Part shown: piece after piece, positions 1 through 62,972 of the stretch | Numbering within the stretch: position 1 is the stretch's first letter | Layout of the letters: each line of letters starts with the position of its first letter | Origin: Klenkia terrae | GTDB lineage: Bacteria > Actinomycetota > Actinomycetes > Mycobacteriales > Geodermatophilaceae | NCBI RefSeq assembly: GCF_900491935.1 | Contig: NZ_UEXK01000004.1 | Location: 515,993-578,964, forward strand | Direction of reading: 5' to 3' | DNA: 62,972 nt | The notes under the pieces: model-generated | Told to the model about the DNA's origin: nothing | Database searches by the model: none | The model's input: only the letters and a program-made list of their open reading frames with translations | Made by a program: the position numbers and the translations under genes

Positions 1-39
1 CCGGGCACCACCCGCCCCGCTCCCCGAGAGGTCCCCCGC

Positions 40-372
40 GTGCCCCGCATCTGCTTCACCCTGCAGGTCCGCCCCGACCGCATCGAGGACTACCGCGCCG
101 CGCACGCCGCCGTCTGGCCGGACATGCTGCGCGCGCTGGCCGACGCCGGCTGGCGGGACTACCAGCTCTTCCTGCGCCCGGACGGCCTGCTCGTCGGCAC
201 CGCCGACGTGGCCGACCTCGCCGCCGCCCAGGCCGCCGTCGCCGCCACCGAGGTCAGCGCCCGGTGGGAGGCCACGATGGCCCCGCTCTTCGTCCCCGGC
301 ACCGGGGACGGCACCAGGAAGCCCCAGCTCGACCTGGTGTTCGACCTCGACGCGCAGCTCGCCGCGCTCTGA
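40..372 (+). CDS. rhaM: L-rhamnose mutarotase
   Basis: This 110-residue protein matches the small ferredoxin-like RhaM family, which interconverts the alpha and beta anomers of L-rhamnose so that the isomerase receives its preferred form. The family signature is visible near the N-terminus: Arg-Ile-Glu-Asp-Tyr, a conserved His, then Val-Trp-Pro-Asp-Met. A central Trp-Arg-Asp-Tyr-Gln segment follows. Length is normal for the family. The GTG start follows a GAGAGG ribosome site. It is first in this window of a rhamnose operon, 47 bp ahead of the isomerase; regulator and transporter genes would lie outside the window. The function is cytoplasmic and confidently assigned. Confidence 0.93.
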   Translation: MPRICFTLQVRPDRIEDYRAAHAAVWPDMLRALADAGWRDYQLFLRPDGLLVGTADVADLAAAQAAVAATEVSARWEATMAPLFVPGTGDGTRKPQLDLVFDLDAQLAAL

Positions 373-419
373 CGGTCCACCCCACCGCTCCCCCACCCCG
401 TCCCCTCCGAGGAGTTCCC

Positions 420-1607
420 GTGACCAGCCCCGACCGCCGTGCCCGCGCCCTCGACGCGCTGCGCGCCCAGACCATAGAGCTGCCGTCCTGGGCGTTCGGC
501 AACTCCGGCACCCGGTTCAAGGTCTTCGGCGCCCCCGGCGTCGCCCGCGACCCCTGGGAGAAGATCGCCGACGCCGCCCAGGTGCACCGGTACACCGGCG
601 TCGCCCCCCGCGTCTCCCTGCACATCCCGTGGGACCGGGTCGAGGACTACGCCGCACTGGGCACCTTCGCCGCCGAGCAGGGCGTGGCCATCGGCGCGAT
701 CAACTCCAACCTGTTCCAGGACGACGAGTACCGGCTGGGCTCCCTCACCCACGCCGACCGAGCGGTCCGCGACCGGGCGATCGCCCACCACGCCGAGTGC
801 GTCGAGGTCATGCGGGCCACCGGCTCCACCGACCTCAAGCTCTGGCTCCCCGACGGGACCAACTACGCCGGCCAGGACGACCTGCGCGCGCGGCAGGACC
901 GGCTCGCCGACTCCCTGCAGCAGATCTACGCGCTGCTGGACCCCGAGCACCGGCTGCTCGTCGAGTACAAGATCTACGAGCCGTACTTCTACGCGATGGA
1001 CATCCCCGACTGGGGCACCTCGCTGGTGCACTGCCTGGCCCTCGGCGACCAGGCGCAGGTCGTGCTGGACACCGGCCACCACGCGCCCAGCACCAACATC
1101 GAGTTCATCGTCATGCAGCTGCTGCGGGTGGGCCGGCTGGGCGCCTTCGACTTCAACAGCCGCAACTACGGCGACGACGACCTGATCGTCGGCGCGGCCG
1201 ACCCGTTCCAGCTGTTCCGCATCATGAACGAGATCGTCGAGGCCGACGCCCTGGGGCGGGCGGGGGACGGCACGGCCGGCGTGAACTTCATGTTGGACCA
1301 GTGCCACAACATCGAGCCCAAGATCCCCGGCCAGATCCGCTCGGTCACCAACGTGCAGGAGGCCACGGCCAAGGCGCTGCTGGTCGACCGGGACGCGCTG
1401 CACGCCGCCCAGCAGGCCGGTGACGTGCTCGGCGCGCACGCCGCGCTCACCGACGCCTTCGCCACCGACGTCCGCCCGCTGCTCGCCGAGCTCCGCGAGT
1501 CCGCCGGCCTGCACCCCGACCCCAACGCCGCCTACGCCGCCTCCGGTCACCAGGACCGGCTCGCCGCCGACCGGGTCGGCGGCACGCAGGCCTCCTGGGG
1601 CGCCTGA
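420..1607 (+). CDS. rhaI: L-rhamnose isomerase (RhaI type)
   Basis: The protein converts L-rhamnose to L-rhamnulose, the first committed step of the pathway. It is 395 residues long and belongs to the xylose-isomerase-like TIM-barrel RhaI type of Pseudomonas and actinobacteria, not the enterobacterial RhaA type. Likely metal-ligand segments are visible: Val-Glu-Tyr-Lys-Ile-Tyr-Glu-Pro, Val-Leu-Asp-Thr-Gly-His-His and Asp-Phe-Asn-Ser-Arg-Asn-Tyr. The frame stays open further upstream, but the GTG chosen follows a clear GAGGAG at the right distance and lies just after rhaM. It sits between the mutarotase and the aldolase genes, as expected for this operon. Confidence 0.94.
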   Translation: MTSPDRRARALDALRAQTIELPSWAFGNSGTRFKVFGAPGVARDPWEKIADAAQVHRYTGVAPRVSLHIPWDRVEDYAALGTFAAEQGVAIGAINSNLFQDDEYRLGSLTHADRAVRDRAIAHHAECVEVMRATGSTDLKLWLPDGTNYAGQDDLRARQDRLADSLQQIYALLDPEHRLLVEYKIYEPYFYAMDIPDWGTSLVHCLALGDQAQVVLDTGHHAPSTNIEFIVMQLLRVGRLGAFDFNSRNYGDDDLIVGAADPFQLFRIMNEIVEADALGRAGDGTAGVNFMLDQCHNIEPKIPGQIRSVTNVQEATAKALLVDRDALHAAQQAGDVLGAHAALTDAFATDVRPLLAELRESAGLHPDPNAAYAASGHQDRLAADRVGGTQASWGA

Positions 1608-1657
1608 ACCCCAGCCGGTCCAGCCCCCACCCCCCCCACCTACCTGAGGACGACGAC

Positions 1658-3694
1658 GTGACGAACCCCGTGGTCAGCGAGCTGCTGCAGCGCTCCAACG
1701 CGCTGGGCGCCGACCCCCGCACCACCAACTACGCCGGCGGCAACACCTCCGCCGTCGGCACCGACACCGACCCGGTCACCGGGCAGCCCGTCGAGCTGCT
1801 GTGGGTCAAGGGCTCCGGCGGCGACCTGGGCACCCTCACCGAGCCCGGCCTCGCCGTCCTGCGGCTGGATCGCCTCCGGGCGCTGGTCGACGTCTACCCC
1901 GGCGTCGAGCGCGAGGACGAGATGGTCGCCGCGTTCGACTACTGCCTGCACGGCCGGGGCGGGGCGGCGCCGTCCATCGACACCGCCATGCACGGTCTGG
2001 TGCGCGCCGCACACGTGGACCACCTGCACCCCGACTCCGGCATCGCGCTGGCCACCGCCGCGGACGGCGAGGAGCTGACCCGCCGCTGCTTCGGCGACCG
2101 CGTGGTGTGGGTGCCGTGGCGCCGTCCGGGCTTCCAGCTGGGTCTGGACATCGCCGCGCTCGCCGAGGCCAACCCGCAGGCCATCGGCGCGGTGCTCGGC
2201 GGGCACGGCATCACCGCCTGGGCCGACACCTCCGCGCAGTGCGAGGCCAACAGCCTGGAGATCATCCGCACCGCCGAGGCGTTCCTGGCCGAGCACGGCC
2301 GGCCGGACCCGTTCGGGGCGCGCATCCCCGAGCTCGAGCCGCTGCCCGAGACCGAGCGCCGGGCCCGGGCCGCCGCGCTGTTCCCGCTGCTGCGCGGGCT
2401 GGCCTCGACCGACAAGCCGCAGGTCGGCCACCTCACCGACGCCGACGTCGTCCTGGACTTCCTCGCGTCCGCCGAGCACCCCCGGCTGGCCGCCCTGGGC
2501 ACCTCCTGCCCGGACCACTTCCTGCGCACCAAGGTCCGCCCGATGGTGCTGGACCTGCCGCCCACCGCGCCGCTGGAGCAGGTCACCGCCCGGCTGCGCG
2601 AGCTGCACGAGGCCTACCGCGCCGACTACGCCGCCTACTACGAGCGCAACGCCTCCCCGGACAGCCCGCCGATGCGCGGGGCCGACCCGGCGGTCGTGCT
2701 GGTGCCCGGCGTGGGCATGTTCAGCTTCGGGGCCACCAAGCAGACCGCCCGGGTGGCCGGCGAGTTCTACGTCAACGCGATCAACGTGATGCGCGGCGCT
2801 GAGTCGGTGTCGACCTACGCCCCCATCGACGAGGTCGAGAAGTTCCGGATCGAGTACTGGTCCCTCGAGGAGGCCAAGCTCGCCCGGATGCCGAAGCCCA
2901 AGCCGCTGGCCTCCCGGGTCGCGCTGATCACCGGCGCCGCGTCGGGCATCGGCAAGGCCATCGCGCAGCGGCTGGCCGCCGAGGGCGCCTGCGTCGTCGT
3001 CGCAGACCTGGACCTGGCGAAGGCGCAGGAGGCCGCCGCCGGGATCGGCTCCACCGACGTCGCGGTCGGGGTGGCCGCGGACGTGTCCGACGGCGAAGCC
3101 GTGGCCGCCGCGTTCGCCGCCGCGGCAATGGCCTTCGGCGGGGTGGACCTGGTGGTCAACAACGCCGGCCTGTCGATCTCCAAGCCGCTGCTGGAGACCA
3201 CCGAGCGGGACTGGGACCTGCAGCACGACGTGATGGCCAAGGGCAGCTTCCTGGTCTCCCGCGAGGCCGCCCGGGTCATGGTGGAGCAGGGCCTCGGCGG
3301 GGACGTCGTCTACATCTCCTCCAAGAACTCGGTCTTCGCCGGGCCGAACAACATCGCCTACTCCGCGGTCAAGGCCGACCAGGCGCACCAGGTCCGGCTG
3401 CTGGCCGCCGAGCTCGGCGAGCACGGCATCCGGGTCAACGGGATCAACCCCGACGGCGTCGTCCGCGGGTCGGGCATCTTCGCCGGCGGCTGGGGTGCCA
3501 AGCGGGCCGCGGTCTACGGCGTCCCCGAGGAGGAGCTGGGTGCCTACTACGCCCAGCGCACGCTGCTCAAGCGCGAGGTGCTGCCCGAGCACGTCGCGGA
3601 CGCGGTCTTCGCGCTGACCGGCGGCGAGCTGACCCGCACCACCGGGCTGCACGTGCCGGTGGACTCCGGCGTGGCCGCCGCCTTCCTGCGGTGA
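1658..3694 (+). CDS. rhaEW: Bifunctional rhamnulose-1-phosphate aldolase / short-chain dehydrogenase
   Basis: This 678-residue fusion has a class II aldolase/adducin domain (about residues 1-410) and a C-terminal short-chain dehydrogenase (from about 417). The aldolase half should split L-rhamnulose 1-phosphate into dihydroxyacetone phosphate and L-lactaldehyde. The dehydrogenase half is thought to oxidise the lactaldehyde; that role comes from family knowledge, not from this sequence. Visible motifs are an N-terminal Asn-Tyr-Ala-Gly-Gly-Asn, a Thr-Gly-x3-Gly-Ile-Gly cofactor loop near 427, Asn-Asn-Ala-Gly and a Tyr-x3-Lys catalytic pair near 568. The GTG start follows TGAGGA, and the end overlaps rhaB by 4 bp, implying translational coupling. 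Confidence 0.93.
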   Translation: MTNPVVSELLQRSNALGADPRTTNYAGGNTSAVGTDTDPVTGQPVELLWVKGSGGDLGTLTEPGLAVLRLDRLRALVDVYPGVEREDEMVAAFDYCLHGRGGAAPSIDTAMHGLVRAAHVDHLHPDSGIALATAADGEELTRRCFGDRVVWVPWRRPGFQLGLDIAALAEANPQAIGAVLGGHGITAWADTSAQCEANSLEIIRTAEAFLAEHGRPDPFGARIPELEPLPETERRARAAALFPLLRGLASTDKPQVGHLTDADVVLDFLASAEHPRLAALGTSCPDHFLRTKVRPMVLDLPPTAPLEQVTARLRELHEAYRADYAAYYERNASPDSPPMRGADPAVVLVPGVGMFSFGATKQTARVAGEFYVNAINVMRGAESVSTYAPIDEVEKFRIEYWSLEEAKLARMPKPKPLASRVALITGAASGIGKAIAQRLAAEGACVVVADLDLAKAQEAAAGIGSTDVAVGVAADVSDGEAVAAAFAAAAMAFGGVDLVVNNAGLSISKPLLETTERDWDLQHDVMAKGSFLVSREAARVMVEQGLGGDVVYISSKNSVFAGPNNIAYSAVKADQAHQVRLLAAELGEHGIRVNGINPDGVVRGSGIFAGGWGAKRAAVYGVPEEELGAYYAQRTLLKREVLPEHVADAVFALTGGELTRTTGLHVPVDSGVAAAFLR

Positions 3695-5151
3695 GGCTGA
3701 CCGCGGTCGACCTCGGCGCCTCCAGCGGGCGGGTGATGGTCGGCGAGGTGGGACCGGGCCGGCTGGAGCTGACCGAGGTCAACCGCTTCGCGAACCGCCC
3801 GGTGCAGCTGGGCGACCAGCTGCACTGGGACGTGCTCGCGTTGTTCACCGGCGTGCTCGACGGCCTCCGGGCCGCCGGGCGCGGCGGCCCGGTGGACGGC
3901 GTCGGCATCGACAGCTGGGCGGTCGACGTCGGCCTGCTGGACGCCGACGGCGCCCTGCTGGGCAACCCGCTGCACCACCGCGACGCCGGGCACGCCCTGG
4001 GGGTCGACCAGGTGCACGCCGTCGCCGACGCCGACCGCCTCTACCAGGTCAACGGGCTGCAGCACCTGCCCTTCACCACGGTCTTCCAGCTCGCCGCCCG
4101 GCGCGGCACGGCCCAGCTGACCGCCGCCCGCACCGCGCTGCTGGTGCCCGACCTGCTGGCCCACTGGCTCACCGGCGCGGTGTCCGCCGAGGTCACCAAC
4201 GCCTCGACGACCGGGCTGCTGGACGCCACCACCCGGCAGTGGTCCTGGCCGCTGCTGGACGCCCTGGGCCTGCCGCGCGAACTGCTGCCGCCGCTGGTCT
4301 CCCCCGGCGACCCGCTCGGCGTCCTCACCCCCGAGGTGCTGGCGCAGACCGGGCTCACCGGCCCGGTACCGCTGACCGCGGTGGGCTCGCACGACACCGC
4401 CTCGGCCGTCGTCGGCGTGCCGGCGGCGACCGACCGGTTCGCCTACGTCTCCTGCGGCACCTGGTCGCTGGTCGGTGTCGAGCTGCCGGCCCCGGTGCTC
4501 ACCGGGCCCAGCCGCGCGGCCGGGTTCACCAACGAGCTCGGGGTGGACGGCACGGTCCGCTACCTCCGCAACGTCATGGGCCTGTGGCTGCTGTCGGAGT
4601 CCCTGCGGACCTGGGCCGACGCCGGGCTGCCCGCCGACCTCGGCGACCTGCTGTCCGCGGCGGCCCGGGTGCCGGCGTTCACCGCCGTCGTCGACTGCGA
4701 CGACCCGCGGTTCCTGCCGCCGGGCGACATGCCGGCCCGGATCGCCGCGCTGTGCGCGGAGACCGGCCAGACCCCGCCGCAGAGCCAGGCCCAGACGGTG
4801 CGTTGCATCCTGGACAGCCTGGCGCTGGCCTACCGGCGCGCAGTGCGGACGGCGGCCGAGCTGTCGGGCACCGACGTCGAGGTGGTGCACGTGGTGGGCG
4901 GCGGGGCGCGCAACACGCTGCTGATGCAGCTCACCGCCGAAGCCTGCGGGCTGCCCGTCCTCGCCGGGCCGGTGGAGGCCGCGGCGCTGGGCAACGTGCT
5001 GGTCCAGGCCCGTGCGCTGGGGTCGGTCTCCGGTGGCCTGGCCGAGCTGCGGGCGCTGGTCCGCAGCACCCAGGACGTCGTCCGGTACGAGCCCCGAACG
5101 GGGTCCGAGGTGGCCTGGGCAGCGGCCGAGGCCAGGCTGCCGGCGCGCTGA
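3691..5151 (+). CDS. rhaB: Rhamnulokinase (FGGY family)
   Basis: This is an ATP-dependent sugar kinase of 486 residues that phosphorylates L-rhamnulose, supplying the substrate of the aldolase encoded just upstream. It has the actin-like fold signatures of FGGY kinases: an N-terminal Asp-Leu-Gly-Ala-Ser-Ser-Gly-Arg phosphate loop, Gly-Ile-Asp-Ser-Trp-Ala-Val-Asp, a Gly-Ser-His-Asp-Thr-Ala segment, Cys-Gly-Thr-Trp-Ser and a C-terminal Gly-Gly-Gly-Ala-Arg-Asn nucleotide loop. The GTG start shares a GTGA overlap with the preceding stop codon. It is the last recognised gene of the rhamnose operon; 94 bp separate it from the next gene. Confidence 0.94.
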   Translation: MRLTAVDLGASSGRVMVGEVGPGRLELTEVNRFANRPVQLGDQLHWDVLALFTGVLDGLRAAGRGGPVDGVGIDSWAVDVGLLDADGALLGNPLHHRDAGHALGVDQVHAVADADRLYQVNGLQHLPFTTVFQLAARRGTAQLTAARTALLVPDLLAHWLTGAVSAEVTNASTTGLLDATTRQWSWPLLDALGLPRELLPPLVSPGDPLGVLTPEVLAQTGLTGPVPLTAVGSHDTASAVVGVPAATDRFAYVSCGTWSLVGVELPAPVLTGPSRAAGFTNELGVDGTVRYLRNVMGLWLLSESLRTWADAGLPADLGDLLSAAARVPAFTAVVDCDDPRFLPPGDMPARIAALCAETGQTPPQSQAQTVRCILDSLALAYRRAVRTAAELSGTDVEVVHVVGGGARNTLLMQLTAEACGLPVLAGPVEAAALGNVLVQARALGSVSGGLAELRALVRSTQDVVRYEPRTGSEVAWAAAEARLPAR

Positions 5152-5245
5152 CCGCGGCTCCCCGGGGTTGCGCGGACCGGCCGGAACTGCATGGATGGAG
5201 GTGGGTGCAGCCGGCCGCTCGGACCTCCGTCGAGGAGACGACGCC

Positions 5246-5551
5246 ATGACCACCCCCGGCCCGTCCCGCCGCACCGGCCCGCTGACCGGCGCGACGTCCC
5301 TGCTCACCACCGGCTCCTGGCGGCGCGCCGCCGCCGAGCCCACCTCGGCCGCCCACCGGGCCGACGGGCAGCCCACCGACGCCGGCCCGTTCCTGGCCCT
5401 GGCCGTCGGGCGGTTGCAGGCCCGGCGCGGGGTCTCCGGGCAGCAGGCCGAGGAGCTCCTGCGGCAGACCGCCGCCCAGCAGGGCCTCACCGTCCGTGAC
5501 ACGGCGCGCGCCGTCGTGCTGCTGGGCGATCTCCCGGCTGATCCGGTCTGA
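5246..5551 (+). CDS. Small ANTAR-domain protein
   Basis: The 101-residue product is mostly one ANTAR-like RNA-binding domain (about residues 45-98). The family pattern is visible: Ala-Val-Gly-Arg-Leu-Gln-Ala-Arg, then Gln-Ala-Glu-Glu-Leu-Leu, then a third helix with Arg-Asp-Thr-Ala-Arg-Ala-Val. ANTAR proteins bind paired hairpins in leader RNAs and act as antiterminators. No sensor domain is attached here, and the N-terminal 45 residues look disordered. The ATG follows a GAGGAGACGACGCC context. The gene is 94 bp beyond rhaB and is followed by a strong hairpin, so it may be the tail of the rhamnose transcript or independent. Its RNA target is unknown. Confidence 0.72.
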   Translation: MTTPGPSRRTGPLTGATSLLTTGSWRRAAAEPTSAAHRADGQPTDAGPFLALAVGRLQARRGVSGQQAEELLRQTAAQQGLTVRDTARAVVLLGDLPADPV

Positions 5552-5580
5552 CCGCGGGCCAGCAGTCCGCCCGGGACGAC

Positions 5581-5614
5581 GACGGTCCCCGACCCGGGCA
5601 GGTCGGGGGCCGTC
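5581..5614. terminator. Bidirectional hairpin terminator at the island's left edge
   Basis: A 14-bp stem (GACGGTCCCCGACC pairing with GGTCGGGGGCCGTC, one G-T wobble) with a 6-base loop follows the ANTAR gene. It lies just beyond the 3' end of the tRNA remnant. Before island insertion it would have served both the + strand operon and the - strand tRNA-Asn. There is no U-tract, which is common in high-GC actinobacteria. Confidence 0.75.
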
Positions 5615-5618
5615 GTGC

Positions 5619-5656
5619 TGGCTCCCCCGTCCGGACTCGAACCAGAAACCGTTCGA
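5619..5656 (-). repeat. Left attachment site: displaced 3' end of tRNA-Asn
   Basis: These 38 bp match the 3' part of the intact tRNA-Asn gene at the right border (44035-44072) with one mismatch, including an unbroken 24-bp run at 5633-5656. The copy covers the 3' side of the anticodon stem, the variable loop, the whole T arm, the acceptor 3' strand and an encoded CCA. The mismatch changes a T-stem pair to a G-T wobble. It has no 5' half, so it is the host tRNA end displaced by integration, not a functional tRNA. Confidence 0.92.
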
Positions 5657-5676
5657 CCTGGTCTTGGATGCGTTGA

Positions 5677-5758
5677 TCATGCGCGACTGATGATGACTCC
5701 GTACCATGACCTGCTCATGCGCGTTGGTCGCGATCGACAGCATGCATCTGCATGAGCA
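5677..5758. repeat. Repeat cluster beside the left attachment site
   Basis: The island interior next to the left border carries a 9-bp direct repeat, TCATGCGCG, at 5677-5685 and 5715-5723. It also has a 9-bp inverted repeat, TGCTCATGC at 5712-5720 with GCATGAGCA at 5750-5758, and a nested palindrome CATGCATCTGCATG at 5741-5754. No gene lies between 5657 and 5883. Such clusters resemble the arm-type binding sites of integrase and excisionase; that role is inferred from position only. Confidence 0.45.
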
Positions 5759-5883
5759 CGTTCTAGATGAGTGAACGATGCCTGTCAGCGCCTGCGGACG
5801 GGACCCGTCCTCCAGCACCCACGGTCCAGAGCTCGCGGAACGCCCCGCGGCAGGCCTCGGCGTGCGGATCGTGAGCGATGCAG

Positions 5884-6429
5884 TCACAGGATGGTTGTGC
5901 GCCGCTCGATGAGGACGGTGTCTCTCCATTGGCCGGCGACCGGGCCGTAGGTCATGCGTGCCATGCGCTCGCGGACCCCGACGGTGCGGAAGCCGGCCCG
6001 CTGGTGGATCGCCAGGCTGGTCGTGTTCTCCGGGAAGACGGAGGACTGGATGGTCCAGATCCCGGCCGCCTCGGTGCTGGCGATCAGCTCATCGAGCAGG
6101 AGCCGGCCGATGCCTCTGCCTCGAGCGTGTGGGGCGACGTAGACCGAGTGCTCGACGACCCCGGCGTACACCTCACACGTCGAGACCGGGGACACCGCGG
6201 CCCAGCCGAGGACGGCGCCGTCGCGTGGTTCCCCGCCCTGCAGGGCGATCAGTCGGTGGTCGGCTGACCTGCTGGCGTCGAAGGCCTCCCAGGTGGGTGG
6301 GGCGGTCTCGAAGGTGGCGTGGCCGGTGTCGATGCCGGCCCGGTAGATGGCCTCGACCTGCGGCCAGTCCTCCTCGGTCATGGGCACGCAGACGACGTCG
6401 GCGAGGCCCAGTAGCTCGCGGGAGCTCAA
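5884..6429 (-). CDS. arsN1: GNAT acetyltransferase of the ArsN1 type
   Basis: The 181-residue GCN5-type protein opens with Asp-Trp-Pro-x-Val-x-x-Ile-Tyr-x-x-Gly-Ile and then Thr-Gly-His-Ala-Thr-Phe-Glu. This is the signature of the phosphinothricin acetyltransferase-like group found in arsenic operons (ArsN1). The acetyl-CoA loop is visible as Arg-Gly-Arg-Gly-Ile-Gly-Arg-Leu-Leu. ArsN1 enzymes detoxify organoarsenicals by N-acetylation; the substrate here is inferred from the neighbourhood. The frame has no nearby upstream ATG. A TTG that overlaps the arsR stop codon by 3 bp is the best start, and an internal ATG at 6378 is the alternative. It is probably co-transcribed behind arsR. Confidence 0.78.
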   Translation of the reverse strand: MSSRELLGLADVVCVPMTEEDWPQVEAIYRAGIDTGHATFETAPPTWEAFDASRSADHRLIALQGGEPRDGAVLGWAAVSPVSTCEVYAGVVEHSVYVAPHARGRGIGRLLLDELIASTEAAGIWTIQSSVFPENTTSLAIHQRAGFRTVGVRERMARMTYGPVAGQWRDTVLIERRTTIL

Positions 6430-6815
6430 GCCGGGCTCAGCTCCGCGACGCCGGGCACGCCGGCCACCGCACGCTGCAGGGCTCCCGGGACCAGGGAGTA
6501 CCAGGCCCACACCCCGCGCTTGTCCCGGTCCAGGAAGCCGGCGTCGACGAGCACCTTGAGGTGGTGGGACACCGTGGGCTGGGACAACCCCAGGGGCTCT
6601 GTCAGGTCGCAGGCGCAGGCCGCGGCCGTGGGGCTGTCGGCGATCAAGGACAGCAGCCGCAACCGGGCTGGGTCGGCCAAGGCCTTGAGGACCCGAGCGA
6701 GCTCGGTGGCCTCGGCAGCGCCCATGCCGCCGGTGAGCGGGCCGGCCGAGCAGCTCGCGTCGGGCAGCACGGGGAGCTCGGCGCGCGCCGGCGGGGTCGT
6801 TCGGCTGCTGTTCAC
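6426..6815 (-). CDS. arsR: ArsR-family arsenic-responsive repressor
   Basis: This winged-helix repressor has 129 residues. The DNA-recognition helix is clear (Gly-Leu-Ser-Gln-Pro-Thr-Val-Ser-His-His-Leu-Lys-Val-Leu). Metal-sensing cysteines sit in Ala-Cys-Ala-Cys-Asp-Leu-Thr just before it, and an N-terminal cysteine lies in Ala-Ser-Cys-Ser. This Cys-x-Cys layout is that of actinobacterial arsenite sensors. It is divergent from acr3, with a perfect palindrome in the shared promoter region, so it should repress both itself with arsN1 and the acr3-arsC operon until As(III) binds. The GTG start is chosen because the open frame further upstream would run over the operator. Confidence 0.88.
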   Translation of the reverse strand: MNSSRTTPPARAELPVLPDASCSAGPLTGGMGAAEATELARVLKALADPARLRLLSLIADSPTAAACACDLTEPLGLSQPTVSHHLKVLVDAGFLDRDKRGVWAWYSLVPGALQRAVAGVPGVAELSPA

Positions 6816-6844
6816 CTGCCCATCGTCGCGCACTGATTGACGCC

Positions 6845-6892
6845 TGTCGATGCCTGCTGCAGAGTGACCTCTGCATCGACAGACGTCGATGC
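6845..6892. promoter_or_regulatory. ArsR operator between arsR and acr3
   Basis: A perfect 20-bp palindrome, GCATCGAC-AGAC-GTCGATGC, lies at 6873-6892. A second half-site in inverted orientation, TGTCGATGC at 6845-6853, pairs with GCATCGACA at 6873-6881. Both lie in the 100-bp divergent region between the repressor and the arsenite pump genes. Binding by ArsR is inferred. Confidence 0.7.
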
Positions 6893-6915
6893 TCGTCGTG
6901 TGGAGGCCCTGCAGC

Positions 6916-8058
6916 ATGAGTGACCCCGTCACCGAGACCGCCCGCCCGGGCACCGACCTGGACACCCCGGTGATGGCCCGGCTGTCGACCCTGGACCGGT
7001 TCCTGCCGGTCTGGATCGTCGCCGCGATGGCCCTGGGCCTGCTGCTGGGCCGCTCCGTGCCCGGGCTGGACACCGCGCTGGAGGCGGTGAAGGTCGGCGA
7101 CGTCAGCCTGCCGATCGCGATCGGGCTGCTGCTGATGATGTACCCGGTTCTGGCGAAGGTCCGCTACAACCAGCTGGACCGGGTCACCGGGGACCGCAAG
7201 CTCCTACTGGCCTCCCTGGGCCTGAACTGGATCCTGGGGCCGGCACTGATGTTCGCCCTGGCCTGGCTGCTGCTGCCCGACCTGCCCGAGTACCGGACCG
7301 GGCTGATCATCGTCGGGCTGGCCCGCTGCATCGCCATGGTGCTGATCTGGAACGACCTGTCCTGCGGCGACCGCGAAGCCGCCGCCGTCCTGGTCGCCAT
7401 CAACTCCGTCTTCCAGATCCTCGCCTTCGCCGCCCTGGGCTGGTTCTACCTGCAGGTGCTGCCCGGCTGGCTGGGCCTGTCGACGACGTCGGCGGAGTTC
7501 AGCGTCTGGGCCATCGTGGTCTCGGTGCTGGTGTTCCTCGGCATCCCCCTGGTCGCCGGGTTCCTGACCCGCACCATCGGGGAGCGCACGAAGGGCCGCG
7601 ACTGGTACGAGGGCCGCTTCCTACCGAAGATCGGCCCCGTCGCGCTCTACGGCCTGCTGTTCACCATCGTGATGCTCTTCGCCCTGCAAGGCGACGCGAT
7701 CACCTCGAAGCCCTGGGACGTCGTCCGCATCGCCGTCCCGCTGCTGGCCTACTTCGCGCTGATGTTCGGCGGATCGTTCCTGCTCGGCATGCGGCTGCGG
7801 CTGGGCTACGCCAAGACCGCGACCCTGGCCTTCACCGCCGCCGGCAACAACTTCGAACTCGCCATCGCCGTGGCGATCGGCACCTTCGGCGTCACCTCCG
7901 GCCAGGCCCTGGCCGGGGTCGTGGGCCCGCTGATCGAGGTGCCGGTGCTGGTTGCGCTGGTCTACGTGTCGCTGTGGGCGGCGCGCAAGTACTTCCCCGG
8001 CGACCCCACGGTCCCGGCATCCGCCTCGCTGTCCTCCACCAGGAGCGCCACGTCATGA
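6916..8058 (+). CDS. acr3: ACR3-family arsenite efflux permease
   Basis: The 380-residue membrane protein has about ten hydrophobic segments and matches ACR3 arsenite:proton antiporters. Key family stretches are present: Ala-Arg-Cys-Ile-Ala-Met-Val with the essential cysteine, Leu-Ile-Trp-Asn-Asp-Leu-Ser-Cys-Gly-Asp, and Ala-Ala-Gly-Asn-Asn-Phe-Glu-Leu-Ala-Ile-Ala. It exports As(III) made by the arsenate reductases encoded directly downstream. The ATG was chosen over an upstream one because it follows GGAGG with a 9-base spacing and keeps the palindromic operator outside the coding region. Its stop overlaps the next start (ATGA), so the pump and reductases are translationally coupled. Confidence 0.94.
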   Translation: MSDPVTETARPGTDLDTPVMARLSTLDRFLPVWIVAAMALGLLLGRSVPGLDTALEAVKVGDVSLPIAIGLLLMMYPVLAKVRYNQLDRVTGDRKLLLASLGLNWILGPALMFALAWLLLPDLPEYRTGLIIVGLARCIAMVLIWNDLSCGDREAAAVLVAINSVFQILAFAALGWFYLQVLPGWLGLSTTSAEFSVWAIVVSVLVFLGIPLVAGFLTRTIGERTKGRDWYEGRFLPKIGPVALYGLLFTIVMLFALQGDAITSKPWDVVRIAVPLLAYFALMFGGSFLLGMRLRLGYAKTATLAFTAAGNNFELAIAVAIGTFGVTSGQALAGVVGPLIEVPVLVALVYVSLWAARKYFPGDPTVPASASLSSTRSATS

Positions 8059-8705
8059 GCCAGCCACTCAGCGGTCTGTTGGCCCCGGAGGCCGCGCTGC
8101 ACCGCATCGCCGACCAGCTGGCCGACCGGTTCACCGGCGTCTTCGCCCGGGAGACCGTCGACCGCTACGTCTTCGAGTCCTACACCGCGCTCGCCCGCAC
8201 CTCCCGGGTGCAGACACACCTCACCGCCCTGACCGGCCGGTTCGCCACCGACCGGCTCACCGCCCTGGCCCAGGCCAAGGGCGCGGTGGTCAAGACAGTG
8301 CCCGAGGTGCTCTTCGTGTGCGTGCAGAACGCCGGCCGCTCCCAGATGGCCGCAGCCCTTCTGGCCCACCACGCAGCCGGGCGGGTGCACGTGCGCTCGG
8401 CGGGGTCCCAGCCCGGGGACGAGATCGACCCGGCCGTCCTCGCCGCGATGGCCGAGATCGGCCTGAACCTGGCCACCGAGTACCCCAAGCCGCTCACCGA
8501 CGACGTCGTCCGCGCCGCCGACGTGGTCGTCACGATGGGCTGCGGGGACTCCTGCCCGGTGTACCCGGGCAAGCGCTACGCCGACTGGGCCGTCCGCGAC
8601 CCCGCCGGCCTCAGCGTGGGTGAGGTCCGGTCGATCCGCGCGGACATCGACTTCCGCGCGCAAGCCCTCCTCGCTGACCTCGCACCCGCCCCCGTACCGA
8701 GCTGA
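8055..8705 (+). CDS. arsC: Arsenate reductase-like LMW phosphatase with N-terminal three-helix domain
   Basis: This 216-residue protein has two parts. Residues 1-80 are helical and match the three-helix-bundle dimerisation domain often fused to actinobacterial ArsC proteins. From about 83 it is a low-molecular-weight tyrosine phosphatase fold with the P-loop Cys-Val-Gln-Asn-Ala-Gly-Arg-Ser. A second cysteine pair lies in Met-Gly-Cys-Gly-Asp-Ser-Cys-Pro. Reduction of arsenate through a mycothiol adduct is expected from the related actinobacterial family. It is the first of three consecutive ArsC-type genes and overlaps acr3 by 4 bp. Confidence 0.88.
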   Translation: MSQPLSGLLAPEAALHRIADQLADRFTGVFARETVDRYVFESYTALARTSRVQTHLTALTGRFATDRLTALAQAKGAVVKTVPEVLFVCVQNAGRSQMAAALLAHHAAGRVHVRSAGSQPGDEIDPAVLAAMAEIGLNLATEYPKPLTDDVVRAADVVVTMGCGDSCPVYPGKRYADWAVRDPAGLSVGEVRSIRADIDFRAQALLADLAPAPVPS

Positions 8706-8716
8706 GAGGCCGACCC

Positions 8717-9142
8717 GTGTCCGAGATCCCCAGCGTGCTGTTCGTCTGCGTGCACAACGCCGGCCGCTCCCAGATGGCCGCCGGCTGGCTCACCCACCTG
8801 GCCGGTGACGCCGTGGAGGTCCGCTCCGCCGGGTCGCTGCCCGGGGACGAGGTCAACCCCTCCGCGGTCGCGGCGATGGCCGAGGTCGGCATCGACATCT
8901 CCACCGCCACCCCCGAGGTGCTGACCACCGAGGCGGTGCAGGCCTCCGACGTCGTCATCACCATGGGCTGCGGGGACGCCTGCCCGGTGTTCCCCGGCAA
9001 GCGCTACCTGGACTGGGAGCTCGAGGACCCGGCCGGGCAGGGCGTGGAGGCTGTCCGGCCGATCCGCGACGACATCGAGGCCCGGATCCGCGGGCTGCTC
9101 GCCGACCTCGGGGTCACCCCGGCCGCCACGGCGCCGGCATGA
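8717..9142 (+). CDS. arsC: Arsenate reductase (mycothiol-type ArsC)
   Basis: This is a single-domain ArsC of 141 residues with P-loop Cys-Val-His-Asn-Ala-Gly-Arg-Ser and downstream Met-Gly-Cys-Gly-Asp-Ala-Cys-Pro. It is clearly paralogous to the catalytic half of the preceding gene; both share Val-Arg-Ser-Ala-Gly-Ser and Phe/Tyr-Pro-Gly-Lys-Arg-Tyr. It should reduce arsenate to arsenite for export by ACR3. It starts with GTG 11 bp after the preceding stop and overlaps the next gene by 4 bp. The duplication may reflect different thiol partners or simple dosage; the sequence does not decide. Confidence 0.92.
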   Translation: MSEIPSVLFVCVHNAGRSQMAAGWLTHLAGDAVEVRSAGSLPGDEVNPSAVAAMAEVGIDISTATPEVLTTEAVQASDVVITMGCGDACPVFPGKRYLDWELEDPAGQGVEAVRPIRDDIEARIRGLLADLGVTPAATAPA

Positions 9143-9552
9143 CCGCCGTGCTGTTCGTGTGCGCCCGCAACGGCGGCAAGTCCCAGATGGCCGCCGGCCT
9201 GATGCGCGCCGCCGCCCCCGACATCGCGGTGGATTCGGCGGGCACCGACCCGGGCAGCAAGCTGAACGCGCAGTCGGTGGCATCGCTGGCAGAGGTCGGC
9301 GTCGACATCTCCGGCGGCGCCCCGAAACCGGTCACCGCTGACCTGCTGGCCGCCGCCGACGTCGTGGTCACCCTGGGCAGTGAGGCCCGCATCGACGCCG
9401 ACCTGGTCGCCGCAGCGCCGGGCACGGTGTTCGAGACGTGGGAGACCGACGAACCGTCGGCCCGCGGCATCGAGGGCATGGAGCGGATGCGCCTGGTCCG
9501 CGACGACATCGCCGCCCGCGTCACGGATCTGGCCGGTCGCCTGCCCCGCTGA
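9139..9552 (+). CDS. Third ArsC-type LMW phosphatase
   Basis: The third consecutive member has 137 residues and a divergent P-loop, Cys-Ala-Arg-Asn-Gly-Gly-Lys-Ser, in which the usual Ala-Gly-Arg is replaced by Gly-Gly-Lys. It lacks the Met-Gly-Cys-Gly-Asp-x-Cys segment of its two neighbours and has Leu-Gly-Ser-Glu-Ala instead. It belongs to the arsenate-mycothiol transferase-like branch and may act at a different step or on a different substrate. Its start overlaps the previous stop (ATGA). Its 3' end overlaps the convergent MFS gene by 32 bp. Confidence 0.85.
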   Translation: MTAVLFVCARNGGKSQMAAGLMRAAAPDIAVDSAGTDPGSKLNAQSVASLAEVGVDISGGAPKPVTADLLAAADVVVTLGSEARIDADLVAAAPGTVFETWETDEPSARGIEGMERMRLVRDDIAARVTDLAGRLPR

Positions 9553-10714
9553 GGGACCCGGCAGCGGCGGACTGGCGGGGTGTCCCTGCCCAGGCCGCGA
9601 TCCCGCCGGCAGCGATGACCCCGGCCAGGACGGCGAACGCCGCCGGGTAGCCGCCCACCCAAGTGGCGATCAGCGTCCCGCCGAAGGGGGCCAGTGCGGA
9701 GGCGGCGGTGATCGGGGCGGCGAACCAGCCGGCCAACGACCCGTACCGCTCAGTCCCCCACCGGTCGGCGACCACGGTGGCCTGCAGCAACGTGCCCGCC
9801 CCGCGCACCGCACCAGCCAGCACCGCCAGGACCACCAGCAACCACGCCGGCCCCGACACGGTGGCCAGCAGGGCGACCGCGAGCACGGAGCCGGCCACGA
9901 CCAGCACCGTGCGGGTGGCCGGGGTGGTGCGGGCGGTCAGCGGCGCCCAGCCGACCCGGCCCAACAGTTCTCCGGCGCCCAGCAGGCCCAAGGTGACCGC
10001 GGCCAGCCCGGCACCCAGGCCGCGGGCGGTCAGCGGCGGGATCAGGGTCAGGCTGGCCGCGGACAGGCCGAACGCCGGCAGGGGCAACGCGGTCGCCAAG
10101 AGCAGGAACGGGCGGCTGGTGACCACCGCGCGCACGTCGGCCCGCTCGGCGCCGGGCTGATCGATGGCCGGGTGCCAGGGCGGGGGGAGGGCAAGGGCGT
10201 GCAGCGGGATCGTCACCACCGCCAGCACGACGGCGAGCACCAGGTAGGTGGCGCGCCAGTCCAGGTGCGCGAGCAGCACGCTGGTCAGCGGGGCGAACAC
10301 GGTGCTGGCCAGCCCCGCCGCCAAGGTCAACACGGTCAGCGCCCGCATCCGGGTTGGGCCGTACCAGCGGGTCAGCGCGGCGAAGGCGGCTTGGTAGAAC
10401 ACCGCGGCCATCGCGACCCCGGCGACCAGCCACGCCGCGGCGAACCACAGCAGGGTGGGGGCGGTGGCGATGCCGACCGTGGCCGCGACGGCGAGGACCG
10501 ACCCGGCGGTCATCACCGGCCGGGGCCCGATCCGGTCCAGCCAGCGGCCGACCGGTACCCCAGCGACGGCGGACACCACCAGCCCGGCGGAGAAGGCCGC
10601 CGTGGTGGCGGTGGTCGACCAGCCGGTGTCGGCGGTGATCGAGGCCAGCGCGACCGGGAAGGCGAAGTACAGGACGCCCCAGCTGACGACCTCGGTCACG
10701 CACAACACCGCCAA
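9521..10714 (-). CDS. MFS transporter of the arsenic cluster
   Basis: This is a twelve-helix major facilitator protein of about 397 residues. The MFS loop signature is visible as Val-Gly-Arg-Trp-Leu-Asp-Arg-Ile-Gly-Pro-Arg-Pro after helix 2. It resembles uncharacterised MFS proteins that sit in actinobacterial ars clusters, and export of an arsenical is plausible but unproven. No ATG or GTG exists in frame between the upstream stop and the first helix. A TTG is the best available start, although residues before it (Trp-Trp-Pro) also resemble typical MFS N-termini. It follows the flavoprotein gene by 54 bp in the same frame. Confidence 0.82.
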   Translation of the reverse strand: MAVLCVTEVVSWGVLYFAFPVALASITADTGWSTTATTAAFSAGLVVSAVAGVPVGRWLDRIGPRPVMTAGSVLAVAATVGIATAPTLLWFAAAWLVAGVAMAAVFYQAAFAALTRWYGPTRMRALTVLTLAAGLASTVFAPLTSVLLAHLDWRATYLVLAVVLAVVTIPLHALALPPPWHPAIDQPGAERADVRAVVTSRPFLLLATALPLPAFGLSAASLTLIPPLTARGLGAGLAAVTLGLLGAGELLGRVGWAPLTARTTPATRTVLVVAGSVLAVALLATVSGPAWLLVVLAVLAGAVRGAGTLLQATVVADRWGTERYGSLAGWFAAPITAASALAPFGGTLIATWVGGYPAAFAVLAGVIAAGGIAAWAGTPRQSAAAGSLSGAGDRPDP

Positions 10715-10768
10715 CGGCCACCAGGACGGGGTTCTCCTGGTGGCCGCCGTCGGTCGGTGCGGGGCCGG

Positions 10769-12181
10769 TCAGCGGCGCGCGCCCGCCGGCTCGGCCTGCG
10801 GCTCCGCCGGCGCGCTGCCGCAACAGGACGCGGCAGGCACGTCGACGGCGAGCTCCTCGCCGGAGCGGCCGTGCTCGGTGCCGGTGGCGAAGCCGAGCTC
10901 GGCGTCGACCCGCTCCCCCAGGTCCGTCGAGCACACCCCGGTCGAGGGCAGGTGCAGCTGCACGTCATCGGCGGCCGCGGTGTCCCCGGCCAGCGCAGCG
11001 GCGATGGAGCGGACCTGCTCATACCCGGTGGCCAGCAAGAACGTCGGGGCCCGGCCGTAGGACTTCATGCCCGCCAGGAAGAACCCGTCGTCGGGATGGG
11101 TCAGCTCCCGGTACCCGTGCGGGGGCACCGTGCCGCAGGAGTGCAAGTCCGGATCTATCAACGGCGCCAACCGCGACGGGGACTCCAGCCCGGCATCCAG
11201 GTCCAGCCGGACCTCCCGCAGCATCCCCAGGTCCGGCCGGAACCCGGTCGCGGCAGCCACCGCGTCCACGGTCAGCTCCAGCGGTGCCTGGTCGCGGCCG
11301 GTGCCGGCGACGATGACCTGGTCCCCGGCAGGCGTCAGGTCGGCGATCGTGACCTCGCGGTGCAGCGTGATCGCACCGGTCGCCACGGCCGCCTTCAGGT
11401 CCGAGCCGAGCAGGCCCCGGGCGGGCAGGCCATCGGAGTCCCCACCCCCGTACAACCGGGCCGGCGACCGGCCCCGGATCGCCCAGCTGATCTGCGTCCC
11501 CGGCTCCTGCGCCTGCAGCCGGGCCAGCGCCAGCAGCGTGTTCGCCGCCGAGTGCCCCATCCCCACGACCAGGGTGTGCCGACCGGCGAACCGGGCCCGG
11601 TCCCGGCCCAGCACGTCGGGCAGCGGCCCGACCAACCACCGCTCCGCCGCCGACTCCCCCACCGCCGGCAGCCCGGAGGCACCCAGCGGGTTTCGCTGCC
11701 CCCAGGTGCCCGACGTGTCGATGACCGCCCGCGCGGTCAGGTCGACCACGGCCCCCTCGTGCACGGTGCGGACCAGGTAGAGCCGGCCCTCCCGGCCCAG
11801 GCCGCGGGTCTTGTCCACCCCGACCCGGGTCACCGCCACCACCCGGGTCGCTGTGCGGATCCGCGGCGCGAGCTCCAGCGTTGCCGCCAGCGGGGCCAGG
11901 TAGTCGGCGACCAGCTCGGCGCCGGTCGGCAGCTCGTCTGCGGCCGGGGACTCCCACCCGGTGCGCTCCAGCAGCCGGGCCGCGGCGGCATCGACGTCGT
12001 ACTCCCACGGGGAGAACAACCGCACGTGCCCCCACCGCGCCACCGCCGCTCCCGGCCGGTCACCGGCTTCCAGCACCAGCGGCTCCAGGCCGCGCTCGAG
12101 CAGGTGCGCGGCGGCGGCCAGCCCGACCGGGCCGGCACCGATGACGACGACGGGGAGCTCTGCGGTGGCGGATGCGCTCAT
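10769..12181 (-). CDS. arsO: FAD-dependent monooxygenase/oxidoreductase (ArsO-like)
   Basis: This 470-residue flavoprotein has an N-terminal dinucleotide-binding loop (Val-Ile-Gly-Ala-Gly-Pro-Val-Gly), a second loop for NADPH (Val-Gly-Met-Gly-His-Ser-Ala) and an Ala-Thr-Gly-Phe-Arg segment. These are typical of flavin-containing monooxygenases. The C-terminus ends in a cysteine pair (Ala-Ser-Cys-Cys-Gly-Ser), plausible for arsenic contact. Position between an MFS gene and a divergent arsR points to an arsenic-related oxidation. ArsO-like proteins are repeatedly found there, but their reaction is not settled. The ATG start is next to the divergent operator region. Confidence 0.8.
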   Translation of the reverse strand: MSASATAELPVVVIGAGPVGLAAAAHLLERGLEPLVLEAGDRPGAAVARWGHVRLFSPWEYDVDAAAARLLERTGWESPAADELPTGAELVADYLAPLAATLELAPRIRTATRVVAVTRVGVDKTRGLGREGRLYLVRTVHEGAVVDLTARAVIDTSGTWGQRNPLGASGLPAVGESAAERWLVGPLPDVLGRDRARFAGRHTLVVGMGHSAANTLLALARLQAQEPGTQISWAIRGRSPARLYGGGDSDGLPARGLLGSDLKAAVATGAITLHREVTIADLTPAGDQVIVAGTGRDQAPLELTVDAVAAATGFRPDLGMLREVRLDLDAGLESPSRLAPLIDPDLHSCGTVPPHGYRELTHPDDGFFLAGMKSYGRAPTFLLATGYEQVRSIAAALAGDTAAADDVQLHLPSTGVCSTDLGERVDAELGFATGTEHGRSGEELAVDVPAASCCGSAPAEPQAEPAGARR

Positions 12182-12203
12182 GAACCAAACGTAACAGCGG
12201 ATG

Positions 12204-12219
12204 CTGTTGACAACAACAG
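12204..12219. promoter_or_regulatory. Operator for the second ArsR
   Basis: The 54-bp divergent gap between the flavoprotein and the second arsR contains a 16-bp inverted repeat, CTGTTG-ACAA-CAACAG. A TTGACA hexamer overlaps it. Its position fits autoregulation plus control of the flavoprotein-MFS unit. Binding is inferred. Confidence 0.62.
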
Positions 12220-12235
12220 GTGCAATACTCGGTGC

Positions 12236-12595
12236 GTGACCCAGGACCTGGACGTGCGCCTGCTCGGTGTCGACGAGCTCACCTCACCCGCCGACCGCGC
12301 ACGCCTGCTCGCCCCCCAGCTCAAGGCCCTGGGCGACCCCAACCGACTGCACCTGGTCCTCCTGCTCGCCGAAGGGCCGGCCACCGTCCGCGAACTCACC
12401 GACGCCAGCGGCATGGGCCAGACCCTCGTCAGCCACCACCTCGCCCCCCTCCGCGAGGAAGGCCTGGTCACCGTCACCCCCCGCGGCCGCAGCAACGTCT
12501 ACGCCCTGTGCTGCGAAGCCCTCGCCGGCCCCGTCAAGACCCTCGCCACCCTCGCCGCCCTCACACCCGAAGGCGCCGACGCCTGCTGCCGCTGA
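12236..12595 (+). CDS. arsR: ArsR-family regulator with C-terminal vicinal cysteines
   Basis: The product has 119 residues with a winged-helix core: Leu-Lys-Ala-Leu-Gly-Asp-Pro-Asn-Arg-Leu, then Gly-Met-Gly-Gln-Thr-Leu-Val-Ser-His-His-Leu. It lacks the Cys-x-Cys of the first ArsR. It instead has a Cys-Cys pair in the wing region (Leu-Cys-Cys-Glu) and another at the extreme C-terminus (Ala-Cys-Cys-Arg). This recalls As(III) sensors with C-terminal cysteine sites. The GTG start sits directly after the dyad operator. A much longer frame runs open upstream through the antisense of neighbouring genes and is not real. Confidence 0.87.
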   Translation: MTQDLDVRLLGVDELTSPADRARLLAPQLKALGDPNRLHLVLLLAEGPATVRELTDASGMGQTLVSHHLAPLREEGLVTVTPRGRSNVYALCCEALAGPVKTLATLAALTPEGADACCR

Positions 12596-12609
12596 CCCCC
12601 GGGGCAGGT

Positions 12610-12631
12610 CCGGTGCTGAGCAGTGCACCGG
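12610..12631 (+). terminator. Hairpin downstream of the second arsR
   Basis: CCGGTGC and GCACCGG form a 7-bp perfect stem with an 8-base loop 15 bp past the arsR stop. It likely ends this transcript before the riboswitch region. About 190 bp with no recognised feature follow before the riboswitch. Confidence 0.5.
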
Positions 12632-12824
12632 GCTCGGCGAGTCCGATCTCAAGGGTTGCGACCTCAGGTGAAGTCGGTGTGGACGGCCGGGGTGCCACCG
12701 AGCCCGACATGCAGCCTCATCCCTCGAGCAGCTGACCCGCTCGCTCCGTGGCCCGACGGGGCCTGACCAACCTGCTGAGCACGTATCTGCACAACCGTTC
12801 GAGCAGCACCCGGGCCCTGTCCGG

Positions 12825-13005
12825 GTGGTGGCGGGTGTGGTGTGCTGTGGTGACCACGACGGCAGTGGAGGAAGCCCGGTGCGATCCCGGCGCGGTCCCG
12901 CCACTGTGTCCGGGGAGTCCGTCCCCACGCTCGACCACTGGCCCTGGGCCGGGAAGGTCGGGGACGGGTGCCGATCCGGGAGCCAGGAGACTCCAGCCGT
13001 CGTCC
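12825..13005 (+). promoter_or_regulatory. Cobalamin (AdoCbl) riboswitch ahead of cbiM
   Basis: Conserved B12-riboswitch blocks appear in order: a GGAAGCCCGGTGCGATCCCG block, a GCGGTCCCGCCACTGT segment and a terminal B12 box, AGCCAGGAGACTCC. It lies 80 bp upstream of a cobalt ECF transporter operon, the usual target. Binding of adenosylcobalamin should reduce expression of the cobalt importer. The 5' boundary is approximate. Confidence 0.9.
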
Positions 13006-13086
13006 CTGCGATTCCGGGCGTGGACACCCGGGAGAGGACCGACCCCGTGCTGACTCCTGCCCTGCTCGCCCCGGCTGTGGTGCTCC

Positions 13087-13773
13087 GTGCACATCGCTGA
13101 GGGCTTCCTGCCCCCGGCCCACGCGATCGGCTGGACCATCGCCGCGGCGCCCTTCGTCGTCCACGGGGCACGCGCCGTTGTCAAGGAGGTGAGGGAGAAC
13201 CCGGAGTCCACGCTGCTGCTGGGCGCCGCGGGTGCCTTCACGTTCGTGCTCAGCGCGATCAAGCTGCCCTCGGTGACGGGCTCGTCGTCGCACCCCACCG
13301 GCACCGGGGTGGGCGCGATCCTCTTCCGGCCACCGGTGATGGCCCTGCTGGGCACGGTGGTGCTGCTGTTCCAGGCCCTCCTGCTGGCCCACGGCGGACT
13401 CACCACCCTGGGGGCCAACGCCTTCTCCATGGCCGTCGTCGGACCGTGGGCGGGGTACGGCACCTATCGGCTGGCCCGCCGCGCCTCGGGCAACCTGCTG
13501 GTCGGGGTGTTCGCGGGCATGATGATCGCGGACCTGTCGACCTACGTGACGACCTCGCTGCAGCTCGCACTGGCCTTCCCCGACGCCGAGAGCGGCTTCC
13601 TCGGTGCCGCGGTGAAGTTCCTCGGGGTCTTCGCCGTCACCCAGGTGCCGCTGGCCGTCGCCGAGGGGTTCCTGGGCGTGCTGCTGTTCCGTGTGCTGAC
13701 CGTCAACGCCCGCCCGGAGCTGGAGCGGCTGGGTGTCCTGCGGCCGCAGCCCACCGACGAGGCGACCCGATGA
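13087..13773 (+). CDS. cbiM: Cobalt ECF transporter S component CbiM
   Basis: The 228-residue integral membrane protein begins with Met-His-Ile-Ala-Glu-Gly-Phe-Leu-Pro, the N-terminal metal-binding motif of CbiM in which His2 coordinates the ion. Other family stretches include [14 protein letters not shown]. It recognises Co(II), or Ni(II) in related systems; the upstream cobalamin riboswitch argues for cobalt. The GTG start encodes the essential first residue of the motif, so it is firmly placed. The stop overlaps cbiN (ATGA). Confidence 0.95.
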
Positions 13774-14096
13774 CCCGGCGTACGTGGGTCACCCTCGCCC
13801 TGGTCGCGTCCGTCGTGGCGCTGTTCGCCCTGCCGCTGGTGTTGGGCGCCCCCAGCGACTACGCCGGGACCGACAGCGTGGCCACCGCGGAGATCCAGGC
13901 CAGCAACCCGGGCTACGAGCCGTGGTTCGACTCCGTCTTCTCCCCCGGTTCCAGCGAGGTCGAGTCCGGGCTGTTCGCCCTGCAGGCCGCGCTCGGCGGC
14001 GGCGTGCTGGGGTATGTGCTGGGCCGGTTGCGCGGGCGGCGGTCCCGAGCGACGGCCGAGGCACCGACCAGCGGGCCCGCCGACACCACCCCGTGA
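13770..14096 (+). CDS. cbiN: Cobalt transporter auxiliary component CbiN
   Basis: This is a 108-residue protein with two membrane helices (about residues 8-27 and 70-90) flanking an extracytoplasmic loop. The loop contains Tyr-Ala-Gly-Thr-Asp and Gly-Tyr-Glu-Pro-Trp-Phe, typical of CbiN. CbiN makes a short-lived contact with CbiM and is needed for cobalt loading. It is coupled by 4-bp overlaps to both cbiM and cbiQ. Confidence 0.93.
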
Positions 14097-14830
14097 CCGG
14101 CCTGGCCGTCGACGACGCAGCCTGGGCCAGCACCTGGCGGCCCCGGGCGGTCGGCGACAAGCTGCTGCTGACCCTGGGGTTGGTGCTGTGCGCCCTGGTG
14201 CTCCCGGTCTGGCCGGGCTCCCTGCTGGTCGGGCTCACAGCTGTCGGCCTGGCCCTGGGCCCGGCGCGGGTCCCGGCCCGGGTGTTCGGGCGGGCGGTGC
14301 GCCTGCCGCTGGCCTTCGTCGCCGTCGGCGCCGTCACCGCGGTCGTGCAGGTGTCCACCGACGGCATCGGCTGGGCGCCGGATGCAGCGGCGACCGGAGG
14401 CGCGCTGGTCGGGCATGCGCTGGCCGGCGGCGCCGCGGTCATGCTGCTGGCCACCACCACCCCCGTGTCGGACCTGCTGCCGGCGCTGCGCCGGGCCCGG
14501 GTGCCCGCCGCGGTCGTGGAGGTGGCGTCGATGATCTACCGACTGCTGTTCGTCCTCCTGATCAGCATGCGCACGATCCGCGAGGCGCAGACGTCCCGAC
14601 TCGGGTACTCCACGGCCCGGCGCAGCTACCGGTCCTCCGGCCTCCTGGCCGCCGCCGTGCTCACCCGCTCCTGGGACCGGGCTCGCCGGCTGCAGGGAGG
14701 CCTGGCCGGCCGCGGCATGACCACCGACCTGCGCGTGCTGCCCGAGGTGCTGCCGTCCTCCCGGTCGTTCCTGGCCGGCACCGTGCTCGGGCTGACCGTC
14801 CTGTGCGGGCTCACCGTGGTCCTGTCGTGA
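14093..14830 (+). CDS. cbiQ: Cobalt ECF transporter T component CbiQ
   Basis: This is the transmembrane coupling subunit of an energy-coupling-factor transporter, 245 residues with several helices. The coupling helices that touch the ATPase are recognisable near residues 140-210 (Leu-Arg-Arg-Ala-Arg-Val-Pro, and Gln-Gly-Gly-Leu-Ala-Gly-Arg-Gly-Met in the Ala-Arg-Gly-type motif). The GTG start overlaps the cbiN stop and the end overlaps cbiO, so all four subunits form one translationally coupled operon under the riboswitch. Confidence 0.93.
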
Positions 14831-15684
14831 GCGGCGGACGGCTGGCGGCGACCGACGTGGTGGTCGGCTACTCCCGGGGCAGCAGGGTGCTGGACCGGGC
14901 GTCGCTGGCCGTGCCGGAGGGGCGACGGCTGGCGGTGCTGGGTGCCAACGGCTCGGGCAAGACCACCCTGCTGCGCTGCCTGTCCGGCGCCCTCGTCCCG
15001 GCCTCGGGCCGGATCAGCCTGGACGACGCAGCCCTGGAGCACACCCGCCGAGGACTGCAGGCACACCGCCAGCAGGTCCAGCTGGTGCTGCAGGACCCCG
15101 ACGACCAGCTCTTCAGCGCCTCGGTCGCGCAGGACGTCTCCTTCGGCCCGCTGAACATGGACCTGGCCGAGGACGAGGTCCGTGCGCGGGTCGTCGAGGC
15201 CCTCGAGCTGCTCGCCGTCACGGGGCTGGCTGCCCGGCCCACCCACCAACTGTCCTACGGGGAGCGCAAGCGGGTGGCCATCGCCGGTGCGGTGGCGATG
15301 CGCCCACGGGTGCTGCTGCTCGACGAGCCCACCGCCGGGTTGGACCCCTCCGCGGTGACCGAGGCCCTCGCCGCCCTCGACCGCCTGCAGCGCCGGGGCT
15401 CGACGGTGGTGATGAGCACGCACGACGTCGACCTGGCGCTGGGGTGGGCCGACGAGGTCGCGGTGGTCGTGGACGGCCGGGTGGTGCAGGGCGAGCCCGA
15501 GCTCGTCCTCGGCGACGACGCCCTGCTCGCCCGGGCCCGCTTGGACCGACCGTGGGCGCTCTCCGTCGGTGCCCGGCTGCATCAGCTCGGGCTGCTCCCC
15601 GAGGGGCCGCTGCCCCGGGACACCGAAGCTCTGCTCGCGGCGCTCCCCACCGGTACCGTGCCGACCACCCCCGGACGCTCATGA
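14827..15684 (+). CDS. cbiO: Cobalt ECF transporter ATPase CbiO
   Basis: This ABC-type ATPase of 285 residues has Walker A Gly-Ala-Asn-Gly-Ser-Gly-Lys-Thr-Thr (about residue 38), a Q-loop, signature Leu-Ser-Tyr-Gly-Glu-Arg-Lys (a CbiO variant of LSGGQ), Walker B Val-Leu-Leu-Leu-Asp-Glu-Pro-Thr and switch histidine Ser-Thr-His-Asp-Val. It powers cobalt import with CbiMNQ. It is the last gene of the operon and is convergent with the merR gene 33 bp away. No cobalamin biosynthesis genes accompany it in this window. Confidence 0.94.
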
Positions 15685-15717
15685 CCTGGCGCCAGGTGGT
15701 GGCTCACTGCCGTGCGG

Positions 15718-16134
15718 TCAGCTCTGCACGGCGTCCGGGCTCTGGCGGAGCGCACACTCGGACTGGCAGTGCGCCTGAGAATCCGGGCAGCGGGCGAGCG
15801 CGTCGTCGGCGGCGGCCAGCCGTCGGGCGAGTCGGTCGAGCCGGTCCTGTTTGGCCTGCAGTTGGCGTAGCCGATCGGCCAGCAGTGGCCGCAGGTCGTC
15901 ACGGACCTGGGTGCACGACCGGGTCTGCAGCGTGTCCAGGTGCCCGGCGATGGCGTGCAGGGGCAGGCCCAGTTCCTTGCTGGCCTCGATGAGGTCCAGC
16001 CGGGTCAGCACACCGTCGTCGAAGTCGCGGTAGCCGTTGGCCGCCCGGGCGGCGGTGATCAGGCCGAGGGTCTCGTAGTACCGCAGCGCTGTTGCCGGAA
16101 CGCCGCTGCGGCGGGCGACCTCGGAGATCCTCAC
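15718..16134 (-). CDS. MerR-family metal-type regulator
   Basis: The 138-residue protein has the N-terminal MerR winged helix (Ile-Ser-Glu-Val-Ala-Arg-Arg-Ser-Gly-Val, then Thr-Ala-Leu-Arg-Tyr-Tyr-Glu, then Asn-Gly-Tyr-Arg). A long dimerisation helix follows. One cysteine lies at the start of the dimerisation helix (Arg-Ser-Cys-Thr) and three cluster near the C-terminus (Arg-Cys-Pro-Asp-Ser-Gln-Ala-His-Cys-Gln-Ser-Glu-Cys), a plausible soft-metal site. It is divergent from a BASS-family transporter whose promoter has the stretched spacer typical of MerR targets. The inducer could be arsenite, antimonite or another thiophilic metal; not determined. Confidence 0.85.
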   Translation of the reverse strand: MRISEVARRSGVPATALRYYETLGLITAARAANGYRDFDDGVLTRLDLIEASKELGLPLHAIAGHLDTLQTRSCTQVRDDLRPLLADRLRQLQAKQDRLDRLARRLAAADDALARCPDSQAHCQSECALRQSPDAVQS

Positions 16135-16162
16135 GACCTGGACGGTAGGCGCCCCGGCGGGC

Positions 16163-16193
16163 TTGACCTTCCAGCGACTCGAACCTCTACCGT
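16163..16193 (+). promoter_or_regulatory. MerR-type promoter with 19-bp spacer
   Basis: A TTGACC -35 element (16163-16168) and a TACCGT -10 element (16188-16193) are separated by exactly 19 bp. The spacer carries an imperfect dyad (CCTTCCAG opposite CGAACC). This overlong spacer is the hallmark of promoters activated by DNA distortion by MerR proteins. It points toward the transporter gene. Confidence 0.72.
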
Positions 16194-16266
16194 CGCACGA
16201 CGTGCTCACCCTTGCCCCCGCCCCCCGTCGACTCTCTGCCGGTTCCGTTCTCGGCCGGCTGCGCTG

Positions 16267-17253
16267 ATGGCCGATGGAGGTGCGGTGGCGTGGCTGGAGC
16301 GCCGGCAGATCGGCCTCTACCTGGCCGCGATCGCCGCCGGCGGGGCCGTCGGGGTGGTCGTGCCGGGCACCTCGCTCCTGGAGGTGGCCATCTACCCGGT
16401 GCTCGGCTTGCTGCTGTACGCGACGTTCCTCGGGGTGCCGTTCGCCTCGGTCGGGGCGGCACTGCGCGACGTGCGGTTCCTGCTGGCGGTGCTGGTGGTC
16501 AACTTCGTGTTCGTGCCGGCGGTGGCGTTCGGGCTGTCCCGGTTCGTCGCCGGGGAGCCAGCGCTGCTGTTCGGGGTGTTGTTGGTGCTGCTGACCCCGT
16601 GCATCGACTACGTCATCGTGTTCAGCGGGCTGGCCGGCGGAGCCTCGGACCGGCTGCTGGCCGCCGCCCCGCTGCTGATGGTCACCCAGGTACTGCTGCT
16701 GCCGGTCTACCTGTGGCTCATCCTCGGCCGCGACGGGGTCGCGGCGGTCGACGTCGGCCCGTTCGTCGAGGCGTTCGTCGTCCTGATCGTGATCCCGCTG
16801 GCCGCCGCGGCCGGCACCCAGGCGTTGGCTGCCCGCTACCGGGGCGGTCGTCGGCTGCAGGCCGGGGTGCTGGGTGCGATGGTGCCGCTGATGATGGCGA
16901 CCTTGTTCGTCGTGGTCGCCTCCCAGGCCGCCGCCGTCCGGTCCCAGGCGGCGCAACTGGTCATCCTGCTGCCGCTCTACGCGGGGTATCTCCTCCTCGC
17001 GACCGCGCTGGGGTGGTTCGTGGGCACGTCGTTCGGCCTGGACGTGGCGTCCCGGCGCGCAGTGGTGTTCAGCGGAGCGACCCGCAACTCCCTGGTCGTC
17101 TTGCCGCTGGCTCTGGCTCTGCCACCAGAACTGGCGCTGGCGCCGGTCGTCGTCGTCACCCAGACCCTGGTCGAGCTGATCGGCATGGTGGTCCTGGTGC
17201 GCCTGGTCCCGGCACTGGTGCCGCATGCGGTGCGCGAGAGACCGGGGACCTGA
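16267..17253 (+). CDS. BASS-family (ACR3-like) arsenic-resistance-type permease
   Basis: This 328-residue membrane protein with about ten helices belongs to the bile acid:sodium symporter / ACR3 superfamily. It is only distantly related to the acr3 product of this island. Family-like segments include Leu-Leu-Thr-Pro-Cys-Ile-Asp-Tyr-Val with a cysteine at the position used by ACR3, and Ser-Gly-Ala-Thr-Arg-Asn-Ser-Leu-Val-Val. Control by the adjacent MerR protein suggests export of a thiophilic metalloid. The ATG lacks a clear ribosome site. A GTG six codons later, just after GGAGG, is an alternative start. Confidence 0.8.
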   Translation: MADGGAVAWLERRQIGLYLAAIAAGGAVGVVVPGTSLLEVAIYPVLGLLLYATFLGVPFASVGAALRDVRFLLAVLVVNFVFVPAVAFGLSRFVAGEPALLFGVLLVLLTPCIDYVIVFSGLAGGASDRLLAAAPLLMVTQVLLLPVYLWLILGRDGVAAVDVGPFVEAFVVLIVIPLAAAAGTQALAARYRGGRRLQAGVLGAMVPLMMATLFVVVASQAAAVRSQAAQLVILLPLYAGYLLLATALGWFVGTSFGLDVASRRAVVFSGATRNSLVVLPLALALPPELALAPVVVVTQTLVELIGMVVLVRLVPALVPHAVRERPGT

Positions 17254-17449
17254 CCCGGCGTGGGCGTCGGGCGACCGGAGGAGCCCGGCGGATCGCCGAT
17301 CGTCACTGACCACTGGATCGACCAGCTCGCCCCGGCCCCCGGGTAGGACCGATCGGGCCGGGTTGTCGTCGTCGTCCTCGGTCGTGGACGGGGGCCTCGT
17401 GGGCGCGGTGCACCGAGGACTCGAGCCGGGAGGTGCAGTGCTCCGTGTC

Positions 17450-17653
17450 GACGTGCTCCCCCAGACGCCCACCCCAGGCGTCGAGCACTCGTCCTCCGTG
17501 GCTGTCGGCCAGCACTGCTTCCTCCACGACGACTGGGCGGACAGCGCGTGAGACCGTGACGGTGGTGGCCAGCACCATCACCAGGCGGCGCCGGTGGCCG
17601 GGCGAGACCGCGTGGCCCCGAGGGGCTGGTGCGTGGCTGTGGTCGTGTCCCAT
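17450..17653 (-). pseudogene. Decayed N-terminal fragment of a CDF (CzcD-like) cation transporter
   Basis: The reading frame begins Met-Gly-His-Asp-His-Ser-His and continues Gly-His-Arg-Arg-Arg-Leu-Val-Met-Val-Leu-Ala, the typical start of a cation diffusion facilitator. It then loses its first membrane helix and picks up a scrambled Leu-Ala-Asp-Ser-His...Val-Leu-Asp-Ala, which recalls the metal-site motif of helix 2 (LADxxHxLTDA). Nothing recognisable follows. The surrounding 570-bp gap between the BASS gene and the M23 gene contains no other gene I can support. This looks like a remnant, probably of an older zinc or cobalt exporter. Confidence 0.5.
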
Positions 17654-17821
17654 GACGTCCACCTCACATGTGCAGCGCCGTGGGCGGCCGCGGGTCGACC
17701 AGGTCGAGACCACGGCCGGCAGCACGCTGGCCAGGCCGGCCAGGGGCGTGGACCCTCGAGCCGTCGGGGTGGCCACCGTGAGTCCGAGCACGGCAGCCGG
17801 CGTCAGCCGTTCGACGCCCGG

Positions 17822-19075
17822 TCATCCACAGCGGCCACCCAGCGTGATCCCGCGCTGGGCGAGCCAGGGCGACGGGTCGGTCCTGGTGGCGTACAGGCCA
17901 CCCACGTGGGTCTCGATGTGCAGGTGCGGGCCGGTGGACTGCCCGCGGTTGCCGACCTCGGCGATCAGGTCTCCGGCCTGGACGGCTTCGCCTGCGGTGA
18001 CGAAGAACTGGTTGATGTGCCCGTAGACGGTGATGGTGCCGTCGGGATGCTGGATGTAGACCGCCAGGCCGAAACCGTTGGCGGGGCCGGCGTCCAGGAC
18101 GACGCCCCCGTCCGGGGCGTAGATGGGTGTGCCGATCGGTGCGGCGATGTCGATGCCGTTGTGGTTGGTGCCCCCGCGGGGCCCGTAGCAGGACGTCACG
18201 CGGCCGGCGACCAGATCGCCGCCGGAGCCTGCGACGGCGGCCTGCTGCGCGGCCACGACGGCCGCGGGGTCATCGATGCCCTGCTCGGTCAGGGCGTCGA
18301 TCTGCGCGGCCTGGAGTTGCTGCTGCAGCGTGTCGAGCTCGCCGGCGGCCCGGGTGTAGCTCTGCTGGGCAGAGTCCAGCTGGGCGGCGGCTTGGGCATC
18401 GGCCGCCTGCGCTGCAGCCAGCGCGTCCTGCTGTCGCTGCACCGCCTGCCGGGCGGTGAGGTCAGCGGCTTCCTGTTGGTCCTGCACCTGCTCGAGTGCG
18501 TCGAGGTCCTCGGCGCGGTGGTCGGCCAGCACCGCGAGGGTGGTGGCGCGGGACAGCAGGTCGTCGGGGTCATCGGCCTGCAGGAGCAGGCCGGCCTGCG
18601 CCAGGTCCCCCGAGCCCATGAAGGCGGCGCGGCCGGCCGCGGCCACCTCGGTCTGGGCTTGACCGGTCCGGGCCTGGGCGGCCTGGACCGCGGCAGCAGC
18701 GGCGGTGGGCGCGGCGTTGGCCGCGTCCAGCTCGAGGGTCGCCAGGCGGGTGAGCTCGACGGTGGCTTCGGCTTCGACGGTCGCCTGGTCCACCTCGGCC
18801 TGAGCTGCATCGACCAGGCTCTGCAGTCGTGCTGCCTCCTCGAGGGCGGTCTCCTCCTCTGGCGGGGCAGGGACGGCCGACGAGGACTGGGAGGTACTGC
18901 CCGAGGGGTCCGGTGGCGCCGCTGACGCATGGCCCGGACCGGCCACAAGGGTCAGCGCGAACACCGTCCCGATGGTCGCTGCGGTCATCGGGGACCGTCT
19001 CGTGCTCAGCAGACGGGCGCCGGTGCCGAGGGGGTTCAACCGGTACCGCAGTGGGTTGTCGCGCAGGGTCGCCAC
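17822..19075 (-). CDS. Secreted M23-family (LytM-like) protein with coiled coil
   Basis: The 417-residue protein has a signal-type hydrophobic segment (about residues 30-52), a long Ala/Gln/Glu-rich coiled coil (about 70-265) and a C-terminal M23 domain. The M23 zinc ligands are visible: His-Asn-Gly-Ile-Asp, then Gly-His-Ile-Asn, and Gly-Pro-His-Leu-His-Ile-Glu. It could be an endopeptidase of the peptidoglycan peptide or, like many coiled-coil EnvC-type members, an activator of cell-wall hydrolases. It is closely related at its C-terminus to a second M23 protein of this island. A CTACTA-type dyad lies about 200 bp upstream. Confidence 0.86.
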   Translation of the reverse strand: MATLRDNPLRYRLNPLGTGARLLSTRRSPMTAATIGTVFALTLVAGPGHASAAPPDPSGSTSQSSSAVPAPPEEETALEEAARLQSLVDAAQAEVDQATVEAEATVELTRLATLELDAANAAPTAAAAAVQAAQARTGQAQTEVAAAGRAAFMGSGDLAQAGLLLQADDPDDLLSRATTLAVLADHRAEDLDALEQVQDQQEAADLTARQAVQRQQDALAAAQAADAQAAAQLDSAQQSYTRAAGELDTLQQQLQAAQIDALTEQGIDDPAAVVAAQQAAVAGSGGDLVAGRVTSCYGPRGGTNHNGIDIAAPIGTPIYAPDGGVVLDAGPANGFGLAVYIQHPDGTITVYGHINQFFVTAGEAVQAGDLIAEVGNRGQSTGPHLHIETHVGGLYATRTDPSPWLAQRGITLGGRCG

Positions 19076-19270
19076 AGTGGGGCGGGCTCCGTTCTTCCAT
19101 CCCGCCTACCGAGTTAGCTGACGGGTTCGGGCCGGAAGGAGCCCTACTGCGAGCGCAGATTCACCCCAGGAACTCGTGGGTCCCCGGTCCGCCGGCCGCG
19201 TGGCCGGTGGTTCGGCGGGTCTGCCCGGGGACCCAGGAAGGGTGCGCGGCCCACGCAGACCCCATACAAG

Positions 19271-19289
19271 CTACTACCTCATCTAGTAG
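19271..19289 (-). promoter_or_regulatory. CTACTA dyad, copy 1 (upstream of the coiled-coil M23 gene)
   Basis: A perfect inverted repeat, CTACTA-N7-TAGTAG, 19 bp in total, lies in the 271-bp gap between the copD-ctaG 3' end and the M23 gene. It is one of five island copies and the most symmetrical. It is proposed as a binding site for the island's BlaI-family repressor because such proteins bind short TAC/GTA dyads. No other feature is seen in this gap. Confidence 0.62.
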
Positions 19290-19346
19290 ACGTCACGGTG
19301 CGATCTCGCCCGTCGGGAGAAGACCGGGCGCGGGCCGCGGCCGGGG

Positions 19347-21452
19347 TCAGGGCAACTGGTCTCCGTCGGCACGCTCCAGCCGGTCGGCGGCCGGTCGGGC
19401 ACCCGGGGCCGCCGGGGGCCGGGGCGCTCCCGCCCGCCGCGCCAGGGCGATCGCGGCGAGTGCAGCGCCCAGTCCACCGAGGAGGGCCAGGACGGCAGCT
19501 GCCCGTTGATCGCCGAGCTCTGGGCCTCGCCACGCGGGGTCGATCTCGGCCCACCAGGACGGTGCGAGGACACCGGGCCACAGCAGCAAGGCGGTCGAGG
19601 CCGCCATGTGGACGACGGCCCAGGTCAGGACGCCGCGCACCCGAACCGCACGGCGCAGTCCGGAGTCGAGCCAGGATCGAACGAGGACGACTCCCGCGGC
19701 GGTGGTGATCAGGACCGATACCACGTGGGCGCCGTGGGACCGCAGCGTCAGCTCCAGGACCGGCCCGGCCGCTCCCAGGTAGACCACGACGGCGAACACC
19801 ACCAGGGCCGGGCCAGGCCGGCGGAGGGCCTGGGCGACCTGGCTGCCGGTGAGCGCCTCCACCCATTCAGCAGGGCCGCGGTGGTCATCGCCCCGGGGCG
19901 TCGAGGTGTGCGCTGGGGCGCCGAGATGCTCGGTGAGCAACCTCCCCGGTCCGGCCAGGACCAGCAGGGCCGGCCCGAGCAGGGCCAGCAGGGAGTACTG
20001 CGCCACGTGCGCGGGCATCCAGACCTGCGCGTAGCGGGCCAGCCCGCTGGTGGTGGCCAGCAGCAGCACCGCGGCGGCGGCGAGGAAGCTGACGGTGCGC
20101 CGCACCGGCCAGGGCGCACCGTGACGGATGCGGTGCCGGACCGCCCACAGGTAGGTCACGACGGCGGCTGCGACCAGGAGCGGGAACAGCGGGTCGGGGT
20201 AGGGCTCCCACAGCTGGGGCCACCACCGTCCGCGACCTGGGTCCGGGGGGAGGGCGAAACCGAGGGTGTCGAAGCTGCTGCCTTCTTCCTGCCCTGGCTG
20301 GTCGGTGGGCCGCGGGGTGGGGGTGCGCGACAGGGAGACCGCGACCCCGATCGTGGTCGCGAAGCCGAGCACTTCACCTGCGGCCAGCCGCCGGAACGCT
20401 GTTGGCTTGCCGTCCGCCAGCGCCGGGAGGGTGCGACGTCGGTGTTCCCACCCGATGACCCCGAGCACGATCAGTGCCACGGTCTTGGCCAGGACTTGGC
20501 GGCCGTAGTCGGTCCCGGTGAGATCGGACGGGCCCGACAGCCGGGTCGAGGCGGTGAGGACCCCGCTGACCGCGATCAGGGCGACCAGGAACGGCGCGGC
20601 CGCGCTGAACCGGGTGGCCGCGGCCTGCAGGGTGCCTGCGGGCACTCGGCGGATCAACAGGAGGGCGAGGACCCCCCCGGCCCAGGCCAGGACCCCGATG
20701 ACGTGCAGGGCAAGGCCGGAGACCGCGGCTTGGTGACTGCCTGATCCGGCCGCGTGTCCGGTGAACACCGGCGGGAGGCCGGCCAGCAACGCCAGCAGCA
20801 GCAGCGCCAGGCTCCCGCCGGTGGTCAGCACTCTGCGGGCCCCGATCGCCACCGCCGCGGTGAGGACCGCGACGAGTGCCTGGGCTTGTCCCTGGGGGAT
20901 GGTGGTCAGGAAGGACCACAGTCCTCGGCCGCTGACGACCTGCAGGTCGGTACCCAGGAAGTCTGCGAGCTGCACCGGGGCCGAGGCAGCCGCGCTCACC
21001 GCCCACAGTGCGGCCGGCCACGCCGACATCCGGGTCCATCGGTGACCGGCCACGCTCATCCGCCGATGGCCGGGGGCCAGCAAGGCTGCAGCGAGCAGGC
21101 AACCGACGGTCGCCACCGCGGCCAGGTCGGCGATGACCTTGACGGCGGGGATGGCCCACGTCACGGCGGCCGAGGCAGTCGGCAGACCGGGCAGCGCGAC
21201 CGACGAGAGCGACCCGGACGACGCCAGGAGCAGCAGGGTGACACCGACGCCCAGCACCGCAGCCGCGGCCAGGAGCACGGCAGTCGCTGCGGGGCCGGTG
21301 ACGGCGGCGGATCCCGGTCGGTCGGCCCCGGTGGGCGTGTGGGACCTCCTCGGTGCGACCGGCGACGGGTCCGGTCCGGCGTCGGCTGCCGGGCGGGCGG
21401 GACCGCCGGTTACCGGTGCGGTCGGGCTGGGCTCGTGGGGTGCTGGTGTCAC
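19347..21452 (-). CDS. CopD-CtaG fusion (copper import/oxidase copper-insertion membrane protein)
   Basis: This is a 701-residue polytopic membrane protein. After a proline-rich cytoplasmic N-terminus (about 1-55), residues 60-390 form a CopD-type domain with eight or so helices and a Thr-Gly-His-Ala motif. Residues 410-680 match the caa3-type CtaG domain, which helps deliver copper to cytochrome oxidase. The fusion is known in actinobacteria. Here it follows copC with a 4-bp overlap and lies downstream of ctaD, so a copper route from CopC through CopD-CtaG into the CuB site of CtaD is a reasonable inference. Confidence 0.9.
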   Translation of the reverse strand: MTPAPHEPSPTAPVTGGPARPAADAGPDPSPVAPRRSHTPTGADRPGSAAVTGPAATAVLLAAAAVLGVGVTLLLLASSGSLSSVALPGLPTASAAVTWAIPAVKVIADLAAVATVGCLLAAALLAPGHRRMSVAGHRWTRMSAWPAALWAVSAAASAPVQLADFLGTDLQVVSGRGLWSFLTTIPQGQAQALVAVLTAAVAIGARRVLTTGGSLALLLLALLAGLPPVFTGHAAGSGSHQAAVSGLALHVIGVLAWAGGVLALLLIRRVPAGTLQAAATRFSAAAPFLVALIAVSGVLTASTRLSGPSDLTGTDYGRQVLAKTVALIVLGVIGWEHRRRTLPALADGKPTAFRRLAAGEVLGFATTIGVAVSLSRTPTPRPTDQPGQEEGSSFDTLGFALPPDPGRGRWWPQLWEPYPDPLFPLLVAAAVVTYLWAVRHRIRHGAPWPVRRTVSFLAAAAVLLLATTSGLARYAQVWMPAHVAQYSLLALLGPALLVLAGPGRLLTEHLGAPAHTSTPRGDDHRGPAEWVEALTGSQVAQALRRPGPALVVFAVVVYLGAAGPVLELTLRSHGAHVVSVLITTAAGVVLVRSWLDSGLRRAVRVRGVLTWAVVHMAASTALLLWPGVLAPSWWAEIDPAWRGPELGDQRAAAVLALLGGLGAALAAIALARRAGAPRPPAAPGARPAADRLERADGDQLP

Positions 21453-22048
21453 GCCTGGCGACGGCGGAGGAGGACGGGGCCGCCGATCCCCAGCAGGGCG
21501 ATCAGCGCGACGAGCCCGGCCACCACGCCACCGGAGATCCCGCCGTCGTCCTGAGCAGCTGCGGTCTCCACCGCCGACTCGGTGTCCGTTCCCTCGACCC
21601 CGCCGGACGGTGCGGCACTCGTGGGGGCTGCCGGGCCCTCGGAGGTGGTCGCGCTGCTCTCGCTGCTGGGCGCCGCTGCGGGTGCGTAGGTGAACCCGTA
21701 GGTGCCCTGGATCGTGTGCCCGTCGGCGGACACGATCCGGTAGGAGACCCCGTAGTCGCCGGCCGCGGTCATCGCCACCGGTTGGGAGACGACATCACCG
21801 TCCACGGTGGGGTCGGCGGTGACGACGTCGGCACCGGCGGCATCCAGGACGGCGATCTGGGCGAACCCGGGCTGCACTCCGTCGGAGAACGTGAGCTCGA
21901 GGGTGTCGGGCAGCTGGGTGACCGTGCTGTCGACGGCCGGGGTGGCCGATTCCAGGTCGCTGTGCGCCTGGGCGGGACCGCCGGTGAGCACTGCTGCGAC
22001 CGCTGCTGCGGCGATCACCAGCACGCGGTGCCGCAGTGGGCTGCCCAT
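21449..22048 (-). CDS. copC: CopC-domain copper-binding protein, membrane anchored
   Basis: The 199-residue protein has a signal peptide (1-28) whose cleavage after Ala-Gln-Ala would leave His29 at the mature N-terminus. That is the characteristic Cu(II) ligand of CopC. A second ligand histidine lies in Ser-Ala-Asp-Gly-His-Thr-Ile. A Ser/Thr/Pro-rich linker then leads to a C-terminal membrane helix with an Arg-Arg-Arg tail, so the domain is tethered outside the cell. It is coupled to copD-ctaG and lies 166 bp downstream of ctaD on the same strand, probably in one operon. Confidence 0.9.
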   Translation of the reverse strand: MGSPLRHRVLVIAAAAVAAVLTGGPAQAHSDLESATPAVDSTVTQLPDTLELTFSDGVQPGFAQIAVLDAAGADVVTADPTVDGDVVSQPVAMTAAGDYGVSYRIVSADGHTIQGTYGFTYAPAAAPSSESSATTSEGPAAPTSAAPSGGVEGTDTESAVETAAAQDDGGISGGVVAGLVALIALLGIGGPVLLRRRQA

Positions 22049-22214
22049 CGGCGTGCGGCGGGACCTCTGCCGGTGACGACGGGCATGTGGGGCGGTGGGG
22101 CTCGGGTACACGGAGGAACTCCTGAGTGGGTGACTGCGCACGGCTGGGAGCGCGCCGAGCTGTGCGTCTTCCACCATGGTGGTCGTCGGTGGTGCCGGTG
22201 TGGTTCCCAGCTGC

Positions 22215-23966
22215 TCAGGTGGGGTCGGGGTCGTTGGGGCCGGCGCGCTTGCCGGTGCCCTCGAGGACTTCGCTGGCGTAGGTGCCGTGCTTCCCGCCGG
22301 CGTGGGCCTCGCGGTCCAGGCGGTCCCGCAGGTGGGGGTAGTGCAGCTCGAAGGCGGGGCGTTCGGAGCGGATGCGGGGGATCTCGGTGAAGTTGTGCCG
22401 CGGCGGGGGGGACGACGTGGCCCACTCCAGGGAGTTGCCGTGGCCCCAGGGGTCATCGCGCAGGGCGAGTTGGCCGTACTTCCAGGACTTCACCACGTTG
22501 TACAGGAACGGGATGGTGGAGGCCCCGAGGATGAAGGACCCGATCGTGGAGATCGTGTTCAGCGTGGTGAACCCGTCGGTGGGCAGGTAGTCGGCGTAGC
22601 GGCGGGGCATGCCCTGGTTGCCCAGCCAGTGCTGGACCAAGAACGTGGTGTGGAACCCGATGAACGTCAACCAGAAGTGCACCTTGCCCAACCGCTCATC
22701 CATCATCCGCCCGCACATCTTGGGGAACCAGAAGTAGATGCCGCCGTAGGCGGCGAACACCACCGTCCCGAACACCACGTAGTGGAAGTGGGCGACCACG
22801 AAGTAGGAATCGTTGAGCTGCCAGTCCAGCGGCGGGGACGCCAGCAGCACCCCGGTCAACCCACCCAGCAAGAAGGTGACCAGGAACCCCATCGCAAACA
22901 GCATCGGGGTCTCGAACGTCAACTGCCCGCGCCACATGGTGCCGATCCAGTTGAAGAACTTGATCCCGGTCGGCACGGCGATCAGGTAGGTCAAGAAGCT
23001 GAAGAACGGCAGCAGCACCGCCCCGGTGGCGTACATGTGGTGCGCCCACACCGTCAACGACAACGCCCCGATCCCGATGATCGCGAACACCATGCCCTTG
23101 TAGCCGAACAACGGCTTGCGGGCGAACACCGGGATGATCTCGGAGATGATCCCGAAGAACGGCAACGCGATGATGTAGACCTCGGGATGGCCGAAGAACC
23201 AGAACAGGTGCTGCCACAGCATCGGCCCACCGTTGGCCGCGGAGAACACCAACGCACCCAGGTGCCGGTCGGCCAGCAACGCCAACAACGCCGCAGTCAG
23301 GATCGGGAACGCCAACAAGATCAAGATGCTGGTGACCAGCGAGGACCACCCGAAGATCGACATCCGGAACATCGTCATCCCCGGCGCCCGCAGACACACG
23401 ATCGTGGTGATGAAGTTGACCGCACCCAAGATCGTGCCCAGACCACTGACGGCCAGCCCGGCGATCCACAGATCAGCCCCGGCACCGGGTGAGTTCGTCA
23501 CATCCGACAACGGCGAATAGGCATACCACCCGAAGTCCGCAGCACCACCAGGGGTGGCGAACCCCGAGATCATGATCAACCCGCCGAACAGGAACAACCA
23601 GAACGAGAACGCGTTCAACCGCGGGAACGCCACATCCGGGGCACCCAGCTGCAACGGCAGGATCAAGTTCGCGAACGCGAAGAACAACGGCGTCGCGAAG
23701 AACAACAACATCACCGTGCCGTGCATGGTGAACAACTGGTTGTACTGCTCGTTGGACAAGTACTGCAACCCCGGCCGGGCCAGCTCACCACGCATCAACA
23801 TGGCCATCAGGCCACCGACCATGAACCACGTGAACGACACAGCCAGGTACATCAAGCCGATCGTCTTGTGATCAGTGGTCCGCAGCAGCATCGACAGCCG
23901 CGAACCCTTCTCGGCCACGTGCACCGGACTGGGACGGCTCACGATCGGAGCGGGGGCGATGGTCAC
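22215..23966 (-). CDS. ctaD: Cytochrome c oxidase subunit I
   Basis: This is a full-length aa3-type oxidase subunit I of 583 residues with twelve membrane helices. All cofactor ligands are visible: the heme a histidine in Thr-Met-His-Gly-Thr, His-Pro-Glu-Val-Tyr for CuB with its cross-linked tyrosine, Trp-Ala-His-His-Met for CuB, and Ala-His-Phe-His-Tyr for heme a3 and heme a. It starts at a GTG after AGGAAGAGG. Subunits II, III and IV are absent from the island, so it is either an alternative subunit I that uses chromosomal partners or a stress-specific replacement. The open frame upstream to 25280 is only antisense to blaI/M56. Confidence 0.95.
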
Positions 23967-24018
23967 CGGACCTCTTCCTCGGACGTACGGGCCGGCGGTC
24001 CGGGGACCGCCCCTCTGA

Positions 24019-24037
24019 CTGCTACGGCACGTAGTAG
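24019..24037. promoter_or_regulatory. CTACTA dyad, copy 2 (between ctaD and blaI)
   Basis: CTGCTAC-GGCAC-GTAGTAG differs from perfect symmetry at one position. It lies 53-71 bp upstream of the ctaD start and in the divergent region ahead of blaI, so it could control both the ctaD-copC-copD unit and the regulator itself. Confidence 0.65.
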
Positions 24038-24167
24038 ATGATGGCACGACGAGCGGGTGCCGGGGCGACCCACCGTCGGCACCGTCCCGGCACACTGTGG
24101 GGACCACTGGACCCACCAGACCCCGCAGCCCGCTGCCGCGGACGACATCGAGCCGAGGAGGACGACG

Positions 24168-24536
24168 GTGGTCAGACCCTTCGGCGACCTGGAAGCCGCG
24201 GTCATGCAGGTGCTCTGGGACGGCGCCCAGCCGGCCACCGTGCGTGATGTGCTGCGCCGACTGCAGACACCCAAGCCGCTCGCCTACACGACCGTGATGA
24301 CCGTGTTGGACAACCTGCACCGCAAGGGCGAGGTCGTCCGCGAGATGGACGGACGCGCCTGGAGCTACGCCCCGGTGCGCTCGCGGGCCCAGCACTCGGC
24401 GGCCCTGCTCCAGGACGTCCTGCAGCACGCCGGCGATCCGCAGGCGGTGCTGATGCACTTCGTGGCCGATCTGGGCCCCGACGAGGTCAGCCAGCTCCAG
24501 CAGGCCGTGCAGGCTGCGCAACGGTCGGCCCCGTGA
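24168..24536 (+). CDS. blaI: BlaI/MecI/CopY-family repressor
   Basis: The 122-residue protein has the BlaI winged helix: Gly-Asp-Leu-Glu-Ala-Ala-Val-Met-x-Val-Leu-Trp, then Thr-Val-Arg-Asp-Val-Leu, then [10 protein letters not shown] with Leu-His-Arg-Lys-Gly. A helical dimerisation tail follows. It lacks the C-terminal Cys cluster of CopY, so direct copper sensing like CopY is unlikely. Release from DNA probably depends on the membrane protease encoded next. The GTG start follows GAGGAGG, and the end overlaps the M56 gene by 4 bp. It is proposed to bind the five CTACTA dyads. Confidence 0.92.
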
Positions 24537-25492
24537 CCGCGACCTGGATCCTGGTCGCGCTGGGCGTGACCCTGCTGGCCCTCGGCCCGCGCCTCCGGGG
24601 CACCGCCTGGATGGACAACTCACCGCGCCTGGGCATCGCCATGTGGCAGGCGCTGTGCCTGTCGGCGGTGGCCGTGCCCGTGTTGATCGGGCTGACCCTG
24701 CTGATCCCGGCGACGGCCTGGGTGGCCGGCCTGGCGGCTCTGGTGCAGGCATGCGCCCTGAGCCTGCAGCAGGCCTACGGGTTCCACGGCGACGCCCTGG
24801 AATCGATGCTCGGCGTCGTGCTGGTCGGCACGGTCGTGGTGTGGACAGCCACCCGGTTCGCCCAGGACGCCTGCGGCACCCACCGCGAGCGGGACCGGGT
24901 ACGCCGCTCGGTGGCCAAGGTGAGCACTGCGCACCCGACGTTGGACATGCACGTCGTGGACTCCCCGACGGCTGCGGCGTTCTGCATCCCCGGTCGCTCG
25001 TCCCGTGTCCTGGTGACCGCCGGTGCCATCGCGGCGTTGAGCCCGGAGGAGCTCGACGGCGTGCTGGCCCACGAGCGCGCCCACCTCCGTGCACACCACC
25101 ACCTGGCGGTGTCGGTGGCCGGGTCACTGTCCCGCGCCTTCCCCTGGGTGGGCCTGTTCGCGACCGCGGCGACCCAGACTGCGCGGTTGGTGGAGCTGGC
25201 CGCCGACGACAGCGCTGCACGGACGGTCCCCCGGGTCGTCGTCGCCTCGGCCATCGTGCGGCTCGCGGAGATGCGGGCACCGGCCCCTGCCCTGGCCATG
25301 GCCGATTGCTCGACGCCGGGGGTGACGGTCACCCGGGTGGGCCGGATGCTCAGCCCGGGCCGGCCGTTGCGGAGCAGCCGTCTGGGTCTGGTGATCAGCG
25401 CGCTGGTCCTGGTGCTGAGCACACCGGTGGCCGTGGCCGTGGCTCCGGCGGCAGCCGCAGCCATCACACACCTGTGCAGCGGGGTCAGCTGA
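24533..25492 (+). CDS. M56-family membrane metalloprotease (BlaR/MecR-like)
   Basis: This 319-residue membrane protein has four main hydrophobic segments and a cytoplasmic zinc-protease motif, His-Glu-Arg-Ala-His, near residue 180 (HExxH). A Glu in Val-Glu-Leu-Ala-Ala-Asp-Asp downstream probably completes the site. Unlike BlaR1 it has no extracellular penicillin-binding sensor, so the signal is unknown and not obviously a beta-lactam. Paired BlaI/M56 genes generally work by signal-triggered cleavage of the repressor. The context here suggests copper, respiratory or envelope redox stress. Confidence 0.9.
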
Positions 25493-25509
25493 ACCATCAA
25501 CTGCACCCT

Positions 25510-25528
25510 GTCCTACTGTGGCTAGTAG
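25510..25528 (+). promoter_or_regulatory. CTACTA dyad, copy 3 (upstream of the cupredoxin gene)
   Basis: GTCCTAC-TGTGG-CTAGTAG keeps the right half-site intact and 4 of 6 bases (CCTA) in the left. It ends 28 bp before the cupredoxin GTG, in the 64-bp gap after the M56 gene, so the cupredoxin may have its own BlaI-type control rather than only read-through. Confidence 0.58.
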
Positions 25529-25556
25529 CAGGGAGACCGGTGGAGAGGGGTTGGTG

Positions 25557-26015
25557 GTGAGCCGCACGGTGCTGACCCGACGGTCCTGGTTGGCTGCGGT
25601 GGCGCTGGGTGCGTTGACCCCGGCACTGGGGGCGTGCTCTGGTGGCGCGGACCGCTCGGCGGGCTCCCAGGCCGGTGGCCGGACGACCCGGTCCGCGGCC
25701 GTGAGCACCGCCCCCGACGGCACGCAGGACGTGGTGGTGACCGTCGGGGACGACTACGTGTTCCTGCCCGATGCCTTCACGGTGTCCCCCGGACCGGTGC
25801 GTCTGACCCTGGTCAGCCAGGCCGCCCAGCTCACGCACAACTTCGTGTTCAGCCCCGGGCAAGGTCCTCGGACCATCACCGAGCAGATCCCGATCGTGGC
25901 GCCCGGTGACGAGGCGACCATGGAGTTCACGGTCACCGACCCGGGCGAGTACGGGTACGAGTGCTCCTTCCACGCGGCCCTGGGCCAGGTCGGCGTGATG
26001 ACGGTCGCTGGATGA
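25557..26015 (+). CDS. Cupredoxin-domain lipoprotein
   Basis: The 152-residue precursor has an Arg-rich N-terminus (Leu-Thr-Arg-Arg-Ser-Trp) and a lipobox Leu-Gly-Ala-Cys that predicts a membrane-anchored lipoprotein. The cupredoxin fold has a complete type I copper ligand set: His near 93 (Thr-His-Asn-Phe), then Cys, His and Met near 134, 137 and 147 in Glu-Cys-Ser-Phe-His...Val-Met. It could carry electrons or copper to the oxidase. The second of two adjacent GTG codons was chosen for spacing from GAGAGG. Confidence 0.88.
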   Translation: MSRTVLTRRSWLAAVALGALTPALGACSGGADRSAGSQAGGRTTRSAAVSTAPDGTQDVVVTVGDDYVFLPDAFTVSPGPVRLTLVSQAAQLTHNFVFSPGQGPRTITEQIPIVAPGDEATMEFTVTDPGEYGYECSFHAALGQVGVMTVAG

Positions 26016-26035
26016 GCCCCCGGACAGCCGGCCCG

Positions 26036-26797
26036 TCAGGCAGGTAGGTCGACTCCGCGCTCGGCCAGCCACGAGGCGGGGTCGAGTCGGGGTCCGTTCA
26101 TACCCCCTTCGTGCACCTCGAAGTGCAGGTGCGGGCCGGTGGACTGGCCGCGGTTGCCCACCAGGGCGATGGGATCTCCGGCCTCGACGACGTCGCCGGC
26201 CTGCACCTGGATGGAGTCCATGTGCCCGTAGACGGTCACATCTCCGTTGTCGTGCTGGATGTAGACCGCCAGACCGAATCCGCTGGCCGGACCCGCGCGC
26301 AGCACGACACCGTCCGCGGCGGCGACCTCCTGGGTGAGCATGGGGGCAGCGAAGTCCAGTCCGTAGTGCCTGGTTCCCCACCGCGGCCCGTAGCCGCTGG
26401 TCAGTCGCCCCTGCACCGGCAGGACGGCCTGGTTGGCCGCCTCGGCTCGGGCTGCCCGGGACGCCGCGACGGCCTGCAGCCGAGCGGCTGCTTCGGATTC
26501 GCTGATCTGCACCCTGGCGTCGGCAGGCGCTTCCTCGTCGACGTGGGCGAGGGCGCCGGCGGCAGCACTGACGTCCTGGACCTGGGCTGGGCGCCCCCCC
26601 GCGCCGGCGCCCAGGGTCAGGTTGGCGACCACCGCCCCGGCGACGACGGCGACGAGCAGTCCTGCTGCCCGGTGGCCGGCCGGCGGCCGCAGACCGGTCC
26701 CGCGGCGGCGACCGGTCCCCGTTGCCCGACCAACCCCACGGGAGCTCCCACCCTCGGCGCTGGGCCGTGCGGGCGCACTGGCGTCACCGATCGTCAT
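26036..26797 (-). CDS. Second M23-family protein, single-pass membrane
   Basis: The 253-residue product has a basic N-terminal tail, one hydrophobic segment (about residues 45-65), a short helical linker and a C-terminal M23 domain. All metal ligands are present: His-Tyr-Gly-Leu-Asp, Gly-His-Met-Asp and Gly-Pro-His-Leu-His-Phe-Glu. It shares long identical stretches with the coiled-coil M23 protein of this island (Gly-Leu-Ala-Val-Tyr-Ile-Gln-His; Val-Gly-Asn-Arg-Gly-Gln-Ser-Thr-Gly) but lacks the coiled coil. The ATG at 26797 has a GGGGAG ribosome site; an ATG seven codons upstream does not. A CTACTA dyad sits just upstream. Confidence 0.88.
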   Translation of the reverse strand: MTIGDASAPARPSAEGGSSRGVGRATGTGRRRGTGLRPPAGHRAAGLLVAVVAGAVVANLTLGAGAGGRPAQVQDVSAAAGALAHVDEEAPADARVQISESEAAARLQAVAASRAARAEAANQAVLPVQGRLTSGYGPRWGTRHYGLDFAAPMLTQEVAAADGVVLRAGPASGFGLAVYIQHDNGDVTVYGHMDSIQVQAGDVVEAGDPIALVGNRGQSTGPHLHFEVHEGGMNGPRLDPASWLAERGVDLPA

Positions 26798-26818
26798 CCC
26801 GCCACTCCCCACGTCCAT

Positions 26819-26837
26819 CTACGATGTAGGTTAGGAG
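26819..26837. promoter_or_regulatory. CTACTA dyad, copy 4 (divergent M23 / ccsB unit)
   Basis: CTACGAT-GTAGG-TTAGGAG contains a perfect short palindrome (CTAC-GAT-GTAG) and is 16/19 identical to copy 5 ahead of dsbA. It lies 21 bp from the M23 start on one side and 70 bp from the next + strand gene, so it could govern both directions. Confidence 0.58.
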
Positions 26838-26906
26838 ACTAGGGCCGGCGAGGCCCCGGGACGCGCAGCTGGAGCTCGACACGCCATAGGACGGAGGTGC
26901 CGGGGT

Positions 26907-27260
26907 ATGTCGACGGTCCACGGACCTGTGGTCCTCGGTGGTGGGTGGACCGGCGCCGCTGTCGTCGGTGCGCCACGGACGGGGCTGTCCGCGGTCGGCG
27001 CCGCCCACGGGTCGGTCGAGGCCCGGTCGGAGCTGTTCGCTCCCCGGGCGTCCGACGGCGAGGTCGCGCTGGATGGCGGCACCGCCACCGCTGCCCGCCT
27101 CGGTCCGGCGCCGGAGTACGTGCCGAGCGCCCTGGGGATCGGCGCGGCGATCTGGTCGGCGGTGCGCCGACGCAGGGGAGCACCTGTCGGTGTCCCCACC
27201 ACCCCTGGTTCTGCGATGACCACCGGATCCCACCCTCCCGAGGAGATGACCACCCTGTGA
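26907..27260 (+). CDS. Hypothetical protein coupled to ccsB
   Basis: This 117-residue protein of unknown family is rich in Gly, Ala and Pro. It has no convincing signal peptide or membrane helix beyond a short hydrophobic stretch near residues 72-85 followed by Arg-Arg-Arg-Arg. Third-position GC is high in the central part, and the ATG follows GGAGGTG. Its stop overlaps the ccsB start by 3 bp, as coupled genes do. I recognise no homolog. It could be a small accessory factor of cytochrome c maturation or merely a leader frame, but the coupling favours a real gene. Confidence 0.55.
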   Translation: MSTVHGPVVLGGGWTGAAVVGAPRTGLSAVGAAHGSVEARSELFAPRASDGEVALDGGTATAARLGPAPEYVPSALGIGAAIWSAVRRRRGAPVGVPTTPGSAMTTGSHPPEEMTTL

Positions 27261-28297
27261 CCACCGAAGCCCTGGCCGAGCTGTCCGATCAGCTGTTCAC
27301 CACCGCCGTCGCGGCCTATGCGTTGGCCGCGCTGGCCTTCGCAGCCGAGCTGGCCTTCGGTCGGCGGAGTGCCGCGGTCGCCGTGGCGGTGACCAGCGGG
27401 CACGCAGGCGCCCCCACGGCGGCGGCGGTCGCCGCGCGCTCGCTGACCGCGACGGCGCTCACCGCCACCCCACCGGCACCTGGCAGCGGCCCCGCTGGCG
27501 TGGCCGGGGTCGGTGACCCGCGGGACGAGCCGGCCTCGACCCGCCGGCGATGGGCCTGGAGCACCCTGGGTCTGGCGCTGAGCGGCCTGGGCGCGGTCCT
27601 GCAGTTCGGGGTGCTGGCGCTCCGCGGGTTCGGCACCGGCCGGGCGCCGTGGGGCAACATGTACGAGTTCGGGACCGCGGCGGTGCTGATCGGTGTGCTG
27701 GCCTACCTCGTGACGGCGCTGCGGGTGCCGGTGATGCGGCACATCGGTCTGTTCGTCATCGGGCCGGTGGTGGTCAGCCTCGTGCTCATCGGGTTCTTCC
27801 TGTATGCCGAGGCCGGCCCGCTGATCGCCGCCCTGCGGTCGGACTGGCTGATCGTCCACGTCTCGGCAGCGATCTTGTCCTTCGGCGTCTTCCTGGTCAG
27901 TGCGACGGCCAGTGCGCTGTTCCTGGTGCAGCGTCGACAGGAGAGCCGCCCGCGGTCGACCCCGGGGCTGTGGGATCGGCTGCCGTCGGCGGTGGCGTTG
28001 GATCGCGTGGCGCACCGCGCCGCGGTGTTCGCCTTCCCCATCTGGACGTTCGCGGTGGTCGCCGGCGCGATCTGGGCGGAGAGCGCCTGGGGTCGGTTCT
28101 GGGGATGGGACCCGAAGGAGACGTGGGCGTTCATCTCCTGGGTGGCCTACGCGGCCTACCTGCACGCCCGCAGCACTGCGGGGTGGCGTGGAGCTCCTGC
28201 GGCGTGGATCAACCTGGTCGGGTTCGGCTCCCTGGTGTTCAACCTGCTGTTCGTGAACCTCGTCTCCACCGGTTTGCACTCCTACGGCGGTGTCTGA
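27257..28297 (+). CDS. ccsB: Cytochrome c biogenesis protein CcsB/CcsA-like (heme handling)
   Basis: The 346-residue polytopic protein carries the tryptophan-rich WWD heme-handling motif (Trp-Gly-Arg-Phe-Trp-Gly-Trp-Asp-Pro-Lys-Glu-Thr-Trp) near residue 280 and membrane-flanking histidines. In system II it acts with ResB to bring heme across the membrane for attachment to apocytochrome c. ResB is not encoded in the window. Residues 40-95 form an unusually long Ala/Pro-rich cytoplasmic insertion after the first helix. The GTG start overlaps the previous stop. Confidence 0.9.
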   Translation: MTTEALAELSDQLFTTAVAAYALAALAFAAELAFGRRSAAVAVAVTSGHAGAPTAAAVAARSLTATALTATPPAPGSGPAGVAGVGDPRDEPASTRRRWAWSTLGLALSGLGAVLQFGVLALRGFGTGRAPWGNMYEFGTAAVLIGVLAYLVTALRVPVMRHIGLFVIGPVVVSLVLIGFFLYAEAGPLIAALRSDWLIVHVSAAILSFGVFLVSATASALFLVQRRQESRPRSTPGLWDRLPSAVALDRVAHRAAVFAFPIWTFAVVAGAIWAESAWGRFWGWDPKETWAFISWVAYAAYLHARSTAGWRGAPAAWINLVGFGSLVFNLLFVNLVSTGLHSYGGV

Positions 28298-28652
28298 GGG
28301 GATCCCCGGCCGCCGCCGGCGGCGGGAGCTACGGCCGTAGTGGGCCGTAGTGGGCCGTAGTGGACCGTCGCGGGCGGTGTCGTGATGGGGTCGGTGCGCA
28401 GGTGGGGTCGGGGCGACGACCGGGTGGCTGGTGGGTCTCGTGCTGGGCCACCAGCGCTCGGTGCCGGTGCAGACCTGACCGTCGCCGACGGGGTGCACCC
28501 TGGACCGCGGGCACGGCGGCCCGACGGGCATACCCGGCGGACCACCGGCAGGGCAGCCAGGTCCCGGGTGCTCCCGGCCCCCCGAGCCCGCCGGGGGCGT
28601 CGTCTGTGCGGTTGGTCCCACGGGGTCCCGGCAGCGAGGGGCCGGAGGTCCA
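28298..28652. repeat. Gene-free convergent gap with palindromes and a 10-bp tandem repeat
   Basis: Between the convergent ccsB and ccdA genes, a GC palindrome (GGGGATCCCC followed by CCGCCGCC-GGCGGCGG) probably acts as a terminator. A 12-bp palindrome CTACGGCCGTAG (28329-28340) overlaps the start of three 10-bp tandem units CCGTAGTGGG (28335-28364; the last ends in A), and a degenerate fourth follows. From about 28380 to 28652 I see no gene or further structure. Confidence 0.55.
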
Positions 28653-29540
28653 TCAGACGACCGAGGTGCCCAGTCCCGTCGTGGCCAACCACGCGCGGGC
28701 CCAGATCATGAGCGCGTCCCAGGTGCCGGTGACCATCAGGAGGCCCAGGGTGATGAGCACCATGCCTCCGACCCGGCTGACGGTGCGGGCGTGCGCGCGG
28801 GCGAACCGGGACAGCGTCAGCGCCCGGCGGGCCCCGGTGGCGATGAACAGGAACGGCACACCCAACCCGAGGCAGTAGGCCAGTGCGAGGATCGCACCGC
28901 GGGTGGCGGAGGCTTCGCTGTAGGCCAGCGCGTTGACCGCGGACAGGGTGGGGCCCAGGCAGGGGGTCCACCCCAGGCCGAAGACCATGCCCAGCAGTGG
29001 CGCGCCGGCCAACCCGGCCGGCGGCCGGCGGTGCACGCGGCGTTCACGTTGCAGCCAGCTCAGCCCACCCAGGAACGCCAGTCCCATGACGACGGTGACC
29101 GCGCCCATCACCCGGGTGATGACCGGCGCCCACTCGAGCAGCAGGCGCCCCAGCCCGCCGAAGGCGGCCCCGAAGGACATGAACACGACCGTGAAGCCGG
29201 CCACGAACAGCACTGCACCGGCGAGCACGCGGCCTCGACCGGTGGCCACCTGCGGCGGTGGTCGGTGGACCGGGGGTGCGCCGGGAGCCCGTGCCCGCCC
29301 GGCCGGCCCCGCCGCCGCGACCGGCACCGAGGTGGTCACCGAGGGCGCATCGGCCTGGGAGGCGGCCGCGGCGGTCTGGGTGCCGCTGAGGCCGGCGACG
29401 TAGCCCAGGTAGCCCGGGACCAGTGGCAGCACGCACGGGGAGGCGAAGCTGATCAGGCCGACCAGTGCGGCCACGGCGATGGCGATGACCAGGGACCCGT
29501 CGGTGATCAGTCCGGCGAAGAGGTCGCCGAGGTCAGTCAT
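28653..29540 (-). CDS. ccdA: CcdA-family thiol-disulfide electron carrier
   Basis: This is a membrane protein of 295 residues with the two conserved CcdA cysteines, one in Ala-Ser-Pro-Cys-Val-Leu-Pro-Leu-Val-Pro-Gly-Tyr and one in Gly-Trp-Thr-Pro-Cys-Leu-Gly-Pro. They shuttle reducing power from cytoplasmic thioredoxin outward. A Pro/Ala-rich insertion of about 45 residues (about 55-100) after the first helix enlarges it relative to minimal CcdA. Its start overlaps the end of the TlpA-like gene, so the reductant path CcdA to TlpA is encoded as a coupled pair. Confidence 0.92.
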   Translation of the reverse strand: MTDLGDLFAGLITDGSLVIAIAVAALVGLISFASPCVLPLVPGYLGYVAGLSGTQTAAAASQADAPSVTTSVPVAAAGPAGRARAPGAPPVHRPPPQVATGRGRVLAGAVLFVAGFTVVFMSFGAAFGGLGRLLLEWAPVITRVMGAVTVVMGLAFLGGLSWLQRERRVHRRPPAGLAGAPLLGMVFGLGWTPCLGPTLSAVNALAYSEASATRGAILALAYCLGLGVPFLFIATGARRALTLSRFARAHARTVSRVGGMVLITLGLLMVTGTWDALMIWARAWLATTGLGTSVV

Positions 29541-30171
29541 CGGGCGGACTCGTCGTGGGCGTGCCCGAGGGGTCCTCGGCCAGCAGCTCCTGCAGGATCG
29601 CGCGGAGGTCTTCCTCGGCGACCGCGCTCACGTAGACGCCGGCCACGCGGTTGTCCCGATCGATGAGGATCGTGGTGGGGACGACGTTGGCGGGGAATCC
29701 GCGGAAGGTCAGCGCGATCTCCCCGGAGGGGTCGAACAGCGACGGGTAGGTGATCGCGAAGTCGTCGGTGAAGGCCTGGGCGAGCTGGCGTTGGTCGCGG
29801 ACGGCGACACCCAGGAAGGACACCCCGGCGTCGGCGACATCGGTCGAGACGGCCTGGAACTCGGGGGACTCCACCCGGCAGGGAGCGCACCAGGAGCCCC
29901 AGAAGTTGACCACGACGATCTGCTCGGCCAGCGAGCTCGACGCGAAATCGCTGCCGTCGAGGAGTTCGCCGGCGAAGGCGGGCGCGGTCTGCCGGGACTC
30001 GGCGGGGATCAGCTCCCCGGCGGGGGTGGCCGCGGTGAAGTCGAAGTCGCCGCCCCCTCCCCCGGAGCTGGGGATCCCCCCGTCGGTGGAGCAGCCGGCA
30101 ACCGCCAGCGCAGCGACCGCTGCCAGCCCGGTCTTCAAGACCGTCCGACGGGTGGCTCGGGACTCAGCCAA
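29533..30171 (-). CDS. resA: TlpA/ResA-type thiol-disulfide lipoprotein
   Basis: The 212-residue protein has a Tat/Sec-like N-terminus with Arg-Arg, a lipobox Val-Ala-Gly-Cys, a Gly-rich linker and a thioredoxin domain. The active site is Trp-Cys-Ala-Pro-Cys near residue 94, with cis-Pro in Val-Val-Pro-Thr-Thr. ResA-like proteins keep apocytochrome haem-site cysteines reduced for ligation. The start is a TTG placed after GGAGGACC and overlapping the end of the VKOR gene by 8 bp; no ATG or GTG fits. It acts outside the membrane and is probably recharged by CcdA. Confidence 0.9.
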   Translation of the reverse strand: MAESRATRRTVLKTGLAAVAALAVAGCSTDGGIPSSGGGGGDFDFTAATPAGELIPAESRQTAPAFAGELLDGSDFASSSLAEQIVVVNFWGSWCAPCRVESPEFQAVSTDVADAGVSFLGVAVRDQRQLAQAFTDDFAITYPSLFDPSGEIALTFRGFPANVVPTTILIDRDNRVAGVYVSAVAEEDLRAILQELLAEDPSGTPTTSPPDD

Positions 30172-30832
30172 GGGTGGTCCTCCAGAAGGTCCAGAACCGC
30201 ACCGCGATGAGCGTGGCGATGCCGAGCAGCCACACGGTGACCACGACGGTCTGACGCCGGTGCAGGACGGCGATCACCGGTCGGGCGGCTGGGGGTAGGC
30301 GATGGGCGGTGGCGGTGAGGTTGCGCGCGGTGACCGCGGTGAACAGTGCGATGACCACGACCCACACGACCATGCAGTAGGGGCACAGCGCCCCGATGCG
30401 GTACAGGCTGGCTTGGACCAGCCAGTGCACGAACACCACGCCGGCGCTCACCCCGACCTGCAGGCCGGCCCAGAACCAGCTCGGCAGGCGTGCGCCGCCG
30501 GCCAGGGCGGCGCCGGCCACGAGGACGGTCGTGAAGCCGACGAGCCCCAGCAGTGGATTGGGGAATCCGAACGCGTCGGCTTGTGGACTGCCCATCACCG
30601 ACCCGCAGGACAGCACCGGGTTGATGCTGCAGGTGGGCACGTAGCTGGCCTCGGTGAGCAGGCGGAACTTCTCCACGGCCAGCACGAACGCCGCCAGCAG
30701 GCCCAGCGCACCACCGACGACGAGGCCGGCCCCCAGCCGCCGGTCTCCCCCGGAGGTGTGCAGTGGGGGCCTGTCGGGCTGGTCGCGGGCCGGCGCTGGG
30801 CGGGCGTCCGGGGTGCCGGTCGAGGTCGTCAC
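30164..30832 (-). CDS. Vitamin K epoxide reductase family protein (DsbB-like)
   Basis: This 222-residue membrane protein has four to five helices and the VKOR cysteines: Cys-Ser-Ile-Asn-Pro-Val-Leu-Ser-Cys (loop pair) and Cys-Pro-Tyr-Cys (quinone-proximal active pair). In actinobacteria VKOR replaces DsbB and reoxidises a DsbA-like partner using menaquinone. The partner is encoded 4 bp upstream in the same direction. The additional N-terminal 30 residues are proline-rich. Together they make an oxidative branch running opposite to the CcdA/ResA reductive branch. Confidence 0.92.
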   Translation of the reverse strand: MTTSTGTPDARPAPARDQPDRPPLHTSGGDRRLGAGLVVGGALGLLAAFVLAVEKFRLLTEASYVPTCSINPVLSCGSVMGSPQADAFGFPNPLLGLVGFTTVLVAGAALAGGARLPSWFWAGLQVGVSAGVVFVHWLVQASLYRIGALCPYCMVVWVVVIALFTAVTARNLTATAHRLPPAARPVIAVLHRRQTVVVTVWLLGIATLIAVRFWTFWRTTLG

Positions 30833-30836
30833 CGGA

Positions 30837-31481
30837 TCACTCGTCGACGGCGGCGGCGACGGCGTCGATCAGCTCCTGGGCCGAGGCGACGGTCAGCTGC
30901 TCCCCGTCGAGGAAGAACGTGGGTGTGCCCTGCACGCCGAGCGCCAGACCGTCGTCCCGGTCAGCCAGGACGCGGTCGAGCGTGGCGGGGTCGGCGACGG
31001 CGTCGTCGTAGGCGTCCATGTCCAGACCCAGGTCGCTGGCGAACTCGCGGAACAACGGGGCTCGCGAGGTCTGCTGCTCACCCCACTGCGGCTGGGTCTC
31101 GTACATCCGCTGGTACATGGCCTCGAACTGGCCCTGCTGCGCTGCGGCTTCCACGGCGACGGCTGCGTTCTGGGCGTTGAAGTGCCCCTCGACCGGGAAG
31201 TACCGGGCGACGAAGGTGACCTGACCGGCGTAGTCCGCACGCAGCTGCTCCACCACCGGGTAGGCCGCCAGGCAGGACTCGCACTCGAAGTCCAGGAACT
31301 CCACCAGGGTGACGTCGCCGCTGGTGGCGGTGTCCAGCCGGTGGCTGTCCGCGCGGACGACGCGACTGTCGGCGTCGGCGGACGATGTGTCTGGTCCGCT
31401 GCCGAAGATGAGCAGTGCACCGGTGACGACGGCTGCGAAGACGGCTACCAGCAGGACCGAGATCTTCGTGTTGGACCGCAG
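30837..31481 (-). CDS. dsbA: DsbA-like membrane-anchored thiol oxidase
   Basis: The product has about 214 residues: a short basic N-terminus, one membrane anchor (about residues 9-28) and a DsbA fold. The fold carries Phe-Glu-Cys-Glu-Ser-Cys (CxxC near 68-71) and cis-Pro in Gly-Thr-Pro-Thr. It should introduce disulfides into exported proteins and be reoxidised by the VKOR encoded next. No ATG, GTG or TTG lies in frame between the upstream promoter region and the anchor. A CTG following GGAGGAGTCACC is the best start. A CTACTA dyad lies 45-63 bp upstream. Confidence 0.87.
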   Translation of the reverse strand: MRSNTKISVLLVAVFAAVVTGALLIFGSGPDTSSADADSRVVRADSHRLDTATSGDVTLVEFLDFECESCLAAYPVVEQLRADYAGQVTFVARYFPVEGHFNAQNAAVAVEAAAQQGQFEAMYQRMYETQPQWGEQQTSRAPLFREFASDLGLDMDAYDDAVADPATLDRVLADRDDGLALGVQGTPTFFLDGEQLTVASAQELIDAVAAAVDE

Positions 31482-31525
31482 GGTGACTCCTCCATCGGGA
31501 ACGGCCGTGTGCCACGGCCCGGGCT

Positions 31526-31544
31526 CTACTATGCAGGTTAGGAA
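31526..31544 (-). promoter_or_regulatory. CTACTA dyad, copy 5 (upstream of dsbA-vkor-resA-ccdA)
   Basis: CTACTAT-GCAGG-TTAGGAA keeps one perfect half-site and a weaker second one, and resembles copy 4 closely. It lies in the divergent region between dsbA and the cadC-like gene, on the dsbA side, upstream of a four-gene thiol-redox operon. Confidence 0.58.
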
Positions 31545-31567
31545 ATCCCCGATCAACACCCACGTTC

Positions 31568-31587
31568 CAACAGACGTTGTTCTGTTG
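31568..31587 (+). promoter_or_regulatory. Operator of the CadC/CmtR-like repressor
   Basis: This is a perfect inverted repeat, CAACAGA-N6-TCTGTTG (20 bp), located 55-74 bp upstream of the cadC-like start. It is distinct from the neighbouring CTACTA dyad, so the two divergent operons seem to carry separate control. Binding by the ArsR-family protein is inferred. Confidence 0.68.
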
Positions 31588-31641
31588 TAGCGTGCCGTGC
31601 ATCCGGTCCGTCCTCCTCGGACCCGTCGAGAGGATCTGCCG

Positions 31642-32061
31642 ATGACCGCGGACCACTGCGATCTGCTGTGCATCGACCTCCCCCACGCCGAAGCCGTGCG
31701 GGCCGGGCTCCCTGGTGCGGAGCAGACCGAGGGCCCGGCGCTGCGCTTCAAGGCCCTGTCCGACCCCCAGCGCCTGCGGATCGCCGCAGCGCTGCAGGTC
31801 GGCGGGGAGTTGTGCGTGTGCGATCTGGCCTGGATCGCCGGGGCCAGCCAGAACCTGGTGTCCCACCACGTGCGGGTGCTGCGCACCGCAGGGCTGGCCG
31901 CCTCCCGCAAGGACGGCAAGTTGACGATGTACCGGCTGACCGACACCGGGCGCCAGTTGCTCGCCCTGGCCGGGCTGGGCGGCGGCGATGGGTCGCCGGC
32001 GAGCTCGTCGGCCGCCGGGTTCGCATCGTCCACGGCGCGCGGGCAGGTGTCCGGTGTCTGA
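31642..32061 (+). CDS. cadC: ArsR/SmtB-family Cd/Pb-type sensor (CadC/CmtR-like)
   Basis: The 139-residue repressor has the metal-box motif Glu-Leu-Cys-Val-Cys-Asp-Leu (Cys57 and Cys59), shared by cadmium/lead sensors such as CadC and CmtR. The recognition helix is Ala-Ser-Gln-Asn-Leu-Val-Ser-His-His-Val-Arg-Val-Leu. N-terminal cysteines in His-Cys-Asp-Leu-Leu-Cys-Ile-Asp may add ligands, as in CadC. A Ser/Gly-rich tail extends the C-terminus. The ATG follows GAGAGGA. The end overlaps the ATPase gene by 8 bp. Confidence 0.9.
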   Translation: MTADHCDLLCIDLPHAEAVRAGLPGAEQTEGPALRFKALSDPQRLRIAAALQVGGELCVCDLAWIAGASQNLVSHHVRVLRTAGLAASRKDGKLTMYRLTDTGRQLLALAGLGGGDGSPASSSAAGFASSTARGQVSGV

Positions 32062-34246
32062 TCCGTGCTGCGGTGGCCCCGGCGAGCAGCCGACAGGCGG
32101 GTCCGCGCGACCTGGCGCGGCCGACACGGTCTGTGGTTCCGCCGCTCCCTCGTCGACGGTGCTGCCGGTGGAGGCCGGCTGCGGTGCCGACTGCGGGTGC
32201 TGCTCCCCCACACCTGACACCGGTCGGGCCGTGGTCGGCGTCGGGGACGGCTGCGGGGACCCGACGTGCTCCTCCCCGGCCAGCTCACCCGAGGAGCCCG
32301 CCCAGCCGCTGTGGCGCGCCCGGTCGGTGCAGCTGGCCGCTGCCGCCGGCGTGCTGTGGGCGGCGTCGATGATCACCGACTGGACCGGCGGGTCCACCGT
32401 GGTGTCGTGGGTGTTGGCGCTGGGCGCCGTCGCCGCCGGCGGGGCCACCTTCGTACCCGGCACGCTGCGTGCCCTGCGCCGCCGCCGGCTGGGCGTGGGC
32501 ACCTTGATGACGGTGGCGATGGTCGGGGCGATCGCGCTGGGCGAGGTACGCGAGGCCGCGATGCTGGCATTCTTGTTCTCCCTGGCCGAGGCACTCGAGG
32601 ACTACGCCGTGGACCGCACCCGGCGGGGACTGCGGTCCCTGCTGGACCTGGTGCCCACCCGCGCCACCGTCCTGCGCCCGGGGCCCACCGGGGTCGCGGA
32701 GTCCGAGGTGGATCCGGTCGACCTGCGGGTCGGGGATGTGCTGGTCGTCCGGCCCGGGGAACGGTTGGCCACCGACGGCACCGTGACCGAGGGCCGGTCG
32801 ACCTTGGACACCTCGGCGGTGACCGGGGAGTCGGTGCCGGTGGAGGTGCAGCCCGGTACCGAGGTGTTCGCCGCCTCGGTCAACGGCGGTGGGGTCCTGC
32901 AGGTCACCGTCACCGCCACCGTCGCCGACAACTCCCTGGCACGCGTGGTGCACATCGTGGAGGAGGCCCAGGACCGCAAGGGCGCAGCCCAGCGCCTGGC
33001 CGCGCGCATCGCCGCACCGCTGGTGCCCGCGGTGTTCATCGTGGCCGCCGCGATCGCTGTCCTGGGTTCGGTGCTGGGCGACCCCGGGGTCTGGGTGGAG
33101 CGCGCCCTGGTCGTGTTGGTCGCTGCGTCCCCGTGCGCGTTCGCGATCGCCGTACCGGTCACCGTGGTCGCCGCCATCGGCGCAGCCACCCGTCAGGGCG
33201 TGCTGGTCAAGGGCGGTGCGGCCCTGGAGTCCCTGGGGTCGGTGCGCACCATCGCGCTGGACAAGACCGGCACCCTGACCCGCAACTCCCCCGCCGTCGT
33301 CGCCGTGCTGACCACCGACGGCCACGACGACGCCCAGGTTCTCCGTGTCGCCGCGGCGCTGGAGGCCCGCAGCGAACACCCTCTCGCCGCCGCCGTCCTG
33401 GCCACCTGGTCAGCCCAGCAGGGCCGGACTCCGGCCCCGGAGGCCATCGACGTGCAGGCGCTGGTCGGCCAGGGCCTCACCGGTCTGGTCGACGGGCGGC
33501 CAGCCAGGTTGGGCAAGCCCGGCTTCATCGACCCGGGGCCGCTCCAGGAGCAGGTCGGCGTCCACCAGGACGCCGGCGCCACCGTCGTCCTGGTCGAGCA
33601 CGACGGGCAGCTGCTGGGTGCGCTGGGCATCCGGGACGAGCTGCGCCCCGAGGCGGCCGAGGTCATCACCCGCCTGACGTCGATGGGGGTGCGCACGGCG
33701 ATGTTGACCGGCGACAACGCCCGCACCGCAGCGCACCTGGCCCGCGCCGCCGGCATCACCGAGGTGCACGCCGAACTGCGCCCCGAGGACAAGGCCACCT
33801 TGATCGACACCATGCGCGCCGGTCACCGGGGTGGGGTGGCGATGGTCGGGGACGGCATCAACGACGCCCCCGCGCTGGCCACCGCCGATGTCGGGATCGC
33901 CATGGGGGCCATGGGTGCTGACGTCGCGATCGAGACCGCCGACGTCGCCCTGATGGGTGAGAACCTGCACCAACTGCCCGCCACCCTGGCCCATGCCCGG
34001 CGAGCCCGCCGGATCATGCTGCAGAGCCTGGCCCTGTCCGCAGCGATCCTCGTCGTGCTGATCCCGCTGGCCGCACTGGGGGTCCTGTCCCTCGCAGCGG
34101 TGATCGTCACCCACGAGGTGGCGGAGGTCTTCGTGATCGCCAACGGGGTCCGGGCCGGCCGGACCCGTCCGGCCCGTCGAGGCCGTCCCGCCCAGACGGC
34201 TCCGGTCATCGACGAGCAGCGTGTGGGCGTCGGCGTGGGGTCATGA
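32054..34246 (+). CDS. cadA: P1B-type heavy-metal ATPase (Cd/Zn/Co class)
   Basis: This is a metal-exporting ATPase of 730 residues. The first 80 residues are rich in cysteine (Asp-Pro-Cys-Cys, Cys-Gly-Ala-Asp-Cys-Gly-Cys-Cys) instead of a folded heavy-metal domain. Transport and catalytic motifs are Ser-Pro-Cys in the membrane (near 358), Thr-Gly-Glu-Ser actuator, Asp-Lys-Thr-Gly-Thr phosphorylation (near 403), His-Pro nucleotide site and Gly-Asp-Gly-Ile-Asn-Asp (near 599). The SPC membrane motif places it nearer the P1B-4 class than the CPC class. The sensor and CadD next door suggest cadmium or zinc. Confidence 0.92.
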   Translation: MSDPCCGGPGEQPTGGSARPGAADTVCGSAAPSSTVLPVEAGCGADCGCCSPTPDTGRAVVGVGDGCGDPTCSSPASSPEEPAQPLWRARSVQLAAAAGVLWAASMITDWTGGSTVVSWVLALGAVAAGGATFVPGTLRALRRRRLGVGTLMTVAMVGAIALGEVREAAMLAFLFSLAEALEDYAVDRTRRGLRSLLDLVPTRATVLRPGPTGVAESEVDPVDLRVGDVLVVRPGERLATDGTVTEGRSTLDTSAVTGESVPVEVQPGTEVFAASVNGGGVLQVTVTATVADNSLARVVHIVEEAQDRKGAAQRLAARIAAPLVPAVFIVAAAIAVLGSVLGDPGVWVERALVVLVAASPCAFAIAVPVTVVAAIGAATRQGVLVKGGAALESLGSVRTIALDKTGTLTRNSPAVVAVLTTDGHDDAQVLRVAAALEARSEHPLAAAVLATWSAQQGRTPAPEAIDVQALVGQGLTGLVDGRPARLGKPGFIDPGPLQEQVGVHQDAGATVVLVEHDGQLLGALGIRDELRPEAAEVITRLTSMGVRTAMLTGDNARTAAHLARAAGITEVHAELRPEDKATLIDTMRAGHRGGVAMVGDGINDAPALATADVGIAMGAMGADVAIETADVALMGENLHQLPATLAHARRARRIMLQSLALSAAILVVLIPLAALGVLSLAAVIVTHEVAEVFVIANGVRAGRTRPARRGRPAQTAPVIDEQRVGVGVGS

Positions 34247-34827
34247 GTGTGCTGATCTCGGCGGCGCAGGCCCTCGGGTTGTTCCTGGTCACCAACATCG
34301 ACGACATCATCGTGCTGTCGCTGTTCTTCGCCCGGGGAGCAGGCACCCGCCACCTCACCGCCAGGATCACCGCCGGGCAGTACCTCGGTTTCGGGGCGAT
34401 CCTCGCGGTGTCCGTGCTCGTGGCCGCCGGTGCCTCCAGTTTCCTGCCCACCGAGGCCATCCCCTACTTCGGGCTCATCCCGCTGGCCCTGGGGCTGTGG
34501 GCGGCGTTCCGGGGCGGGGATGACGACGACGATGACGACGACCGGACCGTGGGGGTGTTGGCCGTCGCGGCGGTCACCTTCGCCAACGGCGGGGACAACA
34601 TCGGCGTCTACGTCCCCGTCTTCCTCACCGTCGGCACCGCCGGGATCATCGCCTACTCGATCGTCTTCCTGCTGCTGGTCGGACTGCTGGTCCTGGCAGC
34701 CCGGTTCATCGCCACCCGCAAGCCCGTGGCGAGGGCGCTGGAACGCTCGGAGCGCGTGCTGTTCCCCCTGGTGCTGATCGGGCTGGGGATCGTGATCCTC
34801 GTCGAGGGCGGAGCATTCGGCCTGTGA
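34243..34827 (+). CDS. cadD: CadD-family cadmium resistance transporter
   Basis: This is a 194-residue membrane protein with about five helices. CadD signatures are Thr-Asn-Ile-Asp-Asp-Ile in helix 1 and Phe-Ala-Asn-Gly-Gly-Asp-Asn-Ile-Gly-Val-Tyr in the second half. A run of eight aspartates in the central cytoplasmic loop is notable and could bind cations. It gives cadmium resistance in staphylococci. The start overlaps the ATPase stop (ATGA), so sensor, pump, CadD and LspA form one coupled operon. Confidence 0.92.
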   Translation: MSVLISAAQALGLFLVTNIDDIIVLSLFFARGAGTRHLTARITAGQYLGFGAILAVSVLVAAGASSFLPTEAIPYFGLIPLALGLWAAFRGGDDDDDDDDRTVGVLAVAAVTFANGGDNIGVYVPVFLTVGTAGIIAYSIVFLLLVGLLVLAARFIATRKPVARALERSERVLFPLVLIGLGIVILVEGGAFGL

Positions 34828-35360
34828 ACTCGACTCCCAGGCGACGGCTGGCCGTGGTGGCCGCGGCCGGCACGCTGCTCGGTGTCGACCTGGCCGCCAA
34901 GGCCGCGGTCGAGCGCTACCTCGCAGATGGTCAGACCATCGACCTGGGCCCGGTGGACCTGCGGCTGGGATACAACACCGGGGCCGCGTTCAGCATGGGC
35001 AACGGCCTCCCCACCTGGGTGCTCGTCGCGGTCACCGCCGCCATCACCCTGGCTGTGGCCGGCTATGCCTGGCGCACTGCTGGACGACCCAGCTCGCCTG
35101 CCGTGCTGCTGGTCGGGCTGACTGCCGTGCTGGCTGGTGCGCTGGGCAACCTCATCGACCGCGCCGGCGATGGCCGGGTCACTGACTACCTGTACACGGG
35201 CTGGTTCGCCACCTTCAACCTCGCGGACGTGTTCATCACCCTGGGCGCCATCACCGTGGCCGGCGTCAGCCTCCTGGCTGCCGATCCTGATCCCCAGTCC
35301 CACGCGACTGAGTCACGGCCGACCCCGGGCCCTGAGGGCCCCCGCACCCCCCTGCGGTGA
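34824..35360 (+). CDS. lspA: Signal peptidase II (lipoprotein signal peptidase)
   Basis: This 178-residue aspartic membrane protease processes lipoprotein precursors. The two catalytic aspartates are visible in Asn-Leu-Ile-Asp-Arg...Arg-Val-Thr-Asp-Tyr and Phe-Asn-Leu-Ala-Asp-Val. Asn-Thr-Gly-Ala-Ala-Phe-Ser is also a family motif. LspA genes commonly ride in cadmium/zinc operons. In this island it could serve the lipoproteins encoded nearby (cupredoxin, ResA). The GTG start overlaps the cadD stop. Confidence 0.93.
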
Positions 35361-35516
35361 GAAGTCCTCACCACTGCGAATTGCCGTCGTCGAGCGTGGA
35401 GGACGACTAGCCCGTCGGCGTCTTCGCTGCCCGGGGGCACAACCCCCAGGTGCAACCGGGGCCGGCGCCCGTTGTGCCTACCCTGTCCGGAAGCTCAGTC
35501 ACATGGTGGAGGTGTC

Positions 35517-35957
35517 GTGCGAGCTCGCCTGCTGTGGACCCTCCTGCTGCTGGGCGCGGTCTTCGCCATGTAGGGCTTGAGCTGCTACACCGCCGACTGC
35601 GACATGACCGGCGCCTCGCCGTCCGCCTCGAGCATCATCGCCGCCGACACCGGTTCGACCATCGGGTCGATGGTCGAGGCCGTCGCCGCTGATGCCGCGA
35701 TGCCGGGCATGGACGCCGACGCCGGAACCGATCAGCGCGACGGCCACGGTGTCACCGCGCACGCCCTGATGGTGTGCCTGGCGGTGCTGGTCGGCGGGGT
35801 CGGCGCGGGGCTGGCTGCCCTGGCCGCGCGCATGGCCCGGCGGCGGCTCCTGACCATCTGCGCCCGGTCCACGCGCTGCGTGCAGATCGCAGTCGGCCGC
35901 GCTGTGGCGTGCGCACCGGTTCCTGAGCTGAGTCGCTTGTGTGTGCTGAGGGTGTAG
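35517..35957 (+). pseudogene. DUF6153-like small protein broken by an amber codon
   Basis: A GTG preceded by GGAGG opens a typical Leu-rich membrane segment (Leu-Leu-Trp-Thr-Leu-Leu-Leu-Leu-Gly). The frame stops at codon 19 (TAG, 35571-35573) and continues open with Cys-Tyr-Thr-Ala-Asp-Cys. Later come an acidic Met/His-containing loop and a second helix, His-Ala-Leu-Met-Val-Cys-Leu-Ala-Val-Leu-Val. The overall pattern matches small two-helix DUF6153 proteins of actinobacteria. A single change from TGG to TAG would explain the stop. A TTG just after the stop could allow a shorter product. Confidence 0.55.
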
Positions 35958-36266
35958 GCCGAACCACCTGACTCGATGGCCCGTCACAGCACGCGGGTAG
36001 GGCTCGCCCTGCTTTTCGTCGTGACCGGCCGATGCCGGTCGCGCCCTCCCCGGCCCCAATTGGGCCCGGAGGAGCCGGTCGCACACAGCGTGCGCGAAGA
36101 CGTCGCAACGCGCTCCCGTCGCGACGCACCTCGAGTCGGAGCGTGCCTTCGCACCCGCCGTCCCACCTGCAGCCGCTGACCTCGATCGCGGGTACCTACG
36201 CCTGCGCCACCGCCGGGGCCCCGGGTGCACCTTCCCTGAACTCTCCTCGCACCACCCGAACCAAGG
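35958..36266. other. Gene-free interval before the DUF4396 gene
   Basis: These 309 bp hold no frame I can support on either strand and no clear repeat or operator. The sequence has somewhat lower GC than its neighbours, which fits a promoter-bearing spacer or decayed DNA. Confidence 0.4.
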
Positions 36267-36938
36267 ATGACGACAGACATGGACATGAACACCACGATGG
36301 GCGCCGGCTTGCCGGAGTGGCTGACGCCCGTGGCCTGGACCTTCGCCGCCCTGGCCCTGCTGAGCCTCGCGGTCATCGCAGCCGACATCTGGGCTCTCGG
36401 GCACCGCCACCGACCGGCACCCCCCGAGATCCCCTGGGTCGGTGCCGCCCTGTTCCTCGGCCCGGCCGCCCTCGTGCTCTACCGCCGCTACGGTCGCTCT
36501 TCCCACACCGACGCCCAGCCGACCCACATTCGACCGGTGATCGTCGACAGCCTGCCCGGCGGAACTGCCTCCGCCCTGGCCCACATGGTCGGCGTCCCGC
36601 TGGTCATCGCCTCCGGACTCACCATCGCCGGCATCGACCTCTGGGTCATGATCCTGGTCATCGCCGTGCTCGCCACAGCGCTGCTCACCGTCCACGAGCG
36701 CACCGCCACCGGTGCTTCCACTGCCACGGCGCTGGCTCGAGCAGCCCTCACCGTGGCCGCCTTCGACATCGGCATGGGCGGCTGGATGCTCCTGCTGCAC
36801 TTCAACGACCTCATGCCCCCAGCCACCGACGTCCAGTTCTGGTTCCTCATGCAGATCGGCATCCTCGCCGGCCTGCTCACCGGCGCCCCGGTCGTAGCCC
36901 GGCTCCGCCGCTCCACCCGTCTCGCCCCGGCCGTCTAG
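36267..36938 (+). CDS. DUF4396 membrane protein
   Basis: The 223-residue membrane protein has an N-terminal helix (about 20-42), a short periplasmic-type insertion and several C-terminal helices. It includes the DUF4396 segment Ala-Phe-Asp-Ile-Gly-Met-Gly-Gly-Trp and His-Phe-Asn-Asp-Leu-Met-Pro-Pro. The function of the family is unknown; members often occur with copper or mercury genes. Four ATG codons lie within the first 11 codons (1, 5, 7 and 11), so the exact start is uncertain. A strong hairpin follows the gene. Confidence 0.82.
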   Translation: MTTDMDMNTTMGAGLPEWLTPVAWTFAALALLSLAVIAADIWALGHRHRPAPPEIPWVGAALFLGPAALVLYRRYGRSSHTDAQPTHIRPVIVDSLPGGTASALAHMVGVPLVIASGLTIAGIDLWVMILVIAVLATALLTVHERTATGASTATALARAALTVAAFDIGMGGWMLLLHFNDLMPPATDVQFWFLMQIGILAGLLTGAPVVARLRRSTRLAPAV

Positions 36939-36952
36939 GAACCACTCGCCCT

Positions 36953-36984
36953 CAGGCGGTGCACCGAACCTTCTGCACCGCCTG
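36953..36984 (+). terminator. Intrinsic-type hairpin after the DUF4396 gene
   Basis: CAGGCGGTGCA and TGCACCGCCTG form a perfect 11-bp stem with a 10-base loop, 15 bp past the stop codon. There is no U-tract. Confidence 0.72.
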
Positions 36985-37062
36985 GGGATCCGAGGGCACA
37001 CGTGTCGGCCATCCTGGGCCCACCACGCGGGTCGACCCGCACCACTGGTCCAGGAGGTCGAT

Positions 37063-37362
37063 GTGAACATCACGCTGCAGTACTTCGACGGATGCCCCAA
37101 CTGGCAGGTCGCTGACCGGCAGTTGCTGGAGGCCCTCGAGCTGGCCGGCCTCGGCGCTACGGCGGTGGACCGCCGGCTGGTCTCCACTCCCGAGGAAGCC
37201 GAGGCGGTCGGCTTCCGGGGCTCGCCGACGATGCTGATCAACGGCGTCGATCCGTTCGCCGACCCCGACGCACCCATCGGCCTGTCCTGCCGGGTCTACC
37301 GCACAGACGCCGGGCTGGCCGGATCTCCCACCGTCGAGCAGCTGCTGGCAGTGCTGAGGTGA
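37063..37362 (+). CDS. Thioredoxin-fold small protein (CPNW type)
   Basis: The 99-residue thioredoxin-like protein begins Ile-Thr-Leu-Gln-Tyr-Phe-Asp-Gly-Cys-Pro-Asn-Trp. It has a single active-site cysteine in place of CxxC, and a cis-Pro region Gly-Ser-Pro-Thr-Met. A further cysteine lies in Leu-Ser-Cys-Arg-Val-Tyr. Proteins of this type accompany mercury or other thiophilic-metal genes in actinobacteria and may carry the metal or a thiol adduct. The GTG start follows a perfect AGGAGGTCGAT site. The stop overlaps a very small zinc-ribbon-like gene. Confidence 0.85.
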   Translation: MNITLQYFDGCPNWQVADRQLLEALELAGLGATAVDRRLVSTPEEAEAVGFRGSPTMLINGVDPFADPDAPIGLSCRVYRTDAGLAGSPTVEQLLAVLR

Positions 37363-37526
37363 CGTCTTCAGCTCCTGACACCCAGCCAGAGCTCGTCACC
37401 TGCGGTTGCTGCGGCCGCGAGCGACCTCGCGCGCGAGTTCACTACCTGGGGGCAACGCCTGGTGTTGCCGTCTGCTGGCGCTGTGCGCTGTGGATGGGCA
37501 TCCGCACCGTCCTCCGCCGGGGATGA
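37359..37526 (+). CDS. 55-residue zinc-ribbon-like protein
   Basis: This short gene starts at a GTG overlapping the previous stop (GTGA). It encodes two cysteine knuckles, Cys-Gly-Cys-Cys-Gly-Arg (residues 15-20) and Cys-Trp-Arg-Cys (residues 39-42), about 20 residues apart, the layout of a zinc ribbon. The C-terminus is Arg-rich. The coupling to the thioredoxin-like gene and the paired knuckles make it credible despite its size. It could bind zinc structurally or pass a thiophilic metal. No homolog is recognised by name. Confidence 0.68.
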   Translation: MTSSAPDTQPELVTCGCCGRERPRARVHYLGATPGVAVCWRCALWMGIRTVLRRG

Positions 37527-37972
37527 GGCCGGACTTGCCCCCCGCCCCGGGCGCATCCCTCTGAAGGCGCCACCCCCTGGAGGCCCCAACGCCTCGGCCC
37601 GCTGATCCGGACACGGGTCTCTGACTGAGTTGTGAGCCAGCATCCGTGGGTGGACCTACCGGGTATCGGTCCGGGGTCGCCTGGCCAGCGATCGCTCAGC
37701 GGTGCTGCTGGGGCGGTCATCCTCGGGTGTCCGTGAAGGTGGTGCCAGCGGGGCGCCGGGTCACTCGGTGCTCGTCCATCCCGGCGGGCAGCGGTCCGCG
37801 ACCGGCTCACAGCTCGCCGATCTCGCGCGACGACCGACCTCGGGCGGAGGGAGTGCCGACGAGGTCCACGCGCTTGGCCCGCAGCTACGTGCTGGACACG
37901 GTCCAGTCGGCGCAGTGACGGCCAACAGCGGCAGGGGGCGCAGCTGGGCCCGGGGCGGTCGAACGACGGCGG
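37527..37972. other. Gene-free interval
   Basis: About 446 bp separate the zinc-ribbon-like gene from the convergent hypothetical gene. Frames here have poor third-position bias and no recognisable motif. I see no tRNA, repeat or strong hairpin. It may be eroded DNA. Confidence 0.4.
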
Positions 37973-38470
37973 TCAGTCCCGGGCCGGCCAGGGCACCAGC
38001 GGCGGAAGAGGGTCGGAAACGAGGCCGTTGGGGTCGGTGTCGCGGTGGTCGTGGCTGCCGCCGGCGTGGGAGATGGCGGCCAGCAGGAGTTGCAGGTGGC
38101 GGCGGTCCAGGCCGGCGGCGGTGTCGCCGAGGTCGATGGGGTGGCCGTCGGCGATGGAGGCGGCCGCGCGCAGGATGCGCAGCTGGCCGCTGCTGCCCTC
38201 GATCCGACCGGCGGCGAGGGCGTCGTCGAGCTCGCTCCAGGTGATGGCGGCCCAGGCAATGCCGGGGACCTCCCCGGTGGGGGGCGCGGTGTCGTCGTCA
38301 TCGGTCTCGATGGTGATCAGGTCGGCGGCAGCGAGGCTGGGCAGCCAGTGGCCGGCGTTGGCCAGCAGTAGGACGGCTGCCTCGGAGAAGAAGTCACCGA
38401 CAGCGGCGCGCAACAGGGCGGATTCCAGGTCGACCCGGTCCAGGTCGATGGGGCGAGGGCTGAACAGCAC
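37973..38470 (-). CDS. Hypothetical protein near the ParB-like gene
   Basis: The 165-residue soluble protein is of unknown family. It is acidic in the middle (Glu-Thr-Asp-Asp-Asp-Asp-Thr) and starts with a Leu/Asp-rich region (Ile-Asp-Leu-Asp-Arg-Val-Asp-Leu-Glu). Codon bias is that of a real gene, and the GTG follows AAGGAG at a good distance. It lies on the same strand as the ParB-like gene but 290 bp downstream of it, with nothing recognised between. It resembles accessory proteins of actinobacterial plasmids and islands only in general character. Confidence 0.7.
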   Translation of the reverse strand: MLFSPRPIDLDRVDLESALLRAAVGDFFSEAAVLLLANAGHWLPSLAAADLITIETDDDDTAPPTGEVPGIAWAAITWSELDDALAAGRIEGSSGQLRILRAAASIADGHPIDLGDTAAGLDRRHLQLLLAAISHAGGSHDHRDTDPNGLVSDPLPPLVPWPARD

Positions 38471-38760
38471 GAGGTGCTCCTTGGTGGCTGGTGCCGGTCA
38501 GGTCGAGAGTGCCAGCCGGTTGGGGTGATGAGGGCTGCTCTCCCCGCGGTCGGGCAGCCCCGGGAGGCTGACGGGTCAGGTGACTCCGGACCACCTTGGA
38601 CGCCAGCCACGCCGGGCGCACCCGCGGCCGGTTCGATGACCAGCGCCGGGTGCGCTCGCCCCTACTGACGGCCGCCCGCACCCGGTCTGCCCGTTGCTGA
38701 CCTGCGGTGGGGCCGCACCCGCCGGGGCGCGCCCCCGCCGTGCTTGCCGATCGGTCAGGG

Positions 38761-40122
38761 TCAGTCGGTGCTGGGCTGGGGGTCCAGACAGCACGCGCGG
38801 CGCTCGACGTCGGCCAGGGCATAGCCCAGGCCCTGCAGGTGGGTGAGGTAGCGGCCGGTCGAGGCGCGCCGGCTGCGCCAGTCGTTGCGGTCGGTGCGCC
38901 CCTCGTAGGCGGCCAGCACCATCACCAGGGTCATCAGCAGCGCCCGGGCATCAGTGGCCTTGTCCACCACTGCGGCCAGCTCGACCGATCGGCCGTAGGC
39001 GCCGGAGGGCACGCCGAGGAGGTCGGCGGCCAGGTGGTTGCCGCCGACCTCGGCCAGCAGGTCGCCGTCCCGGGCCAGGGCGACCGCAACGAAGGTGGCG
39101 GTGCCCTTGGGGGCGCTCTTGCGGCAGGCAAGCCCCCGTAGCCACTCGCGGCGGACGGTCTCCGCACTCCCCCACGCCTTGTTGGACTCCACGACGTCAC
39201 GGCGCTCGTCACGAGCCGCCTCGCGCTGGGCGTCGGTCATCTGGTCCACCGGGACGCGGTCGGCGGTGCCGCCGCCGCTGGTGCCCCAGGAGTCGCGGTG
39301 GCCGTGGGCTGCCGGGTCGGTGCGGACGAACACCGGCACCGCGCTCACCCGCCACTGGCGCTCCCCGACTCCCCTGGTGTCCTCCTCGTCGCCGTCGCTG
39401 CCGGGCTCGCCGTCAGGGGTGACCCACCCGTGCCGGTCGGCGACGTAGGCGGCGTGACCGGGGCACTCACGGTGGTCCTCGACGGTCGGACGCGCACCGT
39501 CGGCGTTGACCAGCCGGTGCACCGGCAGCGACAGGGTGTCGGTGGTGGGAGGGTCGATGACCCGCACGCCGGCTTCGCGCAGCTGGTCGGCTGCCGCGGC
39601 GCGGTCGGCGGCCGCGGTCCGCTCGTCGCGCAGCCGCTGGGCGACGTGATCGAACCGGCCATCGCGGGCAGCGACCACCAGGGCTTGGACGGCGTCGGGG
39701 TCGGTGTCGAACTCAGCCACCGTGGCGGCCTGGGCAAGGTCGAGAAAGTCGTAGCGGACGGTGGCCTTGCGGGCCAGCTCCGAGGCGGTGACGGCCAGGG
39801 CGGCGGTGACATCGGCCCTGCTCGCCCGGGTGCGGCGGGCGATCTGGGTCGGGCTGGTCCCGAACGCCGACAGCTGGCCGATGACATCGACCCGCTCGGC
39901 GTTGGACAAGCCGGCGCGGTGCTCGTTCTCCGCCCACTGGGTGACCAGGCGGTGCACGGTGCCGGCGTCGTCGCTGGTCTCGTCGGCGACCACGACGACG
40001 GGCACCGTTGCTCGGCCGGCTTCGATCGCGGCCAGGGTGCGCCGGTGCCCCATCCGCACCCGCACCTCTCCGTGTGCGGTGCGCACGGCGACGATCGGCA
40101 CGAGTACGCCGTGCTCGGTCAC
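38761..40122 (-). CDS. ParB/Spo0J-like partition-type protein (possible N-terminal frameshift)
   Basis: This is a protein of at least 453 residues with a ParB N-terminal fold: Val-Leu-Val-Pro-Ile-Val, then Val-Arg-Met-Gly-His-Arg-Arg-Thr. A helix-turn-helix region follows near 90-115. The C-terminal half is long and unassigned. The first ParB strand (Glu-Val-Asp-Pro...Leu-Asn-Val-Arg) is encoded upstream in the same frame but lacks a start codon. An ATG with a GCAGGAG ribosome site at 40256 would join it only if a run of five C (40235-40239) had six. So the gene is frameshifted, misread, or starts internally at the GTG used here. Confidence 0.78.
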   Translation of the reverse strand: MTEHGVLVPIVAVRTAHGEVRVRMGHRRTLAAIEAGRATVPVVVVADETSDDAGTVHRLVTQWAENEHRAGLSNAERVDVIGQLSAFGTSPTQIARRTRASRADVTAALAVTASELARKATVRYDFLDLAQAATVAEFDTDPDAVQALVVAARDGRFDHVAQRLRDERTAAADRAAAADQLREAGVRVIDPPTTDTLSLPVHRLVNADGARPTVEDHRECPGHAAYVADRHGWVTPDGEPGSDGDEEDTRGVGERQWRVSAVPVFVRTDPAAHGHRDSWGTSGGGTADRVPVDQMTDAQREAARDERRDVVESNKAWGSAETVRREWLRGLACRKSAPKGTATFVAVALARDGDLLAEVGGNHLAADLLGVPSGAYGRSVELAAVVDKATDARALLMTLVMVLAAYEGRTDRNDWRSRRASTGRYLTHLQGLGYALADVERRACCLDPQPSTD

Positions 40123-40439
40123 GCTGGCGACCAGGTCGGTGTCGGCGGTGGTGGTGTGCCGGACGTTCAGGTCGACCAGCAGCGTGCGCGGGTCGACCTC
40201 GCGGAGCTCTGAGGCGCTGGTGGTCGGGTGACGTGGGGGCGTTGCGTGGTGGTCATGGCGGGCTCCTGCGGGTTGGTAGGACCGGATCGATCAAGATCAA
40301 TTCTCGTTCGCCGAGGTGCCCTCAGGCGGTCCTAGCCATCACCTGTGGAAGCCGACGCCCAAGGCCCCACCTGTGGAAAACGGCAGGGCCAACTCACGCC
40401 CAAGCTCGAACCGAACCCGCCGTTTGCTGACCCGCCCAT

Positions 40440-40640
40440 CCCGAACAGACCTCGACCGACACACCTCTTGCATCTGCGGTAATGAGGTGCCCCGTCACCC
40501 CGGCGGGGCGCTCGCGGGCGTCACCGGTGAGGCTCTACCTCTTGCTGCCTGCTGCGGTTGGGCATGGCTTCCGCAATGACTGCCCGCCGGTGACGTCCTC
40601 GGTGTTCGGGGCGGTCGACGCCTGATAGGAGCATGGGCAC
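40440..40640 (+). ncRNA. Candidate bridge RNA region upstream of the IS110 recombinase
   Basis: The 455-bp gene-free stretch ahead of the recombinase holds a long-range stem (GGCGTCACCGG at 40517-40527 with CCGGTGACGTC at 40587-40597) enclosing a hairpin (TGCGG 40553-40557 with CCGCA 40571-40575). The octamer ATAGGAGC at 40625-40632 recurs beyond the recombinase gene at 41793-41800. IS110-group elements encode a guide (bridge) RNA in this position. The assignment is a hypothesis from location and foldability. Confidence 0.3.
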
Positions 40641-40711
40641 CCGCGGCCCGCAGATGCATGCGCTGCGCCCCGACACCGTCCTCGCGAGCCACCTCCCGCG
40701 AAGGAGCCGCT

Positions 40712-41755
40712 GTGCTCGCCGGCATCGACACCCACAAGGACACCCTGGCCGTGGCCGTCATCGACCCGGTCGGGCGGCCGCTGGTCGTGACCGACCTGGC
40801 CAACACCGAGGCCGGGTTCGACGAACTCGAAGCCCTGCTCGCCGAACATTCAGTCGACCGGGTCGGGATCGAGGGATCGGGCAACTACGGCCGCGGCGCC
40901 GCGATCCGGCTCGCGATGGCCGGCGGCATGCAGGTCGTGGAGGTGCCGCCCTCGCTGACTTCCAGGGAGCGGTCCAGCCGGCCCGGGCAGGGCAAGACCG
41001 ACCCGGTGGACTGCCTGGCCATCGCCCGGATCACCGCCCGGGAGACCGACCTGCCACCGGTGCGCCTGGCCGTCGGGCAAGCCGCCGACCTCCGTGCACT
41101 GGCCGACTACCGCAACCAACTCGTCGCCGAACGCACCGCCCTGGCCAACCGCACCCACGCCGAACTGCACGGCCTGCTCCCCGGCTACCAGGTGACCGTG
41201 CCGCGACTGACCGCACCGACGTTCCTCACCGCCGCCACCGACCTGCTGCGGAGTGACACCCGGATCCGCGCTCAGCTCACCCTGCGGCGGCTGAGCCGCC
41301 TCACCGAGCTGACCGCCCAGATCAAGGAACTCACCGCCCTGATCACCACCACGATGGACACCATCGACACCGGACTCACCGACCTCTACGGAGTGGGCCC
41401 GGTCGGCGCGGCCACGATCCTCGGCGAGGTCGCCGACATCCGCCGCTACCGATCCCGGCACGCCTTCGCCGCCGCCAACGGCACCGCACCCATCCCCGCC
41501 TCCTCCGGGCGCACCAGCCGCCACCGACTTAACCGAGCCGGCAACCGCACCCTGAACCGGGTGCTCTACACGATGGCCATCACCCAGATCCGCGCCGATA
41601 CCGAAGGACGGGCCTACTACCAGCGCAAACGCGCCGAAGGAAAGACCGGCCGCGAAGCCCTCCGCTGCCTCAAGCGCCGACTCTCCGACCTGATCTACAC
41701 CACCATGCACGCCGACCTCGCCGAGCAGTCAACGCCCGCCACCACAGCGGCCTAA
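40712..41755 (+). CDS. IS110-family DEDD recombinase (transposase)
   Basis: The 347-residue protein has both IS110 domains. The N-terminal RuvC-like DEDD domain shows Gly-Ile-Asp-Thr-His-Lys-Asp, Gly-Ile-Glu-Gly-Ser-Gly-Asn-Tyr and Lys-Thr-Asp-Pro-Val-Asp. The C-terminal Tnp domain (from about 225) shows Tyr-Gly-Val-Gly-Pro-Val-Gly-Ala, Gly-Thr-Ala-Pro-Ile-Pro-Ala-Ser-Ser-Gly and the catalytic-serine type context. It appears intact and full length. The GTG start follows GAAGGAG. Confidence 0.93.
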   Translation: MLAGIDTHKDTLAVAVIDPVGRPLVVTDLANTEAGFDELEALLAEHSVDRVGIEGSGNYGRGAAIRLAMAGGMQVVEVPPSLTSRERSSRPGQGKTDPVDCLAIARITARETDLPPVRLAVGQAADLRALADYRNQLVAERTALANRTHAELHGLLPGYQVTVPRLTAPTFLTAATDLLRSDTRIRAQLTLRRLSRLTELTAQIKELTALITTTMDTIDTGLTDLYGVGPVGAATILGEVADIRRYRSRHAFAAANGTAPIPASSGRTSRHRLNRAGNRTLNRVLYTMAITQIRADTEGRAYYQRKRAEGKTGREALRCLKRRLSDLIYTTMHADLAEQSTPATTAA

Positions 41756-42514
41756 GACACCCAGCAGCGCAGCACCTCGCCGCGGTTGACACATAGGAGC
41801 TCATCCCGGGTGCCCGCACTCGTTGTGACAGGTGTGCCCGGCCGCGCTGCACCCGCCGGAGACGTGGTCAGCCCGCATGTCCGCCCGAGCGCCGCCGCCG
41901 CCGCGAACTCCCGCGCCGCCGACGAGCCAGGGAGCGCCCGGGACCCATCCGGGGCCTACCCGATCGCCGGATCATCGATCGTCCGGTTTTGTGCCGCCGG
42001 ACCGTCGGTGCGCGGGCAGGGAGGACGTGCGGATGGTGCTCGGGACCCATCGCCCCGGGATCCCGTCGCCCGTGCACCGACGTGGTGTTCAGCGCTCTTC
42101 CGGCAGCGCTCGAGGTGCGGAGGCACCGGCTCGGTCCGGAGCAGTGTCACCCGGGGCCACCAAGGGGCAGCACGGCCAATTCCGCGGGCCGCCCGAGCGG
42201 GTACGACAGCGGACTGTTCGACGGCACGCCCCGTGGCCGGCATCGCCCTTGCGGTCCGCGACGTGAGGGCCGCCGGTGTCGGGGCAACAGCTCGGTGGGG
42301 CATCCACCGGCGCCGGTCTTCCCCATTCTGGAGCGCCGGACGACGTCACCCCGTGGTTGACCGGTGCCGTGGCTGCACCCATCTGCCAGGAGCCGGCGCA
42401 CGTCACCCCGAGCCAGGCCGTCGATGTCCGCTCATGTCACCCCGGGCGCGCCCGTCAGTCACCAGGAGGCGACCAACGCCTGGACAGCTGTCCAACGCGC
42501 TGAGGAGGAGAGCC
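41756..42514. other. Gene-free interval between IS110 and the excisionase gene
   Basis: About 760 bp carry no supportable gene. After the IS end, the last third contains three copies of GTCACCCCG (42345-42353, 42402-42410, 42436-42444), with a related GTCACCCGG near 42147. The copies sit 60-170 bp ahead of the excisionase gene and could be protein-binding sites or chance GC repeats. Confidence 0.4.
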
Positions 42515-42706
42515 ATGACCAGTCGACTGCTGACCACCGAGGACGTCGCTGCCCGGTTCCGCACGAGCCCGGCAACGGTTCGGTACTGGCGTCATGCCGG
42601 GATCGGACCGGCCGGGGTGAAGGTGGGCCGGCGGGTGCTCTACGAGGAGGTGGAGTGCGACCGGTGGTGGGAGGCCAAGCGGTCGGCCGCCCTGACCGTC
42701 TCCTGA
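42515..42706 (+). CDS. xis: Excisionase-like helix-turn-helix protein
   Basis: The 63-residue protein is a single MerR/BldC-like winged helix: Leu-Leu-Thr-Thr-Glu-Asp-Val-Ala-Ala-Arg-Phe, then Thr-Ser-Pro-Ala-Thr-Val-Arg-Tyr-Trp-Arg, then Val-Gly-Arg-Arg-Val-Leu-Tyr. Small proteins of this kind next to an integrase usually bend attachment-site DNA to favour excision and may also regulate. The ATG follows GAGGAGGAG. It is convergent with the integrase gene, 22 bp away. Confidence 0.82.
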   Translation: MTSRLLTTEDVAARFRTSPATVRYWRHAGIGPAGVKVGRRVLYEEVECDRWWEAKRSAALTVS

Positions 42707-42728
42707 CCGGCGTCGGCTCCGGGGCCGT

Positions 42729-43976
42729 TCACCTGCCCAGCACGGTGGCGGCCTCGGCGCTGACGACGTGCCGGTCGAAGTAGACGTCCAGGGTCATCGA
42801 GGGGTTGGCGTGGCCCAGCTGGTCGGCGACCTGCCGCGGGGTGAACCCCGCTTCCTCGAGCCTCGTGGCCACCGTCTTGCGGAAGGTGTGGGAGGTGACC
42901 CTCGACCAAGGGCCCTCCTCGCACCGCACCGGTCGCGCGCCCGTCGTCGCCGGAGGTAGCAGTCCGGTCCCCCCGCAGGTGGCGCAGTCGAAGGAGTCCA
43001 GCAGCACCCGGAGGTCCCCGGAGACGTTGCTGGGGTCGCGGACCGTGCCGGCAACCGGGGAGGGGAACACCAGTCCACTGTCGGGGTGACGGGAGCCCGA
43101 CAGCCGGCGGCGGGCCATGTCCTGCGCGAAGGCCGGGAGGGCCACCACCCGCCAGCCGGCGGCGGTCTTGGTCCGCGGCTGCACGACCAGCCCCTGCTTG
43201 GGCACCCGCACGACGGTGCCGGCGACCTCCCAGGTGCCGGTGTCCAGGTCCAGCAGGGTCTTCCCCTGCACCTTCCCGGCGCGCACGGCCAACGCCTCGC
43301 CGATCCGGGCACCGGTGGCCAGCATCCAGTCCACGACGTCGGGCAGGTCCAGGGCCTGCGCCCGCTCGCTGGTCGCGAACAGCTCGACCAGCCGTGCGGT
43401 GTCCTCGGGCGTCAGGGCTCGCGGGGCCTTCTTGGCAGTGCGGGTGACCCGGACGCCGGCGTCCCGGACCGGGTTGGCGGTGACGGCGCCGTCGACGATG
43501 GCCAGGGCGAACATGCCCGACAGGCAGGCTCGGGCGGTCTTGGCCGCACCCGGGCCGCTGGTGCCGGCGATCGCGGTGATCGCCCGCGCCACCCGGCCGG
43601 GGGTGACCTCGCGCAGGCAGAGCTCCCCCAGGGCCGGCAGCACCGAGGTCCGGATGATCGACCGGTAGGTGCGCTCGGTGCCGGTGGACCAGCCGTGGTC
43701 GGTGGCCAGCCACGCGTCGACCAGGGCGGTGACCCTGCTGCTGGCGGTGAGCAAGCCGGTGCCGTGCGGACCGCGGCGGGTGGTCAGCTCGGTCTTCAGT
43801 GCCCGCTCGGCGGCGGCCTTGCTGCGACCGGTCTTGGACACCAGCCGGGTGCGGCCGTCGAAGTCGCGGAACCGGGCGCGGGCCTGGACCTCACCGCCGG
43901 CCGTCGGGAAGAACCCGATCGTGCCGAACGTGCCCACCGGCAGTGGTGGTCGGCCCACCAGGCACCATCTCCTCAT
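42729..43976 (-). CDS. int: Tyrosine-family site-specific integrase
   Basis: This is a 415-residue phage-type recombinase. A core-binding SAM-like domain lies at about 75-175, and the catalytic domain follows. It carries the first Arg in Ala-Thr-Gly-Ala-Arg-Ile-Gly-Glu, His-x-x-Arg in Ser-His-Thr-Phe-Arg-Lys-Thr, the second His in Leu-Gly-His-Ala-Asn and the nucleophile in Asp-Val-Tyr-Phe. A small Cys-rich insertion (Cys-Ala-Thr-Cys...Cys-Glu) sits before the His-x-x-Arg motif, possibly a zinc knuckle. It is adjacent to tRNA-Asn and should catalyse island integration there. The start codon lies inside a large hairpin. Confidence 0.93.
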   Translation of the reverse strand: MRRWCLVGRPPLPVGTFGTIGFFPTAGGEVQARARFRDFDGRTRLVSKTGRSKAAAERALKTELTTRRGPHGTGLLTASSRVTALVDAWLATDHGWSTGTERTYRSIIRTSVLPALGELCLREVTPGRVARAITAIAGTSGPGAAKTARACLSGMFALAIVDGAVTANPVRDAGVRVTRTAKKAPRALTPEDTARLVELFATSERAQALDLPDVVDWMLATGARIGEALAVRAGKVQGKTLLDLDTGTWEVAGTVVRVPKQGLVVQPRTKTAAGWRVVALPAFAQDMARRRLSGSRHPDSGLVFPSPVAGTVRDPSNVSGDLRVLLDSFDCATCGGTGLLPPATTGARPVRCEEGPWSRVTSHTFRKTVATRLEEAGFTPRQVADQLGHANPSMTLDVYFDRHVVSAEAATVLGR

Positions 43977-44005
43977 CGTTTTCGATGAGTAGATGATGCC
44001 TGGTG
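43956..44005 (-). repeat. 50-bp hairpin spanning the integrase start codon
   Basis: Two 23-bp arms (43956-43978 and 43983-44005) match at 21 of 23 positions around a TTTT loop; the innermost 7 bp are CTCATCG and CGATGAG. The integrase ATG (43974-43976) lies within one arm. In the integrase mRNA this would bury the start codon in a stem. It lies 30 bp from the right attachment repeat. Confidence 0.8.
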
Positions 44006-44034
44006 TCAGGCGCTGGACCTATACCTGCAGGTCA

Positions 44035-44072
44035 TGGCTCCCCCGTCTGGACTCGAACCAGAAACCGTTCGA
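44035..44072 (-). repeat. Right attachment site within tRNA-Asn
   Basis: This 38-bp segment forms the 3' half of the functional tRNA-Asn and is repeated at 5619-5656. It was supplied by the incoming element and restores a complete tRNA. The 24 bp at 44049-44072 are identical in both copies, so the crossover lies there or in the adjoining 13 bp. Confidence 0.92.
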
Positions 44073-44110
44073 TTAACAGTCGAATGCTCTGCCAATTGAG
44101 CTACGGGGGA
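44038..44110 (-). tRNA. tRNA-Asn (GTT)
   Basis: This is a complete 73-nt cloverleaf followed by an encoded CCA. The acceptor stem TCCCCCG pairs with CGGGGGA, the D arm is GCTC...GAGC, the anticodon stem TTCGA/TCGAA holds loop CTGTTAA with anticodon GTT, and the T arm is TCTGG-TTCGAGT-CCAGA. It is the integration target of the island and remains intact because the element carries the 3' half. Confidence 0.96.
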
Positions 44111-44223
44111 CCGCGTCGTGCGGTTGCCGAGATTACCCCACGAGCGGCCCGTCCCCTGGGGGCACCCCCGGGTGTGTCGGCCGGTAGCGTCGATCATCCC
44201 CAGCCACCCACCAGGAGGTCCCC

Positions 44224-44424
44224 GTGGCCAAGTTGTCCTTCCTCGCCGGCTTCGGTGCCGGCTACGTGCTCGGCGCCCGCGCCGGCCGTGACCGATACGA
44301 GCAGATCCGCCGCGCCTACGACCACGCCAAGGACGACCCGCGCCTGCAGTCGCTGGCCGGCACGCTGCGCGCCCAGGCCGACAACGCCGTCGCCGCCGCG
44401 AAGTCCGACCTGCGCGACCGCTGA
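44224..44424 (+). CDS. Small YtxH-like protein
   Basis: The 66-residue protein has an N-terminal Gly/Ala-rich hydrophobic stretch (Phe-Leu-Ala-Gly-Phe-Gly-Ala-Gly-Tyr-Val-Leu-Gly) and then a charged helix with Ala-Gly-Arg-Asp-Arg-Tyr-Glu-Gln-Ile. This pattern is common in short actinobacterial YtxH-type proteins of unknown role, possibly membrane associated. The GTG start follows AGGAGG. It is the first gene to the right of the island. Confidence 0.78.
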   Translation: MAKLSFLAGFGAGYVLGARAGRDRYEQIRRAYDHAKDDPRLQSLAGTLRAQADNAVAAAKSDLRDR

Positions 44425-44425
44425 G

Positions 44426-44980
44426 TCAGCGGGTCGTGTCCTCGCCCTCGACGGCCTCGGCCAACCGCTGGCGGGCCACGTCCCGGGCGGCCGGGTCGTC
44501 CCGGTCGGCGTCGTCGTCGAACACCACGGTCCACTCCCGGGCGGACTGACCGGGCACGCGGCGGGCCACCAGCAGCACCCCTCCCCCGGCCGGCAGCGGG
44601 TGGCGCTTGCTGGCCACCACCGTCTGGTCCACCCGCCGCCGCACCACCGCCGGCAGCTCGCCGGCGTCGTCCAGCACGTGCCGGGTGACCGCCCCCCGCG
44701 CCTGCACGCCGGGTTCGACCTCGAGCAGAGGGGTCACCGCGAACGAGCCGCCGGTCTCGGTCGCCGCCCAGCGGGCGTGCCCGACCAGGTGCCAAGGCAG
44801 CAGTTCGCCCTCGGGGGCGTCGGCGCCGTCGGGGACGGTCCGCAGCCCGGCCGAGGTGGCGGCCAGCCAGCCGCCGTCCCGGCGCGCGCCCCAGGCCAGC
44901 ACGTCCTCGGACCCGGCGGCCTGCGCGACCGGGCCGGGCGGGCGGCCGAAGCGCTGCACGAGCCGGCGGAACGGGTTCAC
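44426..44980 (-). CDS. Hypothetical protein downstream of dnaG
   Basis: The 184-residue soluble protein is of unknown family. It has a beta-rich central part (Leu-Ala-Ala-Thr-Ser-Ala-Gly-Leu-Arg-Thr-Val) and an acidic tail with Phe-Asp-Asp-Asp-Ala-Asp. No signal peptide or membrane helix is seen. The start overlaps the dnaG stop by 4 bp (GTGA), so it is translated with the primase. The dnaG neighbour is conserved in related actinobacteria, which supports a real gene, but its function is not evident. Confidence 0.75.
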   Translation of the reverse strand: MNPFRRLVQRFGRPPGPVAQAAGSEDVLAWGARRDGGWLAATSAGLRTVPDGADAPEGELLPWHLVGHARWAATETGGSFAVTPLLEVEPGVQARGAVTRHVLDDAGELPAVVRRRVDQTVVASKRHPLPAGGGVLLVARRVPGQSAREWTVVFDDDADRDDPAARDVARQRLAEAVEGEDTTR

Positions 44981-46875
44981 GCGCTGAGCCCGCCGATGGC
45001 CCGCTCGCGCAGCGACCGGGCCTCCTGCTCCAGGGCGACCAGCTGGCCGAAGACCTTCGTGTACTCCTCGGGCGCCTCGACCGGGTTCATCCGCTGCAGC
45101 CGGCCCTTGAGCGCGGTCACCCGGCGCACCGTCGCCATCTCCTGCAGGCGGGTCAGCACCGCGTGCACGTACCCGCTGTCCGGCTCGTCGGACGGCGACT
45201 TCAGCGGCTCCACCGCCAGGGCCGGCAGCAGGCGGCGGGCCTCGTCGGACTCCGCCGCGGCACCCACCTGGTCCAGCCAGGCGGCCCCGCCCACGGTCGC
45301 CCCGGCGGCTCCCCCGGCGGCGGCGATCGCCGCCGCGACCGCCGCGTAGTCCGGGTGCGTCCAGGAATCCGGAGCGATGCCGTCGAAGGCCGGGCCGGCG
45401 AGCTCCGGCGCCTGCAGCGCCGTCTTCACCGCCTCGCGCTCGATGAACGCCGCGGCGTCGTCCGCCGTGCGCGCGGGTGCCTTCGCCCGCGGCGCGGGCC
45501 GGCCGTTGGTCGCGCCCTCACCGGTCAGCGCGCGCACCCGGGCCAGCACCTCGGCCTCGTCGGTGTTGCCCAGCATGCCGGCCAGCTGGCGGGCGTACGC
45601 CGGGCGCAGCGCGTGGTCCTTGATGCCGGCCACCATCGGCGCGGCCTTGTCCAGCGCGTGCACCCGACCCTCGACGGTGTCCAGGTCGTAGCCGGCCAAC
45701 GTCGTCTTGAGCACGAAGGCGATCAGCGGGACCCGCCGGGCGACCAGGTCGCGGACGGCGGCGTCGCCGTGCGCCTGGCGCAGCTCGCAGGGGTCCCGGC
45801 CGTCGGGCTCGACGGCGACGAAGGTCTGCCCGACGAACCGCTGGTCCTCGGCGAAGGTCTTCATCGCCGCCGCCTGGCCGGCCTTGTCGCCGTCGAAGCA
45901 GTAGACGACCTCGCCGCGGAACTCGTCCTGGTCCATCAGCAGCCGGCGCAGCACGTTGATGTGCTCGGCGCCGAACGCCGTCCCGCAGGAGGCGACCGCG
46001 GTGGTCACCCCGGCGATGTGGCACGCCATCACGTCGGTGTAGCCCTCGACGACGACGGCCCGGTGCTGGCGGGCGATGTCCCGCTTGGCCCGCTCCACGC
46101 CGTAGAGCACGGTGGACTTCTTGTAGAGCGGGGTCTCGGGGGTGTTCAGGTACTTCGGGCCCGGGTCGTCGTCGGCCAGCTTGCGGGCGCCGAAGCCGAT
46201 GACGTCGCCGGTGATGTCCCGGATCGGCCACAGCAGCCGGCGGTGGAACCGGTCGATCGAGGTCCCGCGCGAGGACTGCTTGCTCAGCCCGGCCAGCTCG
46301 AGCTCGGCCTGGCTGAAGCCCGCCCCGCGCAGGTGCCGGGTCAGCACGTCCCAGCCGGCCGGGGCGAAGCCGCAGTCGAACTCGGCGGCCATCTCCCGGG
46401 TGAAGCCGCGCTCGGCGAGGAAGGTGCGGGCGATCGCGGCGTCGGGGGTGGCCAGCTGCTGCCGGTAGAACTCCGCGGCGGCTGTGTTGGCCGCCACCAG
46501 CCGGGCGCGCTGGCCGGCCGCGGCGCGGTCCGGGGCGCCGGTGGGCCGGCCGCCGTCGTCCTCGTACTGCAGCTGGATGCCGACCTTGCCGGCCAGCAGC
46601 TCGACGGCCTCGCTGAAGGACAGGTGGTCGATGTCCTGCACGAACTTGATGACGTCGCCGCCCGCGCCGCAGCCGAAGCAGTAGAACAGCTGCCGGGCGG
46701 GGGTGACGTGGAAGGACGGCGACTTCTCGTCGTGGAAGGGGCACAGCCCCTTCAGCGACCCGCCCCCGGCGCGCTTGAGCTGCAGGTGCTCGCCGACGAC
46801 CTCGTCGATCGTGGCCCGCTCGCGCACCGTGGCGATGTCGGCGGCCCGGATGCGGCCGCGCCGCTCACCGGCCAT
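44977..46875 (-). CDS. dnaG: DNA primase
   Basis: The 632-residue primase synthesises RNA primers at the replication fork. The CHC2 zinc finger is visible near residues 40-72 (Cys-Pro-Phe-His-Asp...Cys-Phe-Gly-Cys). It is followed by the catalytic Toprim region with Val-Val-Glu-Gly-Tyr-Thr-Asp-Val and Phe-Asp-Gly-Asp-Lys-Ala-Gly. The C-terminal helical part should contact the replicative helicase. Length is normal. It has overlapping reading with the small hypothetical gene downstream. Confidence 0.96.
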   Translation of the reverse strand: MAGERRGRIRAADIATVRERATIDEVVGEHLQLKRAGGGSLKGLCPFHDEKSPSFHVTPARQLFYCFGCGAGGDVIKFVQDIDHLSFSEAVELLAGKVGIQLQYEDDGGRPTGAPDRAAAGQRARLVAANTAAAEFYRQQLATPDAAIARTFLAERGFTREMAAEFDCGFAPAGWDVLTRHLRGAGFSQAELELAGLSKQSSRGTSIDRFHRRLLWPIRDITGDVIGFGARKLADDDPGPKYLNTPETPLYKKSTVLYGVERAKRDIARQHRAVVVEGYTDVMACHIAGVTTAVASCGTAFGAEHINVLRRLLMDQDEFRGEVVYCFDGDKAGQAAAMKTFAEDQRFVGQTFVAVEPDGRDPCELRQAHGDAAVRDLVARRVPLIAFVLKTTLAGYDLDTVEGRVHALDKAAPMVAGIKDHALRPAYARQLAGMLGNTDEAEVLARVRALTGEGATNGRPAPRAKAPARTADDAAAFIEREAVKTALQAPELAGPAFDGIAPDSWTHPDYAAVAAAIAAAGGAAGATVGGAAWLDQVGAAAESDEARRLLPALAVEPLKSPSDEPDSGYVHAVLTRLQEMATVRRVTALKGRLQRMNPVEAPEEYTKVFGQLVALEQEARSLRERAIGGLSA

Positions 46876-46962
46876 GACGAACTCTCCCGTGCACGGATCC
46901 CCTCTCCCGCGCCGACCCGGCTGCCCGGCGCCGTCCCATCATCCCAGCGGCCGCCGACGGCG

Positions 46963-47463
46963 TCACGCGGCCGCCGCGGCCTGGTTCCGCCGGGTGAAGG
47001 TGTGCTCCAGCCAGAGCAGGAAGACCACGTGCCGCAGCGGGACGTCGTCGCGCAGCTCCAGGGTGGGCACCGGGCTCCAGAAGCCGACCCGGCCGCTGGT
47101 GCCCAGGGTCGCGCCGTCCGACGTCCAGACCCGGTTGCGGGCGCCGCCCTGCACCTGGACCAGCACGCCCTCCAGGTCCACGTCGTGCCGGGAGGTCCAG
47201 AACGAGGTGCGCACCGCCCGCATCCGGGTGGTGCCCTCCGGGTCGACCGACAGCCGCGCGCCCAGGTCCCCGCTCTCCTTGCCGAACACCCACTCGGCGC
47301 CGTCGACCACGGCTCGGGCCCGCTCGCGCCAGAACCCGAGCTGGAGGGTGGCGACGACGAGCCCGCCGCTGGCCACCTTGTCGGGCTCGCCGCCGGCGAC
47401 CACCGCGCGCACCCCGGCGTCCATCCCGGCCTCGCCGGGCGCCGGCAGCGTCCAGCGGGTCAT
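46963..47463 (-). CDS. Hypothetical protein
   Basis: The 166-residue product starts Met-Thr-Arg-Trp-Thr-Leu-Pro-Ala-Pro-Gly and is predicted soluble and beta-rich, with several Trp residues (Phe-Trp-Arg-Glu-Arg; Phe-Trp-Thr-Ser-Arg; Phe-Trp-Ser-Pro-Val). I recognise no family. Its ATG overlaps the stop of the DUF218 gene by 3 bp, so the two are coupled. The larger open frame extending upstream is out of phase with the DUF218 gene and is not used. Confidence 0.7.
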   Translation of the reverse strand: MTRWTLPAPGEAGMDAGVRAVVAGGEPDKVASGGLVVATLQLGFWRERARAVVDGAEWVFGKESGDLGARLSVDPEGTTRMRAVRTSFWTSRHDVDLEGVLVQVQGGARNRVWTSDGATLGTSGRVGFWSPVPTLELRDDVPLRHVVFLLWLEHTFTRRNQAAAAA

Positions 47464-48080
47464 CCGATGCCCGGGGCGCCGGCCACGCTCTCGCCGGTCG
47501 CCCGGTAGAGCAGGTAGGCGGCGGTCTCGCGGAGGATGTAGCGGAACTGGGTGCTGCGGGTCTGCACCGCCGGGCCCTGCCGGGTCGGCGAGCTGGCCGC
47601 GTCGATGCCGGAGTCCTCGGCCATCCGCTCGGCCCGCATGGCGTGCCACGGGTCGGTGACCAGGACCGCGGTGGACCAGCCCTGTGCGTCGAACTCGGCG
47701 GCGACCAGCCGCATGCTCTCCAGGGTGTCCACCCCGTCGGTCACCGCGACCAGGTCCTCGGCCGGGACGCCGGCGTCGAGCAGGTAGTCGCGGCCGGCCT
47801 CGGCCTCGGTGAACTCGTCGCCGTCCTTCTTGCCGCCGACGGTGACCACGACGGGGGCGACGCCGTCCTCCCAGAGGGCCAGCGCGTGCTCCAACCGGGC
47901 CTCGAAGATGGAGCTGGGGACGCCGTTGTACTGCGCCGAGCCCAGCACCACGATCGCGTCGGACCGGGGCTCGGCGTCCTGCCGGGCGGTCCACCAGATG
48001 GCGATCGCGGTCGACACCACCACCAGGGCGACGGCGAGCACGGCCGCCCCGACCGCGCGTCCCACGAAGCCTCCGACCAT
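47460..48080 (-). CDS. YdcF/SanA-like DUF218 membrane protein
   Basis: The protein has 206 residues with one N-terminal membrane helix (about 8-30) followed by the DUF218 Rossmann-like domain. The Ile-Val-Val-Leu-Gly-Ser-Ala-Gln-Tyr-Asn motif, Arg-Leu-Glu-His-Ala-Leu-Ala-Leu and Val-Thr-Asp-Pro-Trp-His-Ala-Met-Arg are all typical. Members (SanA, ElyC) affect envelope integrity or vancomycin sensitivity in other bacteria; the reaction is unknown. It is coupled to the hypothetical gene downstream. Confidence 0.85.
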   Translation of the reverse strand: MVGGFVGRAVGAAVLAVALVVVSTAIAIWWTARQDAEPRSDAIVVLGSAQYNGVPSSIFEARLEHALALWEDGVAPVVVTVGGKKDGDEFTEAEAGRDYLLDAGVPAEDLVAVTDGVDTLESMRLVAAEFDAQGWSTAVLVTDPWHAMRAERMAEDSGIDAASSPTRQGPAVQTRSTQFRYILRETAAYLLYRATGESVAGAPGIG

Positions 48081-48139
48081 GCCGTCATGGGTACCACGTG
48101 ACCTTGTCAGCGGAGGTGCAGTGAGCTGGTGGGCGAGGC

Positions 48140-48814
48140 TCAGCCGAAGCCGAGCGAGCCCCCGCACACGCGGTAGCCGTCCTCCTCGACCAGGACGACG
48201 TCCTGCTGGGCGGTCTGCCCGAACACCGTCAGCGCCAGCACGACGTCCACCGCGGGCCGCCCGTCGGGGGCCACCGTGTCGGTCGTGCTGACCACCTCGG
48301 CCTGCACGGAGTCCGGCACCTGGTTGCCACCCATGAGGTCGGTCTCCACGGCGGACTCGGGCACCTGGGCCTGCACCCGCTCGCACAGCAGGTCGTGCAC
48401 CCGCCCCGAGTCCCCGTCCACCGCCGCGTCGATGTAGGCCAGCGCCGCCGCGGACGGCGTGCTGGGGGCGCGGCCGGACACCAGCACGAACCCCAGGACG
48501 GCGAAGAGCACCGTCACCGTCACCACCGCGGAGCCGACCACCGCCGACGTCTGGCTCTTCGGCGACGGCGCCGGGGACCGGTAACCCGGGAAGCCGACGG
48601 CGCGCGCCGTCCCGCCCTGCGATGCGGCCTGCGCCGGCGTGGGCACGTACTGCTGCTGCGGAGCCCCGATCTGGCCGGGGAACACGACCTGGGTCGGGGC
48701 GGCCGGGGGCCCCGAGCCGAGCTGCTGACCAGGGCCGGGCGGTGGGGGCTGGACCACGGCGGTCCTCTCTGCGGCGGGCGGGGGGGCGCCATGCTGCCAG
48801 CCCCGGCCGGTCAC
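48140..48814 (-). CDS. Membrane-anchored Rv0361-like / DUF4878-type protein
   Basis: The 224-residue protein has a Pro/Gln-rich cytoplasmic N-terminus (1-85), one membrane helix (about 90-112) and an extracytoplasmic NTF2-like domain. That domain contains two cysteines (Leu-Leu-Cys-Glu and Arg-Val-Cys-Gly) that probably pair. The architecture matches small actinobacterial lipoprotein-like DUF4878 proteins of unknown function. It has the same plan as the next gene on the same strand, so the two may be paralogs. Confidence 0.72.
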   Translation of the reverse strand: MTGRGWQHGAPPPAAERTAVVQPPPPGPGQQLGSGPPAAPTQVVFPGQIGAPQQQYVPTPAQAASQGGTARAVGFPGYRSPAPSPKSQTSAVVGSAVVTVTVLFAVLGFVLVSGRAPSTPSAAALAYIDAAVDGDSGRVHDLLCERVQAQVPESAVETDLMGGNQVPDSVQAEVVSTTDTVAPDGRPAVDVVLALTVFGQTAQQDVVLVEEDGYRVCGGSLGFG

Positions 48815-48837
48815 CGGAAGTGCTGTGCGCCCACCGA

Positions 48838-49290
48838 TCAGGCGATGCCGCAGACCTTCGCGCCACCTTGGGCGATCACGACCAGCTGCACGGTGGTCAC
48901 CGAGCCGCCGTCGTCCCAGGCGACCGGGACCACCTCGGCTCGCTGGCCGTCAAGGTCGCCCTCGACGGGGTCGCCGACCGACGGTGTACCCGGTCGCAGG
49001 TAGTCCCCCGCGACCTGGTCGGCCCGCAGGCGGGCCTGCTCGTCCTCGCACAGCAGGCCCCAGGCGGTCTGGGCGTCCTCGGCGGCCAGTGCCCGGGCGA
49101 ACACGTCGGCCACCTCGGTCACCTGCTCCTGGGTGCTCCCGGTGACCATCGGCAACAGGACCACTGCGCCGACCGCGACGGCCGCGGTGCCGGCCCCCAG
49201 CGCGAGCAGCAGACCGCGACGCGGGCGGCCCGGCCCGGCGTGCAGCGGCTGGGGATCGTCGTCGTAGAGGAAGGGGCCCTCGGTGCTCAT
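48838..49290 (-). CDS. Second membrane-anchored DUF4878-type protein
   Basis: The 150-residue protein has a short cytoplasmic tail, a membrane helix (about 27-50) and a small extracytoplasmic domain with Leu-Leu-Cys-Glu-Asp-Glu and a C-terminal Val-Cys-Gly. These mirror the cysteine positions of its neighbour. The ATG overlaps the dusB stop by 4 bp. Function is unknown; the pairing suggests tandem duplication and divergence. Confidence 0.72.
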   Translation of the reverse strand: MSTEGPFLYDDDPQPLHAGPGRPRRGLLLALGAGTAAVAVGAVVLLPMVTGSTQEQVTEVADVFARALAAEDAQTAWGLLCEDEQARLRADQVAGDYLRPGTPSVGDPVEGDLDGQRAEVVPVAWDDGGSVTTVQLVVIAQGGAKVCGIA

Positions 49291-50450
49291 CCGCCACCGA
49301 CCAGCAGCTCGGCGCCGACCGGGGGGCGCGGGTCGTCGCGGTCGTCGAGCCAGCCCGCGGGCAGCGCGACCGGGCGGGGCGGCGTCGTCCGGCCGCGGGG
49401 AGCGCCCAGGACGGCGACCGGGTACGGCTGGTCCTCGACGCCGGCCAGCAGCTCGGCGAGCTCGTCCAACGAGCTGACCATGGCCAGCGCCCGCCGGGTG
49501 TCCGAGCCGACCGAGAAGCCCTTGGTGTACCAGGCGACGTGCTTGCGGAAGTCCGAGCAGCCGTGGGTCTCGCCGTGCTCGGCGGCCAGCAGGGTGGCGT
49601 GCCGGTGCATCACGGCGGCCACCTCGCGGAAGGTCGGCAGCGCGCGCTGCGTCGACCCGGCGAAGGCGGCGGCCAGGTCGCCGAACAGCCACGGCCGCCC
49701 GAGGCAGCCCCGGCCGACGACGACGCCGGCGCAGCCGGTCTCGGCCACCATCCGGAGGGCGTCGTCGGCCTCCCAGACGTCGCCGTTGCCCAGCACCGGG
49801 ATGTCCACGGCCTCGACCAGCCGGGCGATGTGCGTCCAGTCGGCGGTGCCGCTGTAGAGCTGGTCGGCGGTGCGCCCGTGCAGGGTGATCGCGGCGGCGC
49901 CGGCGCCCTGGGCGATGGCGCCGGCCTCGAGGTAGGTGTGGTGCTGCGGGTCGATGCCGACCCGGGTCTTCACCGTCACCGGCACGTCGCCGGCTGCGCG
50001 CACGGCCGCGGAGACCACGTCGCCGAACAGCCGGCGGCGCCAGGGCAGGGCCGCTCCCCCGCCCTTGCGGGTCACCTTGGGCACCGGGCAGCCGAAGTTC
50101 AGGTCGATGTGCGCAGGCCGGGTGCCGGCGACGCACTCGTCGACCAGCAGCTCGACCGCGCGGCCCACGGTGGCCGGGTCGACGCCGTAGAGCTGCACGG
50201 AGAAGGCGTCGTGCTCCTCGGTGGTCGCGCGCACCATCCGCAGCGTCTTCTCGTTGCGCTCCACCAGCGCCCGGGTGGTGATCATCTCGCAGACGTAGAG
50301 CCCGGCGCCGAACTCCCGGCACAGGGTGCGGAAGGCCGGGCCGGTGATGCCGGCCATCGGGGCGAGGACGACGGCGGGGTCCACGGTCAGCGGGCCCAGC
50401 CGCAGCGGCGCGGGCGCGCCGGCGGGGCGGGCGTCGAGGACGGCGGTCAC
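49287..50450 (-). CDS. dusB: tRNA-dihydrouridine synthase
   Basis: This is a flavin enzyme of 387 residues that reduces uridine to dihydrouridine in tRNA D-loops. The family signatures are Leu-Ala-Pro-Met-Ala-Gly-Ile-Thr near the N-terminus, Asp-Leu-Asn-Phe-Gly-Cys-Pro, the catalytic-loop equivalent with Lys-Gly-Gly-Gly-Ala-Ala, Thr-Val-Lys-Thr-Arg, Leu-His-Gly-Arg-Thr and Gly-Asn-Gly-Asp. The GTG start has GGAGGG immediately upstream. The longer open frame upstream is antisense overlap with the broken regulator. Confidence 0.92.
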
Positions 50451-50472
50451 CCCTCCAGGGTAGGCGGGCCGC

Positions 50473-50770
50473 TCAGGAGGGCAGCCAGCCGTTGTCCTCC
50501 GCCAGCCGGACCGCCTCGGCCCGGGTGCGCGCGCCGGTCTCGCCGATCGCCGCGGACAGGTGGTTGCGCACCGCGCCGGGGGCCAGGTGCAGGTCGCCGG
50601 CCAGGTCGGCCACCGTGCCGCCGTCCCGAGCAGCACGCAGCGCCTCGGTCTCCCTCGCCGACAGCGGCGTGGTCCCGGCGGTGAGGGTCTCGGCGGCCAG
50701 CACCGGGTCGACCACCCGCAGCCCGCCGTGCACCCGGCGGACCGCGTCGGCGAGCTGCCGGGCCGGGGCC
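50473..50770 (-). pseudogene. 3' fragment of a LuxR-type response regulator
   Basis: Only the C-terminal part of a NarL/DesR-like regulator remains: the end of the receiver domain ([13 protein letters not shown]) and a complete helix-turn-helix (Leu-Ser-Ala-Arg-Glu-Thr-Glu-Ala-Leu, then [10 protein letters not shown]). It abuts, out of frame, the 5' fragment of an ABC ATPase, as expected from one deletion. A short GTG-started product of 86 residues could still be made. Confidence 0.75.
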
Positions 50771-50778
50771 GCCGGTCT

Positions 50779-51076
50779 GCATGACCGCGGCGACCAGGCC
50801 GTGCGCGACGGCGGTCCGCGGGGGTAGGCCGTAGACCTGGACCTGACCGGAGTCGGGGCGGGACAGGCCCAGCAGCACGTCGATGGTGGTGGTCTCGCCG
50901 GCCCCGTTCGGGCCGAGGAAGGCCATGACCTCGCCGGCCCGGACGGTGAGGTCCAGCCCGTCGACGGCGGTCACGCTGCCGGACCGCTTGGTCAGCCCGG
51001 CGAGCCGGACGGCCGGGGGCGCCCCCGCGGAGGTGGTCGGTGCACCCGGCACCGCGCTGGTCTGCGTCACGCCCAC
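50779..51076 (-). pseudogene. 5' fragment of an ABC transporter ATPase with mutated Walker A
   Basis: About 99 residues of a DrrA-like ATPase survive: Val-Asp-Gly-Leu-Asp-Leu, a Walker A loop, and [10 protein letters not shown]. The Q-loop, signature, Walker B and switch are gone. The Walker A lysine is replaced by Glu (Gly-Ala-Gly-Glu-Thr-Thr), itself inactivating. The frame then runs into the antisense-like reading of the response-regulator fragment. The missing middle presumably held the permease and histidine kinase genes. Confidence 0.78.
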
Positions 51077-51187
51077 TGCCTGGTCAGCGGGCTGCCGCTG
51101 GACATCGGCCGACCATCACGACCCCACCGTGACACCTGTCATCCGCACCCGCGTGGGGGTCGGCCGGGGATGGTCACCGCCCCTCGG

Positions 51188-52582
<1,395 letters not shown>

Positions 52583-52645
52583 GGAGGATCTCCATCCGGC
52601 TGGCGGTCGGCGGTTGCCCTCCAACGCTAGACGGCGACAACCAGC

Positions 52646-52921
52646 TCACTCCGACAGGTACACCCCGGGCTCGTCGACCGCGTGCACCCAGACCGGGGCG
52701 CCGGTGATCTTCACCTCGGCCGCGGACAGTGCCCGGCGGTAGGCGCCCACGCCGTCCCAGGTGGTCAGCAGCGCGCACAGCCCGGGGTCGTCGGCCGCGG
52801 TGCCGAACTCCCCGGCGACGAAGCCCGGCCTAGCCCGGAGGGCAGCCAGCAGCGCTGCACCGTCGGCCAGCAGCGCTGCGGGGTCCTCGGTCCGGAACCT
52901 GGTCACCGCGAACACGGGCAC
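52646..52921 (-). CDS. ABM-type ferredoxin-fold protein
   Basis: The small 91-residue protein has the alpha/beta pattern of antibiotic-biosynthesis monooxygenase-like dimeric barrels: a Val-Phe-Ala-Val-Thr-Arg-Phe strand, Ala-Ala-Leu-Arg-Ala-Arg-Pro-Gly-Phe, then Thr-Trp-Asp-Gly-Val-Gly-Ala-Tyr. No catalytic residue identifies a substrate. It is divergent from the arsR/zur pair across a Zur-like box, so it may belong to the zinc response. The GTG start has GGAGGG directly before it. Confidence 0.72.
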   Translation of the reverse strand: MPVFAVTRFRTEDPAALLADGAALLAALRARPGFVAGEFGTAADDPGLCALLTTWDGVGAYRRALSAAEVKITGAPVWVHAVDEPGVYLSE

Positions 52922-52932
52922 CCCTCCATGTT

Positions 52933-52947
52933 TGACAATGGTTCTCA
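52933..52947. promoter_or_regulatory. Zur/Fur-type box
   Basis: TGACAATGGTTCTCA fits the 15-bp 7-1-7 pattern TGAnAATnnTTnTCA of Fur-superfamily operators. It lies between the ABM gene and the divergent arsR-zur pair, so autoregulation by the zinc repressor encoded downstream is likely. Confidence 0.65.
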
Positions 52948-52967
52948 CATGCACGGATGATGGTGCC

Positions 52968-53309
52968 ATGCCGGCCGCCCCGCTCGAGCTCACCCGCCGG
53001 CTCCCCGAGGACGTCGCCGCGGCCAGCGAGCTGCTGTCCGCGCTGGCCGCGCCGCTGCGCCTGTCGATCGTGGCCCTGCTGGACGAGCACGGCACGTCGT
53101 GCGTGCACCAGCTGGTCGAGGCCCTCGGCGTCACCCAGCCGCTGGCCTCCCAGCACCTGCGGGTGCTGCGCGGTACCCGCCTCGTGGCCGGCGACCGCCG
53201 GCACCGCGAGGTGCACCACCGCCTGGCGGACGACCACGTCGGCCACGACGCCCTCGGGCACGCTGCGCACACCCAGACCTCCGCCGCTGCCCCGGTCTCG
53301 ATCGCCTGA
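52968..53309 (+). CDS. ArsR/SmtB-family regulator preceding zur
   Basis: The 113-residue winged-helix regulator has Leu-Ala-Ala-Pro-Leu-Arg-Leu-Ser-Ile-Val, recognition helix Val-Thr-Gln-Pro-Leu-Ala-Ser-Gln-His-Leu-Arg-Val-Leu, and a His/Asp-rich C-terminus (Glu-Val-His-His...Asp-Asp-His-Val-Gly-His...His). The latter resembles the alpha5 zinc site of SmtB-type sensors. The arrangement next to zur and glyS matches the mycobacterial SmtB-Zur operon, where zinc releases the first repressor and activates the second. The stop and the zur ATG overlap. Confidence 0.86.
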   Translation: MPAAPLELTRRLPEDVAAASELLSALAAPLRLSIVALLDEHGTSCVHQLVEALGVTQPLASQHLRVLRGTRLVAGDRRHREVHHRLADDHVGHDALGHAAHTQTSAAAPVSIA

Positions 53310-53704
53310 TGGCCCGCACCACGCGCCAGCGCACCGCCGTCGCCGCGGTCTTCGACGACCTCGAGGGGTTCCACAGCGCCCAGGAGGTGCACGCCCGGCT
53401 GCGCGCCGACGGCGACTCCGTGGGGCTGTCCACGGTGTCCCGCGCCGTCCAGGCCCTGGCCGAGGACGGCGAGCTGGACTCCATCCGGACCGACTCCGGC
53501 GAGGCGCTGTACCGCCGCTGCAGCACCCAGCACCACCACCACCTGGTCTGCCGGGGCTGCGGGCGGACCGTGGAGGTCGCCGGGCCGGTCGTGGAGAGCT
53601 GGACCGACCGGGTCGCCGCCGAGCACGGGTTCGCCGACGTCAGCCACACCCTGGAGATCTTCGGCACCTGCGCCTCCTGCCGCACGGCCGCCGCCGACGG
53701 CTGA
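53309..53704 (+). CDS. zur: Fur-family zinc uptake regulator
   Basis: This is a 131-residue Fur-type repressor. The DNA-binding helix region is Gly-Leu-Ser-Thr-Val-Ser-Arg-Ala-Val-Gln-Ala-Leu. Structural zinc cysteines appear as Cys-Arg-Gly-Cys and Cys-Ala-Ser-Cys, and the regulatory His cluster as His-His-His-His-Leu-Val-Cys. These and the partner arsR-type gene favour Zur over Fur or Nur. It is coupled by a 1-base overlap to its partner and probably autoregulated through the box upstream. Confidence 0.9.
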   Translation: MARTTRQRTAVAAVFDDLEGFHSAQEVHARLRADGDSVGLSTVSRAVQALAEDGELDSIRTDSGEALYRRCSTQHHHHLVCRGCGRTVEVAGPVVESWTDRVAAEHGFADVSHTLEIFGTCASCRTAAADG

Positions 53705-53815
53705 TCACGGCGTGGTCACAGCCGTTGGCCGCACGCTCCCCGGTCCCTAGACTCCGAGCGCGGTGGGCAAGGGCCCCCGCCGGGTGCTGGGTCGGATGGC
53801 TGAGGGGGGCGCGCG

Positions 53816-55699
53816 GTGGAGTCCGAGCAGTTCGGGAGCTACCGCATCGAGGCGCTGATCGGGCGCGGCGGCATGGGCGAGGTCTACCGGGCCTACGACA
53901 CCGAGCACGAGCGCACCGTCGCCCTCAAGGTCCTCTCCGAGCACCTCGCCGCCGACCGCGGCTACCGCGAGCGCTTCCGCCGGGAGGCCCACCTGGCCGC
54001 CCGGCTCAACGAGCCGCACGTCGTCCCGATCCACCGGTACGGCGAGATCGACGGCCGGCTGTTCCTGGACATGCGCCTGGTCCGCGGCGACGACGTGGCC
54101 CAGGTGCTCGCCCGCGACGGCCGCTTCAGCCCCGAGCGGACAGTGTCGGTGGTCAGCCAGGTCGCCCAGGCGCTGGACGCCGCGCACGCCGACGGCCTGG
54201 TGCATCGCGACGTCAAGCCCTCCAACGTGCTGCTCACCGGCAGCGGCGACGCGGAGTTCGCCTACCTCGTCGACTTCGGCATCGCCCGGTCCACCACCGA
54301 CTCCCAGGGCCCCTCGCTGACCCAGACCGGCGCGGCGCTGGGCTCGTTCGACTACATGGCGCCCGAGCGGTTCCTGGAGCGCGAGATCGACCTGCGGGTC
54401 GACGTGTACGCGCTGGCCTGCGTGCTCTTCGAGTGCCTGACCGGTCGCCGGCCCTTCCCGCGGGACGGGCTGGGCGCCCAGATGTTCGCCCACGTCAACA
54501 CCGAGGTGGACCCGCCGTCCTCGCTGGCGCCCGGGATCCCGACCGCGCTGGACGCCGTCGTCGCCCGCGGCCTGGCCAAGGACCCCGACGCCCGGTACGC
54601 CAGCGCCGGCGAGCTCGCCGCCGCGGCCCGCACCGCGCTGGGCGGCCGCCCCCGCCCCGAGGTGGTCGTGCCGCAGGCGCCGCCCACCACGATCCAGGAC
54701 CTGCGCAGCGTGCCGCAGACCGTCGGCTTCACCGACCCCTCCGGCGGTGGCGGCACCGGTGGCGGGTTCGGCCCGACCGGCCCCGGGACCGGTGGCGGCT
54801 TCGGCCCGGTCGGTCCGGGCACCGGTGGCGGGTTCGCCCCGAGCGGTCCGGGCACCGGCGGCGGGTTCGCCCCGGTGCGGCAGGGCACCGGCGGCGGGTT
54901 CGCGCCCCCGGTGGGACCGGGCACCGGCGGCGGGTTCGGGCCGGGGCCGGGCGCCTGGACGGCGACACCGGTGGCCACCTACCCGCCGCGGCAGGGCACC
55001 GCCGGCGGCTTCGGGCCGCCGACCAACGGCGGCACGTGGGGCGGGCAGCAGGTCCCCCCGCCGCCGCCGAAGAAGTCCTCCGCCGTGCTCTGGATCGCCC
55101 TGGTCACCACCGTCGTCATCGCGGTGATGGTGGTGGTCGCCGTCGTCGTCACCCGCGGTTCGGACGGCGAGGACGTCACGGTCACCGACCCGCCGCCGTC
55201 CACGACCACCGTGACCCAGACACCGCCGACCTCGGAGCCGGCCGAGGAGACCACGCCCTACGACTCCCTCCGCGAACGCGTCCCGCCCGACTTCGACGCG
55301 TCCGGGTGCACCGAGGAGGAGCTCCCCGGGGACGGTGCGGACTCCTTCCTGGAGTGCGGGTCGGCGCAGTCCGACGGTGGCCCGGAGGCCTCCGGGTTCT
55401 ACGGCTACCCCGACGTGTCGACCCTGCAGGACATCTTCGCCAACGACGTCGCCGGCCAGGGCCTGACGCAGGTGTCCTTCGACGACCTGCCGGGGACGTA
55501 CGGGTGGACCTACTACACGATCGGTGGCGAGCGAGCCGGCGCCGTGGCTGCGTTCCTGCTGGAGGACGGCACCGGCGTCATCCTCTGGACCCAGGACGAC
55601 GCCCTCGCCGAGGGCGCGGCCTACGTGTCCGGCGCCGACGACCTCGACGAGCTGTGGGACTGGTGGCTCACCCCGAAGAGCACCTTCGAGGCACCGTGA
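53816..55699 (+). CDS. Ser/Thr protein kinase with Gly-rich repeats and external sensor domain
   Basis: This is a 627-residue PASTA-less PknB-type kinase. The catalytic domain (about 8-275) has Gly-Arg-Gly-Gly-Met-Gly, the ATP Lys in Val-Ala-Leu-Lys-Val-Leu, His-Arg-Asp-Val-Lys-Pro-Ser-Asn and Asp-Phe-Gly. Residues about 313-380 contain six imperfect copies of an 11-residue Pro-Gly-Thr-Gly-Gly-Gly-Phe unit. A membrane helix (about 421-445) leads to an acidic extracellular domain with a cysteine pair. The ligand is unknown. The kinase gene at the window's right edge is a close paralog. Confidence 0.93.
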
Positions 55700-55711
55700 G
55701 TCCGGGGCCCG

Positions 55712-56530
55712 TCAGCCGACCATCCGGCGCACCAGCTCGCTGACCTCGGCGGTGGTGCCCGGCCGCTGGCCCAGCGGCGCCAGGCAGGCCTGCACCACGG
55801 CCGCCTCCTCGGCGCTCATGCCCGGACCGAGCACCGGTTCGGCCGCCAGCACCCGCCGGATCGCCAGCAGCGGCTCGTTGGCCGGGAGCTCGCCGTACAG
55901 GCCCACGCCGGTCAGCGCCCGGTGCAGGGTGGCGCCCAGGGCGAACACCTCGCTGCCCCGCGAGGGCCGCTGGCCCTGCAGGATCGCCGGGTCGACGTAC
56001 TCCACCGACGCCGCGCCGGCCATGCCGGTCATGGTCACCCCCGGCGCGAGCACCCGGGACAGCCCGAGGTCGGACAGCTTGCCGCCGGTCTCGGTGACCA
56101 GGACGTTGGCCGGCGTGACGTCGCCGTGGGTCAGCCCGGCCTCGTGCAGCGCGTGCAGCGCCAGGCCGGCGTCGGCCACCGCGCGCAGCACCTCGGGGCG
56201 GGCCAGCGGTCGTGCCGGGGTGGCCAGCGAGCCCAGCGGGCACCACTCCATCGCGTAAAGGAAGCTGTCCTCGAGCACCGCGTCGTACACCCGCACCAGG
56301 TAGGGCGAGGAGACCTGGGCGAAGGCCCGCAGCTCCCGCACCCCGCGCTCGTAGGCCTGCTCGCTGTGCGTGCCGGTGAACACCTTCACCGTGACGTACT
56401 CGTCGGGCAGCCCCAGCCGCGCCGGGGGCCGGGCCAGGTAGTAGCGACCGTTGTTGCCCTCGCCCAGCAGTCGCACCACCGGGTAGTCGGCCACGTGGCT
56501 GGGCGTGCTGGTCCGGGTCGAGACGTCCAC
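55712..56530 (-). CDS. Divergent Ser/Thr kinase-like protein
   Basis: This 272-residue kinase-fold protein covers little beyond the catalytic domain. The glycine loop is Gly-Glu-Gly-Asn-Asn-Gly, the Lys is in Val-Thr-Val-Lys-Val-Phe, the catalytic loop is His-Gly-Asp-Val-Thr-Pro-Ala-Asn (HGD instead of HRD) and the metal loop is Asp-Leu-Gly. Catalytic Asp and Lys remain, so activity is possible. It lacks an RD-type activation mechanism, a membrane helix and a sensor. The GTG start follows GAGGAG; an upstream ATG at 56593 is less likely. It is convergent with the repeat-bearing kinase. Confidence 0.82.
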   Translation of the reverse strand: MDVSTRTSTPSHVADYPVVRLLGEGNNGRYYLARPPARLGLPDEYVTVKVFTGTHSEQAYERGVRELRAFAQVSSPYLVRVYDAVLEDSFLYAMEWCPLGSLATPARPLARPEVLRAVADAGLALHALHEAGLTHGDVTPANVLVTETGGKLSDLGLSRVLAPGVTMTGMAGAASVEYVDPAILQGQRPSRGSEVFALGATLHRALTGVGLYGELPANEPLLAIRRVLAAEPVLGPGMSAEEAAVVQACLAPLGQRPGTTAEVSELVRRMVG

Positions 56531-56679
56531 TGCCGACTCCTCGCGACGAGGTCCTCCGCCGTCCCCCACGGGCGGCGGGCGAAAGGCTCCCACGTCCGTC
56601 CCGCCGTCGCTAGGCTCCGGCGAACGCGGTGGCGGACCGAGCCGTTCCGCCCGACCAGCGACCAGCCCGGGAGCCGTCC

Positions 56680-58722
56680 GTGGAGCACACTCCGGCCGAG
56701 ATCGTCGCCTACGTCTTCGTGGGCCTGGCCGTCATCGTCGTGGTGGCCCGCCTGGTCGGCCGGCTGGCCGTCCGGCTGGGCCAGCCGGCGGTGGTCGGCG
56801 AGATCATCGCCGGCATCGCCCTGGGCCCGAGCCTGCTGGGGGCGCTGCCCGGCGACCTGGACCAGCTGCTGTTCCCCACCGACGTCCGGCCGTACCTGAA
56901 CGTCCTGGCCCAGCTCGGGCTGGTGCTCTTCATGTTCATCGTCGGCCTCGAGGTCGACCTGTCGTTCATCCGCGGCCGGGAGCGGGTCGCCTTCACCGTC
57001 TCCGCCGCCTCGATCCTGCTGCCCTTCGGGCTCGGCATCGGCCTGGCGTTCGTGCTGCACCCCCGGCACGACGTCGTCGGCGGGGACGCCGTCGGCTTCG
57101 TCGCCTTCGCGCTGTTCCTGGGCGTGGCCATGTCCATCACGGCGTTCCCGGTGCTGGCCCGGATCCTCAGCGAGCGCGGCATGCACCGCACCCCCACCGG
57201 CGTGCTGGCGCTGGCCTGCGCCGCGGTGGACGACGTCTTCGCCTGGGCGCTGCTGGCCGTCGTCGTCGCGGTCACCGTGGGCGGCACGTTCACCGGCGTC
57301 GCCCAGATCCTGCTGCTCACCGTCGGCTTCGCGCTGGTGGTCTTCCTGGTGCTGCGCCCGCTGCTGCGCCGGCTGGTGGAGCGCTACGAGCACCACGGCC
57401 GGCTGACCCCGGACATGCTGGCGCTGGTCCTCGTCGGCGTGCTGGGCAGCGCGTTCATCACCGAGGAGATCGGGATCCACTTCATCTTCGGCGCCTTCCT
57501 GTTCGGGGTCGCCATGCCCCGCACCGGTGCGGCGGCGCTGAACCGGGAGGTGCTGGACCGGATCGAGCAGGTCAGCGTGCTGCTGCTGCTGCCGGTGTTC
57601 TTCGTGGTCACCGGGCTGGGCGTGGACATCGGCGGGCTGTCGGCGCGCAACCTGGTCGAGCTGCTCCTGGTGCTGCTGGTCGCCGTCGCCGGCAAGTGGA
57701 TCGGCGCCTCGGTGGCCGCGCGGTCCCAGGGGGTGCCGCGCCGCCAGGCCACCTCGCTGGGCGTGCTGATGAACACCCGCGGCTTGACCGAGCTGGTGAT
57801 CCTCAACATCGGGGTCGGCCTGGGCGTGCTGGACGGCACGATGTTCACGCTGCTGGTGGTCATGGCCGTGGTCACCACCGTGATGACCGCCCCGCTGCTG
57901 CGGATCACCTACCCGCCGCGGGCCGTCCAGCGCGACATCGAGGCCGCCGAGCGCGCCGCCCTCGGACTGCCCGACGCGTTCACCGTGCTCGTGGTGGTCG
58001 GCGACCCGGAGGCCGACGCCCAGCTGGTGCAGCTGGCCGCGGACCTCGCCGGGCTGGAGCGCCCGGCCCACCTGGTCCTCAGCCGGGTGCTGCCCGCCCG
58101 CCCCGGCCTGGAGGTCGCCAGCGGCCTGGGCCAGGAGCTCGGGCTGATCGCCGCCTCCGGGGACCAGCTGCGCCGGCTGGGCCGGCCAGCCGAGGCGCGC
58201 GGGCTGACCACGTCGGTGAGCGCCCGGTTCAGCGACGACCCGTGGCAGGTGGTGCGGGACCAGGCACGGTCGACCGCGGCCGACGTCGTCCTGGTGCGGG
58301 CCGGGTGGGGCCCGGCCGGCGCGGCGCCCACCGAGGCCGACGAGCTCGCGGCCTCCGTCGTCCAGGTCCACGGCACGGGCACCGAGGACGACGACGTCTG
58401 GCTGCACGTCGGCGGCTCCCCCGCCGCCCGCGCGGCGGTCCGGCTGGCCGCTCAGCTCGCCGCGGCCCGCGACGCCCCGCTGCGCCTGGTCGGCGCGGGC
58501 GGCGGGCGGGCCCGCCGGCAGGCCGACGGGGGGGTCGAGCTGCTGGAGCGGGCCGGGCTGACCGTGCACCGCGAGCCGACCGCGGCCCCGACCGGGCTGC
58601 ACCCGGGCCCGGTCGGGGCGGCCGAGCCGGTCGAGGACGGCGTGGTGCTGGCCGTGCTCGCCGGCACCGACGACCGCGACCGCGACCTGTCCGAGACCGT
58701 CGCCGACCTCGAGACCCCCTGA
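56680..58722 (+). CDS. CPA2-family cation/proton antiporter with C-terminal stress-protein-like domain
   Basis: The product has about 680 residues. Residues 1-410 form a Na+/H+ exchanger-type membrane domain of about 12 helices, with Ala-Ala-Val-Asp-Asp-Val (the ion-binding Asp pair) and Arg-Gly-Leu-Thr-Glu-Leu. The C-terminal cytoplasmic part (about 430-680) resembles the UspA-like halves seen in plant CHX-type proteins. It probably exchanges K+ or Na+ for protons. The GTG at 56680 has GGGAG correctly placed; a GTG at 56629 gives a 17-residue longer form without a ribosome site. Confidence 0.87.
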   Translation: MEHTPAEIVAYVFVGLAVIVVVARLVGRLAVRLGQPAVVGEIIAGIALGPSLLGALPGDLDQLLFPTDVRPYLNVLAQLGLVLFMFIVGLEVDLSFIRGRERVAFTVSAASILLPFGLGIGLAFVLHPRHDVVGGDAVGFVAFALFLGVAMSITAFPVLARILSERGMHRTPTGVLALACAAVDDVFAWALLAVVVAVTVGGTFTGVAQILLLTVGFALVVFLVLRPLLRRLVERYEHHGRLTPDMLALVLVGVLGSAFITEEIGIHFIFGAFLFGVAMPRTGAAALNREVLDRIEQVSVLLLLPVFFVVTGLGVDIGGLSARNLVELLLVLLVAVAGKWIGASVAARSQGVPRRQATSLGVLMNTRGLTELVILNIGVGLGVLDGTMFTLLVVMAVVTTVMTAPLLRITYPPRAVQRDIEAAERAALGLPDAFTVLVVVGDPEADAQLVQLAADLAGLERPAHLVLSRVLPARPGLEVASGLGQELGLIAASGDQLRRLGRPAEARGLTTSVSARFSDDPWQVVRDQARSTAADVVLVRAGWGPAGAAPTEADELAASVVQVHGTGTEDDDVWLHVGGSPAARAAVRLAAQLAAARDAPLRLVGAGGGRARRQADGGVELLERAGLTVHREPTAAPTGLHPGPVGAAEPVEDGVVLAVLAGTDDRDRDLSETVADLETP

Positions 58723-58739
58723 CTGCGACGCACCGGAAC

Positions 58740-58796
58740 GGCCCCCTCGCAGGGGCCCGCGGCGTGCGGAGCGCGTCGTGGGGGGCGAGGGGGTCC
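58740..58796. terminator. Convergent terminator region
   Basis: GGCCCC-N6-GGGGCC forms a short hairpin (58740-58757). The same arm can also pair with GCGAGGGGGTCC about 30 bp further on. It lies between the antiporter gene and the oppositely oriented FHA gene and could terminate both transcripts. Confidence 0.5.
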
Positions 58797-58800
58797 TTCG

Positions 58801-60252
58801 TCAGAAGCCGCCGTGGGGCGACTGGAAGGCGAACTGCCGACCGCCGAGGCGGACCGCCGTCCCCGGGGTGAGCCGGACGGCCTGACCCGGCACCAGCGAG
58901 GACCACCCGGGTGCACCGGCGGCGGCGACCAGCGTGCCGTTGGCCGACCCGGCGTCGATGACCAGCACGTCCCACTCGTGCAGCCGGACCTCGAGGTGGT
59001 GCCGGCTGACCCCACCGGTCGTGTCGACCACGAGCAGCGGACGCAGCTCCCCGGCCAGCACCCGCTCGTCGCTGTCGGGCTCGCGGCCGAGGAGGTAGTC
59101 GGCGTCCAGGTTGACCGTCGCGCCGTTGTCGAACACCAGCAGGCCCAGCGGGGGCCGCACGCCCTCGAGGAACACGCCGGTGCGCTCGGCCATCCGGATG
59201 CCGCACAGCGCGCAGAAGTGCACCCGCGGGTCGTTGAGGTGGCCTCGCGAGCAGAGGAAGCCGTGCACCTTGGCGCGGTCGTCGGTCTCCTCGGCGGCCA
59301 GCGGGGTGACCGGCTGGGCGGAGCTGACCACCGGCAACGGCTGCGCGACCGGTAGGGGGTCGGCCGGGGCGAGCAGGTCGAACGAGCGCGCCGGGGCCGG
59401 CAGCGGGGCCGGGGGCTCCGAGGGCTCGGTGGGCCGCGGCGGCGGTGCGCTGGAGACCACCGGTGGCGTCGGCGCGTCCGTCGGCGCCGAGACAGCACCC
59501 GGGGGCGGCAGCCGGACGGCGGTGGTGGACGCCGGTCCGAACGCCCCGGTGCCACCCGGGGAGGCCACCGGGGACAGCACGGCGGCGCCGCCGGGCACCG
59601 CGCCGCTCTCCAGGTCGGCGAGCGGGTGCGGCGAGCCGCCGGGGTCGGTGCCGGCCGACAGGCGCAGCGCGGCCGGCGGCCAGTCCACGGTGCGCTCGAG
59701 GCGGGGGGTGCCGTCGGCGAGCGGCTCGCCCTCGTCGGCGCTGAGCCGCAGGCCCAGCTCGGGCACCTGGGCCAGCGCGCTGCCGACCAGGGTGATGGCC
59801 AGGCCGTCCTCGGTGGCCGCGGCCACCGCCAGCGACGTCATGGCGCTCTGCCCGTCCAGCCAGCCACCCAGGGTCTCCTGCAGGCGGCGGCCCGGCGCGC
59901 GGCTGCCCTCGGCCGAGACCTTGCGGCACAGCGCGACGAGCTCGGCCAGGCGGTCGGGACCGCCGGTCCCCAGCGCGGTCGGCGGTCCGGAGTGCCGGGC
60001 GCCCGGGCTGCGGCCCCAGCCGTCCAGCCCGGCCGACGCCCGGGGCGCCGGCGGCGTGGTCTCGGGCACGACGACCAGCAGCAGGCCCGGCATCCGGACG
60101 ACCAGGTCGGCACCGGGGACGACGGCGACCGAGACCTGGTCGAAGGCGGGCACCGTGGCCGCGCCGGAGGACGCCGGCGCCGGCCGCGGGGGCACCGGCC
60201 GGTCCGGGGCCGGGGGCCGGCCGGGGATGGGGGGCAGCGGGGACGACGGCAT
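58801..60252 (-). CDS. FHA-domain protein with zinc-ribbon segment
   Basis: The protein has 483 residues. An N-terminal domain (about 30-190) of unknown type is followed by a long Pro/Ala-rich linker, a zinc-ribbon-like segment (Cys-Ser-Arg-Gly-His...Cys-Ala-Leu-Cys) near 335-360 and a C-terminal FHA domain. The FHA domain has Leu-Leu-Gly-Arg-Glu, Ser-Arg-His-His and Ser-Ala-Asn-Gly-Thr. FHA domains bind phosphothreonine, so this is a likely reader for the nearby Ser/Thr kinases. The ATG overlaps the stop of the membrane-protein gene upstream by 1 bp. Confidence 0.86.
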   Translation of the reverse strand: MPSSPLPPIPGRPPAPDRPVPPRPAPASSGAATVPAFDQVSVAVVPGADLVVRMPGLLLVVVPETTPPAPRASAGLDGWGRSPGARHSGPPTALGTGGPDRLAELVALCRKVSAEGSRAPGRRLQETLGGWLDGQSAMTSLAVAAATEDGLAITLVGSALAQVPELGLRLSADEGEPLADGTPRLERTVDWPPAALRLSAGTDPGGSPHPLADLESGAVPGGAAVLSPVASPGGTGAFGPASTTAVRLPPPGAVSAPTDAPTPPVVSSAPPPRPTEPSEPPAPLPAPARSFDLLAPADPLPVAQPLPVVSSAQPVTPLAAEETDDRAKVHGFLCSRGHLNDPRVHFCALCGIRMAERTGVFLEGVRPPLGLLVFDNGATVNLDADYLLGREPDSDERVLAGELRPLLVVDTTGGVSRHHLEVRLHEWDVLVIDAGSANGTLVAAAGAPGWSSLVPGQAVRLTPGTAVRLGGRQFAFQSPHGGF

Positions 60253-60686
60253 CAGACCAGCCGCCCGCCGTTGAAGCGCCAGTGCACGAACGGCACCCGC
60301 ATCGGTCCGTTGGCGATGAGGAACACCCACATCCAGGTCGTGACGAAGTGGATCACGAACGCCCAGCCGGGCAGCGAACCCACCCACGGGATGGCCCCGC
60401 CGGCGAACAGGAACCACACGAGCAGGCCCTCGGGGACCATGGTGACCAGGCCGAACAGGGTCGGCCAGTCCTTCTCCCACCGGAACTGCTGGATGCCGTG
60501 GTAGACGAGCTCCCACAGCACGCCGAGCACGGTGACCACCAGCAGCACCGAGAACGTCGCCGCGTACGAGGCGCCGATCCCGACCCCGGTGGGCAGCACC
60601 GGGGTGACCAGCAGGGTCCACAGGGACCCGACGACGACCAGCAGGACGACCCGGGTCTGGATCCGGCCGTTGAGGGTGGGCAGCAC
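60252..60686 (-). CDS. Four-helix membrane protein
   Basis: This is a 144-residue integral membrane protein with about four helices. [13 protein letters not shown] and [11 protein letters not shown] motifs look conserved. I recognise no named family. It is coupled to the FHA gene and lies 37 bp downstream of the oxidoreductase-like gene. The set resembles a kinase-signalling-linked membrane complex, but that is inference. The GTG start precedes Leu-Pro-Thr-Leu-Asn-Gly-Arg-Ile. Confidence 0.75.
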
Positions 60687-60723
60687 GAGGGGCTCTCCGG
60701 GTCTCGAGGGGGTTCTCGGTGGG

Positions 60724-62265
60724 TCAGATCTGCTTGCCCCGGGCCCACTTCCACCACTGGCTGGTGGAGCGGCCGGGGCCGAGCTTGCTGCCGAAGCCCT
60801 GCGCGTGCAGGTCGTCGGCGATCTCCTGGGCGGCGATCTGCAGACCGAGGAAGGTGTCGACGCCGGGGAAGTACCCGCCGAGCGTGGCGCTGCCCGAGGC
60901 GTAGATGCGGCCGTTGCCGCTGCGGGTGCCGCGGACCTCGAAGCTGCGCTCGACGTCCAGCCGCCCGACCGGGTTGCGGCCGGCACCGGAGTGGTCCAGC
61001 AGGTCGGCCAGCACCCGGTGCTCGCGGATGTCGGCCTCCAGCCCGGTGCAGTCGATGACCGCGTCGAAGGAGCCCAGCTGCGGCCCCTGGTCGCTGTTCA
61101 CGGCCACCTCGACCAGCTCGCCGGTCTTGGTCATCCGGTCGATCTGGCCGACCATCACCCGGTACCAGCCCTGGGCGCGGCCGCGGGACAGCTGCTCCTG
61201 CCAGTTGTGCCGGATCGGGGTGTTGGTGCCGCCCATCTCCTTGTAGAGCCGGGCCCGCTCGGGTCCCTCGCTCTTGCGCACCTGCTGCTTGAGCTGGCCG
61301 CCCCACACCGACTTCGGGTAGTTGAAGCCCTGGTAGGCCCAGCCGTCGGCGCCCTTGCGGCGCTTGAGGATCCCGGTGCCGTGCGGCTTGTCGGTGTAGG
61401 TGCGGAACAGGTGCACGATCTGGGTGTCCAGCCGCAGCCGGTCCCGGTCGTCGATCAGCCGCTGCAGCACGCGGGAGGCGACGATGCCGCCGCCGCGGAT
61501 GAGCACCACGCCCGGCTTGGCGCGCAGCTTCTCGTAGACCTGCTCGTGCGGCTCGTAGGCGTTGACGACGCTGGCGTAGTCGTTGGTGAGGGTCCGGTAG
61601 TCCTGCAGGTCGTCCAGGAACTTCAGCCCCGGGTAGCCGACGGCCACGTGCACCCACTGGCTGCGGTAGGCGATCCGCCGGGTGGAGGTCGCGCCCTGCG
61701 GCGGGGTGAGGACGGTGAAGTACCCGCCGCCGGCCCGTCGGCGCACCATCCGGACCTGGCCCCGCACCACCATCTCCGGGTACCGGATGCGGTGCATCTC
61801 CGCCTCCATGGAGACGAAGGCGTGCCCGGCCCTGGGCGTGTAGTAGTTGGCCCAGATCGGCTCGACCAGCACGTTCCACAGCTGCTTGAGGTCGCCCTTG
61901 AGCCCCTCGCGCAGGGCGTAGCTCGGGAACCCCCAGATGTTGTCCGGGCAGGACGCCGAGTCCGAGCGCAGCCGCTCCCCGCGCGGGACCTGGGACACCG
62001 TCGTCAGGTACTCGTAGCTCTGCCACGGCGTGTCCAGCGGGGTGAGCACCCGGATCGCCGAGGTGGGGACGCCGCAGATCCGCAGGTAGTCGGTGGTCAC
62101 GAACGAGCCGATGCCGCCGCCGAAGGTCACGAACGGCACGTCGACGACGGGGATCCCGTGCTCGGCGAGCATCCCGTCGGTCCACACGTCGGTCCCGACC
62201 AGGCGGTCGCTGAGGTCGCCCGCGGCGGGGGGCGGCGGGGCGAGGGGATGGCTCACGGAGGGCAC
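60724..62265 (-). CDS. FAD/NAD(P)-binding oxidoreductase-like protein
   Basis: The protein has 513 residues with an N-terminal dinucleotide-type glycine motif (Thr-Phe-Gly-Gly-Gly-Ile-Gly-Ser-Phe), a second one (Ile-Arg-Gly-Gly-Gly-Ile-Val-Ala-Ser) near 255 and a C-terminal [13 protein letters not shown]. This layout resembles flavin-dependent monooxygenases or lysine/ornithine hydroxylases, but no specific family is recognised. It is first in a unit with the membrane protein and the FHA protein. Whether it is catalytic or a redox-sensing partner is open. Confidence 0.72.
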
Positions 62266-62439
62266 CTCGGGTACGTCGGGGCGGACGTCGTCCGGGGAAC
62301 TGTCTTGCCCCCGGGTGCCCGTGTCAACGCCCTGCGGCGCGACCTGGGCCGGAACGAGACCGGACCGTGTCGTCGCGCCCTCTACGATCGTCGCGACGCC
62401 GGGGGTCGCCTGGGGTCCCGCACGCGTCGGAGGAGGCCC

Positions 62440-62972
62440 GTGGAGTCAGGTCGGTTCGGGCCCTACCGCATCGAGGAGCTCATCGGGCGGGGCGGGATGG
62501 GCGAGGTCTACCGGGCCTACGACACCGAGCACCGGCGTACGGTGGCCCTCAAGGTGCTGTCCTCGGGCCTCGCCGGGGACGACGGCTACCGCGAGCGGTT
62601 CCGGCGCGAGGCGCACGCGGCCGCCCGGTTGTCCGAGCCGCACGTCGTCCCGATCCACCGGTACGGCGAGATCGACGGCAAGCTCTTCCTGGACATGCGC
62701 CTGGTGAAGGGCGTCGACCTCGGGGACCTGCTGCACGCGCACGGCGCGCTGGAGCCGGCCCGGGCCGTGGCGGTCGTCGGCCAGGTCGCCCGGGCGCTGG
62801 ACGCCGCGCACGCCGAGGGCCTGGTGCACCGGGATGTGAAGCCCTCCAACGTGCTGGTCACCGGTGAGCCCGGCGACGAGTTCGTCTACCTGGTCGACTT
62901 CGGCATCGCGTGGTCGGCCGCGGACTCCGAGGGCCCCTCGCTCACCCAGACCGGCTCGGCGGGGGGCTCGTT
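62440..62972 (+). CDS. Ser/Thr protein kinase, partial (paralog of the repeat-bearing kinase)
   Basis: The first 177 residues of a PknB-type kinase run off the window. Gly-Arg-Gly-Gly-Met-Gly, Val-Ala-Leu-Lys-Val-Leu, His-Arg-Asp-Val-Lys-Pro-Ser-Asn and Val-Asp-Phe-Gly are present. It is nearly identical over long stretches to the kinase starting at 53816 (for example Pro-Tyr-Arg-Ile-Glu versus Ser-Tyr-Arg-Ile-Glu; [10 protein letters not shown]), so the pair arose by duplication. The GTG start follows GGAGGA. Domains beyond the catalytic core are outside the window. Confidence 0.92.

Follow-up and report, generated by a model that had tools for sequence, protein, structure and literature searches.

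Sequence evidence for a BlaI/M56 regulon of copper, oxidase and thiol-redox genes on a mobile island of Klenkia terrae

Gene content and dyad sites of the locus

The window analyzed here, a 62,972-nucleotide stretch of Klenkia terrae DNA (assembly GCF_900491935.1, contig NZ_UEXK01000004.1, positions 515,993-578,964 of the forward strand), encodes a repressor-protease pair among genes for copper handling, respiration and disulphide chemistry. The blaI gene (24168..24536, forward strand) specifies a repressor of 122 residues that contains no cysteine and matches Pfam Penicillinase_R over profile positions 2-114 of 115 (5.2e-26; 91.7 bits against a cut-off of 22.6), which places it within that family. 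It overlaps by 4 bases the gene of an M56/M48-like membrane protease (24533..25492, forward strand), characterized with Pfam, AF2 and Foldseek, that carries HExxH at residues 180-184 and no sensor domain. Encoded on the reverse strand are cytochrome c oxidase subunit I, CtaD (22215..23966; Pfam COX1, 3.8e-164), CopC (21449..22111; Pfam CopC), a CopD-CtaG fusion (19347..21452; Pfam CopD and Caa3_CtaG) and an M23 peptidase whose start may lie further in (17822..19075; Pfam M23). Downstream of the protease gene lie a cupredoxin gene (25518..26015, forward, start perhaps about 25557; Pfam Copper-bind), a second M23 peptidase gene (26036..26818, reverse; Pfam M23), a small open reading frame to which a Pfam scan assigns no family (26907..27260, forward) and, behind it, the gene of a CcsB-like cytochrome c assembly protein (27260..28297, forward; Pfam Cytochrom_C_asm). 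The reverse-strand genes for DsbA-like (30837..31490; Pfam Thioredoxin_4/DSBA), VKOR (30164..30832; Pfam VKOR), ResA-like thioredoxin (29533..30171; Pfam AhpC-TSA/Redoxin) and CcdA-like (28653..29540; Pfam DsbD_TM) proteins follow. These assignments agree with the names that an earlier note had given to the genes (M23, ctaD-copC-copD/ctaG, blaI, cupredoxin, ccsB and dsbA-vkor-resA-ccdA).

That note also described a five-copy 19-base dyad. Pattern matching finds all five sites, but only one is a perfect copy and four are imperfect. Dyad 1 (19271..19289), an exact CTACTA-N7-TAGTAG, lies ahead of the first M23 gene, and dyad 2 (24019..24037, one mismatch) separates the divergent ctaD and blaI. 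The others carry two mismatches each: dyad 3 (25510..25528, with a second register at 25513-25531) precedes the cupredoxin gene, dyad 4 (26819..26837) lies between the divergent M23 gene and orf-ccsB, and dyad 5 (31526..31544) precedes dsbA-vkor-resA-ccdA, with a divergent arsR-cadA starting on its other side. The window contains no further match at up to two mismatches, so that none of the ars, cbi or cad genes has a dyad to itself, as had been claimed; dyad 5, however, occupies the region common to dsbA and arsR-cadA, and its absence ahead of cad holds only if it acts toward dsbA. Allowing three mismatches yields nine matches where 0.92 are expected and where 100 shuffles give at most four; the remaining three (2623, 60486 and 61540, three mismatches each) fall outside the island described below. 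None of the five sites contains the CopY-type operator KACANNTGTA. The dyad, taken previously for a TAC/GTA type, is thus not the TACA-N2-TGTA box of CopY and MecI and belongs instead to an odd-length CTA-N7-TAG type.

Several features indicate that the genes reside on an integrative element inserted in a tRNA gene, which bears out the earlier suggestion of mobility. An integrase gene (42729..43976, reverse; Pfam Phage_integrase) lies 59 bases from a tRNA-Asn (44035..44110, reverse; ARAGORN) that forms the attachment site at the right end, and a near-repeat of the tRNA 3' end, found by repeat search, marks the left end 38.4 kb away (5619..5656, forward; 97% identity over 38 bases, 24 exact). 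The distribution of the island is patchy, and in the relative G078 its flanks are about 2.9 kb apart versus 38.9 kb here.

A second cluster and the predicted operators of BlaI paralogues

A whole-genome scan such as the earlier note had proposed, run with the consensus at up to two mismatches, shows the sites concentrated in two clusters. Eleven of 21 places (ten without the overlapping register) fall within these clusters, which together comprise 0.72% of the genome and whose bounds were set after the sites were known; ten places lie outside them. The second cluster contains copper and cytochrome genes, five dyads and its own BlaI-M56 pair, 239 kb from that of the window. We refer to the window-type accessory BlaI as class A and to that of the second cluster as class B; the core BlaI is a separate paralogue.

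A reversed pattern matches 305 places in the same genome against 21 for the true one at up to two mismatches, and 34 against three at up to one, which at face value speaks against the dyad. This control was set aside because the reversed half-sites (GATGAT...) constitute a different, codon-like pattern; the spacing and permutation controls given below were relied on instead.

Tyr40 and Met44 are present in classes A and B, in 65 BlaIs from outside the family and in seven core BlaIs of the same order. The core paralogue instead has Leu40 and His44, together with a sister operator, TTCTAC-N5-GTAGAA, in 20 of 20 loci. At up to one mismatch this sister operator does not occur in the 40 class A or B loci, in either cluster of the genome itself or in the 65 outside loci. 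Conversely, the 20 core loci lack the class A/B dyad at that tolerance. The two predicted operators are distinguished chiefly by base 3, a difference that parallels the one in the recognition helix. Base 3 of the class A/B operator was fixed beforehand by the search pattern, so that what carries the argument for recognition is the absence of each operator from the other's loci, together with the same-order core genes, five of seven of which have a site at the gene start. The core family BlaI was rejected as the protein binding the dyad, since it possesses an operator of its own and 64 of 71 genomes without a class A or B BlaI lack the dyad. The best structural match of the window BlaI is PDB 2g9w (query alignment of 40 rows, one of which, L005, is in the wrong frame and was omitted from another alignment), which we take to be mycobacterial Rv1846c.

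The dyad is very likely also the predicted operator of the second-cluster paralogue. The single repressor envisaged earlier does not survive this result: two BlaI-M56 pairs share an operator, and because the site profile hardly differs between genomes with class A alone and those with class B alone, cross-regulation between the pairs is expected. It is plausible, if somewhat short of an even chance, that class B BlaI acts at the window sites as main repressor or jointly with class A, the two clusters making up a single cross-wired regulon and not a self-contained island, given the nearly identical half-site profiles, the identity of residues 40 and 44, and the occurrence in both clusters of dyads near genes for M23, CtaG, ResA-like/CcdA, and copper oxidase or cupredoxin. 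Against this reading, dyads persist in genomes that have class A and lack class B, and the class A blaI has a nearby site of its own in 18 of 22 relative loci.

Promoter positions in relatives

Besides the genome itself, promoter positions were counted in loci representing 22 of 36 class A and 18 of 20 class B matches, scoring a site no more than 450 bp upstream of a gene (11% expected). Sites precede the genes for DsbA in 6/6 cases, CtaD in 5/5, CtaG in 8/9, CcmA in 3/4, M23 in 19/35 (M23b, 10/16) and cupredoxin in 5/12; the M23 gene behind dyad 1 is also preceded by a site in L045-L047. Counts are low for CcsB (4/12), Lnt (2/13) and DUF305 (1/21), a nearby site accompanies the class B blaI in only 5 of 18 cases, and no site lies upstream of CcdA (0/28), CopA (0/12), CDF (0/11), VKOR (0/7) or CadA (0/5) in these loci. 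Outside the family, 129 of 161 sites are intergenic, where intergenic DNA makes up 22% of bases, and 64 of 161 have no called gene start within 300 bases, as judged by a crude gene caller. Genes for M23 and NlpC/P60 proteins are found repeatedly downstream of the dyad (68 of 79 unlabelled first genes were scanned), and in G149, a genome of the same order, it stands ahead of genes for cytochrome bd and heme o synthase.

A sensor-less protease with a conserved cysteine pair

The protease, as the earlier note had recognized, lacks a beta-lactam sensor: its 319 residues end at the last membrane helix, Pfam finds only M48 and M56, and the C-terminal penicillin-binding domain that defines BlaR1 proper is missing. 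It scores 45.2 bits against M48 (cut-off 20.3) and 21.9 bits, below the cut-off of 31, against M56. The AF2 model (pLDDT 84.7, pTM 0.82) retrieves BlaR1 entries in Foldseek with probabilities of 0.80-0.99 but E-values of only 0.04-0.28. His180, Glu181 and His184 are invariant in 40 proteases, and HExxH, which probably faces the cytoplasm, is found in 120 of 121.

Two cysteines set these proteases apart. Cys74 (codon 24752..24754, forward), in the TM2-TM3 loop that is the first extracytoplasmic loop, most of which is modeled with pLDDT below 50, is invariant in 40/40; Cys315 (codon 25475..25477, forward) lies where the last membrane helix ends, and a tail cysteine is present in 38/40. Both together are found in 90 of 101 sensor-less proteases, a count that includes L127, whose M56 looks out of frame, versus none of 20 core paralogues; a paired protease was found for all but ten of the 65 outside loci. 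Loop or tail cysteines are likewise absent, as judged by position without alignment, from the core proteases of seven same-order genomes. In four proteases the loop cysteine stands alone (L064, L065, L134 and L149), in four others a tail cysteine does (L139, L145, L158 and L171), and three have neither (L128, L146 and L147). The four that lack the loop cysteine but keep one in the tail are all from Nocardioides, and three of them carry two adjacent tail cysteines, which would fit a requirement for two thiols. The conservation of this pair in sensor-less proteases is a new finding, and the pair is a candidate copper or thiol sensor.

The recurrent M23 and NlpC/P60 genes and the BlaR1-like fold of the protease would also suit a BlaR1-like signal, either beta-lactams or damage to the cell wall, with the copper and thiol genes as wall-stress cargo. 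We regard this as unlikely, given that a 319-residue protease without a penicillin-binding domain is involved, that the identified targets are mostly copper, cytochrome and disulphide genes, and that core paralogues lack the cysteine pair. A CopY-type mode in which BlaI itself senses copper was rejected, the window BlaI having no cysteine.

Co-occurrence and specificity of the dyad

Among 112 genomes of the family, a dyad at up to one mismatch is present in 41 of 41 with a class A or B BlaI versus 7 of 71 without, or 202 versus 8 sites; the p-value of this association overstates the evidence because related genomes are not independent. Phylum-wide co-occurrence is weaker than in the family, with dyads in 29 of 43 sampled genomes with a strong BlaI match (E ≤ 1e-18, a line drawn after the list was seen) versus 75 of 253 without, and in 61 of 123 with any match versus 43 of 173 without. 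Another co-travelling regulator, such as CsoR, ArsR or some further protein, could be proposed to bind the dyad, as CsoR and ArsR-type genes occur in the same islands. This is very improbable: in a comparison that scored BlaI and the dyad, 64 of the 71 genomes lacking class A and B BlaI also lack the dyad, and from one paralogue to the other the operator varies along with the recognition residues of BlaI.

Spacing and half-site are both sharply specific. When the spacer is varied from 0 to 16 in 40 relative loci, N7 gives 96 sites, N4 10, N10 21 and the others 0-1, where N4 and N10 correspond to the CTA repeat read in a register shifted by 3 bases. None of 89 other permuted palindromes exceeds two sites. 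In 65 loci from outside the family (the named loci of that search being the best 80 of at least 556), N7 gives 161 sites, N4 11, N10 32 and the others 0-5, and the next best permuted palindrome gives 16; 12 of the 65, including all seven Streptomyces loci, contain no dyad at up to one mismatch. Chance matches or a dispersed repeat, which the four imperfect copies and the ten places elsewhere in the genome might suggest, can be practically dismissed in view of the shuffles, the spacing, permutation and co-occurrence controls, and flanks that hold little information outside the 19 bases in a profile built from consensus-picked sites.

A proposed mechanism and its known counterparts

A predicted BlaI/M56 regulon that comprises copper, oxidase and thiol-redox genes is strongly supported by co-occurrence, by the spacing, by promoter positions that are conserved and by the paralogue's sister operator. 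Of the original proposal, the regulon itself, its mobility and the sensor-less protease stand, whereas the single repressor does not, and the operator type is corrected to CTA-N7-TAG. A BlaI operator, protease-mediated release and a copper or thiol signal make up what is, with high probability, the best explanation; the specificity of the operator, its co-occurrence with BlaI, the content of the regulon, the conservation of the cysteines and the mobility were established computationally, and binding, repression, cleavage and signal are what we infer. BlaI dimers on the dyads would repress up to seven promoters, namely those of a copper delivery and oxidase assembly set (CtaD, CopC, CopD-CtaG and cupredoxin), of the CcsB-like cytochrome c assembly protein, of DsbA, VKOR, ResA and CcdA for disulphide chemistry, and of two M23 peptidases and blaI itself. 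The co-encoded BlaR1-like protease, without a beta-lactam sensor, would cut BlaI once activated. The activating signal may be extracytoplasmic copper or the thiol-disulphide state, read by the two cysteines, which are located where BlaR1 has its signalling loop and sensor attachment. Whether the beta-lactam sensor has been replaced by a two-cysteine switch, in which the loop cysteine and one at the extracytoplasmic C-terminus join in a disulphide or share Cu(I), that gates BlaI proteolysis and so provides a membrane-crossing copper/thiol sensor for a portable copper-respiration-disulphide regulon across Actinomycetota, is a proposition we hold to be evenly balanced.

The mycobacterial BlaI (Rv1846c)/BlaR (Rv1845c) pair resembles the window pair in its Tyr/Met recognition positions and its partner protease without a sensor domain; its blaI is a core gene off any island, whereas the window pair is on one. 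In the excerpt consulted, cytochrome bd and ATP synthase promoters are reported targets of mycobacterial BlaI, the former being the gene that the G149 dyad precedes, and the activation of sensor-less BlaR proteases, the mycobacterial one included, is stated to be unknown (PMC5473688). The staphylococcal BlaR1-BlaI and MecR1-MecI systems share the repressor, the M56 protease and the membrane layout; BlaR1 is described as cleaving BlaI directly, with its first extracellular loop forming part of signalling (excerpt of PMC9834060). Their operator is of the TACA/TGTA type (excerpt of PMC7253601), in contrast to CTA-N7-TAG and the missing beta-lactam sensor domain here. CopR-CopY likewise has a homologous repressor and copper gene targets, but CopY binds metal via its own C-terminal CXC motifs and uses the operator RNYKACANNTGTMRNY (excerpt of PMC7253601), whereas the window BlaI has no cysteine, hence no CXC motif, and an odd-length operator. 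The operator of Clostridium thermocellum BlaI_0696, GTCTAT-N5-ATAGAC, supported by DAP-seq and gel shift, has the same CTA-N7-TAG core and spacing as the window dyad, but this BlaI is reported to govern a small regulon, three operons whose genes differ from the targets here (PMC8457756). Among the matches listed by a literature search whose scope took in few subscription journals, we found none that deals with this regulon or with an M56 protease gated by cysteines.

Significance

A pair from the antibiotic-sensing BlaI/BlaR family appears to have been rewired, via a repeated 19-letter DNA switch and possibly a cysteine pair, toward copper, respiration and protein-disulphide functions of the cell envelope. 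The system ties a metal-resistance island to the control of respiratory assembly genes. In the class it represents, the likely sensor consists of no more than two cysteines, the operator code is clear and the coherent targets hint at the signal, and the question of activation therefore becomes directly testable in environmental soil bacteria. These results also suggest that, among actinobacteria, BlaI-M56 pairs serve generally to switch genes of the envelope and of respiration, and not beta-lactamase alone.

The dyad in the window and across the genome

The five 19-base dyads (CTACTA-N7-TAGTAG, a predicted BlaI operator) described in the earlier note are all present, one exact, one with a single mismatch and three with two. 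They stand ahead of an M23 peptidase gene (19271-19289), between ctaD and blaI (24019-24037), ahead of a cupredoxin gene (25510-25528), between a second M23 peptidase gene and orf-ccsB (26819-26837), and, for dyad 5 (31526-31544), in the region that separates dsbA-vkor-resA-ccdA from a divergent arsR-cadA unit. At up to three mismatches the window yields nine matches against 0.92 expected. A scan of the whole 4.8 Mb genome at up to two mismatches finds 21 places, 11 of which belong either to the window island or to a second cluster. Between dyad 5 and arsR, at 31560-31590, a further inverted repeat (CAACAGACGTTGTTCTGTTG) resembles an ArsR operator as judged by eye, and a lipoprotein signal peptidase gene (Peptidase_A8, 34824-35360) lies behind the cadmium transporter gene.

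The second cluster lies 239 kb from that of the window and encodes its own BlaI-M56 pair. Its dyads are found upstream of its blaI, in the interval from ccdA to ccmA, and between the genes for a multicopper oxidase and a ResA-like protein, with further ones preceding an M23 peptidase gene and ctaG. Comparison of the gene sets at the dyads thus reveals similar roles repeated with different genes in the two clusters. For cytochrome c assembly, the window island encodes a CcsB-like protein; the second cluster instead holds a System I-like maturation set adjoining a BlaI dyad (locus L005, 10687-18166), here in an actinobacterium, comprising an ABC ATPase, CcmB, a CcmC-like protein, CcmE, CcmF, a TPR protein read as CcmH and a thioredoxin-like CcmG. 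The second cluster also holds Lgt and Lnt so that, with the signal peptidase of the window, lipoprotein maturation genes accompany these metal genes.

The earlier description of the module as mobile is supported by its boundaries. An integrase gene (42729-43976) lies 59 bases from a tRNA-Asn gene (44035-44110), and a 38-base near-repeat of the end of this tRNA gene (97% identity, 24 bases exact) is located at 5619-5656. In a relative lacking class A and class B BlaI (G078), the island flanks are about 2.9 kb apart versus 38.9 kb here. The cargo includes CbiM/CbiQ, Cad and P-type ATPase genes, ArsR- and MerR-type regulators, an SBF-family transporter and an IS110 transposase.

Specificity and phylogenetic distribution of the dyad

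Spacing and half-site were examined in 40 relative loci of the family (750 kb, at most one mismatch, spacings 0-16). The N7 spacing gives 96 matches, N4 gives 10 and N10 gives 21, the latter two being 3-base register shifts of the CTA repeat; the remaining spacings give 0-1 each, and 89 other permuted palindromes at most two each. The same preference holds outside the family, in 65 loci drawn from the best 80 of at least 556 BlaI relatives (Pseudonocardiaceae, Nocardioides, Kribbella, Streptomyces and others; spacings 0-14), with 161 sites at N7, 11 at N4, 32 at N10, 0-5 at the rest and 16 for the next best permuted palindrome. Sites occur in 53 of these 65 loci, and 129 of the 161 are intergenic, whereas intergenic sequence makes up 22% of the bases. 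Using a crude gene caller, a called gene start lies within 300 bases of 97 sites and of none of the other 64. All seven Streptomyces loci in this set (L153, L162, L165, L169, L175, L179 and L181) contain no dyad at up to one mismatch, and searches there found no paired protease; these BlaI relatives possibly use another partner or another operator.

Within the 112 family genomes, class A BlaI, the accessory type of the window island, occurs in 33 (at least 61% identity), class B, the type of the second cluster, in eight more (48-56%), and the core paralogue, class C (about 35-45%), in most. At up to one mismatch the dyad is present in 41/41 genomes with class A or B versus 7/71 without, with 202 sites in the former and 8 in the latter. 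Shared ancestry could also generate such an association; because class A is patchy within genera (5/9 genomes of the own genus), this problem is lessened, though not removed. A contig of G077, a genome assigned to the own genus, matches a Klenkia marina record without difference over 11,394 bases, which identifies the genus as Klenkia (Geodermatophilaceae). A phylum-wide sample, with the dyad in 29/43 genomes having a strong BlaI match versus 75/253 without, moderately supports the link between dyad and BlaI.

Genes downstream of the dyad

Within the family, sites at most 450 bases upstream of a gene, expected for 11%, precede DsbA (6/6), CtaD (5/5), CtaG (8/9), CcmA (3/4), M23b (10/16), M23a (9/19), blaI (23/40), CsoR (6/14), cupredoxin (5/12), ResA (11/28), CcsB (4/12), Lgt (2/6), Lnt (2/13), ArsR (1/7) and DUF305 (1/21). 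No site was found within this distance of CcdA (0/28), CopA (0/12), CDF (0/11), VKOR (0/7) or CadA (0/5), several of which are operon-internal. Outside the family, labels among the 121 first genes include BlaI (9), multicopper oxidase (6), ResA (6), DsbA, CopA and CDF (3 each), plus others; scanning 68 of the 79 unlabelled first genes adds ResB (7), methyltransferases (7), NlpC/P60 (4), LGT (3) and DsbA-like proteins (2).

Predicted operators of accessory and core BlaI proteins

Class C blaI genes carry a dyad of their own, TTCTAC-N5-GTAGAA, at 20/20 loci. It has the CTA-N7-TAG core and spacing in common with the A/B dyad, and differs mainly at base 3. At up to one mismatch, the class C dyad does not occur in the 40 class A/B loci, in either cluster of the own genome or in the 65 outside loci, and none of the 20 class C loci contains the A/B dyad at that tolerance. 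Recognition-helix positions 40/44 are Tyr/Met in 22/22 class A, 18/18 class B and 65/65 outside proteins, and Leu/His in 20/20 of class C. For comparison, the Clostridium thermocellum BlaI_0696, whose binding has been measured, is described in a section of PMC8457756 with the operator GTCTAT-N5-ATAGAC. In the own genome, the class C protease gene enters a G-rich region of low complexity that includes a string of undefined bases (L012, 2740-3140), a probable assembly fault.

Tyr/Met also occupies these positions in 7/7 core BlaIs of a same-order family that we infer to be the Mycobacteriaceae. At the gene start, four of the seven blaI genes show a site resembling TACGAC-N5-GTAGTA and one a site of the CTACTAC type; two have none there at the threshold used. 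One such genome (G149) contains five dyads at up to one mismatch, of which one precedes a cytochrome bd subunit I gene (Pfam 3.8e-151) and another the gene for heme o synthase. These scattered dyads are a candidate respiratory regulon of the core BlaI; part of PMC5473688 reports the cytochrome bd promoter as a mycobacterial BlaI target. Dyads in this genome (L196-L200) also lie ahead of a lipoprotein gene adjoining carD and near family-less small membrane proteins.

The partner protease and its two cysteines

In the M56-like partner the HExxH motif is invariant; as proposed from the sequence at the outset, the protein lacks a beta-lactam sensor domain, stopping at its last helix. An AlphaFold2 model (pLDDT 84.7, pTM 0.82) places helices 2-21, 31-57, 88-130 and 281-317 around the catalytic domain. 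Its best matches among solved structures are Ste24/ZMPSTE24 and BlaR1, with weak E-values (0.02-0.28, none below 0.001) but probabilities of 0.80-1.00. The loop joining helices 2 and 3, which is modelled with low confidence, contains Cys74, and Cys315 is found where the last helix ends. Cleavage of BlaI would require a cytoplasmic catalytic domain, and in that topology both cysteines would be extracytoplasmic.

Of 101 accessory proteases, 40 within the family and 61 outside it, 94 carry the loop cysteine and 94 a tail cysteine; 90 have both, four the loop cysteine alone, four the tail cysteine alone and three neither. The four with only the tail cysteine are all from Nocardioides, with CC in three. 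Neither cysteine occurs in any of 20 class C proteases. An island in another genome (L201; G401 C49:150000-168000) combines two BlaI-M56 pairs with numerous dyads and with genes resembling those for CcsB, M23 and Lnt; each of its two proteases has cysteines in the tail and close to the loop.

In the account given in part of PMC9834060, the BlaR1 loop EL1 (residues 56-96) protrudes beside the sensor, which comes after the last helix, and exclusion of this loop is proposed to carry the signal. The cysteines of the accessory proteases sit at these two signalling positions, since their loop is the EL1 equivalent and the BlaR1 sensor follows the last helix. This placement leads to the hypothesis that the cysteine pair itself may act as the sensor. 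Which way the regulation runs, and what the signal would be, are predicted from the BlaR1/BlaI precedent and from the target genes.
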